Assembly: GCF_900102875.1 (NCBI RefSeq)
Contig: NZ_FNGH01000017.1
Coordinates: 1 to 64,000, forward strand
Length of the DNA stretch: 64,000 nucleotides
Reading direction: 5' to 3'
From: Franzmannia pantelleriensis
Lineage (GTDB): Bacteria; Pseudomonadota; Gammaproteobacteria; Pseudomonadales; Halomonadaceae
This document shows, piece by piece, positions 1 through 64,000 of the stretch. Numbering within the stretch: the first letter of the stretch is position 1; each line of letters begins with the position of its first letter. The notes beneath the pieces are model-generated. The model saw only the letters and a list, made by a program, of their open reading frames with translations, was not told the DNA's origin and searched no databases. A program made the position numbers and the translations under genes.

Positions 1-2013
<2,013 letters not shown>

Positions 2014-2145
2014 TTTTTTGATTGACCCTGCGATCTGGAGCAGCATTGGCGCTAACGCATCGTTTTGTCTCAGCAGAAAGCATCAGGCAGCGCCTGACAA
2101 GCCTGATTATTCAACGTATGCCAGTTTTCATCCCGCTGACAAGAC

Positions 2146-2169
2146 GACGCCTCCCCGGAGGGAGGCGTC
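2146..2169 (-). terminator. Hairpin downstream of asd
   Basis: A perfect 10-bp stem GACGCCTCCC/GGGAGGCGTC with loop CGGA lies 22 bp past the asd stop codon. It is followed on the minus strand by only a weakly T-rich stretch (TCTTGTC). It is probably a transcription terminator between asd and fimV, but readthrough is possible. Confidence 0.6.
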
Positions 2170-2190
2170 ATGACGCACAGGAGGGAGCGC

Positions 2191-3303
2191 TTATTGCTCG
2201 CGCAGGATCTTGAGCATGCGCTTGAGCGGCTCGGCGGCGCCCCACAGCAGCTGGTCGCCGACGCTGAAGGCGGACAGGTATTCACCGCCCATGGCCAGCT
2301 TGCGCAGGCGTCCTACGGGCACCTGCATGGTGCCGGTCACCGCAGCTGGCGTCAGCCCATCGATGGTGGCGTCCTTGTCGTTAGCAATCACCTTCACCCA
2401 TTCGTTGTGCTTGGCCAGGCGATCCTCGATCTCGTCTAGCGGCACGTCGCGCTTGAGCTTGATGGTGAACGCCTGACTGTGTGAACGCATCGCACCGATA
2501 CGCACGCACAGGCCGTCGATGGGGATCGGGTTATTGTCGAGGCCGAGGATCTTGTTGGTCTCGACGCTGCCCTTCCACTCTTCCTTGCTCTGACCGTTGT
2601 CGAGTTTGGTGTCGATCCACGGCAGCAGGCTGCCGGCCAGCGGCGCGCCGAAGTTGTCGGTCGGGAAGTCGCCCGAGCGCATCGCCGCGGTGACCTTGCG
2701 GTCGATGTCGAGGATCGCACTGGACGGGTCGGCCAGCTCGTCGGCGACGCTGTCACGCAGGCTGCCCATCTGGTTGAGCAGTTCACGCATGTGCTTGGCG
2801 CCGGAGCCGGAGGCCGCCTGGTAGGTCATGGAGGTCATCCATTCGACCATGTCGGCCTCGAACAAACCGCCCAGGCCCATCAGCATCAGGCTGACGGTGC
2901 AGTTGCCGCCAACGAAGGTCTTGGCGCCATTGGCCAGTTGGGCGTCGATCACGCCACGGTTGACCGGGTCGAGGACGATGGTGGCATCGTCAGCCATGCG
3001 CAGGGTGCTGGCAGCGTCGATCCAGTAGCCTTTCCAGCCTGCCTGGCGCAGGTCCTGGTAGACCTCTTTGGTGTAGTCGCCGCCCTGGCAGGTGACCACC
3101 ACGTCGAGGGCCTTGAGCTCGTTCTGGTCGAAGGCGTCCTTGAGGGGAGGCACGTCGACGCCGATGTCGGGGCCGGGCTTGCCGACCTGGGAGGTGGTGA
3201 AGAAGACCGGCTCGATGCCGTTGAAATCTCCATCATCCACCATGCGCTGCATGAGCACCGAGCCCACCATGCCGCGCCATCCGACGAAACCGACTTTCAA
3301 CAT
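2191..3303 (-). CDS. asd: Aspartate-semialdehyde dehydrogenase
   Basis: It makes L-aspartate-4-semialdehyde from aspartyl phosphate with NADPH, feeding lysine/diaminopimelate, methionine and threonine synthesis (and, in halomonads, ectoine). The 370-residue product has the usual length for the Gram-negative class. It shows the N-terminal NADP fold beginning [15 protein letters not shown], the catalytic cysteine in GGNCTVSL at about residue 135, and the substrate-binding Arg and catalytic His in [12 protein letters not shown] at about 268 and 275. I chose the start at 3303 because GGAGG sits 7 bp upstream; an in-frame ATG at 3324 would add seven non-conserved residues. A 7-bp tandem repeat lies in its upstream region. 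Confidence 0.97.
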
Positions 3304-3350
3304 GTGAAGTCCTCCAGAAATCAAATGAGGCCAATATTATACATGAATCA

Positions 3351-3412
3351 GCGCCGAGCGCCGAGCGCCGAGCGCCGAGCGCCGAGCGCCGAGCGCCGAG
3401 CGCCGAGCGCCG
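3351..3412. repeat. Heptanucleotide tandem repeat GCGCCGA, upstream of asd
   Basis: Eight perfect copies of GCGCCGA (3351-3406) plus a six-base partial copy lie in the spacer between leuB and asd, beginning 48 bp upstream of the asd start. The array is not in any supported coding frame. A change of copy number would move upstream promoter elements relative to asd by 7 bp, about two thirds of a helical turn. Confidence 0.95.
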
Positions 3413-3473
3413 CAGGATGGTATCGCCACTTGTGACGGTATCAATCGCTAGACTGGCTGCCCGTCGCTCTAAA

Positions 3474-3502
3474 GCTTGGTGCTGGGCGCTTACAGCTTGG
3501 CG

Positions 3503-3505
<3 letters not shown>
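3474..3505. repeat. Degenerate heptamer cluster at the 3' end of leuB
   Basis: The sequence reads as consecutive seven-base units GCTTGGT, GCTGGGC, GCTTACA, GCTTGGC, GCTACA. The unit GCTTGGC is one base from GCTCGGC, a rotation of the reverse complement of the GCGCCGA array at 3351-3412. This suggests a decayed, inverted array of the same unit. The last bases overlap the leuB stop codon. A similar short run lies near 7264-7281. Confidence 0.6.
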
Positions 3506-4582
<1,077 letters not shown>

Positions 4583-4639
4583 ATGTTTCTCAATCCTTGT
4601 CAGCCGCCATTTCCAAACAAATGGTGGCGGGCTGTACAG

Positions 4640-4830
4640 CGATAGGCCTGCGAGGAGGCGCTGTGAACCCATCCCTGGGCGCTACCTTGCGCCCTGCTGC
4701 GCTCTCGCATCCTGCTCCGCTTGCAGGACCGGGGCTGGCCATCCATGGCCAGCCCGTTCGGAGCAGTGCTCCGAACCCATGGCGCAAACCTCCTCTTCGA
4801 CCTATCCCCTACGCCCTTCAATCTCATATG
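4640..4830 (+). repeat. Dispersed structured intergenic repeat, copy 1 (leuB-leuD spacer)
   Basis: It shares a core (about 4644-4684, with GAGGAGGCGCTGTGAACCCA and CCCTGGGCGCTAC) and later blocks with the spacer at 7074-7253. An inverted, shorter copy lies at 39540-39640. Copy 1 contains two perfect inverted repeats: GGCTGGCCAT/ATGGCCAGCC (4733-4754, 2-nt loop) and GTTCGGAGCA/TGCTCCGAAC (4756-4776, 1-nt loop). No transposase, terminal repeats or coding potential is visible. The element fills most of the 299-bp gap inside the leu gene run, so it will be transcribed if leuCDB is one mRNA. I know similar blocks only as intergenic repeats of halomonad genomes; the exact boundaries are estimates. 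Confidence 0.85.
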
Positions 4831-4881
4831 AGCCTGCCGCCGGATCAGCCTCGCGGCCACCAACGCAGCGGTTTTAAAGCC

Positions 4882-5535
4882 TCAGGCCGGGGCCTTGTCG
4901 CGGAACAGCCACGGCCGCGCGACGCGGTGCTTCTCCTCGAAGGCGCGAATGGCATCCTCGTCCTGCAGGGTGATGCCAATATCGTCGAGGCCGTTGAGCA
5001 GGCAGTGCTTGCGGAAGGCGTCGACCTCAAACTCGATGATCTCGCCTTCCGGGGTGGTCACCCGCTGGTTCTCGAGGTCGACATCGAGGCGATAGCCCTC
5101 GTTGGCCTCTACCGCCTTGAACAGCCGATCCACGGTGTCCTCGTCGAGGGGCACCAGCAGGATCCCGTTCTTGAAGGCGTTGTTGTAGAAGATGTCGGCG
5201 AAGCTCGGCGCGATCACCACCCGGAAGCCGAAGTCCTCGAGCGCCCAGGGGGCGTGCTCGCGGGAGCTGCCGCAGCCGAAGTTGCGCCGTGCCAGCAGCA
5301 CGCTGGCACCCTGATAACGCGGCTGGTTGAGCACGAAATCGGGGTTGAGCGGACGCTGACTGGCATCCTGGCCCGGGTAGCCCTCATCGAGGTAGCGCAG
5401 CTCGTCGAACAGATTGACGCCGAAGCCTGTACGCTTAATCGACTTGAGAAACTGCTTGGGAATGATCAGGTCGGTATCGACGTTGGCGCGGTCCAACGGC
5501 GCAACCAGGCCCTGCTCACGTTCGAACTGTCTCAT
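4882..5535 (-). CDS. leuD: 3-isopropylmalate dehydratase small subunit
   Basis: It is the swivelling-domain partner of LeuC in isopropylmalate isomerase (2-isopropylmalate to 3-isopropylmalate). The 217-residue length is standard. Visible family motifs include the N-terminal [16 protein letters not shown], the [15 protein letters not shown] substrate/cluster loop and [16 protein letters not shown]. It starts 3 bp after the leuC stop codon, so the two subunits are translationally linked. The gene reads to the conserved C-terminus without disruption. Confidence 0.97.
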
Positions 5536-5538
5536 GGC

Positions 5539-6984
5539 TCAGGCCTCCTGTGCGGTAGGTTGGGCGTCGAGCTGACGCACGTCGACGAAGTGGCCGGCGA
5601 TGGCGGCGGCGGCAGCCATCGCCGGGCTGACGAGATGGGTACGGCCGCCGTAGCCCTGGCGCCCCTCGAAGTTGCGGTTGGAGGTCGAGGCGCAGTGTTC
5701 ACCGGCGCCGAGCTTGTCGGCGTTCATCGCCAGGCACATCGAGCAGCCCGGTTCGCGCCATTCGAAGCCGGCCTCGGTGAAGATCTTGTCGAGCCCTTCT
5801 GCTTCGGCCTGGCGCTTCACCAGCCCCGAGCCGGGTACCACCATGGCCAACTGGATGGAGCTCGCCACCTTCTTGCCCTTGGCGACCTTGGCCGCTTCGC
5901 GCAGGTCCTCGATGCGCGAGTTGGTGCAGGAGCCGATGAACACCTTGTCGAGGCGGATATCGGTGATCTTCTGCTTGGGCGCCAGGCCCATGTACTCCAG
6001 CGCCCGGGTGTAGCTGCGCTGGACGGTGTCGTCGGCGGCGTCCGCCGGGTCCGGCACTTCGCCGGAGATACCGGTGACCATCTCGGGGCTGGTGCCCCAG
6101 CTGACCTGGGGTTCGATGGAGGCGGCATCGATTTCCACCACCTTGTCGAAGGCGGCATCGGCGTCGGAGACGAGATTGCGCCAGTCGGCGACGGCGGCGT
6201 CCCACTGCTCGGCGGTCGGCGCGTAGGGGCGCTCGGCAAGGTAGTCGATGGTGGTGTCGTCGACGGCGATCAGACCGACCCGGGCACCGGCCTCGATGGC
6301 CATGTTGCAGACCGTCATGCGGCCTTCCATGGAGAGGCTCTGGATCGCGCTGCCGGCGAACTCGATGGCGTAGCCGGTACCGCCGGCGGTGCCGATCCTG
6401 CCGATGATCGCCAGCACCACGTCCTTGGCGGTGACGCCAGTGCCGAGCTCGCCTTCGACGCGCACCTGCATGTTTTTCATCTTCTGCGCCAGCAGGCACT
6501 GGGTGGCCAGCACGTGCTCCACTTCGGAGGTGCCGATGCCGTGGGCGAGGGCCGCGAAGGCGCCGTGGGTGGCGGTATGCGAGTCGCCGCAGACCACGGT
6601 CATGCCCGGCAGAGTGGCGCCCTGCTCCGGCCCGACGACGTGCACGATGCCCTGGCGGGCGTCATTGATCTTGAACTCCTCGATGCCGAAGGCCGCGCAG
6701 TTGTCATCCAGGGTCTGGACCTGGATCAGCGATACCGGATCCTTGATCCCAGCATTGCCCTCGGCGCGCTCGATTACCGTGGTCGGCACGTTGTGGTCCG
6801 GCGTCGCCAGGTTGGCGTCGAGCCGCCACGGCTTGCGGTTCGCCAAGCGCAGGCCCTCGAAGGCCTGGGGCGAGGTCACTTCGTGGAGCAGCTGGCGGTC
6901 GATGTAGATCAAGGCGGTGCCGTCGTCGCGCTCCTTGACCAGGTGCTGCGACCACAGCTTGTCGTAAAGGGTCTGGCCTGCCAT
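5539..6984 (-). CDS. leuC: 3-isopropylmalate dehydratase large subunit
   Basis: This is the aconitase-like, [4Fe-4S]-containing subunit of isopropylmalate isomerase in leucine synthesis. The 481-residue product starts [16 protein letters not shown]. It has the aconitase-type substrate motif [24 protein letters not shown] shortened here to [13 protein letters not shown], and three cluster cysteines: FIGSCTNSR (about 353) and EPGCSMC (about 414 and 417). The start at 6984 is preferred over an in-frame ATG at 7020 because the family N-terminus begins there. It is first in the leuC-leuD-leuB run and divergent from a LysR gene, which is a likely regulator. leuA is not in the window. Confidence 0.97.
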
Positions 6985-7367
6985 ATCGTTCTCCCGGGCT
7001 CGGGGCCCTGTTCTCATCATCTGGTCGGTCTTAGATAATGTCGCTCACGTACGGTTCTAATCTCGCGGCTTGTCGGCGACAGGCCTGCGAGGAGGCGCTG
7101 TAAATACTTCCCTGTACGCTACCGATGCCCTACTGCGCTCTCGCGTCCTGCTTCGCTTGTAGGGCCGGTGCTGCCCATCCATGGCCAGCCCGTTCGGAGC
7201 AGTACTCCGAACCCATGGCATCGAACCTCCTCTTCGGCCTGTCCCCTGCGCCGCTATACGGTGGCGCTGGGGCTTGGCGCTTATTTCGTACCAGCAGTGT
7301 CCTGCGGGTCGCCCATAAAATCAATTCATGTTATTTATGCTTTGAATTCCTCCAAGGAATACATTGC
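6985..7367. promoter_or_regulatory. Divergent leuC / LysR control region
   Basis: This 383-bp gene-free stretch separates leuC (minus) from a LysR gene (plus). About half is occupied by dispersed repeat copy 2. The unique parts are 6985-7073, next to leuC, and the A+T-rich 7310-7367, next to the LysR gene. LysR regulators usually bind such divergent spacers, but I could not single out a convincing T-N11-A operator by eye. Confidence 0.5.
7074..7253 (+). repeat. Dispersed structured intergenic repeat, copy 2 (leuC-LysR spacer)
   Basis: It is collinear with copy 1: AGGCCTGCGAGGAGGCGCTG, then the TGCGCTCTCGC block, then CCATCCATGGCCAGCCCG, then the second hairpin, then GAACCTCCTCTTCGGCCT. The second inverted repeat (7192-7212) keeps an 8-bp stem GTTCGGAG/CTCCGAAC although the loop side differs from copy 1. 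The first inverted repeat has an altered left arm. Boundaries are approximate. Confidence 0.82.
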
Positions 7368-8273
7368 ATGGACACGCAAAGCCTCCAAGCCTTCCTCGCC
7401 GTGGCCGACCATGGCTCCTTCTCGCTGGCCGGCGAGCAGCTGCATCTGACCCAGCCGGCGGTGAGCAAGCGGATCGCCAGCCTCGAGGAGCAAGTCGGTG
7501 CACGGCTGTTCGACCGTATCAACCGCCGCGTGTCGCTGACCGAGGCGGGCCACCTGCTGCTGCCGCGGGCGCGACAGATCCTGGTAATGGTCGACGACAG
7601 CCGCCGTGCGCTTTCCAATCTCAGCGGTGACGTGGCCGGCAGCCTGACCATGGGCACCAGCCACCATATCGGGCTGCATCGCCTGCCCCCACTGCTCAAG
7701 CGCTATACCCGCGCTCACCCCGAGGTGCGCCTGGACATGCGCTTCCTCGACTCCGAGCAGGCCTACCAGGAGGTGCTCGACGGCGAGCTGGAAATCGCCG
7801 TGGTGACCCTCGCCCCGGTACCTGACCCGCAGTTGATGGTGGTGCCGGTGTGGGTCGACAGGCTGCGCTTCGTGTGCGCCCACGATCACCCATTGGCGCA
7901 GAATGCCACGCCGCCGCTGACGTCACTCTCTGCCCACGATGCGGTGCTGCCCGGACCGCAGACCTTCACCCGCGGCATCGTGATCGACACCTTCGCCCGC
8001 GACGGCTTGCAGGTGAAGGTCGCGCTCTCCACCAACTACCTCGAGACGCTGAAGATGATGGTCAGCATTGGCCTGGGCTGGAGCGTGCTACCGGAGTCGC
8101 TGATCGACGATAGCCTGCACGTGCTGGATATCGCGCATCGCCCCATCGAGCGGCCGCTGGGCTACCTGGTGCACAAGAGCCGCACCCTCTCCAACGCCGC
8201 ACGTTCGATGTTGGCGTTGCTGGATAACCAACGCACCGCATTCGGCCACGGCGACACGCCTAACACCTACTGA
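7368..8273 (+). CDS. LysR-family transcriptional regulator, divergent from leuCDB
   Basis: The 301-residue protein has the LysR winged helix-turn-helix at residues 1-60 (MDTQSLQAFLAVADHGSFSL, then LTQPAVSKRIASLEEQVGARLF). A linker helix and a periplasmic-binding-protein-like effector domain follow to the end. The start at 7368 follows AAGGA at a suitable distance and gives the canonical N-terminus; longer upstream frames would run through the repeat. It is divergent from leuC, the classical arrangement of a LysR activator and its target, so control of leucine synthesis is a reasonable inference. The inducer is unknown. An alternative target is the downstream Rieske operon, but that cluster has its own regulator. 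Confidence 0.9.
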   Translation: MDTQSLQAFLAVADHGSFSLAGEQLHLTQPAVSKRIASLEEQVGARLFDRINRRVSLTEAGHLLLPRARQILVMVDDSRRALSNLSGDVAGSLTMGTSHHIGLHRLPPLLKRYTRAHPEVRLDMRFLDSEQAYQEVLDGELEIAVVTLAPVPDPQLMVVPVWVDRLRFVCAHDHPLAQNATPPLTSLSAHDAVLPGPQTFTRGIVIDTFARDGLQVKVALSTNYLETLKMMVSIGLGWSVLPESLIDDSLHVLDIAHRPIERPLGYLVHKSRTLSNAARSMLALLDNQRTAFGHGDTPNTY

Positions 8274-8321
8274 TGTCGCTATTTATCAGAATTCCTTTGC
8301 GGGCAGGTACCCTGTAGTGGC

Positions 8322-8370
8322 GATAATTTGATTTATAACGACAAATATTCGTCTTAAATAATCAAATATC
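8322..8370. promoter_or_regulatory. A+T-rich nested inverted repeat upstream of the Rieske operon
   Basis: An imperfect outer inverted repeat (GATAATTTGATTTA against TAAATAATCAAATATC) surrounds a near-palindrome GACAAATATTCGTC at 8340-8353. It sits 90-135 bp upstream of the operon start, in the only strongly A+T-rich stretch nearby. It is a candidate operator or promoter element, perhaps for the GlxA/AraC regulator encoded at the operon's end. Assignment is inferred from position only. Confidence 0.4.
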
Positions 8371-8457
8371 TGATAACGCAGTGTCGTAAAACCTCATGCC
8401 TCTGCGACGTAGCGGCCTAGCCTGAGGGCTACCGTTACAGCATGAGGAGCCAGACCC

Positions 8458-9612
8458 ATGACGGACCGGATTCCGATCCAGCAGTGGGACGAACAGTCTG
8501 CCGAGACAGCCGTCACCCTGCCCTCCCGCTACTTCCACGACGCAACCATCTTTGCCGAGGAGCGCGAGCGCATCTTCATGAAGGCCTGGCACTTCGGCTG
8601 TCATGTCAACGAGCTCAGCGAAGCCGGCGCCTTCGTCGTCCGGGATATTTTCCGGCAGAGCGTGATTCTGATGCGCGACCGCCAGGGTGAGATCCACGCC
8701 TTCCACAACGTCTGCCAGCACCGCGGCAATCGCCTGCTGAACGAGACGCGCGGCGTCAACAAGGGCGTGATTCGCTGCGCCTACCACTCCTGGTGCTACG
8801 GCCAGGACGGCGCGCTACGCAGCGCCCCGCGCAGCGATCGCCTGGCCGGCTTCGACAAGCAGCAGCACGCCATCCCGGCCGTGCGCATGGAGGTCTTCGC
8901 CGACTGCGTGTTCTTCAACTTCGATCCCGATGCGGACTCGATGCAGACGCTGTTTCCCGGTGCCGACCAGGCCATGCGCGAGGCGATTCCCGATCTCGAC
9001 AAGATGCAGCTGGTCGAGGAGGACGATGTCATCGTCCCCGCCAACTGGAAGGTCATCATGGACAACTCCATCGAGGGCTATCACTTCCAGCTCTCGGGGC
9101 CTTGCCACGTCGATCTTGCGTCGCTGATCGATTTCGCCGGCTATCGGCTGCGTCAGTTCGACCACTGGTGGACCTACGGCGCCCCGCCCAACCCCGACGC
9201 CATCCAGGCCTATGGCAAGCCGCTATCACGCCCCCCCGAGCCGGGTGATGGGTTCTTCAACATTGGCATCTGGCCACACAACACCTTCTATCAGTTCCCG
9301 TTCACCCAGTGCCTGGGCACCTTCATGATGATCCCGCTGGACAGCGAACGCAGCCTGCTGCGTTTCGGCTACTACAGCGCCCAGCAGCCGATCTCCGAGG
9401 TCTCCCGAGCCAGCATCGCGTGGATGAACGATGAGCTCGGCCCGGAGGACATCGACCTCAACGTCACCGTGCAGCAGGGCTTGCACTCGCTGGGCTACAA
9501 CCAGGGGCGCTACATGATCGATGCCGAGCGCAGTAACGAGAGTGAGCACCTGGTGCATCACTTCCACCGTCTGGTATTCCGCGCCCTGCACCCCGAAGCG
9601 AGTCGCTTATGA
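8458..9612 (+). CDS. Rieske non-haem iron oxygenase alpha subunit, quaternary-amine type (CntA/GbcA-like)
   Basis: It probably hydroxylates an N-methyl or adjacent carbon of a quaternary ammonium compound, using electrons from the reductase encoded at 13045. The 384-residue protein has a Rieske [2Fe-2S] site (C86-x-H88 in VCQHRGN, C107-x2-H110 in CAYHSWCYG). The mononuclear iron region is DNSIEGYHFQLSGPCH (202-217), and a third carboxylate ligand is expected in the EDIDLN segment. The residue before GYH is Glu206, the bridging position that is Glu in carnitine- and betaine-type oxygenases and Asp in aromatic ones. The two histidines (209, 217) are eight residues apart, wider than the usual five. 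It is preceded by GAGGAG and overlaps the next gene by 4 bp. Carnitine, glycine betaine and proline betaine are all possible substrate types. Confidence 0.82.
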   Translation: MTDRIPIQQWDEQSAETAVTLPSRYFHDATIFAEERERIFMKAWHFGCHVNELSEAGAFVVRDIFRQSVILMRDRQGEIHAFHNVCQHRGNRLLNETRGVNKGVIRCAYHSWCYGQDGALRSAPRSDRLAGFDKQQHAIPAVRMEVFADCVFFNFDPDADSMQTLFPGADQAMREAIPDLDKMQLVEEDDVIVPANWKVIMDNSIEGYHFQLSGPCHVDLASLIDFAGYRLRQFDHWWTYGAPPNPDAIQAYGKPLSRPPEPGDGFFNIGIWPHNTFYQFPFTQCLGTFMMIPLDSERSLLRFGYYSAQQPISEVSRASIAWMNDELGPEDIDLNVTVQQGLHSLGYNQGRYMIDAERSNESEHLVHHFHRLVFRALHPEASRL

Positions 9613-10376
9613 GCGATGCCCCTGACGGCGAATTCCGCGGCCGTCGCGTGCTGGTCACCGGCGGCGCTCGCGGCATCGGCGCCGCCACCGCCGAGTTGCT
9701 GCTGATGCGTGGCGCACGGGTTGCCATCGGCGCACGCAGCGAGGCCTCGGTGGACGCGTTCAACGCCGAGCGTGACACCCCGGCCCTGGCGGCGGTGAGT
9801 GAACTGCGCGACCGCGCGAGCTGCCAGCGGGTGGTGGACACGGCCTGCGAGCGGCTCGGCGGCCTCGACTGCCTGATCAACTGTGCCGGGGTGTTCGAGG
9901 AGGTGCCCTTCGAAGCGGTCACGCAGCAACACTGGGACGATCACTACCAGATCAACGTTGCCGGTACCTTCTTTGCCATTCAGGCGGCGCTTCCGGCACT
10001 CGAGGCGAGTGGCGGCAACGTGGTCAACCTCGGCTCCGATGCCGGACTGATCGGCTATCCCCCCAGCAGTGTCTACTCCGGCGCCAAGGCGGCCGTGGTC
10101 AACCTGACCCGCGCCCTGGCACTGGAGCTGGCCGGGCGCATCCGCCTCAACTGCGTCTGCCCCGGCAACGTGGCCACCGAGATGATCGATCACGCCGCAC
10201 AGCGCAGCCCCGATCCCGCCGGCTATCTGGCCGACGCCCATGCCCGCGCCCCGATGGGGCGCATGGCACGGCCTGGCGAGGTCGCCGAGGCGATTCTCTA
10301 CCTCGCCTCGCCCCGCGCCAGCTTCACCCACGGCGCCATTCTCAGCGTCGATGGCGGGGGTGTGTGCGGCTTCTAG
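9609..10376 (+). CDS. SDR-family NAD(P)-dependent oxidoreductase
   Basis: This classical short-chain dehydrogenase/reductase of 255 residues probably oxidises a secondary alcohol or reduces a ketone formed in the pathway. The coenzyme motif TGGARGIG is at about residues 17-24, NCAG-type motif CLINCAG near the middle, and the catalytic Ser and Tyr-x3-Lys in NLGSDAG and YSGAK. The C-terminal PGNVATEM and SVDGG motifs are intact. Its ATG overlaps the stop of the Rieske gene (ATGA), so the two are translationally coupled. The substrate cannot be told from sequence. Carnitine is normally oxidised by a different, HAD-type 3-hydroxyacyl-CoA-dehydrogenase-like enzyme, so this is not evidence for that route. 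Confidence 0.85.
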   Translation: MSDAPDGEFRGRRVLVTGGARGIGAATAELLLMRGARVAIGARSEASVDAFNAERDTPALAAVSELRDRASCQRVVDTACERLGGLDCLINCAGVFEEVPFEAVTQQHWDDHYQINVAGTFFAIQAALPALEASGGNVVNLGSDAGLIGYPPSSVYSGAKAAVVNLTRALALELAGRIRLNCVCPGNVATEMIDHAAQRSPDPAGYLADAHARAPMGRMARPGEVAEAILYLASPRASFTHGAILSVDGGGVCGF

Positions 10377-10419
10377 CATCGCCCCGCAAGACAACTGATA
10401 ACACCAGGAGACCCTGACC

Positions 10420-11346
10420 ATGCGTAGCCCATCACTGCCTACCCTCTTGTCACGCTTGACAGCCAGCGCCCTGCTGCTGGCGCCGCTCGCCGCCCAGGCC
10501 GAGACGATCCGCTTCGCCACGCCGCAGTGGCCCGGCGCAACGGTCAAGTCCGAGGTCACCCGCCAACTGGTCGAAACCCTTGGCTATGACGCCACCCTCC
10601 AGGAAGCCAGCTCCTCGATCATCCTCGGCGGCATGGCCAGCGGAGACCTGGATATCAATATGGCGCTATGGCGGCCCTCACAGGGCGGCATGCTCGACCC
10701 GCGCCTGGAAGCCGGTGAGCTGGTCGAGCTGACCGAGAATATCGAAGGTGCGCGTTTCCAGCTGGCGGTACCCGGCTACGTCTGGGAGGCTGGCGTGCGC
10801 TCGATGGCCGATCTGGCCGAGCACGGCGAACGCTTCAGCCACACCTTCTACGGTATCGAACCCGGCAACGTCGGCAACGAACTGATGCAGGAGGCCGTCG
10901 ACAACGACACCTATGGGCTGAGCGACTGGCGGGTAGTGGCCTCCAGCGAGGCCGGCATGATGTCGCAGGTGGAGACCAGCATCGCCGACGACGAGTGGAT
11001 CGCCTTCCTCGGCTGGGAACCGCACTGGATGAACGTCGACTTCGATATTCGCTACCTGGAAGACCCGCAGAATCTGTGGGGCGATGCCAGCTCGGTGTCT
11101 ACCGTGGTCGCCGCCGATTTCGTCGAGCGCCACCCCAACCTGACCCGTCTGCTCGAGCAGATCGTGCTGCCTATCGACGTCCAGGATGCCTGGGTCTATG
11201 ACTACAGCCGCCGCGACATCCCCCTCGAGGAAGTGGCCAGCCAATGGCTCGCTGACAACCCTGACGTGGTGTTGGGCTGGCTCGAAAACGTGACCAGCGC
11301 CGACGGCCAGCAGGACGCCGCCGACCGTTATCGCAATACCTACTGA
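10420..11346 (+). CDS. Periplasmic glycine betaine/choline-type ABC substrate-binding protein (OpuAC/ChoX-like), orphan
   Basis: The 308-residue protein has a Sec signal peptide (cleavage after LAAQA, about residue 27) and an OpuAC-type binding domain. Tryptophans in TPQWPGA, MALWRPSQGG and LGWEPHWMN are placed as in proteins that hold quaternary ammonium groups in an aromatic cage. No permease or ATPase gene lies in this operon, so it must dock onto a transporter encoded elsewhere or serve as a sensor or scavenger. The complete OpuC/Yeh system at 47.8-51.3 kb has its own, different binding protein. It starts after AGGAGA and is co-directional with the catabolic genes, which points to a quaternary-amine substrate for the pathway. 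Confidence 0.85.
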   Translation: MRSPSLPTLLSRLTASALLLAPLAAQAETIRFATPQWPGATVKSEVTRQLVETLGYDATLQEASSSIILGGMASGDLDINMALWRPSQGGMLDPRLEAGELVELTENIEGARFQLAVPGYVWEAGVRSMADLAEHGERFSHTFYGIEPGNVGNELMQEAVDNDTYGLSDWRVVASSEAGMMSQVETSIADDEWIAFLGWEPHWMNVDFDIRYLEDPQNLWGDASSVSTVVAADFVERHPNLTRLLEQIVLPIDVQDAWVYDYSRRDIPLEEVASQWLADNPDVVLGWLENVTSADGQQDAADRYRNTY

Positions 11347-11372
11347 ATCCATCAGCGTAGCGAGACCCTGGC

Positions 11373-13037
11373 ATGACTGACCCCGCGTCATACGACTACA
11401 TCATCGTCGGCGCCGGCTCGGCCGGCTGCGTGCTGGCCGATCGGCTCAGCGCCGACGGCCGCTACCGGATACTGCTGATCGAGGCCGGTCCGCGTGACGC
11501 CTCCTGGACCATCGACATGCCCGCCGCCATGGGCGCGGCCATCGATGGCCCGCGCTTCAACTGGCACTATCATTCCGGCCCGGAGCCCTATCTGGACGAT
11601 CGCTATATCGCCACCCCGCGTGGCAAGACCCTGGGCGGCTCGTCGTCGATCAACGGCATGGTCTACATTCGCGGTCACGCCCGCGACTATGACCACTGGG
11701 CCGCCAGCGGCTGCCCCGGCTGGGGGTATGCCGAGGTACTGCCCTACTTCCGCCGCGCCGAATCCCACGAGCTGGGCGGCGATGACTACCACGGCGAGGA
11801 TGGACCGCTGCGAGTCAGCGCCGGTCGGCCTCATGATCCCCTGGCGTGCGCCTTCCTCAATGCCGGCGTAGAGGCCGGCTATCCCTATACCGAGGATCCC
11901 AACGGCTACTGCCAGGAAGGCATGGGGCGCGTCGATCGCACCACCTATCGCGGCCGGCGCTGGAGTACCGCCCGGGGCTATCTGGCCCGCGCCAGGTCGC
12001 GGAATAACCTCAGCGTGATCACCGGCGCCCTGGTCGAACGGGTGCTGCTCGACGCCGGTTGCGCCCGGGGCGTGAGCTATCGCGTCGCGGGCGACACGCG
12101 TCACGCCACCGCCACACGCGAGGTGATCCTCGCCGCCGGGGCCATCAACACCCCGCAACTGCTGATGCTCTCCGGGATCGGTCCCGAGGAGGCACTGGCG
12201 GCGCATGGCATCGACTGCCAACATCCTCTGCCCGGGGTCGGCCAGCGTCTCAGCGACCACCCGGACAGCGTGGTCGCCTATCGTGCCGAGCAGCCGGTCT
12301 CCATCGCCCCCTGGACGCATGCCCCGCGCAAGTGGTGGCTAGGCTTGCAGTGGTTCTGCCGCCATACCGGACTCGCGGCCAGCAATCAGTTCGATGCCGG
12401 CGCCTTCATCCGTTCCCGCGCCGGGGTCGAGCACCCCGACATCCAGCTCACCTTCATGTCGGCGGCGGTGCCGCCGGGCTCGGTGGCACCGCTGCGCGAG
12501 CACGCCTTCCAGGTGCATATCGACCTGATGCGCCCCACCAGCCTCGGCCACGTCAGGCTGCGCAGCGCCGATCCGGGCGAGGCGCCGGAGATCGTCTTCC
12601 ACTACCTGGCCAGCCAACGCGACCGAGCCGATATGCGCAGCGCCGTGCGCCTGGTGCGCGAGATCATCGCCCAGCCCGCTTTCGATGGCCTGCGCGGTGA
12701 AGAGATCTCCCCCGGCGCGCATATCGACAGCGACGCCGACCTCGACGCCTGGGCGCGACGCACCACCGAGACCGGCTACCACGCCGCTGGCACCTGCAAG
12801 ATGGGGCCCGCGGAGGATCCCGAGGCGGTGGTCGACCCCGAACTGCGTGTCCACGGCCTGGAGGGGCTGCGCGTGGTCGATGCCTCGATCATGCCGCGCA
12901 TCGTCAGCGGCAATACCAATGCCCCCACGGTGATGATCGCCGAAAAGGCCAGCGACCTGCTGCTCGGCAAGCCCCCCTTGCCGCCCAGCGAGGCGGCGAC
13001 CTGGATTCACCCCGAGTGGCAACATCGGCAACGCTGA
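11373..13037 (+). CDS. GMC-family FAD alcohol oxidoreductase (choline-dehydrogenase-like)
   Basis: It probably oxidises a primary alcohol to an aldehyde. The 554-residue protein has the FAD dinucleotide motif IIVGAGSAGCVLADRL at about 9-24, the GMC signature 1 around GKTLGGSSSINGMVYIRGHA, signature 2 around GAINTPQLLMLSGIGP, and the catalytic His and Asn regions HAAGTCKMG and VSGNTNAPTVMIAEKA near the C-terminus. The overall pattern is BetA-like. A paralogous betA for osmoprotection would normally sit with betB and betI; here it sits with a Rieske oxygenase, so the true substrate may be a choline analogue. Spacing to neighbours is 26 and 7 bp, consistent with one operon. Confidence 0.87.
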   Translation: MTDPASYDYIIVGAGSAGCVLADRLSADGRYRILLIEAGPRDASWTIDMPAAMGAAIDGPRFNWHYHSGPEPYLDDRYIATPRGKTLGGSSSINGMVYIRGHARDYDHWAASGCPGWGYAEVLPYFRRAESHELGGDDYHGEDGPLRVSAGRPHDPLACAFLNAGVEAGYPYTEDPNGYCQEGMGRVDRTTYRGRRWSTARGYLARARSRNNLSVITGALVERVLLDAGCARGVSYRVAGDTRHATATREVILAAGAINTPQLLMLSGIGPEEALAAHGIDCQHPLPGVGQRLSDHPDSVVAYRAEQPVSIAPWTHAPRKWWLGLQWFCRHTGLAASNQFDAGAFIRSRAGVEHPDIQLTFMSAAVPPGSVAPLREHAFQVHIDLMRPTSLGHVRLRSADPGEAPEIVFHYLASQRDRADMRSAVRLVREIIAQPAFDGLRGEEISPGAHIDSDADLDAWARRTTETGYHAAGTCKMGPAEDPEAVVDPELRVHGLEGLRVVDASIMPRIVSGNTNAPTVMIAEKASDLLLGKPPLPPSEAATWIHPEWQHRQR

Positions 13038-13044
13038 GGTTCTC

Positions 13045-13995
13045 ATGCACGACGCTCTATGCCTGGAAATCCGCCACCACCAAGCCCTCGGCGAACGCCT
13101 CTACCGGCTCGATCTGGCGGCAAGCGACGGGGCCACCCTGCCCCCGGCCGCGCCGGGGGCTCACCTGGCGCTCACGCTTCCCAACGGCATGACGCGCCAC
13201 TATTCACTGCTCGATGGTGCCGACGACGGGATCTACCGCATCGCCGTGCTCCACGAGCGCGATTCCCGCGGTGGCTCGGCGTGGCTCGCCGAGCACGCCA
13301 TGCCGGGCACTCGACTGACCGCCAGCGGCCCCCATGATCGCTTTCCCCTCGACGAGAGCGCCGCTCACCACTGCCTGGTCGGCGCCGGGATCGGCATCAC
13401 CCCGCTGGTCGCCATGGCGAGGCGCCTGCACGCGCTGGGCGCCAGCCGCGAGCTGCACTATCTGGTGCGCCATCGCCGGCAGGCGCTGTTCGCCGCAGCG
13501 CTGGCACCGCTGTTTCCGCCCGGCAAGCTGCACCTGCATATCTCCAGCGAGCATGGGCGCACTCGCCTCGACACTCTCGTGAACACGCCTCGTGCCAGCA
13601 CCCGCGTGTATGCCTGCGGCCCCGCCTCGCTGCTCGACGAGCTGGAGTGTCTCGCCGCCGACTGGCCGGCGGGCTGCCTGCGTCTGGAGCGCTTCCATAA
13701 CGACACCGTGCCCAGCGACGCCCCTCAAGACAGCTGCGAGGTGATCCTCGAGGCCAGCGGCAGACGCTTCACGCTAGCCCCGGGCCAATCCCTGATCGAC
13801 GCCCTGGAGGCGCACGGCGTGGCCCCGCCCCGCCTGTGCTGCGAAGGCGTTTGTGGTACCTGCGCCACACCGCTGCTGGATGGCGAGGTGGAGCACCTCG
13901 ACGCCGTGCAGTCCAGCGCCGAGAAGGCCCTCAACGACCTGATCTATCCCTGCGTGTCGCGCCCACGCGGCCCGCGTCTCGTTCTCGATCTCTAA
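13045..13995 (+). CDS. Rieske oxygenase reductase (FMN/FAD-NAD-[2Fe-2S], CntB/VanB-like)
   Basis: It passes electrons from NAD(P)H through flavin and a plant-type ferredoxin domain to the Rieske oxygenase. The 316-residue protein has the flavin motif RHYSLLD, the nucleotide motif VGAGIGITPLVAMA, the YACGP motif, and a C-terminal ferredoxin domain with the four cluster cysteines in CCEGVCGTC and YPCVSRP. This N-to-C order (reductase then ferredoxin) is that of phthalate/vanillate/carnitine oxygenase reductases. It lies three genes from its probable partner at 8458. A short 7-bp gap follows the GMC gene. Confidence 0.9.
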   Translation: MHDALCLEIRHHQALGERLYRLDLAASDGATLPPAAPGAHLALTLPNGMTRHYSLLDGADDGIYRIAVLHERDSRGGSAWLAEHAMPGTRLTASGPHDRFPLDESAAHHCLVGAGIGITPLVAMARRLHALGASRELHYLVRHRRQALFAAALAPLFPPGKLHLHISSEHGRTRLDTLVNTPRASTRVYACGPASLLDELECLAADWPAGCLRLERFHNDTVPSDAPQDSCEVILEASGRRFTLAPGQSLIDALEAHGVAPPRLCCEGVCGTCATPLLDGEVEHLDAVQSSAEKALNDLIYPCVSRPRGPRLVLDL

Positions 13996-14007
13996 GTGGA
14001 GTTCCAC

Positions 14008-15492
14008 ATGCCCCACAGCCACCATGACTGGCAACGTCTCGCCGCCGAGCTGACAGCCGACGGTCGTGCCTTCATCGACGGCCAGCGCCAGGCGGCCCAG
14101 GCCGGCGACTGGCTCGACTCCCTCAATCCCATGGGCGGGCCACCCGTCGCACGCATCGCCGCCGGCACCGCCGCGGATATCGATCTTGCCGTGGCCGCTG
14201 CACGTCGCAGTTTCAGCGCCGGCGACTGGTCGCAGGCCGCGCCGACCCGGCGTCGCCAAGTCTTGCAGGCGATCGCCACGAGGCTGCGCGAGCACGCCAC
14301 GACGCTGGCCCTGCTCGACTGCCTGGAAGTCGGCAAACGTATCGACGAGGCCCTCGACGATGTCGAGGAGTCCGCGCGACTGTTCGACTGGTATGCCGAG
14401 GTGCAGGACAAATGGTACGACGCCCTGGCCGCCTCGCCGCCCGGCGTGCAGGCCAGCATGCGCCATGAGCCACTGGGCGTGATCGGTGCAGTCGTGCCCT
14501 GGAACTATCCGCTGCACAACGCCTGCGTCAAGCTGGCGCCGGCGCTGGCCGCCGGCAATAGCGTGGTACTCAAACCCGCCGAGGAGTCATCGCTTTCGGC
14601 ACTGCGCCTCGCCGAGCTGTGCGAAACCGCGGGTCTTCCCCAGGGCGTGGTCAATGTGGTGCCCGGGCATGGCCATCAGGCCGGCGAAGCACTGGGCCGC
14701 CACGCCGACGTCGATGCCATCGGCTTCACCGGCTCCAGCGAAATCGGCAAGCGCTTCATGGTCTATGCCGGCGAGTCCAACATGAAGCCGGTGTGGCTGG
14801 AGTGCGGCGGCAAGAGTCCGCATCTAGTGTTCGCAGACGCAGGCGATCTTGAGGAGGTCGCCGATGCCGTGGCCGGCGCTATCTTCACCAATGCCGGCCA
14901 GGTCTGCTCGGCTCATTCACGGCTGCTGGTGCAGCGCGAGCTGGCCGAGCCATTGCTCGACGCGCTCTGCCGCCGCGCCAATGCGCTGACCCTGGGCGAT
15001 CCGCTCGATCCCGCCACTACCCTGGGGCCGCTGGTCAGCCAGGCCCAGTTCGACAAGGTCTGCGACTATTTGCGCCTGGGTCGCAGCGAAGCGCGGCTGG
15101 CCTGCGGAGGCGAGCCCCGCGAGGCAGACGGCGGACGGCTGTTCGTGGCGCCGACGATCTTTGCCGACGTCACCCCCGACCGACGCCTGTTCCGCGAGGA
15201 GATCTTCGGCCCGGTCTTGACGGTAACCCCCTTCGACGACGAGGAGCAGGCCGTGGCCCTGGCCAATGACAGCGAATATGGCCTGGCGGCCTCGCTGTGG
15301 ACACGCGACCTGGGGCGTGCTCACCGTCTGTGCGACCGCCTGCAGGCGGGCACCGTCACGGTCAATGGCGTGGATGCCGTGAGCCTGCAGACCACCTTCG
15401 GCGGCGTTAAGCAGTCGGGCATCGGTCGCGACTACGCCCTCGCCGGTATGCAAAAATACATGGCCGTCAAGACGCGCTGGATTCAGTATTGA
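14008..15492 (+). CDS. NAD(P)-dependent aldehyde dehydrogenase (betaine/gamma-aminobutyraldehyde type)
   Basis: The 494-residue enzyme should convert the aldehyde made by the neighbouring GMC enzyme to the acid. It has the ALDH cofactor region VVPWNYPLHNACVKLAPALA, the NAD motif GFTGSSEIGKRF, the general-base glutamate in LECGGKSPH and the catalytic cysteine in GQVCSAHSR. The C-terminal FGGVKQSGIGRDYA oligomerisation/substrate region is intact. The start at 14008 follows GGAG at 6 bp; a GTG at 13996 would add four residues. The pairing with a GMC oxidase parallels BetA-BetB in choline oxidation, but the pathway here includes extra steps. Malic-semialdehyde oxidation after carnitine cleavage is an alternative role. 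Confidence 0.9.
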   Translation: MPHSHHDWQRLAAELTADGRAFIDGQRQAAQAGDWLDSLNPMGGPPVARIAAGTAADIDLAVAAARRSFSAGDWSQAAPTRRRQVLQAIATRLREHATTLALLDCLEVGKRIDEALDDVEESARLFDWYAEVQDKWYDALAASPPGVQASMRHEPLGVIGAVVPWNYPLHNACVKLAPALAAGNSVVLKPAEESSLSALRLAELCETAGLPQGVVNVVPGHGHQAGEALGRHADVDAIGFTGSSEIGKRFMVYAGESNMKPVWLECGGKSPHLVFADAGDLEEVADAVAGAIFTNAGQVCSAHSRLLVQRELAEPLLDALCRRANALTLGDPLDPATTLGPLVSQAQFDKVCDYLRLGRSEARLACGGEPREADGGRLFVAPTIFADVTPDRRLFREEIFGPVLTVTPFDDEEQAVALANDSEYGLAASLWTRDLGRAHRLCDRLQAGTVTVNGVDAVSLQTTFGGVKQSGIGRDYALAGMQKYMAVKTRWIQY

Positions 15493-15512
15493 GTCCCCGA
15501 CAGGAGATTTCC

Positions 15513-16250
15513 ATGCAACAGCACGACGTGTCGCGCCCCATCCTCGATGCCAGTCCGCGCCAGCAGCTGGCCGCCGCCTTTCGCTGGATGGCCCGTCTCG
15601 ACATGCACGAGGCCACCGCCAACCACTGCAGCCTGGCGCTGGACGAGCGACGCTTCCTGATCAACCCGCTGGGTCATCACTTCTCGGAGCTGCGCGCCAG
15701 CGACCTGCTCGAGGTGGATCGCCACGGGCAAGCGCCGGCGGACATCGACCCCACCGCCTGGGCGATTCACGGCGCCATGCATCGCCAGGGCGAACACATT
15801 GGCTGCATCCTGCATAGCCACGCACCCTATGCCACCGCGCTGTCCTGCCTGGAATCGCCCCATCTACCCCCGGTGGAGCAGAACAGCATGCGCTTCTTCG
15901 AGCGTCTCTACGTCGATCAAGGCTTCGATGGCATGGGCCTCGCCGACGAGGCCGAACGCCTCGGCGGGCTGGCCAACCGTGCCTCGGTACTGCTGCTCGG
16001 CAACCACGGCGTGGTGACCACCGGCGCCGATGTCGCCGAGGCGTTCGATCGCCTCTACTACTTCGAGCGCGCCTGCCGCACCTATCTGATCGCCCGCGGC
16101 AGCGGCCTGCCGCTCAAGCCGGTCAGCGACACGGTGGCGCGCAAGACGGCGGCACAGTGGGACGACTACATGGCCGAGGGGGCAGCCCAGCAGCACTTTG
16201 CCGCGCTGCTGCGCATCCTCGACCGTGATGCCCCCGACTATCGTCACTGA
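15513..16250 (+). CDS. Class II aldolase/adducin-domain protein
   Basis: This 245-residue member of the zinc-dependent class II aldolase family (fuculose-phosphate aldolase/adducin fold) probably performs a retro-aldol cleavage or related step. Metal-binding histidines are in CILHSHAPYATAL (about residues 90-102) and in LLGNHGVVTTG. It starts after AGGAG and lies 20 bp after the aldehyde dehydrogenase. A carbon-carbon cleaving enzyme is not part of the known choline-to-sarcosine or carnitine-to-malate routes. Its presence therefore suggests a longer-chain or polyhydroxylated substrate. Non-aldolase roles, such as dehydratase-like chemistry or regulation, are known for the fold and cannot be excluded. 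Confidence 0.8.
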   Translation: MQQHDVSRPILDASPRQQLAAAFRWMARLDMHEATANHCSLALDERRFLINPLGHHFSELRASDLLEVDRHGQAPADIDPTAWAIHGAMHRQGEHIGCILHSHAPYATALSCLESPHLPPVEQNSMRFFERLYVDQGFDGMGLADEAERLGGLANRASVLLLGNHGVVTTGADVAEAFDRLYYFERACRTYLIARGSGLPLKPVSDTVARKTAAQWDDYMAEGAAQQHFAALLRILDRDAPDYRH

Positions 16251-17278
16251 TGCGTACGCCTGGCCTGCCTGATAGCGCTCCCTCGACCCCACCCTACCGG
16301 CTCAAGCTGATGCTGATGCCGGCGTTCTCCTTCGCCGGCCTGGGGACCATTCTGGATAGCCTGTTCATCGTCAACTGGCTCGCCCAGGAGCCGCGCTTCG
16401 AGTGGCAGTTGCTGGGGCTGGAGGAGAGCGTCATGGCCTCCAATGGCACGCCGCTGGCCGTCGAGCCTGAGTGGCCGGCTCCGCATACGCTGGATGAGGT
16501 GTGGGTGCTGGCCAGTTTCGCCACCAAGAGCTACCGCGACGACACGCGCCTGGCCATGTGGCTGCGCCACTGTGCCGCCGCGGGGACCAACCTCGGTGGC
16601 ATCGAGGTAGGCAGCGACATGCTCGCCGCCGCCGGGGTCATGCAGGGCCATCGTGTCGCCATGCACTGGGACAACCGCGAGGGCTTTGCCGAGCGTTACC
16701 CACAGCTCGAAACCAGCAGCGAGCTCTACTGCCTCGACCGCGACCGGCTGAGCTGCGCCGGGGGCACCGCCATCGTCGACCTGATGTTCGCCTGGTTGGC
16801 GCGCCATGTGGAGCCCGCCCTGCTCGAGGAGCTGCGCAATCATCTCCTCGAACGCCGTCAACGCGACGGCGCTCGCCAGCAGCTTGCCGCCGACCCGCTC
16901 CACCATGCCGAGACGTCAGCCCAGATTCGACGGGTACTGCGTCATATGCGCCGCCATATCGAAGCGCCGCTCAGCACTGCCGAGTTGGCCAGCCATGCCG
17001 GCCTCTCGACGCGTCAACTGGAGCGACGCTTCAAGCAGGAGCTGGGGGTGACGCCGATGCGCTATTACCTGTGGCTGCGCATCAACCGTGCCCACCGGCT
17101 GCTACAGCAGACAGACCTCAGCGTGGCGTCCGTCGCCAGTGCCGCCGGTTTCGGATCCCTGGAGCATTTTTCACGCAGCTATCGCCGCTTCTTCGGCTGT
17201 GCGCCCAGCAGCGATCGCCTGCAGTCGCCCGAGGCGCCGGTACTGCCACTGCGCTACCTGCCCTACCGTCGGCGCTGA
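16250..17278 (+). CDS. GlxA-family AraC-type transcriptional regulator (GbdR/CdhR-like architecture)
   Basis: The 342-residue protein has an N-terminal DJ-1/PfpI-like amidotransferase-fold sensor domain (about residues 18-200) and a C-terminal double helix-turn-helix AraC domain (about 235-325, including LSTRQLERRFKQELGVTP and AAGFGSLEHFSRSYRRFFG). Regulators of this architecture, such as GbdR and CdhR in Pseudomonas, control betaine and carnitine catabolism. Its ATG shares one base with the aldolase stop codon (TGATG), so it is the last gene of the operon. It is probably the operon's own activator, responding to a pathway compound, and the inverted repeat at 8322-8370 is a candidate target. 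Confidence 0.88.
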   Translation: MRTPGLPDSAPSTPPYRLKLMLMPAFSFAGLGTILDSLFIVNWLAQEPRFEWQLLGLEESVMASNGTPLAVEPEWPAPHTLDEVWVLASFATKSYRDDTRLAMWLRHCAAAGTNLGGIEVGSDMLAAAGVMQGHRVAMHWDNREGFAERYPQLETSSELYCLDRDRLSCAGGTAIVDLMFAWLARHVEPALLEELRNHLLERRQRDGARQQLAADPLHHAETSAQIRRVLRHMRRHIEAPLSTAELASHAGLSTRQLERRFKQELGVTPMRYYLWLRINRAHRLLQQTDLSVASVASAAGFGSLEHFSRSYRRFFGCAPSSDRLQSPEAPVLPLRYLPYRRR

Positions 17279-17391
17279 CGTTCGCGGCCGCCCACCCGCG
17301 GACGGCATGCTTAGGCCCGCTTGAGCCTCGTCGACAATTTACCTAGGATGCTAACTTTCCCCTTACGCGAGGTCGCTCGCTCAGGATACTC

Positions 17392-18768
17392 ATGTCCGCT
17401 CAGGATGCGCCGCCCGCCGCCCCCACTCGCCCCGACTCGCCCTCGCTGCGTCAGGTGATCGCCGGCGTCGCTATTCTCGCCGGGCTGATCTGGCAGATCC
17501 TGCTATTTACCGGCGCGGCCGTGACGCCGCTGCCAGTGGGCTATCTGCTGTGGTTCTCGGTCGTACTGCTGTGGCGCGACATCCCTACCCGCTCACGGCG
17601 CCAGGCCGGCGTGCTGATCGCGCTGGGCGCCGGCATGCTGCTGGCGGCCCGACTGGGCTACGCCGCCGAGGTGGCCTGGCCGTGGATTCTGGACGGCAAC
17701 ACCTACGTGGTGGCGATGCTGGTAGGCGTCAGCTTCATCAGCCTGATCGGCAGTCAAAGCCCCAGTCGCAGCGGCACCCATCTGACCGGCTGGCGCGGCG
17801 TGCTCAGCACCTGGTTCAGCGTTCACCTGCTGGGGTCGATCCTCAATCTCTCCACGGTATTCATGGTGGGGGACCGGCTGCGCGGGCTTAATCCACCGCC
17901 CCCTCAGCCGGCCAGCGCACCGCTTAGCCCGCCACAAATCCTGGCCCTCAATCGGGGGCTCTCCAGCGCGGCCTTCTGGTCGCCGTTCTTCGCCTCGATG
18001 GGGGTGGTGATGAGCCTGGCGCCGCAGATGAATTTCCTATGGATTCTGGCCTTCGGCCTGCCGCTGGGGGTGCTGTCGGGGCTATTCACCAGCGTGGAGC
18101 TAAATCGCCGATTCGATCTGTCCAATACCCCCGGTTTTGCCATGTCGCCGGCCAACCTGCTGATGCCGGTCGCCATGGCAAGCCTGGTGATGCTGTTTCA
18201 CTACGGCCTTACACCGAGGCTGTCGATCGTCAGCATCATCACCTTTCTGCTGCCGGCCGCAGCGCTGGCAACCAACCTCCCCCAGGGGCTGCGCTGGACC
18301 CGGCGACGCATCGTCGAGCACACCCGCAGGCGGCTGCCGAGCATGCGCGGCGAGATCTCGCTGTTCTTGGCGGCGGGGCTCTTTACTCAAGGATTGTCTA
18401 CGTTGATTGCCGCCGTAACCGGCGGCGAGTGGGTGCTGTTCGAGCACTTCGGTGCCGCCCAGGCCATGTTGAGCTATGCGGTGATCGTGGTCAGCGCCAT
18501 CGCCGGCCTGCATCCGATCATCGGCGTCTCGACACTGGCCTCGATGCTCGACCTCGAGGGTAGCCGCTACACGCTACTGGCCTTCGTGGCACTGGCGTCA
18601 TGGGGAGTGGGCACGGCGGTGGGGCCGTTATCGGGGATCAATCTCTCGCTGCAGGGGCGCTACGGCGTCAGCGGCTACCGCACCATGCGCCTCAACGCCC
18701 CGTATGCCGCGATCATGTCGCTGGCGGTGCTGGCCGGCATACTGCTGCTCGACCAACTGATCGCCTGA
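17392..18768 (+). CDS. Uncharacterised polytopic inner-membrane protein
   Basis: I do not recognise the family. The 458-residue protein begins with a short Pro-rich cytoplasmic tail, then shows about eleven hydrophobic helices (from about residue 22 to the C-terminus), with a basic loop RWTRRRIVEHTRRRL in the middle. The size, helix number and the paired halves separated by that loop resemble ion-transporter-superfamily permeases, but no diagnostic motif is visible. It follows the GlxA regulator by 113 bp. It could be the uptake or export component of the Rieske pathway, or an independent gene. It converges with ybeL, with 8 bp between the stop codons. Confidence 0.7.
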   Translation: MSAQDAPPAAPTRPDSPSLRQVIAGVAILAGLIWQILLFTGAAVTPLPVGYLLWFSVVLLWRDIPTRSRRQAGVLIALGAGMLLAARLGYAAEVAWPWILDGNTYVVAMLVGVSFISLIGSQSPSRSGTHLTGWRGVLSTWFSVHLLGSILNLSTVFMVGDRLRGLNPPPPQPASAPLSPPQILALNRGLSSAAFWSPFFASMGVVMSLAPQMNFLWILAFGLPLGVLSGLFTSVELNRRFDLSNTPGFAMSPANLLMPVAMASLVMLFHYGLTPRLSIVSIITFLLPAAALATNLPQGLRWTRRRIVEHTRRRLPSMRGEISLFLAAGLFTQGLSTLIAAVTGGEWVLFEHFGAAQAMLSYAVIVVSAIAGLHPIIGVSTLASMLDLEGSRYTLLAFVALASWGVGTAVGPLSGINLSLQGRYGVSGYRTMRLNAPYAAIMSLAVLAGILLLDQLIA

Positions 18769-18776
18769 TCGCCTGA

Positions 18777-19292
18777 TCAGTCGGAAGCACGGGCGAAATA
18801 GCGATGCCCGCACTGGTGGCAGGGATCGATACGGGTCACCGTCTCGAGGGTGACCTGGGCATCGCAGTGCACGCAGGCCATGCGCCCGGGAGCGGCGATC
18901 TCGCCCTCGCAGTAGTCGGCCTGAGCCGCCTCGAGGTCGTCCTCGAGCCGTTCACGGTCGACGATGCTGCGATCGGCCACCGACAGCAACGCCTCGCTGA
19001 CTTTGCGCGACAGCACCGTGAGGTCGATGCCCAGCCAACTTGCCACGCTATTACCACCGGCGGCGAGATAGCGGCGCATGTCCTTGAGGTCGCGCTCGAC
19101 CCAGGCGCGCAGCAGCGCCAGCTCATCCTTGGTGAACTCCTCGAACTCGGCTTCGAACTCCACCGCCTCATCGAGATCCTTCTGCAGCGCGTCCCATGAC
19201 AGCTCGTCGGCGCCCTCCTGAAGGCGCGCCAGCATGCGTTCGTACCCTTCGCGCAGGCGATGCTCCTGCGTTGTCTCCTTGCGATCGCTCAT
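18777..19292 (-). CDS. ybeL: Zinc-ribbon protein of the YbeL/DUF1451 family
   Basis: The 171-residue protein is mostly acidic alpha-helix (about 1-130) followed by a C-terminal zinc ribbon with MACVHCDAQVTLE and IDPCHQCGHRYF, giving two CxxC pairs. Function is not established. The call rests on this architecture and on position beside leuS, where E. coli also has ybeL. The start at 19292 follows AAGGAG; an ATG at 19313 upstream is less likely because it would place that site inside the gene. It is divergent from leuS with a 210-bp promoter region between them. Confidence 0.85.
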   Translation of the reverse strand: MSDRKETTQEHRLREGYERMLARLQEGADELSWDALQKDLDEAVEFEAEFEEFTKDELALLRAWVERDLKDMRRYLAAGGNSVASWLGIDLTVLSRKVSEALLSVADRSIVDRERLEDDLEAAQADYCEGEIAAPGRMACVHCDAQVTLETVTRIDPCHQCGHRYFARASD

Positions 19293-19442
19293 GGTGCACT
19301 CCTTGTTCATCACTAACCGGTCTCACGGATGCTCCGCAGCGCGTGGCCCTACCTGATGGCGCGCTGCTGGGGTATGCTTGTGCCCCATTGCCGTCATCTT
19401 CCTTTGGCTTCAATGCGCTACGACCTTTCTAGCATATTGTAG

Positions 19443-22085
<2,643 letters not shown>

Positions 22086-22119
22086 GCTCGAGCCACCCTC
22101 TACGTACAAGGAGCGCCTC

Positions 22120-22638
22120 ATGCAGCGTCGCCGCTTTCTCCATCTGTCGCTGGCTGCCGGTGCCGGCCTGGCGCTGGCCGGCTGCGGCTTTCACCTGCGC
22201 GGGCTGGACACCCCGGTGATGTCGCTCGACAGCATCGCGCTGGTGGCCGCCGACAGCGACCTGACTCCCGCGGTGCAGGCAGCGCTAGAGCGTGCCGGCA
22301 CCGCAATTCGCGACGACGCGCCGCTGCGTCTCAACCTCGGCGATGAGTCGTTCCGCGAGAGCCGCCGCACCTTCGGCAGCGCTGCCAGCCGCGAAATCGA
22401 GATGACGCTGCGTGCGCCCTTCTCGGTGCAGCGCCAGCGCGACAATGCTTACCTGCTCAACCAGCAGCAGCTCGAAGTGAGCACCAACTTCAGCATCAGC
22501 GACGATAACCTGCTGGCCCAGGAGGATCTCCGCGAGGAAGCCCGCCAGGAGCTGCGAGAAGAAGCGGCGCGCCGCCTGTTAGACCGACTGCGCGCCCTCG
22601 ACAGCCAGCCTGGTTCATTAGAGGCCACTGATGTGTGA
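22120..22638 (+). CDS. lptE: LPS-assembly lipoprotein LptE
   Basis: This outer-membrane lipoprotein plugs the LptD barrel in lipopolysaccharide export. The 172-residue protein has a type II signal peptide with an N-terminal RRR and the lipobox LALAGC, lipidated at Cys22, followed directly by the family hallmark GFHLRG. The middle is a beta-rich LptE fold and the C-terminus is helical and charged. It lies 34 bp after leuS and 25 bp before holA, the same order as in E. coli. Confidence 0.95.
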   Translation: MQRRRFLHLSLAAGAGLALAGCGFHLRGLDTPVMSLDSIALVAADSDLTPAVQAALERAGTAIRDDAPLRLNLGDESFRESRRTFGSAASREIEMTLRAPFSVQRQRDNAYLLNQQQLEVSTNFSISDDNLLAQEDLREEARQELREEAARRLLDRLRALDSQPGSLEATDV

Positions 22639-22663
22639 CGCGACTCACTTGTAAGGTGCTCAC

Positions 22664-23722
22664 GTGAAGATCTTCCCCGACAAGCTGCCCGAGGCGATTT
22701 CCAGCAAGCTGCCGCCGGTGGTGATGGTGACCGGCGATGAGCCGCTGATCCATATGGAAGCCTGCGATGCCGTGCGCGCCGCCGCGCGCCAGCAGGGCAT
22801 CGAGGAGCGCGAGGTGCTGCACGTCGAGAGCGGCTTCCAGTGGGGGCGACTCACAGAGTCTGCCGCCAGCATGTCGCTGTTCGCCTCGCGCAAGCTGATC
22901 GAGCTGCGCCTCGGCAGCCAGGCCGCCGGACAGGAAGGAGGCCGGGCGCTGGAGGCCTATGCCGAGCAGGCCAAGGGTGGCGACAACGTGCTGCTTCTCA
23001 GCGCCGGCAAGCTCGACCGCAAGCAGCAGCAGAGCAAGTGGTTCAAGGCGCTGGACAAGATCGGGCTGTTCGTCCCGGTATGGCCGGTGGACCACCAGCG
23101 ACTGGGGTTCTGGATGCGCGACCGCGCCAGTCGCCACGGCCTGCAGCTCGACATGGAAGCGGCCAAGCTGCTCGGCGAGCGCACCGAAGGCAACCTGCTT
23201 GCCGCCGATCAGGCGCTGCAGAAGCTGGCGCTGCTGATGCCTCCCGGGTCTCGCCTCAACGCCGAGGCGATCGCCAGCGGTGTCGACGATAGCGCCCGCT
23301 ACGATGTCTTCACGCTGAGTGACGCCTGCCTGCGCGGCGAGCGCGAGCGGGTCTCGCGGATCGTGCGTGGCCTGCGCCAGGAGGGCGTCGAGGCGCCTAT
23401 CATACTGTGGGCGCTGACCCGCGAGCTGCGCATCCTGCTGTCGCTCTACCAGCATCTCGACCAGGGCCAGAGCTTCGAACACGCCTGCAAGGCCCAGAAG
23501 CCGCCGATCTTCGACAAGCGCCGCCCTGCCTACCAACAGGCGCTCAACCGACTGCCGCTCAAACGTCTGCATAAGCTGCTGCTGTTCGCCCAGCGCCTCG
23601 ACCTGGCGATCAAGGGTGCCGCTCCATTGCCGCTGTGGGACGGCATCCACGACCTGGCGCTGACACTGGCCGGTGGTCGTGGGCTGCTGGCCGAATCACC
23701 ACTATCGTACAAGGTAGGCTGA
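22664..23722 (+). CDS. holA: DNA polymerase III delta subunit
   Basis: It is the clamp-loader subunit that opens the sliding clamp. The 352-residue length is typical. The N-terminal AAA-like domain shows MVTGDEPLIHMEACDAVR and SLFASRKLIELRLGS; the middle has the family LLAADQALQKLALL helix; the C-terminal collar domain ends with LALTLAGGRGL. The start is GTG at 22664, preceded by AAGG. In most gammaproteobacteria nadD follows holA; here a TRAP transporter follows instead. Confidence 0.96.
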   Translation: MKIFPDKLPEAISSKLPPVVMVTGDEPLIHMEACDAVRAAARQQGIEEREVLHVESGFQWGRLTESAASMSLFASRKLIELRLGSQAAGQEGGRALEAYAEQAKGGDNVLLLSAGKLDRKQQQSKWFKALDKIGLFVPVWPVDHQRLGFWMRDRASRHGLQLDMEAAKLLGERTEGNLLAADQALQKLALLMPPGSRLNAEAIASGVDDSARYDVFTLSDACLRGERERVSRIVRGLRQEGVEAPIILWALTRELRILLSLYQHLDQGQSFEHACKAQKPPIFDKRRPAYQQALNRLPLKRLHKLLLFAQRLDLAIKGAAPLPLWDGIHDLALTLAGGRGLLAESPLSYKVG

Positions 23723-23785
23723 ATTGACCCCGACAGTAGCCCTCGGGCATGCTTCAAGGGTTTGATCACAAGAAGGAAAATCATA

Positions 23786-24781
23786 ATGAATCGCTTTGCA
23801 CGCTGCACACTGGCCGCGGGTATCTCGCTGGCCGTGATCACATCCGCCCAGGCCTCCGACTTCGCCGACATGGATCCCGTGACCCTGCGCCTGGCCCATG
23901 TGGTCAACGAGCAGGATGGGTTTCATATCGCCGCAGTGAAGTTCCAGGAACTGGTCGAGGAGCGCACCCAGGGCGCCGTCAGCATCGATATCTATCCCAA
24001 CGCCGCGCTGGGCGACGAACGCACCCTGCTCGAAGGCATGCAGATCGGCAGCATCGACATGGGCGTGATCACCAACGGCCCAGTGGCCAACTTCGTCGAA
24101 GAGATGGCGGTCTTCGAGCTGCCCTTTCTGTTCCCCTCGCCCGAGGCTGCCTACGACGTCCTCGACGGCCCCATCGGCCAGGAGCTGCTCGACAAGCTCG
24201 CCGACGTCAACCTCAAGGGACTTGCCTACGCCGAGCGCGGCTTCCGCAACCTGACCAACAGTCAGCGTCCGGTCAACTCTCCCGACGATCTCGACGGCCT
24301 GCGCATCCGCGTGATGGAGAACCCGGTCTACACCGATACCTTCCGCGAACTCGGCGCCAACGCCATTCCCATGGCCTGGACCGAAGCCCTGACCGCCATG
24401 CAGCAGGGCACCATCGACGGCCAGGAGAACCCGGTCAACGTCATCCACTCCTTCAATCTCGACGAGACCCAGGCTTACATGACGCTGTCGCGCCACACCT
24501 ATGCCCCGGCGATCTTCGTCATGGGCATGCCGGTGTGGAATCAGTTGCCCGAGGCCGCGCATGAGGTACTGCGAGATGCCGCTCAGGAGGCCGCCGAGCA
24601 TGAGCGGCGCATGAATGCCGAGATGGAGGCCGATCAACTCGCCGCACTGCGCGATGCCGGCATGGAGATCAATGACACTCCCGATCTCGAGGCCTTCCAG
24701 GCCGCCGTGGCGCCGGTTTACGACAAATACGGCGAGCAGTTTGGCGACTACCTGGAACGCATCCAGGCGGCGCTCGAGTAA
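23786..24781 (+). CDS. dctP: TRAP transporter periplasmic solute-binding protein, DctP family
   Basis: It captures an organic acid in the periplasm for the DctQM permease. The 331-residue protein has a signal peptide ending ITSAQA and a DctP fold. The carboxylate-binding Arg is expected in GLRIRVMENPVY, and the NPVN segment around GTIDGQENPVNVI is typical. The start at 23786 follows AGAAGG and gives a proper signal peptide; the ATG at 23762 would put nine residues before it. The next gene begins directly after its stop codon. C4-dicarboxylates, ectoines, sialate or other acids are possible; the ligand is not inferable here. Confidence 0.93.
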   Translation: MNRFARCTLAAGISLAVITSAQASDFADMDPVTLRLAHVVNEQDGFHIAAVKFQELVEERTQGAVSIDIYPNAALGDERTLLEGMQIGSIDMGVITNGPVANFVEEMAVFELPFLFPSPEAAYDVLDGPIGQELLDKLADVNLKGLAYAERGFRNLTNSQRPVNSPDDLDGLRIRVMENPVYTDTFRELGANAIPMAWTEALTAMQQGTIDGQENPVNVIHSFNLDETQAYMTLSRHTYAPAIFVMGMPVWNQLPEAAHEVLRDAAQEAAEHERRMNAEMEADQLAALRDAGMEINDTPDLEAFQAAVAPVYDKYGEQFGDYLERIQAALE

Positions 24782-25321
24782 GTGAATCTGCTGCGCGCCC
24801 TGCTTCCCCGGCTCCAGCGTATCGAACGGGCCGTCGACGCCGTCATCCAGCCCCTGGTGTTTGCGGGTATGGCGGCGTTGATTGCCACCATCACGCTGCA
24901 GATCGTCTCTCGCGTGCTGTTCAGCGCGGTGGGCTGGACCGAGGAAGTGTCGCGTTTCCTGCTGATCTGGATCACCTTCCTGGGTGCTACCCTGGCCTTC
25001 CAGCGCGGTCGGCATATCGCCGTGACCTTCGTCGTCGAGGCCCTGCCACGCCGCCTGCAGCGGCTGGCGCGCATTGCTGCCCTGCTGGTCGCGCTGGGTT
25101 TCATGATCACGCTGGTGGTGATCGGCTATGAGTACATGCACGCCCAGAGCTTCCAGCGCTCGGCCTCACTGCGCCTGTCGATGACCTACATCTATGCGGT
25201 GATACCGCTCACCGCGGCGCTGATGAGCTGGTATGCCCTGGTCGACCTGGTCGAAGTGCTGGTGAGGGATCCCGACGACATCGACTCGGGTAGCGTCAAC
25301 GCCGAGGAACCACCCGCATGA
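24782..25321 (+). CDS. dctQ: TRAP transporter small permease, DctQ family
   Basis: This 179-residue protein has four transmembrane helices (about residues 24-46, 55-75, 93-117, 135-160) and the DctQ signature around WTEEVSRFLLIWITFLGATLA. It is the small subunit that supports DctM. It uses a GTG start immediately following the dctP stop and overlaps dctM by 4 bp, so the three genes are translationally coupled. Confidence 0.92.
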   Translation: MNLLRALLPRLQRIERAVDAVIQPLVFAGMAALIATITLQIVSRVLFSAVGWTEEVSRFLLIWITFLGATLAFQRGRHIAVTFVVEALPRRLQRLARIAALLVALGFMITLVVIGYEYMHAQSFQRSASLRLSMTYIYAVIPLTAALMSWYALVDLVEVLVRDPDDIDSGSVNAEEPPA

Positions 25322-26577
25322 CCGGTCTGCTGTTCGCGCTGTTCTTCGTGTTCATGCTGCTCGGCGTTCCCATCGCCCTGGCCATCGGCGCCAGCACCCT
25401 CGTCGCCATGCATGCCCAGGGCGTCCCTCTGATGGTGGTCACCCAGCAGATGTTCCAGGGCATCAACTCCTTTGCGCTGGTGGCGATCCCCATGTTCATC
25501 CTGGCCGGCGACCTGATGGCCCAGGGCAAGGTCAGCGAAAAGCTGGTGGATTTTGCCGATGCGCTGTTCGGCTTCCTCAAGGGCGGACTCTCGCTGGTCT
25601 CGGTGGGCGCAGGCATGTTCTTCGCCGCCATCTCCGGTTCCGGCGCTGCCACCACCGCGGCGGTGGGATCGAGCCTGGTACCAGAGCTCAAGCGCAAGGG
25701 CTATGACCCGGCCTCTGCCGCCAGCCTGATCGCCGCCAGTGGCACCATCGGCGTGGTGATCCCTCCCTCGGTACCCATGATCATCTATGCGGTGATCGCC
25801 CAGCAGTCGGTCTCGAAGCTGTTTCTCAACGGCTTCATTCCCGGCCTGATCATGGGGCTGGGGCTCGCCGCCATTGCCATCACCCAGGCCTATCGTCGCA
25901 ACTATCCCCGCGGCACGGCGCTGTCTATGGCGACTATCTGGCGGACCCTGAAGAGCGCCAGTTGGGGCCTGATGACGCCGGTGATCATCCTCGGCGGCAT
26001 CTTCTCGGGAATCTTCACCCCCAGCGAGGCCGCCGTCGTGGCGGTCAACTACGCTCTGCTGGTGTCGCTGTTCGTGTATCGCGATCTGCGCCTGGCCGAC
26101 GTCTATCGCATCCTGATTCGCTCGGCGATCACCACCTCGGTGATCATGCTGGTGATCGCCACTTCCGCGGTATTGAGTTGGACGCTGTCCAGCTGGCAGG
26201 TGCCTGGCGCCATCGCTCAGGCGGTACTGTCACTGTCCACCGATCCCTACGTGATCATGCTGCTGATCGTGGCGGTCATCCTGCTCACCGGGGTGTTCAT
26301 CGAAACCGCCAGCGCACTGATCATTCTCACCCCGGTATTGCTGCCGCTGGTCACCCAGCTCGGCATCGACCCGATCCACTTCGGCATCATCATCGTCATG
26401 GGCCTGGCGATCGGCATGATCACGCCACCGGTGGCGATCAACCTCTATGTCGCCTCCTCGGTTACCCAATTGCCGCTGGAGCGCATCACACGAGCGATCC
26501 TGCCCTACCTGCTGGGACTCATCTGCGTGCTGGTGCTGGTGGTCTACGTACCGATTCTCATGGGCTGGTCGGGATGA
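25318..26577 (+). CDS. dctM: TRAP transporter large permease, DctM family
   Basis: The 419-residue protein is the sodium-coupled transport subunit of a TRAP system. It shows about twelve membrane segments, the AISGSGAATTAAVGSSLVPEL hairpin region (positions about 103-121), ASGTIGVVIPPSVPMIIYAV, and the second repeat with GMITPPVAINLYVAS. It begins at the ATGA overlap with dctQ. Na+-driven uptake fits a halophile. It converges with the PPOX gene 29 bp downstream. Confidence 0.95.
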   Translation: MTGLLFALFFVFMLLGVPIALAIGASTLVAMHAQGVPLMVVTQQMFQGINSFALVAIPMFILAGDLMAQGKVSEKLVDFADALFGFLKGGLSLVSVGAGMFFAAISGSGAATTAAVGSSLVPELKRKGYDPASAASLIAASGTIGVVIPPSVPMIIYAVIAQQSVSKLFLNGFIPGLIMGLGLAAIAITQAYRRNYPRGTALSMATIWRTLKSASWGLMTPVIILGGIFSGIFTPSEAAVVAVNYALLVSLFVYRDLRLADVYRILIRSAITTSVIMLVIATSAVLSWTLSSWQVPGAIAQAVLSLSTDPYVIMLLIVAVILLTGVFIETASALIILTPVLLPLVTQLGIDPIHFGIIIVMGLAIGMITPPVAINLYVASSVTQLPLERITRAILPYLLGLICVLVLVVYVPILMGWSG

Positions 26578-26606
26578 CTCTCCGCCATGCCGCGGTGATG
26601 GGGACC

Positions 26607-27206
26607 TCATAGCTCGTCCCGGTAACGCGCCAGCATCGCTTCCTGGCTCTCGGGTTCGCCGCTCCCGCCGGCTTGATCCTGGATCATCTTACCCATGCTC
26701 GGCAGCTCCGAACGTTCGCGGCGACTGTCATCGGCCCACAGGCGCGAGCGCATCAGTGCCTTGGCACAGTGCAGGTAGGCCTCCTCCACCGTCACCCGAA
26801 TCACCACCCGCGGCTCACGACGCTCACCTTCCACCTGTGCCAGCAGCGCCTCGTCCACCGAGACCTCCGCCGCGCCGTTGATACGCAGGCTCTCATCGAC
26901 CCCAGGGATCAAAAACAGCAGCCCGACGCGTCCGCTGAGGATGATATTGCTAAGCGTGTCGAGGCGATTGTTGCCCGGTGAATCGGGAATCAGCAGCGTG
27001 GTGTCATCGACGACCTTGACGAAGCCTGGCGCACCACCCCGCGGCGAGGCATCGTGCTGGGCGCCATCGCCGCTAGCCAGGACCACGAATGGCGACAGCG
27101 CGATGAAGCGTCGGCAATGCTTATCCAGGTGGTCGAGTTGCTTTTGTAGGGCACGCGGCTTGGCAGGCGGGTAGAGCGCGCGCAGTTCCTCGATGGAGCG
27201 GATCAT
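26607..27206 (-). CDS. Pyridoxamine-5'-phosphate-oxidase-family FMN-binding protein
   Basis: The 199-residue protein has the split-barrel fold pattern of the PPOX/FMN-binding group, with SPFVVLASG, DASPRGGAPGFVKVVDD and NNRLDTLSNIILSGRVGLLFLIPGV as the characteristic strands. This subgroup is distinct from the vitamin B6 enzyme PdxH and its substrates are mostly unknown; general reductase or haem/flavin-related roles are suggested for relatives. It stands alone between convergent dctM and the cytochrome oxidase operon. Confidence 0.82.
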   Translation of the reverse strand: MIRSIEELRALYPPAKPRALQKQLDHLDKHCRRFIALSPFVVLASGDGAQHDASPRGGAPGFVKVVDDTTLLIPDSPGNNRLDTLSNIILSGRVGLLFLIPGVDESLRINGAAEVSVDEALLAQVEGERREPRVVIRVTVEEAYLHCAKALMRSRLWADDSRRERSELPSMGKMIQDQAGGSGEPESQEAMLARYRDEL

Positions 27207-27273
27207 CGTTGTCTCTCTGACTGGTTGAACGATGCCCAGTGTCGCACGCCTCGATGACGACGTCGTGTCGCTG

Positions 27274-27594
27274 TCATCCGGCCAGATTAGCGAGCCGTGA
27301 CACGAGCGTGTAGTTGGCCTCCATCGCCATCAGCACGGCCAGGAACAGCAGTACCGCCGGTGGTACCAGCACGGTATAGATGAGCGACAGCCGCTCCCAC
27401 GCCATATGCATGAAAAAGGCCACGATCAGGCCGGCCTTTAGCAGCATGAACAGGGTGATCAGGCCCCACTTGGGCAGCCCCTCGATTCCTGAAATATCGA
27501 CCAGATAGGAGAGCACGCTGAGCACGAACAGCCAGAGCCATACTTTCAAGTAGACGCGTAGCTCAGGCTGATGATGGCTGTTGTGTTGATCCAT
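27274..27594 (-). CDS. Cytochrome c oxidase subunit IV (COX4/CyoD-type)
   Basis: This 106-residue protein has three transmembrane helices (about residues 15-33, 45-67 and 76-96) and the pattern LKAGLIVAFFMHMAWE typical of subunit IV of caa3/bo3-type haem-copper oxidases. It is the last gene of the oxidase operon, 9 bp after subunit III. Confidence 0.85.
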   Translation of the reverse strand: MDQHNSHHQPELRVYLKVWLWLFVLSVLSYLVDISGIEGLPKWGLITLFMLLKAGLIVAFFMHMAWERLSLIYTVLVPPAVLLFLAVLMAMEANYTLVSRLANLAG

Positions 27595-27603
27595 GCCGAC
27601 CCC

Positions 27604-28311
27604 CTACCACAGATAGAAGAACGCGAAGATAAAGACCCACACCAGGTCGACGAAGTGCCAGTAGAGCCCCAGGCTCTCGACCATTCCGTAGTTGCCCTTG
27701 CGCCCGGTGAGAAAGCCGGGGCGCTGCCCGTCCAGCGAGCCGCGCATCACCTTGACCGCCATGATCACGATGAAGATCACGCCGATGGTGACATGGGTGC
27801 CGTGAAAGCCGGTGATCAGGAAGAACACCGCACCGAACTGCGCCGCCCCCCAGGGGTTCTCCCAGGGTCGTACGCCCTCACCGATCAGAATCGCCCACTC
27901 GAAGGCCTGCATGCCGACGAAGCTGGCCCCCAGCAGTGCCGTGATCAGCAGCAGCACAGCGGTCTTGCGACGGTCGTTGGCATAGCCGTACTTCACCGCC
28001 AGCGCCATGGTGCCGCTGCTGCTGATCAGGATGAAGGTCATGATGGCGATCAGCAGCAGCGGTATCGACTGCCCGGCGATGGTCAGCGCGAATACCTCAC
28101 TGGCATCCGGCCAGGGCTCCACCGTCGACATGCGCAGCACCATGTAGCCGACCAGGAAACAGGCGAAGATGAACACGTCGCTGAGAATGAACAGCCACAT
28201 CATCGCCTTGCCCCAGGGCACGTTGAACACGCGCCGCTCCGCCGACCAGTCGTGGATAAAGCCGGGTGCGCCCTGGCGGGGCGACGAGACGTTGGGTTCG
28301 TTAGACGCCAT
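27604..28311 (-). CDS. ctaE: Cytochrome c oxidase subunit III
   Basis: This subunit stabilises the catalytic core and supports proton uptake. It has about seven transmembrane helices and the subunit III signatures ITGFHGTHVTIGVIF and GLYWHFVDLVWVFIFAFFYLW near the C-terminus; EWAILIGEG carries the conserved Glu region. I prefer the start at 28311, about seven bases after GAGGG, over the ATG at 28317, which would leave almost no spacing. It is the second of two subunit III-like genes in tandem. Confidence 0.9.
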   Translation of the reverse strand: MASNEPNVSSPRQGAPGFIHDWSAERRVFNVPWGKAMMWLFILSDVFIFACFLVGYMVLRMSTVEPWPDASEVFALTIAGQSIPLLLIAIMTFILISSSGTMALAVKYGYANDRRKTAVLLLITALLGASFVGMQAFEWAILIGEGVRPWENPWGAAQFGAVFFLITGFHGTHVTIGVIFIVIMAVKVMRGSLDGQRPGFLTGRKGNYGMVESLGLYWHFVDLVWVFIFAFFYLW

Positions 28312-28321
28312 GCTCATGCCC

Positions 28322-29011
28322 TCATGTCATCAGCAGCAGGGCAAACAGAATGCCCCACACCACCAGCAGGAAGTGCCAGTACAGCGCACACAGCTCGACG
28401 CTCTGTCGAACGGCAGCGGGCGTGGCGCCCTGCTGCAGGCGAAACAGGCTACGCGACCAGGCGAACAGCCCTCCCAACAGGTGCACGGCGTGCAGTGCCG
28501 TCAACAGGAAGAAAAACGCATTGGCCGGATTCGCCGCCAGCGTGATGCCGCCACTCTGAAGCTGCCACCAGGCCAGCGCCTGGCCGAGAATGAAGGCGAT
28601 GGTAAAGCCGCCCCCCACCAGCAGCCCGCGCCACAGTCGTGGCAACTGATCGCGTCGCGCGGCCTGCCAGGCCAGCTGCAGCGCCACGCTGCCCAGCACC
28701 AGGCAGGCCGTGTTCCACCACAGCAGCCCGGGCACCGCCAGCGGCCGCCAATCGTGGGCCATCTCCTGGCGCATCAGGTAGGCGCTGACGGTCAACGCGA
28801 ACAGCGAGGTGGCCACTGCCAGGAACACCGCCAATCCCACCCGGGGCGCAGTCGCCGCCGCCGGCAGTTGGCCGCCGCCCAGACCCTGCCGTTGGCCGCT
28901 ACCCGCGGCCTGTGCCTCCCAGGGGCGCACGCCTACCGAGTGGCTGAACAGCCAACCACCGAACACGGCCATCAGCACTGCCAGGAAGACCAGGGATACC
29001 GTCATGCTCAT
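28322..29011 (-). CDS. Second cytochrome c oxidase subunit III-like protein
   Basis: This 229-residue haem-copper oxidase subunit III homologue shows the hallmarks NAFFFLLTALHAVHLLGGLF and CALYWHFLLVVWGILFALL but has diverged from the neighbouring ctaE. The N-terminal membrane helix is followed by a hydrophilic Gly/Gln-rich loop (about 33-55) before the core. It overlaps the end of ctaD by 4 bp (ATGA) and has a good upstream GGGAGG. Tandem subunit III-like genes occur in some caa3-type operons. Whether both enter one complex is unknown. Confidence 0.82.
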   Translation of the reverse strand: MSMTVSLVFLAVLMAVFGGWLFSHSVGVRPWEAQAAGSGQRQGLGGGQLPAAATAPRVGLAVFLAVATSLFALTVSAYLMRQEMAHDWRPLAVPGLLWWNTACLVLGSVALQLAWQAARRDQLPRLWRGLLVGGGFTIAFILGQALAWWQLQSGGITLAANPANAFFFLLTALHAVHLLGGLFAWSRSLFRLQQGATPAAVRQSVELCALYWHFLLVVWGILFALLLMT

Positions 29012-30795
29012 GACCGCCTCCCGGGTACTGTGTCATCGGCCTCGACCGCCTCGGGCGGCATGTTCTGAGGGAGAAAATCGTGTTTGGCGCCGGGTACGCC
29101 GTAGTCATAGGCCCAGCGATAGACTACCGGCAGCTCGGCGCCGAAGTTGCCATGCCGCGGCGGGGTGTGCTCGGTCTGCCACTCCAGGGTGGTGGCCTGC
29201 CAGGGGTTGGGGCCCGCCTCACGGCCGTGGAAATAGCTACGCACCAGGTTGTAGAAGAACACCAGCTGCACCAGCGCGACGATGATCGCTGCCACGCTCA
29301 TGAAGGCGTTGAGGGCCTGCATCGAGTCGGGAATATAGGACGTCTCGCCATAGCCATAGTAGCGCCGCGGCACCCCGGCAAACCCCATGAAGTGCATCGG
29401 GTAGAAGATCGCGTAGGTGCCCAGGAAGGTGACCCAGAAGTGGATCTTGCCCAGGGTGTCATCCAACATCCGGCCGGTGATCTTGGGATACCAGTGGTAG
29501 ATCGCCCCGAACACCACCAGCACCGGGGCTACCGCCATCACCATATGGAAATGGCCGACCACGAAGTAGGTGTCCGCCAGTGGCACGTCGACGGTGACAT
29601 TGCCCAGGAACAGGCCACTGAGCCCACCGTTGACGAAGGTGAAGATGAAGCCGATGGCGAACAGCATCGGCACCGTCATACGGATGTTGCCGCGCCACAG
29701 GGTGAGCACCCAGTTGTAGACCTTGATCGCGGTGGGCACGGCAATGATCAGCGTGGTGGTGGCGAACAGGAAGCCGAAGTAAGGGTTCATCCCGCTGATG
29801 AACATGTGGTGAGCCCAGACCACGAAGCTCAGCACCGCGATGATGATGATCGCCCACACCATCATGCGGTAGCCGAAGATGTTCTTGCGCGCGTGGGTGG
29901 CGAGGATATCGGAGACGATGCCGAACGCCGGCAGCGCGACGATGTAGACCTCGGGATGCCCGAAGAACCAGAACAGGTGCTGATAGAGCAAGGGGCTGCC
30001 GCCCTCGTGGGCAGACGGCTCGCCGAGATTGAGCATCTCCGGCATGAAGAAGCTGGTACCCAACAGCATGTCGCAGAGCATCATCAGGATCGCCACCAGC
30101 AGCGCCGGAAAAGCCAGCAGCGCCATCACCGTGGCCATGAAGATGCCCCAGATGGTCAGCGGCAGTCGCATCAGCGTCATGCCCCGGGTGCGCGCCTGGA
30201 GTACCGTGACCACGTAGTTGAGCCCGCCCATGGTGAAACCGGCAATGAATACTGACAGCGAGGCGAACATCAGCAGGATACCGCCGTCGATGCCCGGCGT
30301 GCCGGGGCTGATCGCCTGGGGAGGGTAGAGCGTCCAGCCGGCGCCGGTGGCGCCCCCCGGCACGAAGAAACTGGCCATCAGAATCAACACCGCGGCCAGA
30401 TAAAACCAGTAGCTGAGCATGTTGAGATAGGGAAAGGCCATGTCCCGGGCACCGCACATCAGCGGGATCAGGTAGTTGCCGAAGGCGCCCAGGAACAGTG
30501 CGGTGAGCAGGTAGACCACCATGATCATGCCGTGCATGGTGACGTACTGCAGGTAGCTGGCCGGATCGATCAGCGAGAAGGTGTTGGGAAAACCCAGTTG
30601 CAGGCGCATCAGAATCGACAGCACCAGCGCCACCAGGCCGATGGCGATGGCCGTCACGCCGTACTGGATGGCGATCACCTTGGCGTCCTGGCTCCACACG
30701 TACTTGCCAAGAAACGTCTTGGGGTGCACCAGCTCCATATTGTCGAATTCGCCCGCTGCCGCATGCTGCACGCTGTGCTGTCCATGTTCAGCCAT
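29008..30795 (-). CDS. ctaD: Cytochrome c oxidase subunit I
   Basis: This is the catalytic haem-copper subunit that reduces oxygen and pumps protons. The 595-residue protein has twelve or more helices, the CuB/cross-link region FGHPEVYIVALPAFGIVSDI with the D-channel Glu kept (type A1), VWAHHMFISG, the two haem-ligand His region VGHFHMVMAVAPVLV, and the K-channel region. It starts 3 bp after the ctaC stop codon. A hydrophilic tail of about 60 residues follows the last helix. Confidence 0.96.
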   Translation of the reverse strand: MAEHGQHSVQHAAAGEFDNMELVHPKTFLGKYVWSQDAKVIAIQYGVTAIAIGLVALVLSILMRLQLGFPNTFSLIDPASYLQYVTMHGMIMVVYLLTALFLGAFGNYLIPLMCGARDMAFPYLNMLSYWFYLAAVLILMASFFVPGGATGAGWTLYPPQAISPGTPGIDGGILLMFASLSVFIAGFTMGGLNYVVTVLQARTRGMTLMRLPLTIWGIFMATVMALLAFPALLVAILMMLCDMLLGTSFFMPEMLNLGEPSAHEGGSPLLYQHLFWFFGHPEVYIVALPAFGIVSDILATHARKNIFGYRMMVWAIIIIAVLSFVVWAHHMFISGMNPYFGFLFATTTLIIAVPTAIKVYNWVLTLWRGNIRMTVPMLFAIGFIFTFVNGGLSGLFLGNVTVDVPLADTYFVVGHFHMVMAVAPVLVVFGAIYHWYPKITGRMLDDTLGKIHFWVTFLGTYAIFYPMHFMGFAGVPRRYYGYGETSYIPDSMQALNAFMSVAAIIVALVQLVFFYNLVRSYFHGREAGPNPWQATTLEWQTEHTPPRHGNFGAELPVVYRWAYDYGVPGAKHDFLPQNMPPEAVEADDTVPGRRS

Positions 30796-30798
30796 CGC

Positions 30799-32202
30799 TT
30801 ACTCCTCCCCGTCGCGGGCATTAGCCGCCGCGACCGCCATGGCGGGTTGCGGCAGTGTGGCGATATAGGCCACCACGTCGCTGACCGCACGGTCGTCGAC
30901 CAGCACCTGGGCCATCTCGATCATCTGGTTGCCGTAGGGATCCTCGCGGTGGCGCCCGCGAATCCCTTGCCGGAAGTTCTGCAACTGGCGCTCCAGGTAC
31001 CAGTCCGGCATGCCCGCCAGGCGCGGGCCGTTGGTGGCGCGGATGCCCTGCCCCTGCTGGCCATGGCAGTTGGCGCAGGTGCGATAGCGGCGTGCGCCGC
31101 GCTCGGGGTCGCCGGCATCGAGGGTGGCCTGAAGCGGCCGCTCGGGCAGGGTTTCGATATAGGCCGCCACGTCGGCTATCGCCTGGCGGTCGGGCAGCAT
31201 GCTGGCGAAGGGACGCATCTGCTGACCGAGGACATCATCCTCATGGGTACCACGAGCCCCGCTGCGGAACAGCTCGAGCTGACGCTCCAGATACCAGGCA
31301 TCGAGCCCCGCCAGCTTGGGTGCATTGAGGGCCTGATTGCCCTGTCCTTCGGCACCATGGCAAGCGGCACAGCTGGTATACCGCGACTCCCCCGCCTCGA
31401 GGTTGCCAGGGTCGCGGGCGGCAATCTCGGCGTAGGTGAGCTGATCATCGAGCCAGGCGTCGAACGTCGCCTGCTCGACTACCTCGACTCGCCCACGCAT
31501 GGCGAAATGCGCGATGCCACAAAGCTGGGCGCAGACGATTTCGTACTCGCCGAGTTCAGTGGGCGTGAACCAGAAGTACGAGGTCTGGCCCGGCACCATG
31601 TCCATCTTGGCCCGGAAATTGGCCACCTTGACGTTGTGCAGCACGTCCTTGGAGCGCAGCACCATCTTCACCGGCCGATCGACCGGCAGCAGCAGGTGTG
31701 GCGCAGTGATCAGGATGTCATCCTGGCCTGCCGGGTCGTCGATCAGCCCGAAGGGGTTGTGCTCATCGATGAACCGGTTATGCGCCGAGCCGAATCGGCC
31801 GTCTTCCCCCGGAAAACGGAAGCTCCAATGCCACTGCTGCCCCACCACCTCGACCTCATGGGCATCCTCCGGGGGTGACACGAACGCTGCCCACACCACC
31901 AAGCCAGGGGCCAGCAGGCCGGCGATACCCAGCGTGGTCAGGCCGGTCAGCCACAGCTCCAGCGACTTGTTCTCAGGATCGTACTGGGAGCGGCGGCGCT
32001 GGTTGTACCGATAGCGAACGATCACATAGGCCAGGAACAGGTTCACCGCCAGGAATACCGCGCCGGTGACCCACAGGGTGATCTGGATGGTGTCGTCGAT
32101 CGCTCCCCAGTTGGAGGCCAGCGGGGTGAGATACCAGGGGCTGAAAAAGAAGAACAGCACCGAACCAACCGCCAACACGATCACTGCAATCGCCATTGCC
32201 AT
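30799..32202 (-). CDS. ctaC: Cytochrome c oxidase subunit II fused to two cytochrome c domains (caa3 type)
   Basis: The 467-residue protein receives electrons and passes them to CuA. It has two transmembrane helices (about 5-25 and 42-62 with a third hydrophobic stretch near 85-110), a CuA cupredoxin domain ending with the ligand set CAQLCGIAHFAM, then two tandem class I cytochrome c domains with haem motifs CAACH and CANCH and distal methionines probably in QMRPFASML and QMIEMAQVL. The two haem domains are similar to one another (YLERQLELF/YLERQLQNF), suggesting internal duplication. Most caa3 enzymes carry a single haem domain. The start follows AGGGGGG. No cox11, cox15 or ctaB assembly gene is in the window. 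Confidence 0.94.
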   Translation of the reverse strand: MAMAIAVIVLAVGSVLFFFFSPWYLTPLASNWGAIDDTIQITLWVTGAVFLAVNLFLAYVIVRYRYNQRRRSQYDPENKSLELWLTGLTTLGIAGLLAPGLVVWAAFVSPPEDAHEVEVVGQQWHWSFRFPGEDGRFGSAHNRFIDEHNPFGLIDDPAGQDDILITAPHLLLPVDRPVKMVLRSKDVLHNVKVANFRAKMDMVPGQTSYFWFTPTELGEYEIVCAQLCGIAHFAMRGRVEVVEQATFDAWLDDQLTYAEIAARDPGNLEAGESRYTSCAACHGAEGQGNQALNAPKLAGLDAWYLERQLELFRSGARGTHEDDVLGQQMRPFASMLPDRQAIADVAAYIETLPERPLQATLDAGDPERGARRYRTCANCHGQQGQGIRATNGPRLAGMPDWYLERQLQNFRQGIRGRHREDPYGNQMIEMAQVLVDDRAVSDVVAYIATLPQPAMAVAAANARDGEE

Positions 32203-32238
32203 CGGCAGCCCCCCTTCCCTACGACCATCTATTGTTAG

Positions 32239-32315
32239 TCAGACATCGCACTTATTTATTCAATGTCTGATATCAATGCACGACCGGCGTCGTACTCTTT
32301 TCATTCATATGAAAA
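32239..32315. promoter_or_regulatory. Inverted repeats upstream of the cytochrome oxidase operon
   Basis: TCAGACAT (32239-32246) and ATGTCTGA (32263-32270) form a perfect 8-bp inverted repeat with a 16-bp spacer, starting 37 bp from the ctaC start. A second inverted repeat TTTTCAT/ATGAAAA (32298-32304, 32309-32315) follows. They lie in the A+T-rich promoter region of the oxidase operon and are candidate operators; no regulator can be named. Confidence 0.45.
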
Positions 32316-32358
32316 GTTGCTACTAAAACTCATCAAATAGCATATCGAGTATGGGCAC

Positions 32359-32895
32359 TTAAATGCCGGTACCGCAGTGGTGGCGTCGCTCTTCTGCCGT
32401 GACCTTGTCGATGATCACCTCGGGATGGTGGCGGTGAATCGCCGAGTAGACCTTCGACTCCTGCTCGTTGGCGACATCGACCATCATCAGGAAAGCACCG
32501 CGCTCGATATCTTCCTCATACTTGTCGATTTTCACATCGTGAACCGATACGCCGATCATGGTGCTGGTCCAGACACCGAACAGGCCGCCGAAGATGCCCA
32601 TGCCGGCAATTACCACGCTGATACCGATGTCCCCGAAGCCCCCACCCAGCACGTAGTAGACCAGTACCCCGAGGGCACAGCCGAGTGGGATGCCGTACAA
32701 CAAGCCGCGCACAGCAGCATGCCCCACGTCGGAGGTCTGGCGCAGGGTAGCGTTGTTGACGCCACGCTCCTGGAGGTGCACCCAATCCCGTCCGGTAACA
32801 TGCACTTCGTTACGGGATAAACCCAGCTCATCCAGCTCATGGGCGATATTGACCGTGGTATCCAGGTCGGGAGTGAGAAAATAGAGGCGCTGCAT
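32359..32895 (-). CDS. Small membrane protein with glycine-zipper helices (DUF1269-like)
   Basis: The 178-residue protein has an N-terminal alpha/beta domain (residues 1-58) that resembles the fold used for small-molecule or nucleotide sensing, then two glycine-rich hydrophobic helices (about 62-85 and 92-113, with GLLYGIPLGCALG and GMGIFGGLFGVW), then a second soluble domain ending in HHPEVIIDKV. The pattern is that of DUF1269/general-stress-type proteins of unknown function. It lies upstream of, and divergent in control from, hutC, and is transcribed towards the oxidase operon. Confidence 0.68.
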   Translation of the reverse strand: MQRLYFLTPDLDTTVNIAHELDELGLSRNEVHVTGRDWVHLQERGVNNATLRQTSDVGHAAVRGLLYGIPLGCALGVLVYYVLGGGFGDIGISVVIAGMGIFGGLFGVWTSTMIGVSVHDVKIDKYEEDIERGAFLMMVDVANEQESKVYSAIHRHHPEVIIDKVTAEERRHHCGTGI

Positions 32896-33186
32896 ATGAT
32901 GCCCTCCTCAATCAGGTGCGGGCGACTCAACGCGACATCAGGCACCGTAAACTAGTGCAGTCGCTTACTTGATAATTCATCCCTAAACCATCACATCGTC
33001 ATTAACGACCCGCTTAGTTGGGTTTGTCCTTATCAAGGTTGTCTATCTTTTGTTTTCGAGCAAGTTTCTTTTATGTCGATTAAGACTAAGGCGATGCGGG
33101 TGACTCATCTCCTGGGGTGTAACCACCGCCCGGGGTAGGTAAACTGCTGACTGACAGATCACCCGATACAGGACCCAGCGCCGACC
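32896..33186. other. Intergenic region between the DUF1269-like gene and hutC
   Basis: This 291-bp spacer is clearly richer in A+T than its surroundings (about 32950-33090) and must hold divergent promoters. I see no open frame, tRNA-like fold or TGTATATACA palindrome in it. A short ACCC/GGGT hairpin lies near 33007-33022. Confidence 0.4.
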
Positions 33187-33903
33187 ATGGGCAGCTCACC
33201 CCCGCTCTACCTGCAGATTCAGCAGCACCTGCTGGAGAAGATCCACAGCGGCGTCTGGCCGACGCACTACCAGATTCCCCCCGAGGAGCAGCTGGCCCGC
33301 GACTTCGGCGTCAGCCGCATGACCGCTAACAAGGCGATCCGCGACCTGGTTCAGCAGGGCTACCTGACTCGCCAGCCGGGGCTGGGTACTTTCGTCACTG
33401 ATCGCAAAGCCGAGTCATCGTTGGTCGAGGTCCACAACATTGCCGAGGAAGTACGCAGCCGCGGGCACCAATATGCCAATCGAGTGCTGACCAGCGAAGC
33501 CATTGCCGCCGACGATGAGGTGGCGCTGCGCCTCGGCGTGCGCCTCGCCACCCGGGTCTTCCACACCCTGATCGTGCACTGTGAAAACGACGTGCCGATC
33601 CAGCTCGAGGACCGCTACGTCAATCCACGCTGGGTGCCCGACTACCTGACCACCGATTTTTCCCGACAAACCCCCAACGAGGTGCTGGTCGCGGCCTGCC
33701 CGATCACCGATATCGAACATGTGGTAGAGGCGGTGCTGGTGGATGCCGCCACCGCCGACCATCTCGACACCGATACCCAGCGCCCCTGCCTGAGCATGAT
33801 TCGGCGTACCTGGTCCGGCGAGCACCTGATCAGCTACGCCCGGCTGATTCATCCCGGCGAGCGCTACAAGCTGCGCTCCTCGGTGCACCGCAACGGCTCG
33901 TGA
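33187..33903 (+). CDS. hutC: Histidine-utilisation repressor, GntR/HutC family
   Basis: HutC represses histidine catabolic genes and is released by urocanate in related bacteria. The 238-residue protein has a GntR winged helix (residues 5-70, with QIPPEEQLARDFGVSRMTAN) and a UTRA effector domain (about 90-235, with FHTLIVHCENDVPIQLEDRYV and NEVLVAACPITDIEHVVEA). It lies 1.7 kb from the hutI promoter, separated by the YjiH-type gene. Its probable operators lie between yjiH and hutI and not in front of hutC itself. Confidence 0.94.
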   Translation: MGSSPPLYLQIQQHLLEKIHSGVWPTHYQIPPEEQLARDFGVSRMTANKAIRDLVQQGYLTRQPGLGTFVTDRKAESSLVEVHNIAEEVRSRGHQYANRVLTSEAIAADDEVALRLGVRLATRVFHTLIVHCENDVPIQLEDRYVNPRWVPDYLTTDFSRQTPNEVLVAACPITDIEHVVEAVLVDAATADHLDTDTQRPCLSMIRRTWSGEHLISYARLIHPGERYKLRSSVHRNGS

Positions 33904-33928
33904 CCTGGCGCAGCCTCTAACGCAGTTC

Positions 33929-33948
33929 GGCCGGGCTTATGCCCGACC
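33929..33948 (+). terminator. Weak hairpin between convergent hutC and the YjiH-type gene
   Basis: The stem CGGGC/GCCCG with loop TTAT is extended by GG/CC across one mismatch. It is followed by AAAT on the plus strand. It may end hutC transcription, but the T tract is poor. Confidence 0.4.
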
Positions 33949-33975
33949 AAATCGTCACCCGGCAGCGTCGACGGA

Positions 33976-35313
33976 TCAGCCTGCGGAGAGCGCCAGGACC
34001 AGATATCCTGCCGGCACCGCCAGCAGCAGGCTCAGCGCCACGCGCATGAACCACACCACCACGATGCGTGTCACCGACAGCGGAATGCTGGTGGAAAGAA
34101 TGCAGGGAATCGACGCCGAGAAGAACAGCACCGACGACACCGATACCACCCCGGCGGCGAAGCGCGCCACGAACTCGGCCTCGGCCATCAGTAGCGCCGG
34201 CAGGAACATCTCGGCCAGCCCCGCCGCAGAGGCCTGGGCCAGCGCCGCACCGTCCTCTAGCCCCCAGATCGCCACGAACGGATAAAACAGCCAGCCCAAC
34301 CACTCGAACAGCGGCGTGTACTTGGCCAGCAGCAGCCCCAGCAGACCTACCGACATGATCGACGGCAGGATGCTGATCGCCATCACCAGCCCCTCACGCA
34401 CGTTGAGCGCCACGCTGCGGTGCAGGCCCGGCGCCTGCTCGGCGACGCCGAGCCCGGTGCGCCAGGCGGTAGAGAGCCGCTTGCCGGGCAGTGCCTCGGG
34501 CTCGCCATCGGGCTTGCCGTCATCCATCCGCGACAGCGGCGGCAAGCGCACGGTCACCGCGGTGACGATGAAGGTGATGGCCAGGGTCAGCCAGAAGTAC
34601 AGGTTCCAGACGCTCATCAGATCCAGGGTGCGCGCCACGATGATCATGAAGGTCGCCGACACCGTGGAAAAGCCAGTGGCAATGATTGCCGCCTCGCGCG
34701 CCGAGTACTGCCCAGCCTGATAGACCCGGTTAGTGATCAGCAGGCCGATGGAGTAGCTGCCGACGAAAGACGCTACCGCATCGATGGCGCTGCGTCCCGG
34801 CGTACGCCAGATGGGACGCATGATCGGCTGCAGCAGTACACCGATCAGCTCCAGCAGCCCGTAGCTGATCAGCAGCGCCAGAAATACCGCGCCAATCGGT
34901 ACGATCAGTCCTACCGGAATCACCAGCCGCTCGAACAGAAACGGCAGCATATCCGGCTCATGCAGGAAGCCAGGGCCCCAGCCGGTCATGGCCATCAGCG
35001 CCGCGGCCACCCCGGCGATCTTGAGCACGCTGAAGATGCGCTCGGTGAGGCTACGGTTCCAGTATCCCTTGATCAGTGGGTAGGCGGCACCGGCGATGAT
35101 CAGCGCCAGGGCGTAGAAGCCACTTAGCTCACCCAACAGCGTGCGCGCGCCGGTGACCATATGGTCGAGCAGGATGGTGGTATTGCCGGCGATGGTGACC
35201 GGCACGAAGAAGATCAAGATGCCCAGCGCACTGGGCAAAAACAGTTTGAGCACGGTAGCGGGCCGGGCGGCCCCAGCGTGGCGCTGATCGGCCGTCGAAT
35301 GGTGATGTGGCAT
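33976..35313 (-). CDS. YjiH-family membrane protein (nucleoside-recognition/gate domain)
   Basis: The 445-residue polytopic protein has about ten helices and the paired gate-domain pattern typical of YjiH proteins (FVGSYSIGLLITNRVYQAG and SVSSVLFFSASIPCILSTSIP). Homologues often sit in hut clusters and have been suggested as transporters for histidine or its breakdown products, but this is not proven as far as I know. It is divergent from hutI and one of the two probable HutC operators lies 75 bp upstream of its start, so it is likely part of the hut regulon. GGGAGG precedes the ATG. Confidence 0.83.
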   Translation of the reverse strand: MPHHHSTADQRHAGAARPATVLKLFLPSALGILIFFVPVTIAGNTTILLDHMVTGARTLLGELSGFYALALIIAGAAYPLIKGYWNRSLTERIFSVLKIAGVAAALMAMTGWGPGFLHEPDMLPFLFERLVIPVGLIVPIGAVFLALLISYGLLELIGVLLQPIMRPIWRTPGRSAIDAVASFVGSYSIGLLITNRVYQAGQYSAREAAIIATGFSTVSATFMIIVARTLDLMSVWNLYFWLTLAITFIVTAVTVRLPPLSRMDDGKPDGEPEALPGKRLSTAWRTGLGVAEQAPGLHRSVALNVREGLVMAISILPSIMSVGLLGLLLAKYTPLFEWLGWLFYPFVAIWGLEDGAALAQASAAGLAEMFLPALLMAEAEFVARFAAGVVSVSSVLFFSASIPCILSTSIPLSVTRIVVVWFMRVALSLLLAVPAGYLVLALSAG

Positions 35314-35387
35314 GGGGAGTGCCTCCCTCTGGTTGTCTGATTAGGCAGTAAGGGGAAATCGCATGGGCGGCAATGACACCGTCAATA

Positions 35388-35397
35388 TGTATATACA
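35388..35397. promoter_or_regulatory. Probable HutC operator 1
   Basis: This perfect palindrome, TGTATATACA in context ATATGTATATACAATA, is 75 bp upstream of the YjiH-type gene. The same decamer recurs 220 bp away. HutC-type GntR repressors bind palindromes of the TGTATATACA kind, as I recall from Pseudomonas hut promoters. Confidence 0.75.
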
Positions 35398-35607
35398 ATA
35401 GATAGCCCAACCTCGCCAATCCCGCCTGGCCTCCAGCGACTATACTTTGGTCTTACCAAGACTCGAGAGAGCCATTACCCTGCGTCCGAAATGGCAAATA
35501 TATTCGATTAAAATCAATGTATTATAAACTTAACGGCAATCTTGAACGCCACCCTGCGAGGAGAGGTACCAACACCGCACTTGACGCCGCTTCCGGGCTC
35601 GGCTAAA

Positions 35608-35617
35608 TGTATATACA
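35608..35617. promoter_or_regulatory. Probable HutC operator 2
   Basis: This is the second copy of TGTATATACA, in context AAATGTATATACAAAT, 27 bp upstream of the hutI start codon and just before its AGGAGG. Position near the ribosome binding site suits repression of hutIGUH. Confidence 0.78.
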
Positions 35618-35644
35618 AATACAGCATCCCATCAGGAGGCCAAC

Positions 35645-36865
35645 ATGCCAGCGCACCCGACCAACGCCCTGCTGTGGCGCGACGTCACGCTCTTCGACGG
35701 CCATCGCACCCACCCCGAGCCAATGGCGGTAATTGTCGAGGGCAAGCGTATCGCCCAGGTGATGCCAATGGCCCAGGCGGACGATGCACGGCTTGCCGCG
35801 TGCCGCGAAATGGCCCGCGGCGGTGTCATGACCCCCGGCCTGGTGGACTGCCATACCCACCTGGTCTTCGGCGGCTCGCGAGCCGATGAGTTTGAGCAGC
35901 GCCTCGAAGGGGTCAGCTATGAGGAGATCGCCCGCCGCGGCGGCGGCATCCTCAGCACCGTCAACGCCACCCGCGCGGCCAGCGAGGATGAACTCTTCGC
36001 CGCCGCGCTGCCGCGCCTAGAAGCACTGATGGCCGAGGGCGTGACCACAGTGGAGATCAAGTCCGGCTACGGCCTCAACGTGGATGATGAGCTGAAGATG
36101 CTGCGCGTGGCGCGTCGCCTGGGCGAGGCGCTGCCGGTGCGAGTGGTCACCACCCTGCTCGGCGCCCACGCCCTGCCACCGGAGTACAAGCACGATAGCG
36201 ACGGCTATATCCGCCTGGTCTGCGAGGAGATGATCCCCGCCGCCGTCGCCGAGGGCCTGGCCGACGCCGTCGACGTGTTCTGCGAGAAGATCGCCTTCTC
36301 GGTGGCCCAGTGCGAGCGGGTCTTCGCCGCCGCCAAGGCCCATGGCCTGCCGATCAAGGCCCACGCCGAGCAGCTCTCCAACCTCGGCGGCAGCGCCGCC
36401 GCGGCGCGCTTCGGCGCCCTCTCCACCGACCATATCGAATACCTCGACGAGGCCGGCGTGGCCGCGCTGCGCGAGGCCGGTAGCGTCGCCGTGCTGCTGC
36501 CTGGAGCCTTCCATACCCTGCGCGAGACCCAGCTGCCGCCCATCGAGGCACTGCGCCGCGCCGGGGTACCCATGGCCGTGGCCACCGACGCCAACCCGGG
36601 CAGCTCACCGATCTTTGACCCGACGCTGATGCTCAACTTTGCCTGCACCCTGTTCCGCCTCACGCCTCAGGAAGCGCTGGCCGGGATGACTGCCCACGGT
36701 GCCCAGGCGCTGGGACTCGCCGCACAAGGCCTCGGCCGCATCCAGGCCGACGCCCCGGCGGATCTGTGCCTGTGGGACGCCGACACCCCGGCGGCCCTCG
36801 CCTATGCCGTGCAGCCGGGACGCCTGCGCCAGCGGATCTTTAACGGAGCGCTTGGTCATGACTAA
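35645..36865 (+). CDS. hutI: Imidazolonepropionase
   Basis: It hydrolyses 4-imidazolone-5-propionate to N-formimino-L-glutamate in histidine catabolism. The 406-residue amidohydrolase shows the metal motif [13 protein letters not shown], the [11 protein letters not shown] substrate loop, [21 protein letters not shown] and the final Asp region [16 protein letters not shown] precedes the ATG by six bases. Its end overlaps hutG by 8 bp. Confidence 0.97.
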
Positions 36866-37802
36866 TCCCATCGATATGTCGGCCTGGGCCGGCCGCGAGG
36901 ACCCCGAGGCCGACAGCCTGCGTTGGCATCAAGCGATCCAGCCACTGATGCCGGACAGCCCACCTGGCGTGGCCCTGCTGGGTTTCGCCTGCGATGCCGG
37001 CGTGGCACGCAACAAGGGGCGTATCGGCGCCGCCAAGGGGCCTCGTGCACTACGCCGCGCCCTGGCGTCACTGGCCTGGCACCGCCAGGCGCCGGCCTAT
37101 GACGCCGGCGACGTGACCTGCCACGGCGATACCGACATGGAAGCCGCCCAGGCACGACTCGCCGAGCGGCTAGCTGCCCTGATCGCGGCAGGCCAGCGCC
37201 CCATTGCCCTCGGCGGCGGGCACGAGATCGCCTTTGCCAGCTGGTCCGGGCTGGCCCGCCACCTCGACGCCAGCGGCGAAGACAAGCCGCGGGTCGGCAT
37301 CATCAATCTCGATGCCCACCTCGACCTGCGCTACCCGGCGCATGTGCGCTCCTCCGGCACGCCTTTCGCGCAGATCGCCGAGGCCTGCGAAGCACGCGGC
37401 TGGCCGTTCCGCTATGCCTGCCTGGGGGTGAGCCGCGCCGCCAATACCCGGGCGCTGTTCAACCGCGCTCGGGAACTGGGCGTGCTGGTGCGCGAAGACC
37501 GTGAGATCGATGCCAAGAGGCTGGATGCCGTGGTCAGGGACCTGCAGCGCTTTATGGCGCGCTGCGACCACCTCTACCTGACCATCGACCTCGACGTGCT
37601 GCCCGCCGCCGAAGCTCCCGGGGTCAGCGCCCCGGCAGCCCGCGGCGTATCGCTAGCCCTGCTCGAGCCGCTGATCGAGGAAGTGCGCGACAGCGGCAAG
37701 CTGCGCCTCGCGGACCTCGCCGAGCTCAACCCCGACCACGATATCGACGAGCGCACCGCCCGCGTGGCGGCGCGCCTGATCCATCAACTGACACTGGACT
37801 GA
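36858..37802 (+). CDS. hutG: Formimidoylglutamase
   Basis: This binuclear-manganese ureohydrolase splits N-formimino-L-glutamate to glutamate and formamide. The 314-residue protein has the arginase-family metal motifs [17 protein letters not shown] and [14 protein letters not shown]. The start at 36858 overlaps the hutI stop; longer frames upstream would lie inside hutI. The presence of this enzyme means the four-step route to formamide; neither hutF nor a formylglutamate deformylase is seen. Confidence 0.94.
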
Positions 37803-37820
37803 CGTCCCCAGGAGCCCAAC

Positions 37821-39509
37821 ATGAACAGCCATCAGCCCCTAGACCCGCGCCACGACGCCAGCCGTCGGATCGCCGCCCCCACCGGCAGCGAACTGAGCTG
37901 CAAGAGCTGGCTCACCGAAGCCCCCATGCGCATGCTGATGAACAACCTTCATCCGGATGTGGCCGAGCGCCCCGAGGACCTGGTGGTCTACGGCGGCATC
38001 GGCCGCGCCGCCCGCGACTGGCAGTGCTACGACACCATCGTCGCGACCCTCCAGCGCCTCGAAGACAACCAGTCGCTGCTGATCCAGTCCGGCAAGCCGG
38101 TGGGGGTGTTCGAGACCCACAAGGACGCCCCGCGGGTGCTGATCGCCAACTCCAACCTGGTGCCGGCCTGGGCCAACTGGGAGCACTTCAACGAGCTGGA
38201 TAAGCAGGGCCTGATGATGTATGGCCAGATGACCGCCGGCTCGTGGATCTATATCGGCTCCCAGGGCATCGTCCAGGGCACCTACGAAACCTTCGTCGAA
38301 GCCGGGCGCCAGCACTATGACGGCAAGTTGGCCGGCCGCTGGATCCTCACCGCCGGCCTCGGCGGCATGGGTGGCGCCCAGCCGCTGGCGGCGACCCTGG
38401 CCGGGGCCTGCTCGCTGAACATCGAGTGCCAGCAGACCAGCATCGACTTCCGCCTGCGCACCCGCTACCTCGACGAGCAGGCCGACGACCTCGACGACGC
38501 ACTTGCGCGCATCGAGCGCTACACCGCCGAGGGCAAAGCGGTTTCCATCGGCCTGTGTGCCAACGCCGCCGATATCCTGCCGGAGCTGGCCAAGCGTGGC
38601 GTGAAACCCGACATGGTCACCGACCAGACCAGCGCCCACGACCCGCTGCACGGCTACCTGCCCGCCGGCTGGAGCTGGGACGAATACGTGGCCCGCGGCA
38701 AGCGCGAGCCCGCCGCGGTGGTCAAGGCCGCCAAGCAGTCCATGGCGGTGCACGTGCAGGCCATGCTCGACTTCCAGAAGATGGGCGTGCCGACCTTCGA
38801 CTACGGCAACAATATCCGCCAGATGGCCCAGGAAGAGGGCGTGGATAACGCCTTCGACTTCCCCGGTTTCGTGCCGGCCTATATCCGCCCGCTGTTCTGC
38901 CAGGGCATCGGCCCGTTCCGTTGGGTGGCGCTCTCCGGCGACCCGGAGGACATCTATAAGACCGACCAGAAGGTCAAGGAGCTGATCCCCGACGACCCGC
39001 ACCTGCACAACTGGTTGGATATGGCCCGTGAGCGGATCTCGTTCCAGGGGCTGCCGGCACGGATCTGCTGGGTCGGCCTCAAGGATCGCGCCCGCCTCGG
39101 CCAGGCCTTCAACGAGATGGTCGCCAATGGCGAACTCAAGGCGCCCATCGTGATCGGCCGCGACCACCTCGACTCCGGCTCGGTGGCCAGCCCCAACCGC
39201 GAGACCGAAGCGATGATGGACGGCTCCGACGCCGTCTCCGACTGGCCGCTGCTCAACGCCCTGCTCAACACCGCCGGCGGCGCCACCTGGGTCTCGCTGC
39301 ACCACGGCGGCGGCGTCGGCATGGGCTATTCACAGCACGCCGGGGTGGTGATCGTCGCCGACGGCAGCGATGACGCCCACGCCCGCCTCGGCCGAGTGCT
39401 GCGCAACGACCCGGGCACCGGGGTGATGCGCCACGCCGACGCCGGCTACGATATCGCCAAGCAGTCCGCCCGCGACAACGGCCTCGACCTGCCGATGCTG
39501 GATAAGTAA
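37821..39509 (+). CDS. hutU: Urocanate hydratase
   Basis: It adds water to urocanate to give imidazolonepropionate, with tightly bound NAD. The 562-residue protein has the conserved [11 protein letters not shown], the Rossmann segment [38 protein letters not shown], and the catalytic-region stretch [19 protein letters not shown]. The Cys in [13 protein letters not shown] is also conserved. It follows hutG by 18 bp with CAGGAG before the ATG. A 223-bp spacer containing an inverted dispersed repeat separates it from hutH. Confidence 0.98.
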
Positions 39510-39539
39510 GCGCGCCTCGACGTGCGACGCGATGAGCGC

Positions 39540-39640
39540 CGGGGATAAGGCGAAGCGAGGGTTTTTTGCCATGGATGGCAAAAGTAGCGCCCAGGGATGG
39601 GTTTACAGCGCCCTCGCGGAGGCTTGTTACCGGCAAAGCT
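39540..39640 (-). repeat. Dispersed structured intergenic repeat, copy 3, inverted (hutU-hutH spacer)
   Basis: Read on the minus strand this copy has GCCTCCGCGAGGGCGCTG, then AACCCATCCCTGGGCGCTA, matching copy 1 closely, and then a hairpin TTTTGCCAT/ATGGCAAAA (39564-39583). Copy 1 has GGCTGGCCAT/ATGGCCAGCC at the same place, so the outer pairs changed on both arms and pairing is kept. The second hairpin of copies 1 and 2 is absent. The element is within the hutIGUH transcription unit and oriented against it. Confidence 0.8.
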
Positions 39641-39732
39641 CATCGCTTCAGCTGCCAACGCCTGATGCGCTGAGCACCGGAACAGCTCCTAACCAGTCAG
39701 CAAAGAACGCACCTTTAAAAGAGATTCACCGC

Positions 39733-41280
39733 ATGCCACATCTCGAGATCCAACCCGGCAAGATGACCCTGGCCCAGGCTCGCCAGGTCTTCGAGGCGCC
39801 CATCCAGGTGAGCCTGCCCGAAAGCGCCAATGCCGCGATGCAGCAAGGCGTCGACTGCGTCAACCAGGTGGTTGCCGAAGACCGCACCGTCTACGGCATC
39901 AACACCGGCTTCGGCCTGCTGGCCCAGACCCGCATCGCCCATGAGCACCTCGAAGACCTACAGCGCTCGCTGGTGCTGTCGCATGCCACCGGCGTCGGCG
40001 AGCCCATGGACGACGCCCTGGTGCGGCTGATCATGGTGCTCAAGGTCAACAGCCTGGCCCGCGGCTACTCCGGCATTCGCCGCGAGGTGCTGGATGGCCT
40101 GATCGCCTTGATCAACGCCGAGGTCTACCCGCATATCCCGCTCAAGGGCTCGGTGGGTGCCTCCGGCGACCTGGCCCCACTTGCGCATATGAGCGTGGTA
40201 CTGCTCGGTGAAGGCAAGGCCCGCCATAACGGTGAATGGCTGCCCGCCCGCCAGGCGCTTGAGATTGCCGAGCTGCAGCCGATCGCGCTGGCCCCCAAGG
40301 AGGGCCTGGCGCTGCTCAACGGCACCCAGGTCTCCAGCGCCTATGCGCTGAAGGGGCTATTCGACGCCGAAGACCTCTACGCCGCCGCCACGGTCTGCGG
40401 TGCGCTGACCGTCGAGGCCACGCTCAGCTCGCGCTCGCCCTTCGACCCGCGCATACACGAGGTCCGCGGCCAGCAGGGCCAGATCGATGCCGCCGCCGCC
40501 TACCGCCACCTGCTCGGCGAACGCAGCGCGATCAGCGACACCCATATCGATTGCGACAAGGTGCAGGACCCTTACTCGCTGCGCTGCCAGCCCCAGGTGA
40601 TGGGGGCCTGCCTGACTCAGCTGCGCCAGGCCGCCGAGGTGCTGGCCGTCGAGGTCAATGCGGTGTCCGACAACCCGCTGGTATTCGCCGAAGCAGGCGA
40701 CATCATCTCCGGCGGCAACTTCCACGCCGAGCCGGTGGCCATGGCCGCCGACAACCTGGCACTGGCCATCGCCGAGATCGGCTCGCTGACCGAGCGGCGC
40801 GTCTCGCTGATGATGGACAAGCATATGTCGCAGCTGCCACCGTTCCTGGTCGAGAACGGCGGCATCAACTCCGGCTTCATGATCGCCCAGGTGACGGCGG
40901 CGGCCCTGGCCAGCGAGAACAAGGCGCTGGCGCACCCGCACAGCGTCGACAGCCTGCCCACTTCGGCCAACCAGGAGGACCACGTTTCCATGGCGCCGGC
41001 GGCCGGCAAACGGCTATGGGAGATGGCCGACAACGTGCGCGGGATACTCGCCATCGAGTGGCTAGCGGCCTGTCAGGGCCTCGACTTCCGGGTCCAGGAC
41101 GGCGAGCGGCTGACCAGCACCGCGGCGCTGGAGCAGGCCCGCAGCAGCCTGCGCGAACGCGTCGCCTACTATGCCAAGGATCGCTTCTTCGGCCCCGACA
41201 TCGAGGCCGCCAGCGAGCTGCTGGCAGCGCGCACCTTGAGCCCGCTGGTGCCCGCCGGTATGCTGCCCAGCGCTCGCTGA
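39733..41280 (+). CDS. hutH: Histidine ammonia-lyase
   Basis: It removes ammonia from L-histidine to give urocanate, the first step of the pathway and the source of the HutC inducer. The 515-residue protein has the Ala143-Ser144-Gly145 tripeptide ([15 protein letters not shown]) that cyclises to the MIO electrophile, the catalytic Tyr53 region (VYGINTGFG), and SDNPLVF. The start at 39733 matches the family N-terminus; longer frames would run through repeat copy 3. Only a weak AAAGAGA is seen as ribosome binding site. Confidence 0.97.
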
Positions 41281-41305
41281 GGCAGCCGGCGCTGGCGCCC
41301 GTTTA

Positions 41306-41330
41306 CCCCCGCGGCGCGCAGCCGCGGGGG
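41306..41330 (+). terminator. Strong G+C hairpin between hutH and the NhaC/YuiF-type gene
   Basis: A perfect 10-bp stem CCCCCGCGGC/GCCGCGGGGG with loop GCGCA lies 26 bp after the hutH stop. No T tract follows, so it may act as an mRNA-stabilising or attenuating hairpin and not as a full terminator. Confidence 0.5.
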
Positions 41331-41370
41331 CATCACCACCCCTGCATTAATCCAACCACAAGAGTGCTAC

Positions 41371-42717
41371 ATGAATGCCATCGTGCTGGCCATCCTGGTG
41401 ATGGTCTCCCTGAGTCTTGCCCGGGTTTCCGTGGTCTTCGCGCTGATCGTCGCCACCCTTGTCGGCGGGCTGTTCGCCGGCATGCCGCTGGGCGAGATCC
41501 TCGACGCCTTCAACGACGGGCTGGGTAACGGCGCTACCATCGCCCTCTCCTACGCCGTGCTCGGCGCCTTCGCCGTAGCGCTGTCGCGCTCGGGGATCAC
41601 CGAGCTGCTGGCCAACCGTGCCATCGCCGGCCTCAACCTCGACAGCGACGGTGCCAATCGTCGCCTGGTGGCCTACACCCTGTTGGCGGCGCTGCTTGCC
41701 GCCGCGGTCAGTTCGCAGAACCTGATCCCGGTGCATATCGCCTTCATCCCGGTGCTGGTGCCGCCGTTGCTCAAGCTGATGAACCATCTAAACCTCGACC
41801 GCCGGGTGGCGGCCTGCGTAATCACCTTCGGCATCACCGCACCCTATATGCTGCTGCCGGTGGGCTTTGGGGCGATCTTCCTCAACGATATTCTGCTCGC
41901 CAACCTAAATGAGAGCGGTGCCGAACTGGGCCTCGAGGTGACCCGTGGCATGGTGCCGATGGCAATGGTCATTCCCATCGGCGGCATGGCACTGGGCTTG
42001 GCCGTGGCGGTACTGTTCAGCTACCGCAAGGGGCGCCGCTACGAAGACCGTGACCTGGCCCACGGCGACGAGACGCCCGCCGAAGCGGCACGCCATCTGG
42101 CGCCCTGGCAGAAGGCCGTGCTGGCCGCCTCGCTGGTCGGCACGGTGGCCGTACAGCTGCTGACCGGCTCGATGGTACTGGGGGGGATCTTCGGCTTCGC
42201 CCTGCTGTCGGTGAGCGGGGTCTTCCGCTGGCACGAACAGGACGGCATTTTCACCGAAGGCATGCGCATGATGGCGCTGGTCGGCTTCATCATGATCTCG
42301 GCGGCGGGCTTCGCCAGCGTGATGCAGGCCAGCGGCGAGGTCGAAGGCCTGGTGGCCGGCTCCGCCGAATTGATCGGCGATAACAAGGGACTGGCCGCGC
42401 TGGTCATGCTGCTGGTGGGGCTATTCATCACCATGGGCATCGGCTCGTCATTCTCGACCATCCCCATCATCGCCTCGCTCTACGTACCGCTGGCGCTGGG
42501 CTTCGGCTTCTCGCCGATGGCCACCATCGCGCTGGTGGGCACCGCCGCGGCCCTGGGTGATGCCGGCTCGCCGGCCTCGGACTCTACGCTGGGCCCTACC
42601 GCCGGACTCAACGCCGACGGCCAGCACGATCATATCTGGGACACCGTAGTGCCGACCTTCCTGCACTACAATATTCCGCTGATCGCCTTTGGCTGGATCG
42701 CCGCCATGATCCTGTAG
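41371..42717 (+). CDS. NhaC/YuiF-family transporter, probable histidine or hut-related permease
   Basis: The 448-residue membrane protein has about eleven helices and the Na+/H+-antiporter-family pattern, including [23 protein letters not shown] and [22 protein letters not shown], the latter a conserved ion-coupling loop. Members annotated as YuiF have been proposed as amino-acid (histidine) transporters by regulatory context. Position 90 bp after hutH on the same strand supports a role in histidine uptake. Sodium/proton exchange remains possible. Confidence 0.82.
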
Positions 42718-42851
42718 CGTGCATCACGCGAGCCCCAGTTGCGGCCACTTCACCGTGCGGGTCATCGATGGCTGGCTTGATATGGATCACTGCAGCGCAG
42801 CATTGTCTATGCTACACCTGCGTATCATCGATTCCCGACAAGGAGGCCAGG

Positions 42852-45605
42852 ATGCCTGACCAGCCGTCGTCCCGTTCTGCTAGTGAAGCCAACACCGCCT
42901 GGCACGCGCTTTCTGCTGCCGATGCACTGAACGAGCTCGATAGCCAGGCCGAGGGGCTCAGCGACGCCGAGGCCGAGCAACGCCTCGTGCGCTATGGCCG
43001 CAACCGGCTGCAGCAGTCCGAGGGGCGCCCTTGGTGGCGGCGTCTGCTCGAACAGTTCAACAACATCCTGATGATGATCCTGCTGGTGGCGGCGGTCGCC
43101 AGCCTGGGACTCGGTCATACCCTCGACGCCGCAGCAATCGTTGGCGTTGTGGTCATCATCGCGCTGATCGGCTTCGTCCAGGAAGGCAAGGCCGAGCAGG
43201 CGCTGGACAGTATCCGCAACATGCTCTCGCCCCAGGCCAAGGTATTGCGCAACGGCCAGCGTCAGACCATCGACGCCGAGGCGCTGGTGCCCGGGGATAT
43301 CGTGATGGTCGAGAGCGGCGACCGGGTGCCCGCCGATCTGCGCCTGATCGAGGCCAAGCGGCTACGTACCGAGGAAGCGGCACTGACCGGTGAATCAACC
43401 CCAGTCGACAAGCAGCTCGAGCCGGTCGAGAGCGACAGTGAGCTCGGCGATCGCACCGCCATGGCCTACGCCAGCACCATCGTCGTCCAGGGCACCGCGC
43501 GGGGGCTGGTGGTGGAAACCGGCACGCGCAGCGAAATCGGCCGCATTTCGGAAATGCTGCGCGGCGTTGAGCAGCTCAAGACCCCGCTGCTGCGCCAGAT
43601 CGACCGCGCCGGCCGGGTGCTGGCCATGTTCATCCTCGGCGCGGCGCTGTTCACCGGGCTCTTCGGCATGCTGGTCCACGACCAGCCGCTGGGCGAGATG
43701 TTCATGGCCGCGGTGGGCCTGGCGGTGGCCGCCATTCCCGAGGGGCTGCCGGCCATCGTCACCATTGGCCTCGCGCTCGGCGTGCAGGCCATGGCCAAGC
43801 GCAACGCCATCATCCGCCGGCTGCCGGCGGTGGAAACCCTGGGCTCGATTTCGACGATCTTCTCCGACAAGACCGGCACACTGACCCGCAACGAGATGAC
43901 CGCCCAGGCGATCTGGCTACCCGAAGGCGAGATCCGCATCGACGGCGTCGGCTTCGACCCTGAAGGCGCGTTTCACCGCGTGGACCACGACCAAGCCAGC
44001 GAGGCTGGTCTCGATCTCGATGAGCAGCCGGCACTGCGTCACTTCCTCAAGGTGGGGGTACTGTGCAACGACGCCGAGTTGGCCAAGGAAAATGGCCGCT
44101 GGGTGATCCACGGCGATCCCACCGAAGGTGCGCTGGTGGTCGCCGCGGCCAAGGCCGGCCTCGACGCCCGCGAGCTGCGCGGTGACCACGACCGACACGA
44201 TGCCATCCCCTTCGAGTCCGAGCGCAAGTACATGGCCACCCTGCACGAGCTCGACGATGAACCGCGGCTATTGGTCAAGGGTGCACCGGACCGCTTGCTG
44301 GAGATGTGCCACCGTCAGCGCGGTGCTGACGGTGACAGTGTCGAACTCGACGTGGAGGCCTGGGAGAACCGCATCCACGCGCTATCCGCCCGCGGCCTGC
44401 GGGTACTGGCGCTGGCCGAGAAGACACTGCATGCCGTCGATGAACTGGCCGATGAGCACGCCGAGGAGGAGCTGGTGCTGCTGGGGCTGGTGGGGCTGCT
44501 CGACCCACCCCGCGACGAGGCGATTCGCGCCGTCAAGCAGTGCCTGGCGGCCGGCATCCGCCCGGTCATGGTCACCGGCGACCACGCCGTAACCGCCCGC
44601 GCCATCGCCCAGCAGCTGGGCTTTGCCCACACGGAGCGAGCGCTGACCGGCCGCGAGGTCGAGGCGATGTCGGACGCCGAGCTGGAGGACTGTATCCTCG
44701 AGGTCGACGTTTTCGCCCGCGCCGCCCCCGAACACAAGCTGCGCCTGGTCAAGGCGATGCAGGCCCGCGGTGGCATCTGTGCGATGACCGGCGACGGCGT
44801 CAATGACGGCCCGGCGCTAAAGCGCGCCGATGTTGGCGTGGCGATGGGCATTCAGGGCACCGAGGCGGCCAAGGAGGCCGCCGAGATGGTGCTCGCCGAC
44901 GATAACTTTGCCACCATCGCCGGTGCCATCGAGGAGGGTCGCAAAGTCTACGACAATATTCGCAAGACCATTACCTTCCTGCTGCCCACCAACGGCGGCC
45001 AGGGCCTGGCGATCATGCTCGCGGTGCTGGCCGGCACCCTGCTACCGGTCACCCCACTGCAGGCGCTGTGGGTCAATATGGTGGTGGCGGTGACCTTGGG
45101 TCTGGCGCTGGCCTTCGAGGACGCCGAGCCGGATATCATGCAACGCCAGCCGCGGGATGCCGACGCTGCTCTGCTCGATATGTTCCTGCTGTGGCGGGTG
45201 GTGTTCGTCTCGGTCCTGCTGCTGATCGGCGTGTTCGGCATGTTCAGCTGGATCCTCAGCCAGGGCGGCAGCGAGGCGCTGGCGCGCAGCGGAGCGGTCA
45301 ATATTCTGGTCACCGGCAGCGCCGCTTACCTGATCAACAGCCGCTATCTGATCAACAGCTCACTCTCCTGGGAAGGTGTCTTCGGCAGCCGGCCGGTATG
45401 GATCGCCATCGCCCTGGTGATGCTGCTGCAGCTGGCCTGGACCTACCTGCCGTTCATGCAGGTGATCTTCGGCAGCGCCGCGCTGGGGGTGGACCACTGG
45501 TTGATGATCGTCGCTGCCAGTGCAGCACTGTTCCTGATTGTCGAGCTGGAGAAATGGGTGCTGCGCCGTCGCGAGCAACACACTCAACCGGCTGAAGCGA
45601 GTTGA
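42852..45605 (+). CDS. P2-type cation-transporting ATPase
   Basis: The 917-residue P-type ATPase has the actuator motif LTGEST, PEGLP in helix 4, the phosphorylation site SDKTGTLTRNE, the nucleotide-domain KGAPD, and the hinge TGDGVNDGPALKRADVGVAMG, with ten predicted helices. Sequence is closest to Ca2+/PMR1/PacL-like pumps. In helix 6 the canonical calcium ligand Asp is missing: the motif reads WVNMVVAVTLG where SERCA-type pumps have WVNLVTDG, and helix 5 has TNGGQG with Gln where Glu is usual. The ion is therefore uncertain. The start at 42852 follows AGGAGG. Confidence 0.9.
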   Translation: MPDQPSSRSASEANTAWHALSAADALNELDSQAEGLSDAEAEQRLVRYGRNRLQQSEGRPWWRRLLEQFNNILMMILLVAAVASLGLGHTLDAAAIVGVVVIIALIGFVQEGKAEQALDSIRNMLSPQAKVLRNGQRQTIDAEALVPGDIVMVESGDRVPADLRLIEAKRLRTEEAALTGESTPVDKQLEPVESDSELGDRTAMAYASTIVVQGTARGLVVETGTRSEIGRISEMLRGVEQLKTPLLRQIDRAGRVLAMFILGAALFTGLFGMLVHDQPLGEMFMAAVGLAVAAIPEGLPAIVTIGLALGVQAMAKRNAIIRRLPAVETLGSISTIFSDKTGTLTRNEMTAQAIWLPEGEIRIDGVGFDPEGAFHRVDHDQASEAGLDLDEQPALRHFLKVGVLCNDAELAKENGRWVIHGDPTEGALVVAAAKAGLDARELRGDHDRHDAIPFESERKYMATLHELDDEPRLLVKGAPDRLLEMCHRQRGADGDSVELDVEAWENRIHALSARGLRVLALAEKTLHAVDELADEHAEEELVLLGLVGLLDPPRDEAIRAVKQCLAAGIRPVMVTGDHAVTARAIAQQLGFAHTERALTGREVEAMSDAELEDCILEVDVFARAAPEHKLRLVKAMQARGGICAMTGDGVNDGPALKRADVGVAMGIQGTEAAKEAAEMVLADDNFATIAGAIEEGRKVYDNIRKTITFLLPTNGGQGLAIMLAVLAGTLLPVTPLQALWVNMVVAVTLGLALAFEDAEPDIMQRQPRDADAALLDMFLLWRVVFVSVLLLIGVFGMFSWILSQGGSEALARSGAVNILVTGSAAYLINSRYLINSSLSWEGVFGSRPVWIAIALVMLLQLAWTYLPFMQVIFGSAALGVDHWLMIVAASAALFLIVELEKWVLRRREQHTQPAEAS

Positions 45606-45701
45606 CCACCGTTCGGTGACAGAAGTGCTACTGTTAGAATAACGAAACGCTTATAGACTTCAGCGATCGCGACAACAACAGAGCAGGGAGAGTCAGCGTC
45701 A

Positions 45702-47588
45702 ATGAGCGCTAACGCGACGGACCGAGAAGTCACCCGACGCGGCAACATCATCCAGGCAATGCACTTTGCCACCGACCGGCTGCTACACGCTGGCAATGGC
45801 AGTGACGCCTTGAATGCGGTGCTGGCGCGCCTAGGTGACGCCATGGGCGTTAGTCGGGTGTACGTGTTCGATCTAGAGCGTGATGCACAGCTGGGCTGGC
45901 TGGCCAGCCAGCGTCTGGAATGGGTGTCTGACGGCGTAGCCCTGGAGATAGATAATGCCACGCTGCCGTATAGGTCGCTCGAGGCGCTCGGAGACGGCCG
46001 CTGGACACGCCATTTCGAGCAGGGCCAGGCGATCGCTGGGCGGGTTCGCGACATGCCAGCCTCAGAGCAGGCCTTGCTCTCCCCGCAGGGAATCTTGTCG
46101 CTAGCGGTCATGCCGATCCATGTCGACGATACCCTGTGGGGCTTCATCGCCCTTGACGACACCCAAACGGAGCGCGAGTGGTCAGACATCGAGCTCGACG
46201 CGCTGCAGATGGTCGGCGACGTACTCGGCGCCGGCATGGCCACTCGCCATGTTCGCCAACGGCTCAACGAGCTGGCCTACTACGACTCTCTCACCGGTCT
46301 ACCCAATCGCACGCTGTTTCTTGAGCGTGCTAGCCACGCCCAGCATCGCGCCAAGCGTTTTGGACGCAACCTGGCGGTGCTGCTGCTCGACCTCGACCGC
46401 TTCAAGGTGATCAACGAGACCCTCGGTCATCGCCACGGCGACGACCTGCTTCGCCAGGTCAGCCAGCGACTGCTGAAAGGGCTGCGTGCCAGCGATACCG
46501 TAGCCCGTTTGGGCGGTGACGAGTTCGCGATCCTGCTCGAGGATCTGGTGATACCCCAGGATGCCATGATCATTGCCGGCAAACTGCTCAGCCATTTCAA
46601 GCGGCCCTTTGCCCTCGGCGACCAGACGCCGTTCGTGACCACCAGCCTGGGCATCAGCGTGTATCCCAGCGACGCTCACGACATCGGCGAACTGCTCGAG
46701 TACGCCGAGGCCGCGATGTATCGTGCCAAAGCTCGCGGCCGCAATTGCTTCGACTTCTACACCACCGAGCTGACGGCCGCCGCCCAGGCACAGTTAATGC
46801 TCGAAACCGAGCTACGCTATGCGCTGGAACGCAACGAGTTCGTGGTCCATTACCAGCCGATCGTGGCCACCACCAGCGGTGGCATCGTCGGCGCCGAGGC
46901 GCTAGTGCGCTGGCAGCACCCCGTTCGCGGTCTCATCGCGCCTGGGCTGTTTCTGGATGCCGCCGAGAATAGCGGTTTGATCGGCGAGATCAGCCAGTGG
47001 GTGCTGGAACATGCCTGTGCCCAGCTCGTAGCCTGGCAGTCTCAAGGCCTGCACCTCGAGCGGCTGGCGGTCAATCTGGCCGGCGCCCAGATCGACAGCG
47101 GTCGGCTGGTAACATCAGTCAATCATGTGCTGAACTGCAGCGGGCTGAGCCCACAGCGGCTCGAGCTCGAGGTCACCGAGACCTTCATCATGCAACACGC
47201 CAAGCGTGCCATCGATGCGCTTGGCCAGCTCAAGAAGCAGGGCATCAGCCTGTCCATTGACGACTTCGGCACCGGTTACTCGTCGCTCAGCTACCTCAAA
47301 CGGTTGCCGATTCACAAGCTCAAGATCGACCGCAGCTTCGTGCACGACATCCCCGGCGATGCCAACGACGCCGCCATTGCCAGTGCGATCATTGCCTTGG
47401 CCCACAGCATGGGCCTGACGGTGACCGCCGAAGGCGTCGAGACTCCCGAGCAACTCGGCTTCCTGCGCGTCGAGGGCTGTGACGAGATCCAGGGCTACCT
47501 GATCAGCCACCCACTGCCAGCCGAGGACTTCGCCCGCCTGCTCACGGGCCCGGCACCACTGGCCCCCGCCCCACCGCCGGCGGTCTAG
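45702..47588 (+). CDS. GAF-GGDEF-EAL cyclic-di-GMP enzyme
   Basis: The 628-residue protein has a GAF sensor domain (about residues 18-178), a diguanylate cyclase domain (about 190-355) with intact GGDEF at 271-275 and an RxxD inhibitory site (RASD, 262-265) five residues before it, and a phosphodiesterase domain (about 365-615) with intact EAL at 399-401, DDFGTGYSSLSYLK and the EGVE loop. Both activities look possible, so output may depend on GAF signals. There is no membrane segment or signal peptide, so it is cytoplasmic. It stands alone between the P-type ATPase and the ABC operon. Confidence 0.94.
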   Translation: MSANATDREVTRRGNIIQAMHFATDRLLHAGNGSDALNAVLARLGDAMGVSRVYVFDLERDAQLGWLASQRLEWVSDGVALEIDNATLPYRSLEALGDGRWTRHFEQGQAIAGRVRDMPASEQALLSPQGILSLAVMPIHVDDTLWGFIALDDTQTEREWSDIELDALQMVGDVLGAGMATRHVRQRLNELAYYDSLTGLPNRTLFLERASHAQHRAKRFGRNLAVLLLDLDRFKVINETLGHRHGDDLLRQVSQRLLKGLRASDTVARLGGDEFAILLEDLVIPQDAMIIAGKLLSHFKRPFALGDQTPFVTTSLGISVYPSDAHDIGELLEYAEAAMYRAKARGRNCFDFYTTELTAAAQAQLMLETELRYALERNEFVVHYQPIVATTSGGIVGAEALVRWQHPVRGLIAPGLFLDAAENSGLIGEISQWVLEHACAQLVAWQSQGLHLERLAVNLAGAQIDSGRLVTSVNHVLNCSGLSPQRLELEVTETFIMQHAKRAIDALGQLKKQGISLSIDDFGTGYSSLSYLKRLPIHKLKIDRSFVHDIPGDANDAAIASAIIALAHSMGLTVTAEGVETPEQLGFLRVEGCDEIQGYLISHPLPAEDFARLLTGPAPLAPAPPPAV

Positions 47589-47797
47589 CAGCATTATTCA
47601 TGATTGCAATTTGAAATCGTTATTCATTTTCAAAACAAATAGATACCCGCCTTTGCTAGACTCATGTCATCCCGACGCGATCTGCCCTGCCTCGAGTTAG
47701 ACGACTCATCAGTGAGCCGCTACATGCTGCGTGTGTGATGACATCAGGGACATCCATCGCATCGACCTGCGTCGCCCCCCACAGGAGGAACCGCCGC

Positions 47798-48463
47798 GTG
47801 GAGCTTATTCAATACGCGTTCGACAATATCGACCTGCTGGCCAGCCGGACCCTCGAACATATCGCCCTGGTCGGCGTAGCCGTAGGCCTGGCGACTCTCA
47901 CCGGCGTCCCCATCGGCATCGCCATCACCCGCAACGAACGCCTGGCGCGCAGCGTGCTCTACGCCGCCTCGATCATCATCACCATCCCGTCCATCGCCCT
48001 GTTCGGCATCATGATCCCGATTCTTTCGCTGATTGGCCACGGCATCGGCTATGTGCCAGCAGTGATCGCGGTACTGCTCTATTCGCAGCTACCGATCATC
48101 CGTAACACCTATACCGCCATCAACAACGTCAATCCGGCGCTTCGCGAGGCCGCCCGCGGCATCGGCATGAGCCCCAACCAGCGCCTGCGCATGGTCGAAA
48201 TCCCACTGGCAGTGCCGGTGATCATGGCCGGCGTACGCACCGCCGTGGTGCTCAACATCGGGGTGATGGCGATTGCCGCCTATATCGGCGCCGGCGGCCT
48301 GGGTACCTTTATCAGCCGAGGCATCTCGCAGTCCGACCCGCGCCAGCTGATCGTAGGTGCAGTGGCCGTGAGCCTGCTGGCGATCATCGTCGACTACTCT
48401 CTGCTGGCGCTGCAGAAGCGCCTGACGCCCAAGGGGATGGAGCGCGCGGCGTCCACCGCCTGA
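47798..48463 (+). CDS. Osmoprotectant ABC transporter permease 1 (OpuC/YehW type)
   Basis: The 221-residue permease has six helices and the ABC-coupling EAA-type loop ALREAARGIGMSPNQRLRMVEIPLA. It belongs to the glycine betaine/carnitine/choline family. The start is GTG at 47798, nine bases after AGGAGG; an upstream ATG at 47735 would put that strong ribosome binding site inside the gene. It leads the four-gene order permease-ATPase-permease-binding protein found in E. coli yehWXYZ-like systems. Confidence 0.92.
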   Translation: MELIQYAFDNIDLLASRTLEHIALVGVAVGLATLTGVPIGIAITRNERLARSVLYAASIIITIPSIALFGIMIPILSLIGHGIGYVPAVIAVLLYSQLPIIRNTYTAINNVNPALREAARGIGMSPNQRLRMVEIPLAVPVIMAGVRTAVVLNIGVMAIAAYIGAGGLGTFISRGISQSDPRQLIVGAVAVSLLAIIVDYSLLALQKRLTPKGMERAASTA

Positions 48464-48499
48464 GCCCCTGCGCCACTGCCACCAGACAAGGATAACCGC

Positions 48500-49651
<1,152 letters not shown>

Positions 49652-49655
49652 GCCG

Positions 49656-50387
49656 ATGCCCATCCAGAGCATGAAAGGAGCCCTGCGCGCGCTGCTGCTG
49701 GTAGCGGTCTTCGCCGCCGGGGTGTGGAGCCACTCGAGCGGTTTGATCGATGACTTTCTGTGGCATCTGCCCGACGTCCAGTACCTTGCCGTTGAACACC
49801 TGTGGCTGACCGCAATCTCCGGCAGCCTGGCAATCGGCGTGGCGATTCCACTCGGCATTCTGCTGTCGCGGCCCTCGATGGCACGCTGGGCGGAAAGCCT
49901 GATGCAGGTGCTCAACGTCGGCACCACCATCCCCACGCTGGCGGTACTGGCCCTGTCGATGAGCTTTCTGGGCATCGGCACCGTGCCGGCCATATTCGGG
50001 CTGTTCGTTGCCACCCTGCTGCCTATCGCCCGCAACACCTACGCCGGTCTCAAGGGCGTATCGCCGGCGCTGATGGAGGCCGCCGCCGGCATCGGCATGT
50101 CACCGACACAGCGGCTGTTTCGGGTCGAACTGCCCAACGCCCTGTATGTGATCTTCGCCGGGATTCGCACGGCGCTTGCCATCAATATCGGCACCGTACC
50201 GCTGGCATTTTTGATCGGTGCCGGTGGCCTCGGCGAGCTGATCTTCACCGGTATCGATCTCTACGACCCGGTGATGATGCTGTCCGGAGCCATTCCCACG
50301 GCGCTGCTGGCGATCCTCGTCGACGCACTGATCGCCACCATCGCTTTCTTTATCGTGCCGCGGGGCGTCAACCCTGCACGCCAATGA
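49656..50387 (+). CDS. Osmoprotectant ABC transporter permease 2 (OpuC/YehY type)
   Basis: The 243-residue permease has an extra N-terminal helix compared with permease 1, then six core helices with the coupling loop ALMEAAAGIGMSPTQRLFRVELPNA. The near identity of the loop to permease 1 suggests they form a heterodimer around the shared ATPase. The start at 49656 follows GGAG in the end of the ATPase gene. Confidence 0.93.
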   Translation: MPIQSMKGALRALLLVAVFAAGVWSHSSGLIDDFLWHLPDVQYLAVEHLWLTAISGSLAIGVAIPLGILLSRPSMARWAESLMQVLNVGTTIPTLAVLALSMSFLGIGTVPAIFGLFVATLLPIARNTYAGLKGVSPALMEAAAGIGMSPTQRLFRVELPNALYVIFAGIRTALAINIGTVPLAFLIGAGGLGELIFTGIDLYDPVMMLSGAIPTALLAILVDALIATIAFFIVPRGVNPARQ

Positions 50388-50430
50388 CAACATCGCTAAC
50401 GACAACATCCCTGATGCAAGGAGAACGACC

Positions 50431-51312
50431 ATGAAACAGTTCGTCTCAATCCTCTCTGGCCTGGCCCTGGCAGCCGCCAGTACCGCTGCAACCGCTGCCG
50501 ACCTGTCGGTGGGTGGCAAGAACTTCACCGAGCAGCAGATCATCGCCAGCATGACCAGCCAGTACCTGGAAGCGCTCGGCTACGACGTCGACAACCGCGC
50601 TGGAATGGGGTCGGCGGTGCTGCGTCAGGCCCAGGAGAACGGCCAGATCGACCTCTACTGGGAGTACACCGGCACCTCGCTGATCACCTATAACGACATC
50701 AGCGAGCGCCTGGATCCCGAAGAGACCTACGCCCGGGTCAAGGAGCTCGATGCCGAGGTCGGCCTGGTGTGGCTCGAGCCGTCTGATGCCAACAACACCT
50801 ACGGCCTGGCAATGCGCGAGGACGACGCCGAGGAGCGCGGCATCGTGACCATTTCCGACCTGGCCGCGGCGATCAACGACGGCGAGGCGCTGACCCTGGC
50901 CTCCAACGCCGAGTTCTATGCCCGCGATGACGGCCTGCGCCCGCTGCAGGAGATGTATGAGTTCGAGTTCGGTCGCCGCAACGTCAGCCGTATGGACACC
51001 GGCCTCACCTACCCGGCGCTGCGCGACGGCGAGGTCGACGTCTCGGTGGTGTTCGCCACCGACGGACGTATTCCGGCCTTTGACCTGCGCGTGCTGGAGG
51101 ACGACCTCGAATACTTCCCGGCCTACGCCCTGACCCCGGTCATCCGCGAGGAAACCCTCGAAGCGTTCCCCGAGCTCGAAGAGCAGCTCAACGCCCTGTC
51201 GGCGCTGCTCGACGATGAAACCATGGCCGAACTCAACGCCCGCGTCGACGTCGAGCGCGAGACCATCGAGCGCGTCGCCGAAGCCTTCCTCGAAGAGCAC
51301 GACCTGCTGTAG
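50431..51312 (+). CDS. Osmoprotectant ABC transporter substrate-binding protein (OsmF/YehZ-like)
   Basis: The 293-residue protein has a signal peptide ending ATAA (about residue 22) and the OpuAC-type fold with VGGKNFTEQQIIASMTSQYL and DLYWEYTGTSLITY. It differs in subtype from the orphan binding protein at 10420. The partner permeases and ATPase precede it. Substrates of this group include glycine betaine, choline, carnitine and related compounds, often with low affinity. A hairpin terminator follows. Confidence 0.93.
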   Translation: MKQFVSILSGLALAAASTAATAADLSVGGKNFTEQQIIASMTSQYLEALGYDVDNRAGMGSAVLRQAQENGQIDLYWEYTGTSLITYNDISERLDPEETYARVKELDAEVGLVWLEPSDANNTYGLAMREDDAEERGIVTISDLAAAINDGEALTLASNAEFYARDDGLRPLQEMYEFEFGRRNVSRMDTGLTYPALRDGEVDVSVVFATDGRIPAFDLRVLEDDLEYFPAYALTPVIREETLEAFPELEEQLNALSALLDDETMAELNARVDVERETIERVAEAFLEEHDLL

Positions 51313-51362
51313 GGCTGCCCTTCAGCTCGCTGCCCAGGGCTGGCACACTGTCGCCATGCCTA

Positions 51363-51393
51363 CCAAGAGGCCGCCTGCGGGCGGCCTCTTTGG
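51363..51393 (+). terminator. Rho-independent-type hairpin after the osmoprotectant ABC operon
   Basis: The stem AAGAGGCCGCC/GGCGGCCTCTT with loop TGCG is followed by only TGGG, so the T tract is very short; the flanking CC/GG extends the stem across one bulged T. It lies 50 bp after the binding-protein stop and before the nitrilase-type gene. Confidence 0.75.
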
Positions 51394-51428
51394 GTCGTGC
51401 ACCGTCGGTTCCATCTGAGTGACCTCTC

Positions 51429-52283
51429 ATGCTCAATCACGATCATCTCCACGTTGCCGCCGCCCAGCTCGACTGCCGCCTCGGCGATATCGACGCCAAC
51501 CTCGCCCGCCACCGCCCGCTGATCGATGCGGCACGCACCAGCGGCTGCGAGCTGCTGGTGTTTCCCGAGCTGTCGCTGACCGGCTATGGCCTCGGGCCGG
51601 GCGTGCTGGAGGTTGCCATGCACGCCAGCGACCCGCGCCTGACCGAGCTGGCCCAGGCCTGCGGCGGGATGCGTACCCTGGTGGGGTTCGTCGAGGAGGC
51701 AAGCCCCGGCGAGTGCTATAACGCCATGGCCGTGCTCCATGACGGCGCAGTGCAGGCGGTACACCGCAAGCTCAACCTGCCCAGTTACGGCGGCCTGGAG
51801 GAGGGCAAGTGGTTCACTCCCGGACGCCAGCTGACCACCTTCAACGTGCGCGGTGGATGGACGGCCAGCACGCTGATCTGCGCCGATCTGTGGAATCCGG
51901 CGCTGGTGCACGCTGCGCTGCTGGGTCGCCCGGAGGTACTCTGCGCGCCGATCAACTCGGCCAGCGGCATCGTCAGCCAGGCGTTCTCCAACGAGCACAA
52001 CTGGACCACCAATCTTCAGTTCTATGCCATGACCTACGGCACCCCGATGATCATGGCCAATCGCCTTGGCATGGAGCATGGCAGCCACTTCTGGGGCGGT
52101 TCGCGGATTCTCGGCCCGCGTGGCGAAACACTGAGCGCCGCCGGGGACGATGAAGCCCTGCTCCAGGCCCGGCTCTCACGACGCGCGATTGCCGAGGCAC
52201 GCTTCGAGTTGCCCACCCATCGCGATGCCGACACGCCGCTGATTCGCCAGCTGCTTGACAAAGAGTTGACAAAAAATGCATGA
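51429..52283 (+). CDS. Carbon-nitrogen hydrolase (nitrilase-superfamily amidase)
   Basis: The 284-residue protein has the nitrilase-superfamily triad: Glu47 in FPELSLTGYG, Lys114 in HRKLNLP and Cys151 in LICADLWNPA. The pattern favours amide or ureido hydrolysis rather than nitriles. The N-terminus aligns from residue 7 with the beta-strand HVAAAQLDC. No operon partner is evident: a terminator precedes it and the next gene begins 120 bp later. The substrate is unknown. Confidence 0.88.
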   Translation: MLNHDHLHVAAAQLDCRLGDIDANLARHRPLIDAARTSGCELLVFPELSLTGYGLGPGVLEVAMHASDPRLTELAQACGGMRTLVGFVEEASPGECYNAMAVLHDGAVQAVHRKLNLPSYGGLEEGKWFTPGRQLTTFNVRGGWTASTLICADLWNPALVHAALLGRPEVLCAPINSASGIVSQAFSNEHNWTTNLQFYAMTYGTPMIMANRLGMEHGSHFWGGSRILGPRGETLSAAGDDEALLQARLSRRAIAEARFELPTHRDADTPLIRQLLDKELTKNA

Positions 52284-52402
52284 AAATCATCGCTATCTCA
52301 CTCTATACTGAAACAGCATCGCCGTATGCATGGATGCCAAGACGCAAGACTCAAGGATCATCAAGAAGCCGGAAGCCACTCCCAAAAGAAAGGAACCACC
52401 CC

Positions 52403-52804
52403 ATGATGAAGAAGCTCTCTCGAGTCCTCAGCCCGCTGTTGATCGCCTTTCTGGTACTCGGCAGCTTTTCGGTAGCCGCCGCGCCACAACCCGCGCCCTC
52501 CGGTTCGCTGGTCTCCACTCAGGATGCCCTGAGCGCCGACCAGGTCAGCGCCGACCGCGAGCGCATCAACGAGATGCTGTCGCGCCAGGACGTGCAGGAT
52601 CAGTTGGTCGCCCAGGGTGTCGATCCGGCCGACGTCGAAGCTCGCGTTGCCGCGCTGTCCGACGCCGAAGTGCGCCAGATGGCCGAACAGCTCGACGACC
52701 TGCCGGCCGGTGCCAGCGTGGTCGGGGCACTGGTCTTCATCTTCGTACTGCTGCTGGTCACCGATCTGCTCGGCCTGACCAACGTCTTCCCGTTCACGCG
52801 TTGA
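52403..52804 (+). CDS. PA2779-family membrane-anchored protein
   Basis: The 133-residue protein has a signal-like N-terminus (residues 1-27, ending SVAAA), an acidic helical middle (residues 38-100) with DADVEARVAALSDAEVRQM-type repeats of charge (here DPADVEARVAALSDAE), and one C-terminal transmembrane helix (about 105-125, VVGALVFIFVLLLVTDLLGL). Function is unknown. It always appears beside the PA2778-type peptidase in genomes I know of, and here the peptidase starts 9 bp later. The start at 52403 follows AAAGGAA. Confidence 0.8.
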   Translation: MMKKLSRVLSPLLIAFLVLGSFSVAAAPQPAPSGSLVSTQDALSADQVSADRERINEMLSRQDVQDQLVAQGVDPADVEARVAALSDAEVRQMAEQLDDLPAGASVVGALVFIFVLLLVTDLLGLTNVFPFTR

Positions 52805-52813
52805 GGCAATCGC

Positions 52814-53797
52814 ATGTCTCATCTGCTTGAACGGCATGCGCCGCGACAGCAGTCAGAACGGCAAGCATGGAACGCCCGCACAGCGGGCGTTCTGCTGTTG
52901 ATGGCTGCCTTTCTGCTGCTCAGCGGCTGCGCCACCAGCCCGCGCCTGGCCAGTCCCGGTGACATGGGAATTGCCGAGCGCACCTACATCGATGGCGTGC
53001 CCTTCCATGCCCAGCGCGACTACCAGTGCGGCCCGGCCTCGCTGGCCATGGTGCTCAACCATTCCGATGTCGATGTCAGCGTTGACACCCTGATTCCCCA
53101 AGTCTTCCTGCCCAACCGCGACGGCAGCGTACAGCCCGAGATGCAAGCCACCGTGCGCCGCTACGACCGCGTCAGCTTCGTGCTCGACGGCAACTTCTCG
53201 TCGCTGCTCAAAGAGCTCGACGCCGGTCATCCGGTGGTGGTGATGCAGAACCTGTCGCTACCGCTTTGGCCAATGTGGCACTACGCGGTAGCCATCGGCT
53301 ACGACCTCGACGAACAGCTGATGACGCTGCACAGCGGCGAAGAAGCCAACCGCCAGGAATCGTTCCGTCGCTTCGATGCCACCTGGGCACGCAGCGAGCG
53401 CTGGTCGATGGTCGCGCTTCCCCCCGGCGAGCTGCCGGTGAGTGTCGGGCCACGCCGGGCCATGGACGCGATCGCCTCCTTCGAACAGGCCAACGATGCC
53501 GAGGCCGCGCTGCCCGCCTGGCACGCCGTGACCGAGCGCTGGCCGCAGGACGCCATGGCCTGGTTCGCGCTGGGTAATGCCGAATACAGCGTCGGGCACC
53601 CCGAGGCCGCCGCCGAGGCCTTTCAGCATGCCACTGACCAGCAGCCAGACATGGCTGTGGCCTGGCTCAACCTGGGCCTGACCCTCGAAGGTCTTGCGCG
53701 ACGCGATGAGGCGCGCCTGGCGTTGCAGCAGGCCGCTGCCCTGCCCAGCCGCTGGCAGGACGACGCCGATCAGGCCCTGCGCCGCTTCAGCGACTAA
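52814..53797 (+). CDS. PA2778-family C39-like cysteine peptidase lipoprotein with TPR domain
   Basis: The 327-residue protein has an N-terminal basic region, a hydrophobic segment and a lipobox LLSGC (about residue 39), then a C39-like papain-fold peptidase domain with the catalytic Cys in YQCGPASLAMVLNH and His in WHYAVAIGYD, then a C-terminal TPR region (about 225-320, including AMAWFALGNAEYSVGHPEAA). C39 domains usually cleave double-glycine leader peptides, but no bacteriocin-like precursor or exporter lies nearby. It forms a pair with the PA2779-type gene. Confidence 0.87.
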   Translation: MSHLLERHAPRQQSERQAWNARTAGVLLLMAAFLLLSGCATSPRLASPGDMGIAERTYIDGVPFHAQRDYQCGPASLAMVLNHSDVDVSVDTLIPQVFLPNRDGSVQPEMQATVRRYDRVSFVLDGNFSSLLKELDAGHPVVVMQNLSLPLWPMWHYAVAIGYDLDEQLMTLHSGEEANRQESFRRFDATWARSERWSMVALPPGELPVSVGPRRAMDAIASFEQANDAEAALPAWHAVTERWPQDAMAWFALGNAEYSVGHPEAAAEAFQHATDQQPDMAVAWLNLGLTLEGLARRDEARLALQQAAALPSRWQDDADQALRRFSD

Positions 53798-53858
53798 CCT
53801 TTCCTACACCCTTCAGCCACGCTCCCCCGCAAGCGAGCGTGCCACTCAGGAGATTCCC

Positions 53859-54794
53859 ATGCGCATCGCGATCTACGGCACCGGTGGCGTTGGTGGCTAC
53901 TTCGGCGGCCGTCTGGCCGCCGCTGGCGAGGATGTCACCTTCATTGCCCGCGGTGACCATCTCGCTGCCATCCAGCGCGATGGCCTCAAGGTCCAAAGCA
54001 TCCACGGCGACTTTCAGGTCGTTCCGGCCCAAGCCAGTGACGACCCGGCAAGCGTCGGGCCGGTCGACTTGGTAGTCGTTGCCGTCAAGGCCTGGCAGGT
54101 CGCCGATGCCGCAGCGGCCATGGCGCCGCTGCTGGGACCCGAGACCTGCGTGCTGCCGCTGGAGAACGGCGTCGAGGCCGCCGACCAGCTGGCACGAGAG
54201 GTCGGAGCTGACAGGGTCATCGGCGGGCTGTGCGGCATCCTCGCCTGGCGCGAGGCACCGGGTGTGATACGTCATGCCGGCATCGACCCCTTCATTCGCC
54301 TGGGCGAGCTCGATAATCGCAAGAGCAAGCGTGTCGCCACCATCCGCGAATGCCTGGCAAGTGCCGATGGCATGACCGCCGAAATCGCCGAGGATATTCA
54401 GGTAGCGATCTGGAGCAAGTTCCTGTTCATCTGCGCCATGAGCGGTATCGGCAGCATTGCGCGGGCACCGATTGGCATAACCCGGCGTCTGCCCGACAGC
54501 CGTGCACTGATCGAGTCGATCCTCGAGGAGATCTACCAGGTGGGGTTGGCCAAGGGCGTCGCCCTCCCCGACGATGCCGTGGCAAGGGCCATGAAATTCA
54601 TCGACGCGCTGCCGGAAAAGAGCACCGCCTCGATGCAGCGCGATATCACCGCGGGACGGCCGTCGGAGCTGGAATCACAGAACGGTGCCGTGGTGCGACT
54701 GGGGATCGAGCTCGGCGTGGCCACCCCGGTCAACCGGGTGATCCACGCCGCGCTGCTACCCCAGGAGCTGGCGGCCCGTGAGGCCGCCGACTAG
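53859..54794 (+). CDS. 2-dehydropantoate 2-reductase family protein
   Basis: The 311-residue protein is a ketopantoate reductase (PanE/ApbA) type enzyme. It has the NADP motif IYGTGGVGGYFGGRL, the substrate/cofactor region PLENGVEAADQL, and the C-terminal helical domain with the catalytic Lys expected in VAIWSKFLFICAMSG and the Glu/Ser region RPSELESQNGAV. It may supply pantoate for coenzyme A, but paralogues with other 2-keto acid substrates are common. The start at 53859 follows AGGAG. Confidence 0.9.
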   Translation: MRIAIYGTGGVGGYFGGRLAAAGEDVTFIARGDHLAAIQRDGLKVQSIHGDFQVVPAQASDDPASVGPVDLVVVAVKAWQVADAAAAMAPLLGPETCVLPLENGVEAADQLAREVGADRVIGGLCGILAWREAPGVIRHAGIDPFIRLGELDNRKSKRVATIRECLASADGMTAEIAEDIQVAIWSKFLFICAMSGIGSIARAPIGITRRLPDSRALIESILEEIYQVGLAKGVALPDDAVARAMKFIDALPEKSTASMQRDITAGRPSELESQNGAVVRLGIELGVATPVNRVIHAALLPQELAAREAAD

Positions 54795-54805
54795 CTGCGT
54801 GCCAC

Positions 54806-55282
54806 TCAGTCGCGCTGGTAGGTACCCACCAGGCGGTTCATGCCCAGCAGGTGTGGCTCGACTTTCTCCAGCAGCTGGCTGAGGGTCAAGCCGGCGGGCA
54901 GGTCGAGTTCGGCATCCAGCGCCAGCACCCAGAAGTAGTAGAGATGCAGGCCGTGCCCTTCCGGGGGCATCGGTCCCATGTAGCCGCTACCACCGCCGTC
55001 GTGGACCCCGGTCGTGCCAGTGTTCGTGGCCTCCTCGAGCGAAGTGACCGAGCCCGGCAGGTTATACAGCACCCAGTGCACGAAACCGTACTGCCCCTCC
55101 TTGACCAGCGGTGCATCCGGGTCATGGCAGATGACCGCATAGCCCTTGGTGCCCTCCGGCGCCCCCGACCAGCTGAGCGCTGGCGAGACGTTGTCGCTTT
55201 CACCGGTATGCTTGCTGGGGATCTTGCCATGAGCGGCAAAGGCCGCACTCTCTACCTGCATGGTCGACAGAGCGAATGCCAT
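54806..55282 (-). CDS. YbhB/YbcL-type phosphatidylethanolamine-binding-like (PEBP) protein
   Basis: The 158-residue protein has PEBP-family motifs HTGESDNVSPALSWSGAP, DPDAP, FVHWVLYNLP and a glycine-rich GGSGYMGPMPPEGHGLHLYYF stretch (residues 97-117). Function of bacterial members is unclear; some inhibit proteases. It starts at 55282. A longer frame to 55579 would run through an intergenic region and into the TetR gene. No signal peptide is evident. Confidence 0.9.
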   Translation of the reverse strand: MAFALSTMQVESAAFAAHGKIPSKHTGESDNVSPALSWSGAPEGTKGYAVICHDPDAPLVKEGQYGFVHWVLYNLPGSVTSLEEATNTGTTGVHDGGGSGYMGPMPPEGHGLHLYYFWVLALDAELDLPAGLTLSQLLEKVEPHLLGMNRLVGTYQRD

Positions 55283-55350
55283 CGTGGGCGTCCTCCTTGG
55301 TCTGGCGTGGATGTCACGGTGACTCAGCATCGAAGAAGCCGGCGCAGCTG

Positions 55351-55989
55351 TCAACGCTGCGCCCCCGACTCGGCAGGCGCCGCCCATCGCTGCTGCAACA
55401 GGCGCTCGGCGCGTCGTAGGCGCCTGTCGAGATAGTCTCGCGTGTGCTGCTGGCCGGGCGTCTCGTCGTGGGCCCAGACGCGCAGCGTGGCAACGAACAG
55501 CGCGGTCAAGCCGACCTCCTCGAGCTGCGCGCGACGCGTGCCGTAGCGTGCCTCGAGCATCGCCGCCTCGCGCAACCACTGAATCGTTCGCGAGAGGTCG
55601 AAGACCATCGGCACCCAGGTGTGCAGGTGCGGCAGGTGGGCCTTGCTGCGCAGCATCTCTACGCTGACCCGACGATGCGAAGCCAGCGCATCGAACCAGG
55701 CCAGCAGGCAGTGCTCGATGCGGTTACGCGCTGCCCAGGCAGCGAAACCGGCAGGCTTGTCGGCCAGCATGGCGCGCCAGCCACGCAGGAACCAGGCGTC
55801 GGCCACGGCGTCGAGATCGCGGTAGTGGTCGAGCACCGCGGTCGCCGGCACGTCCAGTGCCGCAGCCACTCGGGTCAGCTCGACGCCTTCCCAGCCCTCG
55901 TCTTCTGCCATCGCCAGCGCCTCAACCAGAATCCGCTCAGCAAGCGAATCGGCGGGTAGCGCATCACGGTAAACGGGCGTCATTGCCAT
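55351..55989 (-). CDS. TetR-family transcriptional regulator
   Basis: The 212-residue protein has an N-terminal TetR helix-turn-helix (about residues 15-62, with [28 protein letters not shown]) and a helical ligand domain. It starts six bases after AGGAGG at 55989. A COQ9-like domain is an alternative reading for the C-terminal half. Its target is unknown; divergent yjbQ and downstream PEBP are the nearest candidates. Confidence 0.78.
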
Positions 55990-56059
55990 CGGAGTCCTCC
56001 TGACGCGAGGTTGCCTGTGCTATTACCATAGGCCCCATCCCACACCGGAGGAAACTACC

Positions 56060-56479
56060 ATGTGGCACCAAACGGAGATTCGTCTGGCCGCAAGATCCCG
56101 CGGCTTTCACCTGATTACCGACGAGGTGGTCGCAGGCGTAGCGGCACTTGGCGAGTGTGAGATTGGCCTGCTGCACCTGCAGCTGCTGCACACCTCGGCC
56201 TCGTTGACGCTCAACGAAAACGCCGACCCCGATGTGCGCCATGACATGGACGCGTTCATCCGCCGCCTGGTGCCCGGCGACCTGCCCTACTTCCGGCATA
56301 CCCTGGAGGGCCCGGACGACATGCCCGCCCATGTGGCGGCCAGCCTGTTCGGCACCCAGCTGACCCTCGCGGTGCGCGGCGGGCGCCTGGCTACCGGCAC
56401 CTGGCAGGGAATCTGGCTGGGCGAGCATCGCGACCACGGCGGTCCGCGCCGCCTTATTGCCACCCTCAACGGCGCGTAG
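56060..56479 (+). CDS. yjbQ: YjbQ-family protein (secondary thiamine-phosphate synthase type)
   Basis: The 139-residue protein contains the family hallmark [19 protein letters not shown] and the C-terminal [13 protein letters not shown] motif. E. coli YjbQ shows weak thiamine-phosphate synthase activity; the physiological role is unclear. GGAGGAA precedes the ATG. It converges with the PhnA gene, with 8 bp between stops. Confidence 0.92.
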
Positions 56480-56487
56480 GCGTTGCC

Positions 56488-56844
56488 TCAGACCTTTTTG
56501 ACAAAGGCCGAGGTGAGCTTCAGCGGGCCGATGCCTTCCACCTTGCAGTCCAGGTTGTGGCCGCCCTCGGCATCGCCCTCGATCAGGCGAATGCTCTTGA
56601 CCTTGGTTCCCACCTTGATCACCGAGGAGGAGCCCTTGACCTTGAGGTCCTTGATCACCGTCACGCTGTCGCCGTCGGCCAGCAAGTTGCCGTTGGCATC
56701 GCGGGCCTCCAGGACATCCTCGACTCCCTCAGCCGCTTCATCGTCGGGCGTCCATTCATGGCCGCACTCGGGGCACAGGTACTGAATGCCGTCATGATAG
56801 GTAAATTCGGACCCACAGGCCGGGCAGTTGGGCAGCGCGCTCAT
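56488..56844 (-). CDS. PhnA/YjdM-family zinc-ribbon protein
   Basis: The 118-residue protein has an N-terminal zinc ribbon with [21 protein letters not shown] at residues 8-28 (CPAC and CPEC pairs) and a C-terminal PhnA domain with [21 protein letters not shown]. Despite the name, alkylphosphonate use is not a proven role for this family. AGGAG precedes the ATG at 56844. Confidence 0.92.
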
Positions 56845-56976
56845 GGCAGGCTCCTGATCAGGGGATTGAAGGCCCGCAAGCCTACACCGCCGGGCGGGCA
56901 GGCTCCACTACCGCCTTTGCAAGCCGGCTTCCAGGCTGCTAGGTTGGCGCTGTACATATACCACAGGAGGTAGCGG

Positions 56977-57180
56977 ATGGATCCCGCCGTCAATAGCGCC
57001 GTCAGCGAGTCGTTAGTCCTGCAGCAGGCCCAGGCCGCCCAGCAAGCGCAAATGCAGGTATTCCGCGAAGCGCTGGATACGCAGCAACAGCAGGTCACCG
57101 CGCTGATGGAATCCGCGTCGGCCGAGCCTCAACTGGCCAGCGAAGGCCATATCGGCACCTTGATCAACACCACTGCCTGA
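56977..57180 (+). CDS. YjfB-like putative motility protein
   Basis: The 67-residue protein begins MDPAVNSAVSESLVLQQAQA and is helical and Gln-rich with a conserved C-terminal GHIGTLINTTA-type end. This is the pattern of the small YjfB family, some of which are linked to flagellar regulons. AGGAGG precedes the ATG and a hairpin follows the stop. No flagellar gene is nearby. Confidence 0.75.
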   Translation: MDPAVNSAVSESLVLQQAQAAQQAQMQVFREALDTQQQQVTALMESASAEPQLASEGHIGTLINTTA

Positions 57181-57204
57181 GGCGACCGACGTCCACCATC
57201 ACCC

Positions 57205-57235
57205 ACGAGCCCCGGTATCGCCGGCGGCTCGTTTT
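57205..57235 (+). terminator. Rho-independent terminator after the YjfB-like gene
   Basis: The stem ACGAGCC-CCGG/CCGG-(c)-GGCTCGT with loop TATCG is followed by TTTTCG. This is the clearest intrinsic terminator in the window, 24 bp past the stop codon. Confidence 0.8.
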
Positions 57236-57249
57236 CGTACGAGCCCATC

Positions 57250-57891
57250 ATGAACCATGCGCCCGTTAGCCTCGATGTCTTCAGCGACTTTGTATGCCCG
57301 TTCTGCTACCTGGAGGAGCCCGAACTCGATGCTTTGAACGCGCGGTTTAGTGACCAGTTGACGATCCGCTGGCGCGCTTTCGAACTGCGCCCGACGCCGG
57401 CACCGACGCTCGATCCCGACGGCGACTACCTGCACGACATCTGGGGCCGTGCCGTCTACCCCATGGCCAGGGAGCGCGGCATGACGCTGCGCCTGCCTCG
57501 CATCCAGCCACGCTCACGGCTGGCGCATGAGGCCACTGCCTGGGCCGAAGCAAGATCCCGCGAGGCCGGCGCTGCCCTTCGTCACGCGCTGTTCCGCGGC
57601 TTCTTCGAAGACAGCCTCGACCTCGCCGACAATGAGGCACTGTGTCACACCGCCGTCACCCTGGGCCTCTCGCTCGACGTCGAGGATCTGCGCCAGGCGC
57701 TCGCGGAGGGTCGCTATACCCAGCAAGTCCTCGACGATCAGCAAATCGCCGGCGAGCTCGGTATTCAGGGCGTACCCGGGCTGCGCTTCGCCCTCAACGG
57801 CGAGCACGCCGGTATCCTCGAAGGCGCCCAACCGCGCCGCCAGCTACTGTTAGCGGTGGAGCGCCTGCTGGACCTGGCCCAGCAGCACTGA
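57250..57891 (+). CDS. DsbA-family (FrnE-like) thiol-disulfide oxidoreductase
   Basis: The 213-residue protein has the DsbA/FrnE thioredoxin-fold with CxxC motif CPFC at about residues 16-19 (DFVCPFCYLEEPELD), the helical insert with GARLAHEATAWAEARSR-like helices (here SRLAHEATAWAEA), and the cis-Pro loop in GIQGVPGLRF. There is no signal peptide, so it is cytoplasmic, as FrnE members are. It overlaps in context with the next gene (2 bp gap). Confidence 0.9.
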   Translation: MNHAPVSLDVFSDFVCPFCYLEEPELDALNARFSDQLTIRWRAFELRPTPAPTLDPDGDYLHDIWGRAVYPMARERGMTLRLPRIQPRSRLAHEATAWAEARSREAGAALRHALFRGFFEDSLDLADNEALCHTAVTLGLSLDVEDLRQALAEGRYTQQVLDDQQIAGELGIQGVPGLRFALNGEHAGILEGAQPRRQLLLAVERLLDLAQQH

Positions 57892-57893
57892 CC

Positions 57894-58787
57894 GTGTCGC
57901 CCCGTCCCATTCTCGTGCTAGGCGGCACCGGCTTTGCCGGTCGCGCCATCGTCAGGGAGCTAATCGAACGCGGCCACTGTGTACGGCTCGCCGCCCGACA
58001 CCCTGAAATGCCTGATTGGTACGACGAGGGCGATCCTCTGGACCTGGTAACAGCGGACATCCGTGACGAGGTGGGTCTTGGCGCAGCACTCGAGGGCGCT
58101 GGTGGAGTCGTCAATGCGGTGAGTTGCTACGTGGAAAGCCGTGATACCAGCTTTGAGTCGATTCACGTTGATGGCGCGGCGCGGTTGGCACGGATGGCGC
58201 GCCAGGCGGGCGTAGCGCAGCTGGCGCAGATTTCCGGCATCGGCGCCAGCCACGATTCGCCGTCGGCCTATGTGCGCGCCCGCGCCGCCGGCGAGCGCGC
58301 CGTGCTCGAACATTTCCCCAAGGCGGTGATCCTGCGTCCCAGCGTGCTGTTCGGGCCTGGCGATGCCTTTTTGACGACGCTGCAGGGATTGACGCGACTA
58401 CCGCTGATCCCGCTGTTTGGACGCGGCCAGACGCGTCTACAGCCGCTACATGTCGACGACCTGGCTCGCGCCGTAGGCCGGCTATTCTCTGCCACCCCGC
58501 CGGCACGTCGGCTGTTCGAGCTGGGCGGCCCCGAGGTGCTCAGCTACCGGGAGATCCTCGAACGGGTGATGCGCGCCCAGGGGCTGCGCAAGCCACTGCT
58601 GCCGGTTCCGTTTGCGGTGTGGCGACTGCTGGCCGCCATGGCCGGGTGCCTACCCAACCCACCGCTGACCCGCGATCAGGTGCTGCTGATGCAGCAGGAC
58701 AACGTGGCAGGCACCGAGGTCGGGCACGTTGATGACCTCGGCATTCTGCCTCGCTCGCTGCAGGAGGGGCTGGACACGCAGCGCTGA
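57894..58787 (+). CDS. Complex I NDUFA9-type NAD(P)-binding epimerase-fold protein
   Basis: The 297-residue protein begins with the extended-SDR nucleotide motif LVLGGTGFAGRAIVRELIERG and has the family stretch GVAQLAQISGIGA and RPSVLFGPGDAFLTTL, as in NDUFA9-like or NmrA-like proteins. The catalytic Tyr-x3-Lys is not conserved in this group. The start is GTG at 57894, two bases after the DsbA-type stop, which suggests coupling. Function is unknown; quinone-linked roles are suggested for relatives. Confidence 0.8.
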   Translation: MSPRPILVLGGTGFAGRAIVRELIERGHCVRLAARHPEMPDWYDEGDPLDLVTADIRDEVGLGAALEGAGGVVNAVSCYVESRDTSFESIHVDGAARLARMARQAGVAQLAQISGIGASHDSPSAYVRARAAGERAVLEHFPKAVILRPSVLFGPGDAFLTTLQGLTRLPLIPLFGRGQTRLQPLHVDDLARAVGRLFSATPPARRLFELGGPEVLSYREILERVMRAQGLRKPLLPVPFAVWRLLAAMAGCLPNPPLTRDQVLLMQQDNVAGTEVGHVDDLGILPRSLQEGLDTQR

Positions 58788-58793
58788 CGTTTC

Positions 58794-59591
58794 CTAGGGT
58801 GCCAGCGTCGGCATGGCGCCACCGCACCCCTCGAACACCTCGCCGTCGCGGGTCACCCGCACCGAGGTCTCGAAGGGTGCGCCGCTCATGCTGTCGCGGC
58901 ACGCTTCGGGGGTAATCACCACCCGCAGGTAGTTACCCTCGGTGGTGGCGTGATAGACCCGCGAGCCCTCGCGACTGCCGGCTTCCGGCTCGGGCAGCTC
59001 GGTGCGCACGTCGCGATCGTCGAACGGCACCGATAAACGCATGCCCTCTTCGGTAATGGCCAGATTCCAGGCTGGCTCGGTGCCGGTGGCGCGGAAGCCG
59101 TGGTCGCGCGCCAGCTCGAACATCACACCATCCCAGGGGGCCAACGCGCGGCTGTCACTGAGCAGCAACAGCGTGCCGCCCAGCGTCGGCCAGCCGCCCT
59201 CCTCGCACTCGAGGCGGTGGCGTGCCACCTGCTCACGCCCCGCGAGGGGCTCAAGGTCTCCCTCCTGCAGATTGAAGTCGTCGCGCACCTGATTGACCGG
59301 CAGCACTTCGCCGATATGCGTCAACGACTCGCAGTAGTGCTCCCCGAGGGCAATCCAGTCGTCGCTGATGCGCAGCCTGGCGCCGAGCCAGCTGTCGGCC
59401 TGCTCCTCGCTCATGGCACTGACGCCGGGCTGATGAACGTCCACCAGCCGCCATTCGCCGACGAGGGCCGCATAGTCGCGGCTCAAGTCACTCTGCTCGG
59501 CGTCCTGCGCCGGTGGATCCTGCTCGCTGCCACAGGCACTCAGGCCCGCGATCAGTAGCGTCGCCGCCATCGTCCGTAATGCCTTGCTCAA
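58794..59591 (-). CDS. Lipoprotein with COG3650/META-like domain
   Basis: The 265-residue protein has a type II signal peptide (lipobox LSAC, Cys20), an acidic linker, a domain spanning about 40-160, and a C-terminal domain with FRATGTEPAWNLAITEEGMRL that is typical of the COG3650 group. A cysteine pair (ITPEACRDSM and VFEGCGGAMP) near the end may form a disulfide. Function is unknown. Confidence 0.78.
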   Translation of the reverse strand: MSKALRTMAATLLIAGLSACGSEQDPPAQDAEQSDLSRDYAALVGEWRLVDVHQPGVSAMSEEQADSWLGARLRISDDWIALGEHYCESLTHIGEVLPVNQVRDDFNLQEGDLEPLAGREQVARHRLECEEGGWPTLGGTLLLLSDSRALAPWDGVMFELARDHGFRATGTEPAWNLAITEEGMRLSVPFDDRDVRTELPEPEAGSREGSRVYHATTEGNYLRVVITPEACRDSMSGAPFETSVRVTRDGEVFEGCGGAMPTLAP

Positions 59592-59703
59592 GCTCGTACT
59601 CCTTGGTGTTGGCCATCTTCCGCCACTGCGGAAGCGTCAGGATAGCGCATCTACCCGCCCTACATCGCTATGCGAGTCGGTACAAACTCGACTCGCCCAT
59701 CGA

Positions 59704-60075
59704 CTAGTCCGGCAATCGCCCCTCACGGGCCAGGCGCCGACGCACCCAGCGATCATACAGCCAGGCCAACACCCTCTTGACCCCCGGCAGGTCGATCAGC
59801 CAGGCCACTGGCCTGAGTCGCGGCACCCGCTGCATCAACAACACATAGGCATCGATGCCATCGACGATGCACCCCTCGGCATCCTCGACGTGTAGCGACA
59901 GCAGCGCCGCCTGGGGGTCGATGCCCTTGTCGCGCAGCGTCTGTTGATGCGTCGTCACATCACACCAGTCAACACTATCGCCGGCTGCGCCAGCCCAGCG
60001 CTCATAGCGAGCCCGGTCGCGGCGACAACCAGGACAGACGGCATCGTAGTAGACCTTGAGAGGCGGCTGGTGCAT
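59704..60075 (-). CDS. DCC-family (DUF393) thiol-disulfide oxidoreductase-like protein
   Basis: The 123-residue protein begins MHQPPLKVYYDAVCPGC, giving the CxxC motif of the DCC family (here CPGC, with D before AV), and ends in a membrane-proximal basic helix (YDRWVRRRLA). The start at 60075 follows GGAGG; a start at 60141 would add 22 unrelated residues. Function is unknown. Confidence 0.85.
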   Translation of the reverse strand: MHQPPLKVYYDAVCPGCRRDRARYERWAGAAGDSVDWCDVTTHQQTLRDKGIDPQAALLSLHVEDAEGCIVDGIDAYVLLMQRVPRLRPVAWLIDLPGVKRVLAWLYDRWVRRRLAREGRLPD

Positions 60076-60196
60076 GGCTCCCTCCGGCTTGGTGAATGCC
60101 ACCAGGGTAACAGACGCTACGCTGGATTCGGCGCTAGCCACTGGCCCGGCGGCAAGAGTCCCAGCTTAGCGTGCAGCCCAGCAACGGCATTCCCCG

Positions 60197-60568
60197 TTAC
60201 CAAAGCCCCAGCTGCGTCGCCATCCAGCGCCCCGGCATAAGGGTACCGATGAAAGCGCCTATCAAGCCGACGTACGCGCCCAGCATCCATTCGCGGTGGC
60301 GCCGCACCTGCCCGCGAAGGATCGAGACGACGGCCACCGTCAGTGCCACCAGCACCCACACCGAGAGCAGATGTATGGGGCCCAGGTGTCCCACCAGCGG
60401 TAGCACCCCTCCGCCCAGCCAGAATGAGCTGAGCGCCGATACCGCCATGGCGGCGACCCAGACCACACCCAGCGAGCGATGAAGCAGCGTGCCTTTGCGC
60501 AGCAATAACACCAAGGCGCCTAGCCCCAGCGCCAGTAGCGACGATACGAGATGCAGCATCAGGGGCAT
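60197..60568 (-). CDS. DUF2306-type small membrane protein
   Basis: The 123-residue protein has four transmembrane helices (about residues 1-22, 32-52, 60-83, 97-117) and a conserved His in HRSLGVVWV and HREWMLG typical of the DUF2306 group. I chose the start at 60568, four bases after GGAGG. A frame to 60637 would place a 16-bp palindrome inside the gene. It is divergent from the PadR gene and is the probable PadR target. Confidence 0.78.
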   Translation of the reverse strand: MPLMLHLVSSLLALGLGALVLLLRKGTLLHRSLGVVWVAAMAVSALSSFWLGGGVLPLVGHLGPIHLLSVWVLVALTVAVVSILRGQVRRHREWMLGAYVGLIGAFIGTLMPGRWMATQLGLW

Positions 60569-60591
60569 GTTACCTCCGGCAGTCCACACAA

Positions 60592-60607
60592 ATGCAACTA
60601 GTTGCAT
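60592..60607. promoter_or_regulatory. Probable PadR operator, perfect 16-bp palindrome
   Basis: ATGCAACTAGTTGCAT is a perfect palindrome of the form ATGC-N8-GCAT, matching the spacing of the ATGT-N8-ACAT sites known for PadR-type repressors. It lies 24 bp upstream of the DUF2306 start in the divergent spacer. Confidence 0.7.
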
Positions 60608-60631
60608 AATGCTAGCCAACACGAGACCAAT

Positions 60632-60647
60632 ATGCAACTATGCACAT
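60632..60647. promoter_or_regulatory. Second probable PadR half-site
   Basis: ATGCAACTATGCACAT shows the same ATGC-N8-ACAT spacing and shares the left half with the palindrome at 60592-60607. It lies 25 bp upstream of the PadR start, suggesting autoregulation. Confidence 0.6.
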
Positions 60648-60671
60648 ATCAAGTCGATACCAGAGGCAAGA

Positions 60672-61202
60672 ATGTCGCTACGCGCCGTACTGTTGATCAC
60701 CCTGCAGCGCGAACCCGGTACCGGTTACGACGTGCTGCAGCGCTTCAAAACCGGGCTCGCCCACGTGTGGCAGGCCAGCCACCAGCAGATCTACCGTGAA
60801 CTCGACAAGATGCGCGGTGCGGGATTGCTCGACTGCGAGACCGTGCCCCAGGCCGAGCGCCCCGATCGCAAGGTCTACTCCATCACCCCCGCAGGGCGCG
60901 CCGAACTGGATGCCTGGCTGGCTGCCCCGCTCGGCCCCAGCGCCGTACGCCAGCCGCTGTTCGCCAAGTTCTTCATCTGGGAGGACTGGCCTGCCGAGGC
61001 GCGCCAGCGGGAGCTCGCCAGCCTGCGTGAACAGCTCAACGCACGGCTGCAAGCTTATGCGGCCATCGAAAAGGAGTGGTTCAGTGACCCACAGGCACTG
61101 ACAGCCGCCCAACGCGCGCCTTGGCACACGCTCAGACTCGGCCAGCAACTGACAGAGACTTGGCTGACATGGCTTGAGGAGATACAAGCCGAAGGAGAGT
61201 GA
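60672..61202 (+). CDS. PadR-family transcriptional regulator
   Basis: The 176-residue protein has the PadR winged helix (about residues 5-85, with GTGYDVLQRFKTGLAHVWQASHQQIYREL and RPDRKVYSITPAGRAEL) followed by a helical C-terminal dimerisation domain. PadR repressors respond to phenolics or other small molecules. Start at 60672 follows AGAGG. The adjacent DUF2306 gene and the two palindromes suggest a self-contained divergent unit. Confidence 0.9.
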   Translation: MSLRAVLLITLQREPGTGYDVLQRFKTGLAHVWQASHQQIYRELDKMRGAGLLDCETVPQAERPDRKVYSITPAGRAELDAWLAAPLGPSAVRQPLFAKFFIWEDWPAEARQRELASLREQLNARLQAYAAIEKEWFSDPQALTAAQRAPWHTLRLGQQLTETWLTWLEEIQAEGE

Positions 61203-61236
61203 ATTACCTGCCCGCTGCTAGCACAATCCCTCCACC

Positions 61237-61854
61237 TCACCCCTTGGCGATGAGGAAGGCCCCGGCGGCGACCATCAGCGCACCGGCGGAGCGGTTGGCG
61301 CCCTTCATGGCGCGTTCGGTCTGCAGGAAACGTCGAGCACTGGAGGCGCCGGACGCCACCAGCATCAGGCCGATCATCAAGCCCGCGAAGGTAAGGCCGA
61401 CCACCAGCCCCATGTCGGCAGGGCTCAGGGCGGAGAGGTCGATAAAGGTAGGCAGGAAGGCAATATAGAAAAGGATCACCTTGGGGTTGGAGGCTGAGAT
61501 CAGAAAGCCTTGCAGGAAACCTTTCATGACATCCACTTTGCGCAGTTCAGGTGCCAGCGGTTCCGCCTCGATCGGCGCGCTCCACATCTTCCAGCCCAGG
61601 TAGAGCAGGTAGGCGGCCCCCAAGTAGCGAATCACCGTAAAGGCTTCACTCCAGTTCTCGGCCACTGCCGCCAGACCGTAGAAGGCCAGCAGCAGGTAGA
61701 TCAGGTCGCTGACCGTCATGCCCAGCGCCAGCGAGACGCAAGAACGTACGCCGGAAGCCATCCCTCTCGCCAGCAGGGCGAACACCCCGGGCCCCGGGGT
61801 CACGGCGAAGACAAGGATGGCGAAAAGATAGAGCAGCGCACTTTCGAGGGACAT
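61237..61854 (-). CDS. LysE/RhtB-family amino-acid exporter
   Basis: The 205-residue protein has six helices and the LysE signature near the N-terminus (AVTPGPGVFALLARGMASG) and the SASNPKVILFYIAFLPTF motif in the middle. It is an export permease for amino acids or derivatives. The start at 61854 is chosen over 61890 because the family N-terminus is SLESALLYLF. It lies 108 bp from the M24 gene on the same strand and could export a product of the 2OG-oxygenase/M24 pair, but the distance leaves this open. Confidence 0.88.
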   Translation of the reverse strand: MSLESALLYLFAILVFAVTPGPGVFALLARGMASGVRSCVSLALGMTVSDLIYLLLAFYGLAAVAENWSEAFTVIRYLGAAYLLYLGWKMWSAPIEAEPLAPELRKVDVMKGFLQGFLISASNPKVILFYIAFLPTFIDLSALSPADMGLVVGLTFAGLMIGLMLVASGASSARRFLQTERAMKGANRSAGALMVAAGAFLIAKG

Positions 61855-61962
61855 TGGCTTCCTGGTCGGCAAGGCAGTGGAACGGTGCAACCTACCATGC
61901 CGCGCGGACGCCGTCTGCCCCTCCTGCTGTGCACTCCACCGCCCACCGGATGAGGATATCGG

Positions 61963-63246
61963 TTAGAAATGGCGGCCAAGCAACACGTCATCGAAGGGAT
62001 AACCGCTGAGCTTTTCGATACCGGTCTCGGTCACCAACACCTCCTCCTCGAGCTTGACGCCGTCGGCGGCATCGACCTCGCCGATATAGCTCTCCACCGA
62101 GACCACCATGCCGGGCTCGAGGACGCCGTCCTTGGAGAAGCGGTCGAAATCCATATGGTGAGCAACCAGCGGCGTTTCGCCGTGCATGCCCACACCGTGG
62201 ATGATCGACGGGTAGCGGCGGTCGAGGAAGCGCTCGGGGATCTTCCACGCCTTCTCGGCGATCTCACGGTAGCTCATGCCGGGCTTGAGGATCGCCATGT
62301 TGTGGTGAACCTGCTCATGGGCCATCTGGTAGAGGCTCTGCTGATAGCCGCTGGGCCGCCCAGGTCCGACGTGAAAGGTGCGCGAGAAGTCCGAGTAGTA
62401 GCCGTGACAGCCGATGGTATCGGTGTCCAGCGCGACCAGCTCGCCAGCACGGATCACCCGGTCGCTGGCCTCGTTGAACCAGGGATTGGTGCGCGGCCCG
62501 GACGACAGCAGCCGGGTTTCGATGAACTCGCCGCCCTGGCGGATCACCTCGCCATACAGGATCGCGAACAGGTCGTTCTCGCGGATGCCCGGTTTGATGG
62601 CCGCTTCGACCTCGGCCACCGCCGCTTCGCTGCCGGCCATCGACTGGGCCAGGCAGGCGATCTCTTCCGGGGTCTTGATGCGTCGACAGTGCAAGGTGTC
62701 CTGCATGCAGTCGTAGACGTCCAGCCCCTGGGCCTCCAGTGAGCGCGCCAGATTGAGCGCGCAGCGGTCGAGCCCGACCTTCTTGTTGCCACGACCGTGG
62801 GCCTCGATCAGCTCGGCGATCTCCACGCCGAAGGGGTCGCTCGAGAGGTTGTCGCGCTGATTGACCGCCGACCACACCACCTTGGAGGTGCGCGCCTCGT
62901 CAATGGTCTCGAGCCAGGTCGAGACATGGGCGCTGCCGGGGTACTCGAAGAGGATGATCGGCCCATCCAGCGGCACATAGATATAGCGCGTGGAGTTGCG
63001 CAGGAAGTAGCCGAACATGTTGCGCGAACCGGTGGCATAGCGCTGGTTATAGGGGTCAAACAGCACCACCGCAGCATAGCCTTGCTCGGCCATCATGCCG
63101 CGCAGTCGCGCCAGGCGCCCAGCGCGCAGCTGCTTGGGATCGAAGGCGGTGGGAATGCTGTCACCGTTGGCCATCGGCGCCGAAGGCACCACCGGAATCT
63201 TGTCGGGCTCGTTATCGGATAGGTTCTCGAACTCTACGATGCTCAT
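61963..63246 (-). CDS. M24-family metalloenzyme, DddP-like but without the proposed catalytic Asp
   Basis: The 427-residue protein has the pita-bread metalloenzyme fold (M24) and resembles the DMSP lyase DddP, including ETRLLSSGPRTNPWFNEA near residue 243. All six expected metal ligands are present: Asp274 and Asp276 (ALDTDTIG), Asp286 (YYSDFSR), His350 (HGVGMHGETP), Glu385 (VSVESYIGE) and Glu400 (KLEEEV). The position I align with DddP Asp377, proposed as catalytic base, is Gly356. So lyase activity on DMSP is doubtful and a peptidase-, amidase- or hydrolase-type role is open. The start at 63246 is preferred over 63306. The gene follows the 2OG oxygenase by 40 bp and is probably cotranscribed with it. 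Confidence 0.8.
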   Translation of the reverse strand: MSIVEFENLSDNEPDKIPVVPSAPMANGDSIPTAFDPKQLRAGRLARLRGMMAEQGYAAVVLFDPYNQRYATGSRNMFGYFLRNSTRYIYVPLDGPIILFEYPGSAHVSTWLETIDEARTSKVVWSAVNQRDNLSSDPFGVEIAELIEAHGRGNKKVGLDRCALNLARSLEAQGLDVYDCMQDTLHCRRIKTPEEIACLAQSMAGSEAAVAEVEAAIKPGIRENDLFAILYGEVIRQGGEFIETRLLSSGPRTNPWFNEASDRVIRAGELVALDTDTIGCHGYYSDFSRTFHVGPGRPSGYQQSLYQMAHEQVHHNMAILKPGMSYREIAEKAWKIPERFLDRRYPSIIHGVGMHGETPLVAHHMDFDRFSKDGVLEPGMVVSVESYIGEVDAADGVKLEEEVLVTETGIEKLSGYPFDDVLLGRHF

Positions 63247-63286
63247 GAAATCTCTCTGTGCGGATGCGGTCTGCTCGAATCGGGAC

Positions 63287-64000
63287 TCAGTCGGCCAGAT
63301 TGTCACTGCGCGTCATGCCTTCGCGCAGCAGCTGCTCGTGAATCGGTGCCATGCGCCCGAAAATACGCTGGGCGCGCTCGGGGCGACCGATGAAACCAGG
63401 CTCCTTGGCGTAGGCGAAGATCACCGTGTGGCGCTCCTTGTCGCCCTCCACCGGGGTCACACGGTGCAGCGAGTAGCGGCCGAAAAAGATCTGCAGGTCA
63501 CCGGGCTGAAGCTCCAGCGAGGTGAGCGGCGAGCGGTCGCCGTCAAGCACCCGCTCCACTGCGTCGAAGTTCTCGCCCTCGGGACTCCGAATACCCGGCG
63601 CATACTCGAAGCGTCCGCCGCCGTGGGACTGGCGGGTCATCATGGTGACGATGAACTCGTTGGTGTCGTAGTGCCAGGGGTGCTGGCAACCCTCGCGCAG
63701 TACGTTGATCACCAGGCCGGCAAGCGGGTCGGCATACTCGTGGATTTCGTCCATGCCGACCACGCTGGCGATGAAGCGCTGGAAGCCGGCGTGCTCGTAG
63801 ACCTGACGAATGATGGTTTCGCTGTCGATGCGGTCACCGGCGACGAAACCGTTGGTGCGATCGTCGAAGCGATTCTTGGGATGTGTGGCCGGCAGTGACG
63901 CATCGCCATCACTGTTGTAAGGGTTGGTCTCGGTTTGGTTGTAGTGGGCCTCCGGCGACAGCCGCTCGGTTTCTCGCTCGAGCCGGTCGAGGGCGTCATC
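63287..64000 (-). CDS. Fe(II)/2-oxoglutarate-dependent oxygenase, BesD/HalD-like fold with HxD (partial, 5' end outside window)
   Basis: The frame is open from base 64000 to the stop at 63287 and the N-terminus is beyond the window. It has the metal-binding HxD in HPWHYDTNEFIV, a distal His in SLHRVTPV, and the 2-oxoglutarate-binding Arg in KERHTVIF, on a double-stranded beta-helix. The overall pattern recalls the BesD/HalD amino-acid halogenases and the related hydroxylases. Halogenases of this group have a small residue in place of the Asp or Glu; here it is Asp, so hydroxylation is favoured. Free or carrier-independent amino acids are typical substrates of the group. Its partner is the M24 gene. 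Confidence 0.82.
   Translation of the reverse strand, partial: DDALDRLERETERLSPEAHYNQTETNPYNSDGDASLPATHPKNRFDDRTNGFVAGDRIDSETIIRQVYEHAGFQRFIASVVGMDEIHEYADPLAGLVINVLREGCQHPWHYDTNEFIVTMMTRQSHGGGRFEYAPGIRSPEGENFDAVERVLDGDRSPLTSLELQPGDLQIFFGRYSLHRVTPVEGDKERHTVIFAYAKEPGFIGRPERAQRIFGRMAPIHEQLLREGMTRSDNLAD

Follow-up and report, generated by a model that had tools for sequence, protein, structure and literature searches.

Which compound would be broken down by a set of genes that joins a Rieske oxygenase to a choline dehydrogenase relative, an orphan binding protein and a protein of the class II aldolase fold? This question is raised by eight ORFs at 8458-17278 of the window, the whole stretch of 64,000 nucleotides that was analysed. 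All lie on the + strand:

8458-9612, +, Rieske oxygenase alpha subunit, 384 aa (Rieske plus Ring_hydroxyl_A)
9609-10376, +, short-chain dehydrogenase (SDR), accessory (adh_short_C2)
10420-11346, +, orphan ChoX-like periplasmic binding protein (SBP) (OpuAC)
11373-13037, +, GMC oxidoreductase, choline dehydrogenase relative (PRK02106, betA models)
13045-13995, +, phthalate-dioxygenase-reductase-type protein (Fer2)
14008-15492, +, aldehyde dehydrogenase (ALDH) (Aldedh)
15513-16250, +, class II aldolase/adducin fold protein (Aldolase_II)
16250-17278, +, GlxA/GbdR-like AraC-family regulator (AraC HTH, GbdR model)

The intergenic gaps are, in gene order, -4 (ATGA), 43, 26, 7, 12, 20 and -1 (TGATG), and 8718 of the 8821 bases are coding. 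Both figures were computed with ATG starts chosen for the ALDH and aldolase-like genes, which the ORF list begins at GTG 13996 and TTG 15489. The original prediction had described eight co-directional genes with small gaps or overlaps, and we confirmed the set as a real co-directional unit, predicted to be an operon. No RNA family passed threshold in 7000-19500, and no sigma-70 promoter was found by consensus directly before the operon. A LysR gene at 7392-8273 was rejected as operon regulator, as it goes with leu genes and is missing from three related loci (L047, L102, L103).

A near-full-length Rieske match of at least 75% identity was found in 12 of 151 Halomonadaceae genomes, and 11 of these 12 carriers keep all eight genes in the same order. 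This recurring order indicates that the gene set is more than a product of chance. Halomonadaceae proved too narrow a frame, as the set is conserved well beyond it. Scanning genomes gave 109 confirmed relatives in Proteobacteria. Carriers outside the Halomonadaceae include many Pseudomonas, relatives of Burkholderia and other proteobacteria; in all, dozens of sequenced species have the family, among them Halomonas elongata, whose copy (L099) was read from strain 153B. Conservation extends across divergent gene orders and families. We read the loci of the best 80 of the 109 relatives, 63 of which have complete flanks. In these complete loci the GMC and regulator genes accompany the Rieske gene without exception (63/63) and the 'class II aldolase' gene is nearly constant (61/63), followed by the SBP (39/63), ALDH (37/63), reductase (20/63) and SDR (16/63). 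The reductase is missing from all 34 complete Pseudomonas loci in this sample. The SDR is accessory and not part of the core. Because it occurs in so few complete loci and is deleted in Aidingimonas, its earlier use as substrate evidence is not supported.

A six-gene block of the set is carried on a P. aeruginosa plasmid, where NCBI names the copies choline dehydrogenase and choline SBP. A whole-operon megablast against plasmids returned 25 records, none spanning 80% of the query. At one locus of the same phylum (L079), and only there, the set adjoins a microcompartment (BMC) locus with kinase, class III aminotransferase and aldehyde dehydrogenase genes, presumably of the amino-alcohol type.

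Rieske oxygenase and reductase

The Rieske protein has the hallmarks of an oxygenase alpha subunit (C-x-H...C-x-x-H, a bridging Asp/Glu and a 2-His-1-carboxylate site) with altered His spacing. C86-H88, C107-H110, the bridging Glu206, His209, His217 and Asp331, at the third-ligand position, are invariant in alignments A1 and A3. The iron-site motif is NSIEGYHFQLSGPCH (H-x7-H), so that the two ligand histidines stand three residues further apart than in CntA. This spacing is the family's own, found in 80/80 of the best 80 of 109 relatives, and the iron site departs from those of known groups.

Of the solved relatives, CntA, from the group Va system CntA/CntB (YeaW/YeaX), scores best (195 bits; 252 bits with a profile), and it is also the best PDB match of the structure model (pLDDT 92.7; TM 0.84-0.88 on the query). 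The two proteins share the bridging Glu, the third-ligand Asp and a quaternary ammonium context, and CntA-type loci carry a reductase related to that of the window. Excerpts of PMC7948474 describe group Va (CntA, choline monooxygenase, OxyBAC) as marked by an aromatic at the position of CntA Tyr203, which binds the trimethylammonium group. The window Rieske lacks this aromatic: Ser204 occupies the position, and NSIE is found there in 80/80 relatives (best 80 of 109). Also absent is the Cys-x-x-Cys pair that PMC10952381 reports beside the iron site of some group V members. Gly207 and Phe210 stand in its place, EGYHF is found in 80/80 relatives (best 80 of 109), and several comparison Rieske proteins likewise lack the pair.

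In the tree the family forms a clade of 19 rows with support of 100/100, separate from the CntA/YeaW and GbcA clades; the YeaW clade (4 rows, 100/100) does not include the window protein. The group Vb systems, GbcA/GbcB and stachydrine demethylase (Stc2), resemble the eight-gene set in having a Rieske enzyme, here predicted to act on quaternary amines, and a GbdR-like regulator. However, the window Rieske scores only 124 bits against the GbcA model NF058607 (cut-off 670), and among its neighbours no recurrent one-carbon gene cluster was recognised, with one FolD at L160. For comparison, the host has a separate GbcA on contig 13 that reaches 840 bits. Clade, iron-site motif and GbcA score together rule out membership in CntA or GbcA, as anticipated. 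The outcome named in advance as contrary to the original prediction, a Rieske protein firmly inside one of these groups with neighbours not conserved, is therefore not what we found. The best PDB matches of the reductase include phthalate dioxygenase reductase 2pia and 7ylr, and this protein is the probable partner of the Rieske protein.

Dehydrogenases and the aldolase-fold protein

The GMC protein scores 751 bits against PRK02106 (cut-off 605) and 663 bits against the betA equivalog TIGR01810, below the cut-off of 732.1, and matches E. coli BetA at 48%. It is BetA-like, as predicted, and distinct from the host's choline dehydrogenase BetA, which lies on another contig with betI and betB and scores 911 bits. 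What we take to be the catalytic His and Asn of GMC enzymes are both kept. The choline oxidase Glu312 position is presumably an acidic, ammonium-binding site, and the family keeps an acidic residue there. In contrast to BetA, which has Glu, this residue is Asp (Asp298 in the window; 74/74 family proteins), and 19 positions invariant in the 74 family proteins differ from two true BetA that agree with one another. Since canonical betIBA, a ChoX-type SBP, permease and ATPase, and GbcA are encoded elsewhere in the genome, choline and betaine are already covered. The GMC fold is shared both with BetA and with TaoA of the TRIS pathway, as described in excerpts of PMC10848231. The ALDH is nearest to PuuC/KauB, of the aminoaldehyde type, with a BADH score of 463 against a cut-off of 668.6 bits.

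The 'class II aldolase' exceeds the cut-off of PRK07490, a 'hypothetical protein' model (325 against 260 bits). It has the predicted metal triad His109/His111/His173 (numbering counted from the TTG at 15489), and Ala90 and Gln131 replace the catalytic Glu73 and Tyr113 of FucA; E. coli YgbL, a comparison protein, keeps both Glu and Tyr. Its closest folds of known function are pyruvic oxime dioxygenase (POD), NovR and TqaM (Z 26.3-28.4), at only 20-27% identity, but 2z7b, a decarboxylase that shares the fold, reaches Z 24.3 as well. These three resemble the window protein in the class II aldolase fold, the His triad and the lack of FucA Glu73/Tyr113. POD Glu164 and His104 are matched by Glu and His at the same spacing, and by spacing POD Phe103 corresponds to Ile93. 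Aldol cleavage, which had been proposed for this protein, is unsupported because the FucA catalytic residues are missing and the fold is closest to Fe(II) oxygenases. From the fold comparison, the protein is probably a non-heme iron oxygenase. Excerpts of PMC11841055 describe POD as an Fe(II) enzyme of the class II aldolase fold and raise the possibility that 'class II aldolases' with no assigned role are dioxygenases. The aldolase-like partner of the Rieske protein would be a test of that suggestion.

Binding protein, regulator and operator array

The SBP scores 261 bits against the ChoX model TIGR03414 (cut-off 379). The quaternary-ammonium site of ChoX, which we take to be the aromatic cage Trp43, Trp90, Tyr119 and Trp205, is represented by Trp37, Trp84, Phe113 and Trp199, and Gly39 replaces ChoX Asp45. 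A ChoX-type aromatic cage is thus kept, in agreement with the predicted ChoX-like character. The Trp, Trp, Phe, Trp cage is found in the window and in 14/14 complete halomonad SBPs; Halomonadaceae proteins have Gly and Phe in place of ChoX Asp45 and Tyr119. All 30 non-halomonad SBPs have the complete ChoX-type cage (Trp, Asp, Trp, Tyr, Trp), and the Pseudomonas SBP tested (L106) passes TIGR03414 (473 against 379). Chen et al. (2010) reportedly dealt with Pseudomonas SBPs that share the Cbc transporter. BetX and CaiX are such proteins; like these, the window SBP is ChoX-like and has no permease of its own.

The best model for the regulator is GbdR (NF052371; 206 bits, cut-off 480), and AraC HTH is its only Pfam domain. 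Its GlxA label comes from the GbdR model and the NCBI name of the plasmid homologue. Upstream alignment and matrix scores revealed an operator array before the operon, the matrix being partly built from the window's own sites:

8274-8396, +, operator array of half sites TGTCGYwwwnnATCA
8274-8288, +, half site 1 (matrix score 23.2)
8329-8343, -, half site 2 (matrix score 24.4)
8350-8364, +, half site 3, weak (matrix score 9.6)
8382-8396, +, half site 4 (matrix score 19.9)

These four elements hold 25 of the 39 invariant columns in a 12-sequence upstream alignment. A like operator recurs across genera: it precedes the Rieske gene in 38/41 Pseudomonas loci, against 10/375 controls, and in many loci it also stands before the separately placed aldolase-like gene. 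Because the operator is common to both genes, the set behaves as one regulon. By script, the operator preceded 2/14 Pseudomonas and 0/4 Burkholderiales SBP genes; the script's start rule passed over L144, L147 and L149, which have strong sites by position. The link between SBP and operator is thus uneven. Many Pseudomonas SBP genes are co-directional with a preceding ALDH gene and do not require a separate site. Genome-wide, 24 exact operator matches compare with 7 for the pattern in reverse; the matches listed include no further close pair that would mark a wider regulon.

Candidate substrates and alternatives

On balance we favour, with some reserve, an inducible operon that serves to break down an alcohol of the quaternary-ammonium (trimethylammonium) type other than choline. 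We infer the quaternary ammonium from the SBP, the acidic residue of the GMC protein and the relatives of the Rieske protein. The orphan SBP would capture the compound for a shared ABC transporter of the choline/betaine type, permease and ATPase genes of this kind being present elsewhere in the genome. To judge from their families, the GMC protein and ALDH would convert the CH2OH end to a carboxylate. By analogy with their nearest relatives, the Rieske protein and reductase would oxidise the carbon beside the charged nitrogen and release either an amine or a methyl group. For the 'class II aldolase' fold and residues suggest a further step, with Fe(II)/O2 cleavage or decarboxylation likelier than aldol cleavage, and the SDR may serve as an accessory oxidoreductase. 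The GlxA-type regulator would switch the unit by binding the half-site array. Of the original prediction, the unit, its conservation and the Rieske protein outside CntA and GbcA hold; the SDR is not core, and aldol cleavage lacks support.

Candidate substrates are, in order of preference, homoserine betaine, 2,3-dihydroxypropyl-trimethylammonium and homocholine. Homoserine betaine is the head group of DGTS lipids, and the other two are substrates of other bacteria. A bolder and decidedly tentative proposal is that a third kind of quaternary-amine Rieske enzyme, with three extra residues and neither the Va aromatic nor the Cys pair, acts with an aldolase-fold Fe(II) oxygenase in an undescribed pathway for a widespread natural compound, for example homoserine betaine. 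Literature excerpts name homoserine betaine as a Trichodesmium osmolyte; in them the only substrates assigned to such Rieske enzymes are choline, glycine betaine, carnitine/butyrobetaine, stachydrine and benzalkonium. The open-licence literature yielded no description of the eight-gene set, by titles and abstract beginnings, and, in the parts available, no genes assigned to bacterial homoserine betaine breakdown. The dimethylamine monooxygenase family PF11927 occurs in 4/151 Halomonadaceae genomes and in 0/12 carriers, so that route for released methylamine is missing from the carriers.

Several observations count against the favoured non-choline alcohol. The Rieske protein lacks the aromatic that binds trimethylammonium in group Va, and among complete loci of the best 80 of 109 relatives the reductase is missing from 34/34 in Pseudomonas and the ALDH and SBP are each missing from more than one third. 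The L106 SBP, above the choline cut-off, would fit choline itself, few SBP genes are preceded by the operator by script, the L079 copy lies beside a presumed amino-alcohol-type microcompartment locus, and the 12 carriers have no PF11927 route for a released methylamine.

A cationic substrate that is not quaternary, either an amino alcohol or a sulfonium compound, is rather improbable. It would suit a Rieske protein whose Tyr203 position carries no pi-cation aromatic, the gene content of the BMC locus near the L079 copy and the precedent of TRIS as substrate of the choline-dehydrogenase-like TaoA (excerpts of PMC10848231), but the BMC setting is confined to one locus, the Rieske protein is nearest to CntA and the SBP has the ChoX-type Trp cage, complete in 30/30 non-halomonad proteins. 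We also consider unlikely a second, diverged choline/glycine-betaine route, in which the GMC protein oxidises choline, the ALDH makes betaine and the Rieske protein demethylates it. The broad choline dehydrogenase model (751 against 605), the GbdR-like regulator, the plasmid names at NCBI and the Pseudomonas L106 locus, whose SBP passes the choline cut-off and whose ALDH is nearest to BADH (590 against 668.6), speak for it. However, the GMC protein falls short of the betA equivalog (663 against 732) that host BetA clears at 911, departs from two true BetA at the 19 family-invariant positions (n=74), and its Rieske partner stands outside the GbcA clade at 124 of 670 bits.

A CntAB variant for carnitine or butyrobetaine is very doubtful, although CntA is the best solved relative of the Rieske protein. 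The two clades are separate, each at 100/100, Tyr203 and the Cys pair are missing, and carnitine offers the GMC protein no primary alcohol. CntA-type loci (L080, L081, L085) combine Rieske, ALDH and reductase genes with isopropylmalate-dehydrogenase-like and LysR genes; neither a GMC nor an aldolase-like gene was found in them. Accidental neighbours that do not work together are scarcely credible: the SDR, SBP, ALDH and reductase do vary between lineages, but chance is contradicted by Rieske, GMC and regulator genes together in 63/63 complete loci (best 80 of 109), by an operator that in many loci recurs before separate units and by the plasmid-borne block. Quaternary amines rank as major currencies of carbon and nitrogen in sea, soil and gut and, as the family is widespread, one substrate assignment would annotate dozens of species.

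Gene content and conservation of the operon

Positions 8458-17278 are filled by eight open reading frames in one direction, separated by gaps of -4, 43, 26, 7, 12, 20 and -1 bases (with ATG starts chosen by us), so that 8718 of the 8821 bases are coding. Domain and family models found the same families named in the original prediction (in order, Rieske oxygenase, SDR, ChoX-like binding protein (SBP), GMC oxidase, reductase, aldehyde dehydrogenase (ALDH), aldolase-like protein and GlxA/AraC regulator), and with the ORF coordinates these assignments confirm its eight co-directional genes. On our reading the genes probably form a catabolic operon for a quaternary amine, and their Rieske proteins constitute a separate family. 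The original interpretation was right in outline, apart from its use of the SDR and of aldol cleavage as clues to the substrate. The host genome spans 4.40 Mb in 40 contigs. A membrane-like protein at 17392-18768, matching no Pfam or NCBIfam model at the threshold used, is found 3' of the operon in 8 of 15 halomonad contig loci.

At an E-value of 1e-20 or better, 128 of 151 Halomonadaceae genomes gave some Rieske match, with near-full-length proteins of at least 75% identity in only 12, the window's own included; among the matches listed, the remainder were partial and at most 35% identical. All eight genes occur in the same order in 11 of the 12 carriers. The twelfth (G021, locus L045) has lost the SDR together with the first half of the SBP, with the other six genes intact. 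Aidingimonas halophila (L093), probably the same record, is in this state too, a natural deletion in which the SDR is lost and the SBP cut to its C-terminal half. Genome G038 (L047) has the same eight genes but not the leu and LysR genes that flank most other loci. The nearest named relatives of the locus are in Halomonas salipaludis (98%, Rieske protein) and Halomonas sp. ML-15 (94%).

No further Rieske relative above 37% appeared among the matches listed for a class sample of 369 genomes, and a phylum sample of 398 yielded three (57, 64 and 66%). A wider search through contigs of named genomes, using a Rieske alignment of 11 sequences, confirmed 109 relatives. The best 80 of these, down to 54% identity, comprised 15 Halomonadaceae, Bacterioplanes, Tamilnaduibacter, 41 Pseudomonas, 9 Burkholderiales and a further 13, most of them alphaproteobacteria and MAGs; several contigs are common to the family-genome and named-contig counts. 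Neighbours were counted up to 9 kb from the Rieske gene at identity thresholds of our choosing, and the counts represent related species, not independent events: GMC 74, regulator 74, aldolase-like 70, SBP 45, ALDH 41, reductase 23 and SDR 16 across all 80 loci, and 63, 63, 61, 39, 37, 20 and 16, respectively, across the 63 with full flanks. The SDR, present in only 16 of those 63 and deleted in Aidingimonas, is thus unsupported as evidence on the substrate.

Gene order is Rieske-GMC-ALDH-aldolase-regulator in Tamilnaduibacter. In many Pseudomonas the order is Rieske-GMC-regulator; there the aldolase-like gene lies on the opposite strand, and ALDH and SBP genes are nearby. The same six core genes form a single block on the P. 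aeruginosa cystic-fibrosis plasmid pF045_1 (L206, NZ_CP115240.1 70375-77718), with recombinase genes some kb off on either side, indicating that the pathway can travel. A Tn3/mer element also lies near this block.

Rieske and aldolase-like enzymes

The carnitine monooxygenase CntA is the nearest solved protein to the window Rieske enzyme, both by sequence and by fold. In alignment, CntA Glu205, His208, His213 and Asp323 (literature numbering, chain number minus 20) are retained as Glu206, His209, His217 and Asp331. By contrast, CntA Tyr203, which makes a pi-cation contact according to PMC7948474, is replaced by Ser204. The Cys206/Cys209 pair described in PMC10952381 is missing, although several comparison Rieske proteins also lack it and its absence alone is not special. 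The window enzyme further differs from CntA by three additional residues between its two ligand histidines. The motif NSIEGYHFxLSGxxH was found in 80/80 relatives, and H-x4-H spacing in all 45 comparison proteins. In a 63-row tree, leaving out two of the 45, the operon's family (19 rows) formed a clade at 100/100, separate from both the YeaW (4 rows, 100/100) and GbcA (10 rows, 100/99) clades; branch order around the family did not resolve, and long branches in other parts of the tree drew a warning from the program. The host's own GbcA is on contig 13 (840 bits).

In the aldolase-like protein, His109, His111 and His173 match the metal ligands of FucA. FucA Glu73 and Tyr113, both kept in E. 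coli YgbL, are however replaced by Ala90 and Gln131. Ala90, His94 and Glu154 are retained in at least 93% of 70 relatives. His94 and Glu154 stand 15 and 19 residues ahead of the first and third metal histidines, a spacing shared with His104 and Glu164 in pyruvic oxime dioxygenase (POD), whose Phe103 would correspond to Ile93 (POD numbering from PMC11841055). The predicted structure (pLDDT 89.6) best matched 3ocr (function unknown), POD, TqaM and NovR (Z 26.3-28.6); 4xxf, named an aldolase, gave Z 27.9, the pyridine dicarboxylate decarboxylase 2z7b Z 24.3, and E. coli FucA and YgbL at most 22.5. Residues and predicted fold together favour a non-heme iron oxygenase, with a decarboxylase a possible alternative. 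Aldol cleavage is unsupported, given the replaced FucA residues and a fold nearer POD, TqaM and NovR.

A shared operator

Four copies of TGTCGYwwwnnATCA lie upstream of the operon and account for 25 of 39 invariant columns in an alignment of 12 halomonad sequences. Using a matrix from 29 halomonad sites (score at least 12, a threshold set by us), we scanned up to 275 bases ahead of Rieske genes. Operators preceded the Rieske gene in 2/2 Bacterioplanes/Tamilnaduibacter loci (controls 1/20), 38/41 Pseudomonas (10/375), 7/9 Burkholderiales (2/79) and 4/13 other taxa (0/118). They also preceded the aldolase-like gene in 23/39 Pseudomonas loci (1/231), and in only 1/6 Burkholderiales under a scripted rule. 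That rule placed operators before the SBP in only 2/14 Pseudomonas and 0/4 Burkholderiales; by position, sites were seen before the SBP genes of L144, L147 and L149 and within the ALDH-regulator gap of L154. Exact matches to the pattern number 24 across the host genome, compared with 7 for the reversed pattern; among the matches listed, only the operon's operators form a close pair.

Substrate and transport

The ChoX cage is retained in the window SBP as Trp37, Trp84, Phe113 and Trp199. In 14 complete halomonad SBPs ChoX Asp45 is replaced by Gly and Tyr119 by Phe, whereas non-halomonad SBPs retain both (30/30), and the SBP of Pseudomonas locus L106 scores above the choline-SBP cut-off. This may mean that the ligand in Pseudomonas resembles choline more closely than that in Halomonadaceae, or that the two SBPs were recruited independently. 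Near betIBA the host encodes an ATPase and permease of ProV/ProW type along with ChoX-type SBPs, and a shared transporter is therefore available. A second quaternary-ammonium-type ABC transporter lies at 47735-51312; it combines permease-like ORFs with a ProV-like ATPase that exceeds the cut-off for its subfamily and an OsmF-like SBP that does not reach its own.

The window GMC protein shares 48% identity with E. coli BetA and does not reach the BetA equivalog cut-off, while the true BetA of this genome, next to betB and betI, scores 911. At the position of the ammonium-binding glutamate, Glu312 in choline oxidase, all 74 family GMC proteins have Asp298, against Glu in E. coli BetA and the host's own. 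Ser92, Thr360, Asp384 and Thr515 also replace residues common to both BetA proteins, and the catalytic His and Asn are both conserved. The ALDH most closely matches PuuC and KauB, whose substrates are aminoaldehydes longer than betaine aldehyde; that of L106 is nearer BADH, yet below cut-off.

On these sequence features, the GMC Asp and SBP cage argue for a cationic substrate, the GMC-ALDH pairing for a primary alcohol, and the cage and Rieske relatives for what is probably a trimethylammonium group. We argue that it would not be choline, because complete choline and betaine genes lie elsewhere in the genome and the GMC residues are changed. Homoserine betaine, whose four-carbon chain carries a primary alcohol, fits as a candidate on its natural occurrence: PMC13403184 places its first characterisation in Trichodesmium and reports measurements in reef and seagrass water, without directly testing microbial uptake.

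In Dongia mobilis (L160:13507-15561) an FAD/Fer2 reductase and FolD lie directly 3' of the Rieske-GMC-aldolase-like genes; at this one locus, FolD hints at one-carbon release. Near another family member are an ORF resembling an MttB-type methyltransferase by eye (L159:805-2244) and an adjoining second, divergent Rieske gene (L159:8641-9768). In a genome of the window's phylum, a microcompartment-type locus (L079:193-8616; BMC domain, APH kinase, class III aminotransferase, aldehyde dehydrogenase and SDR) is convergent with the Rieske-GMC pair.
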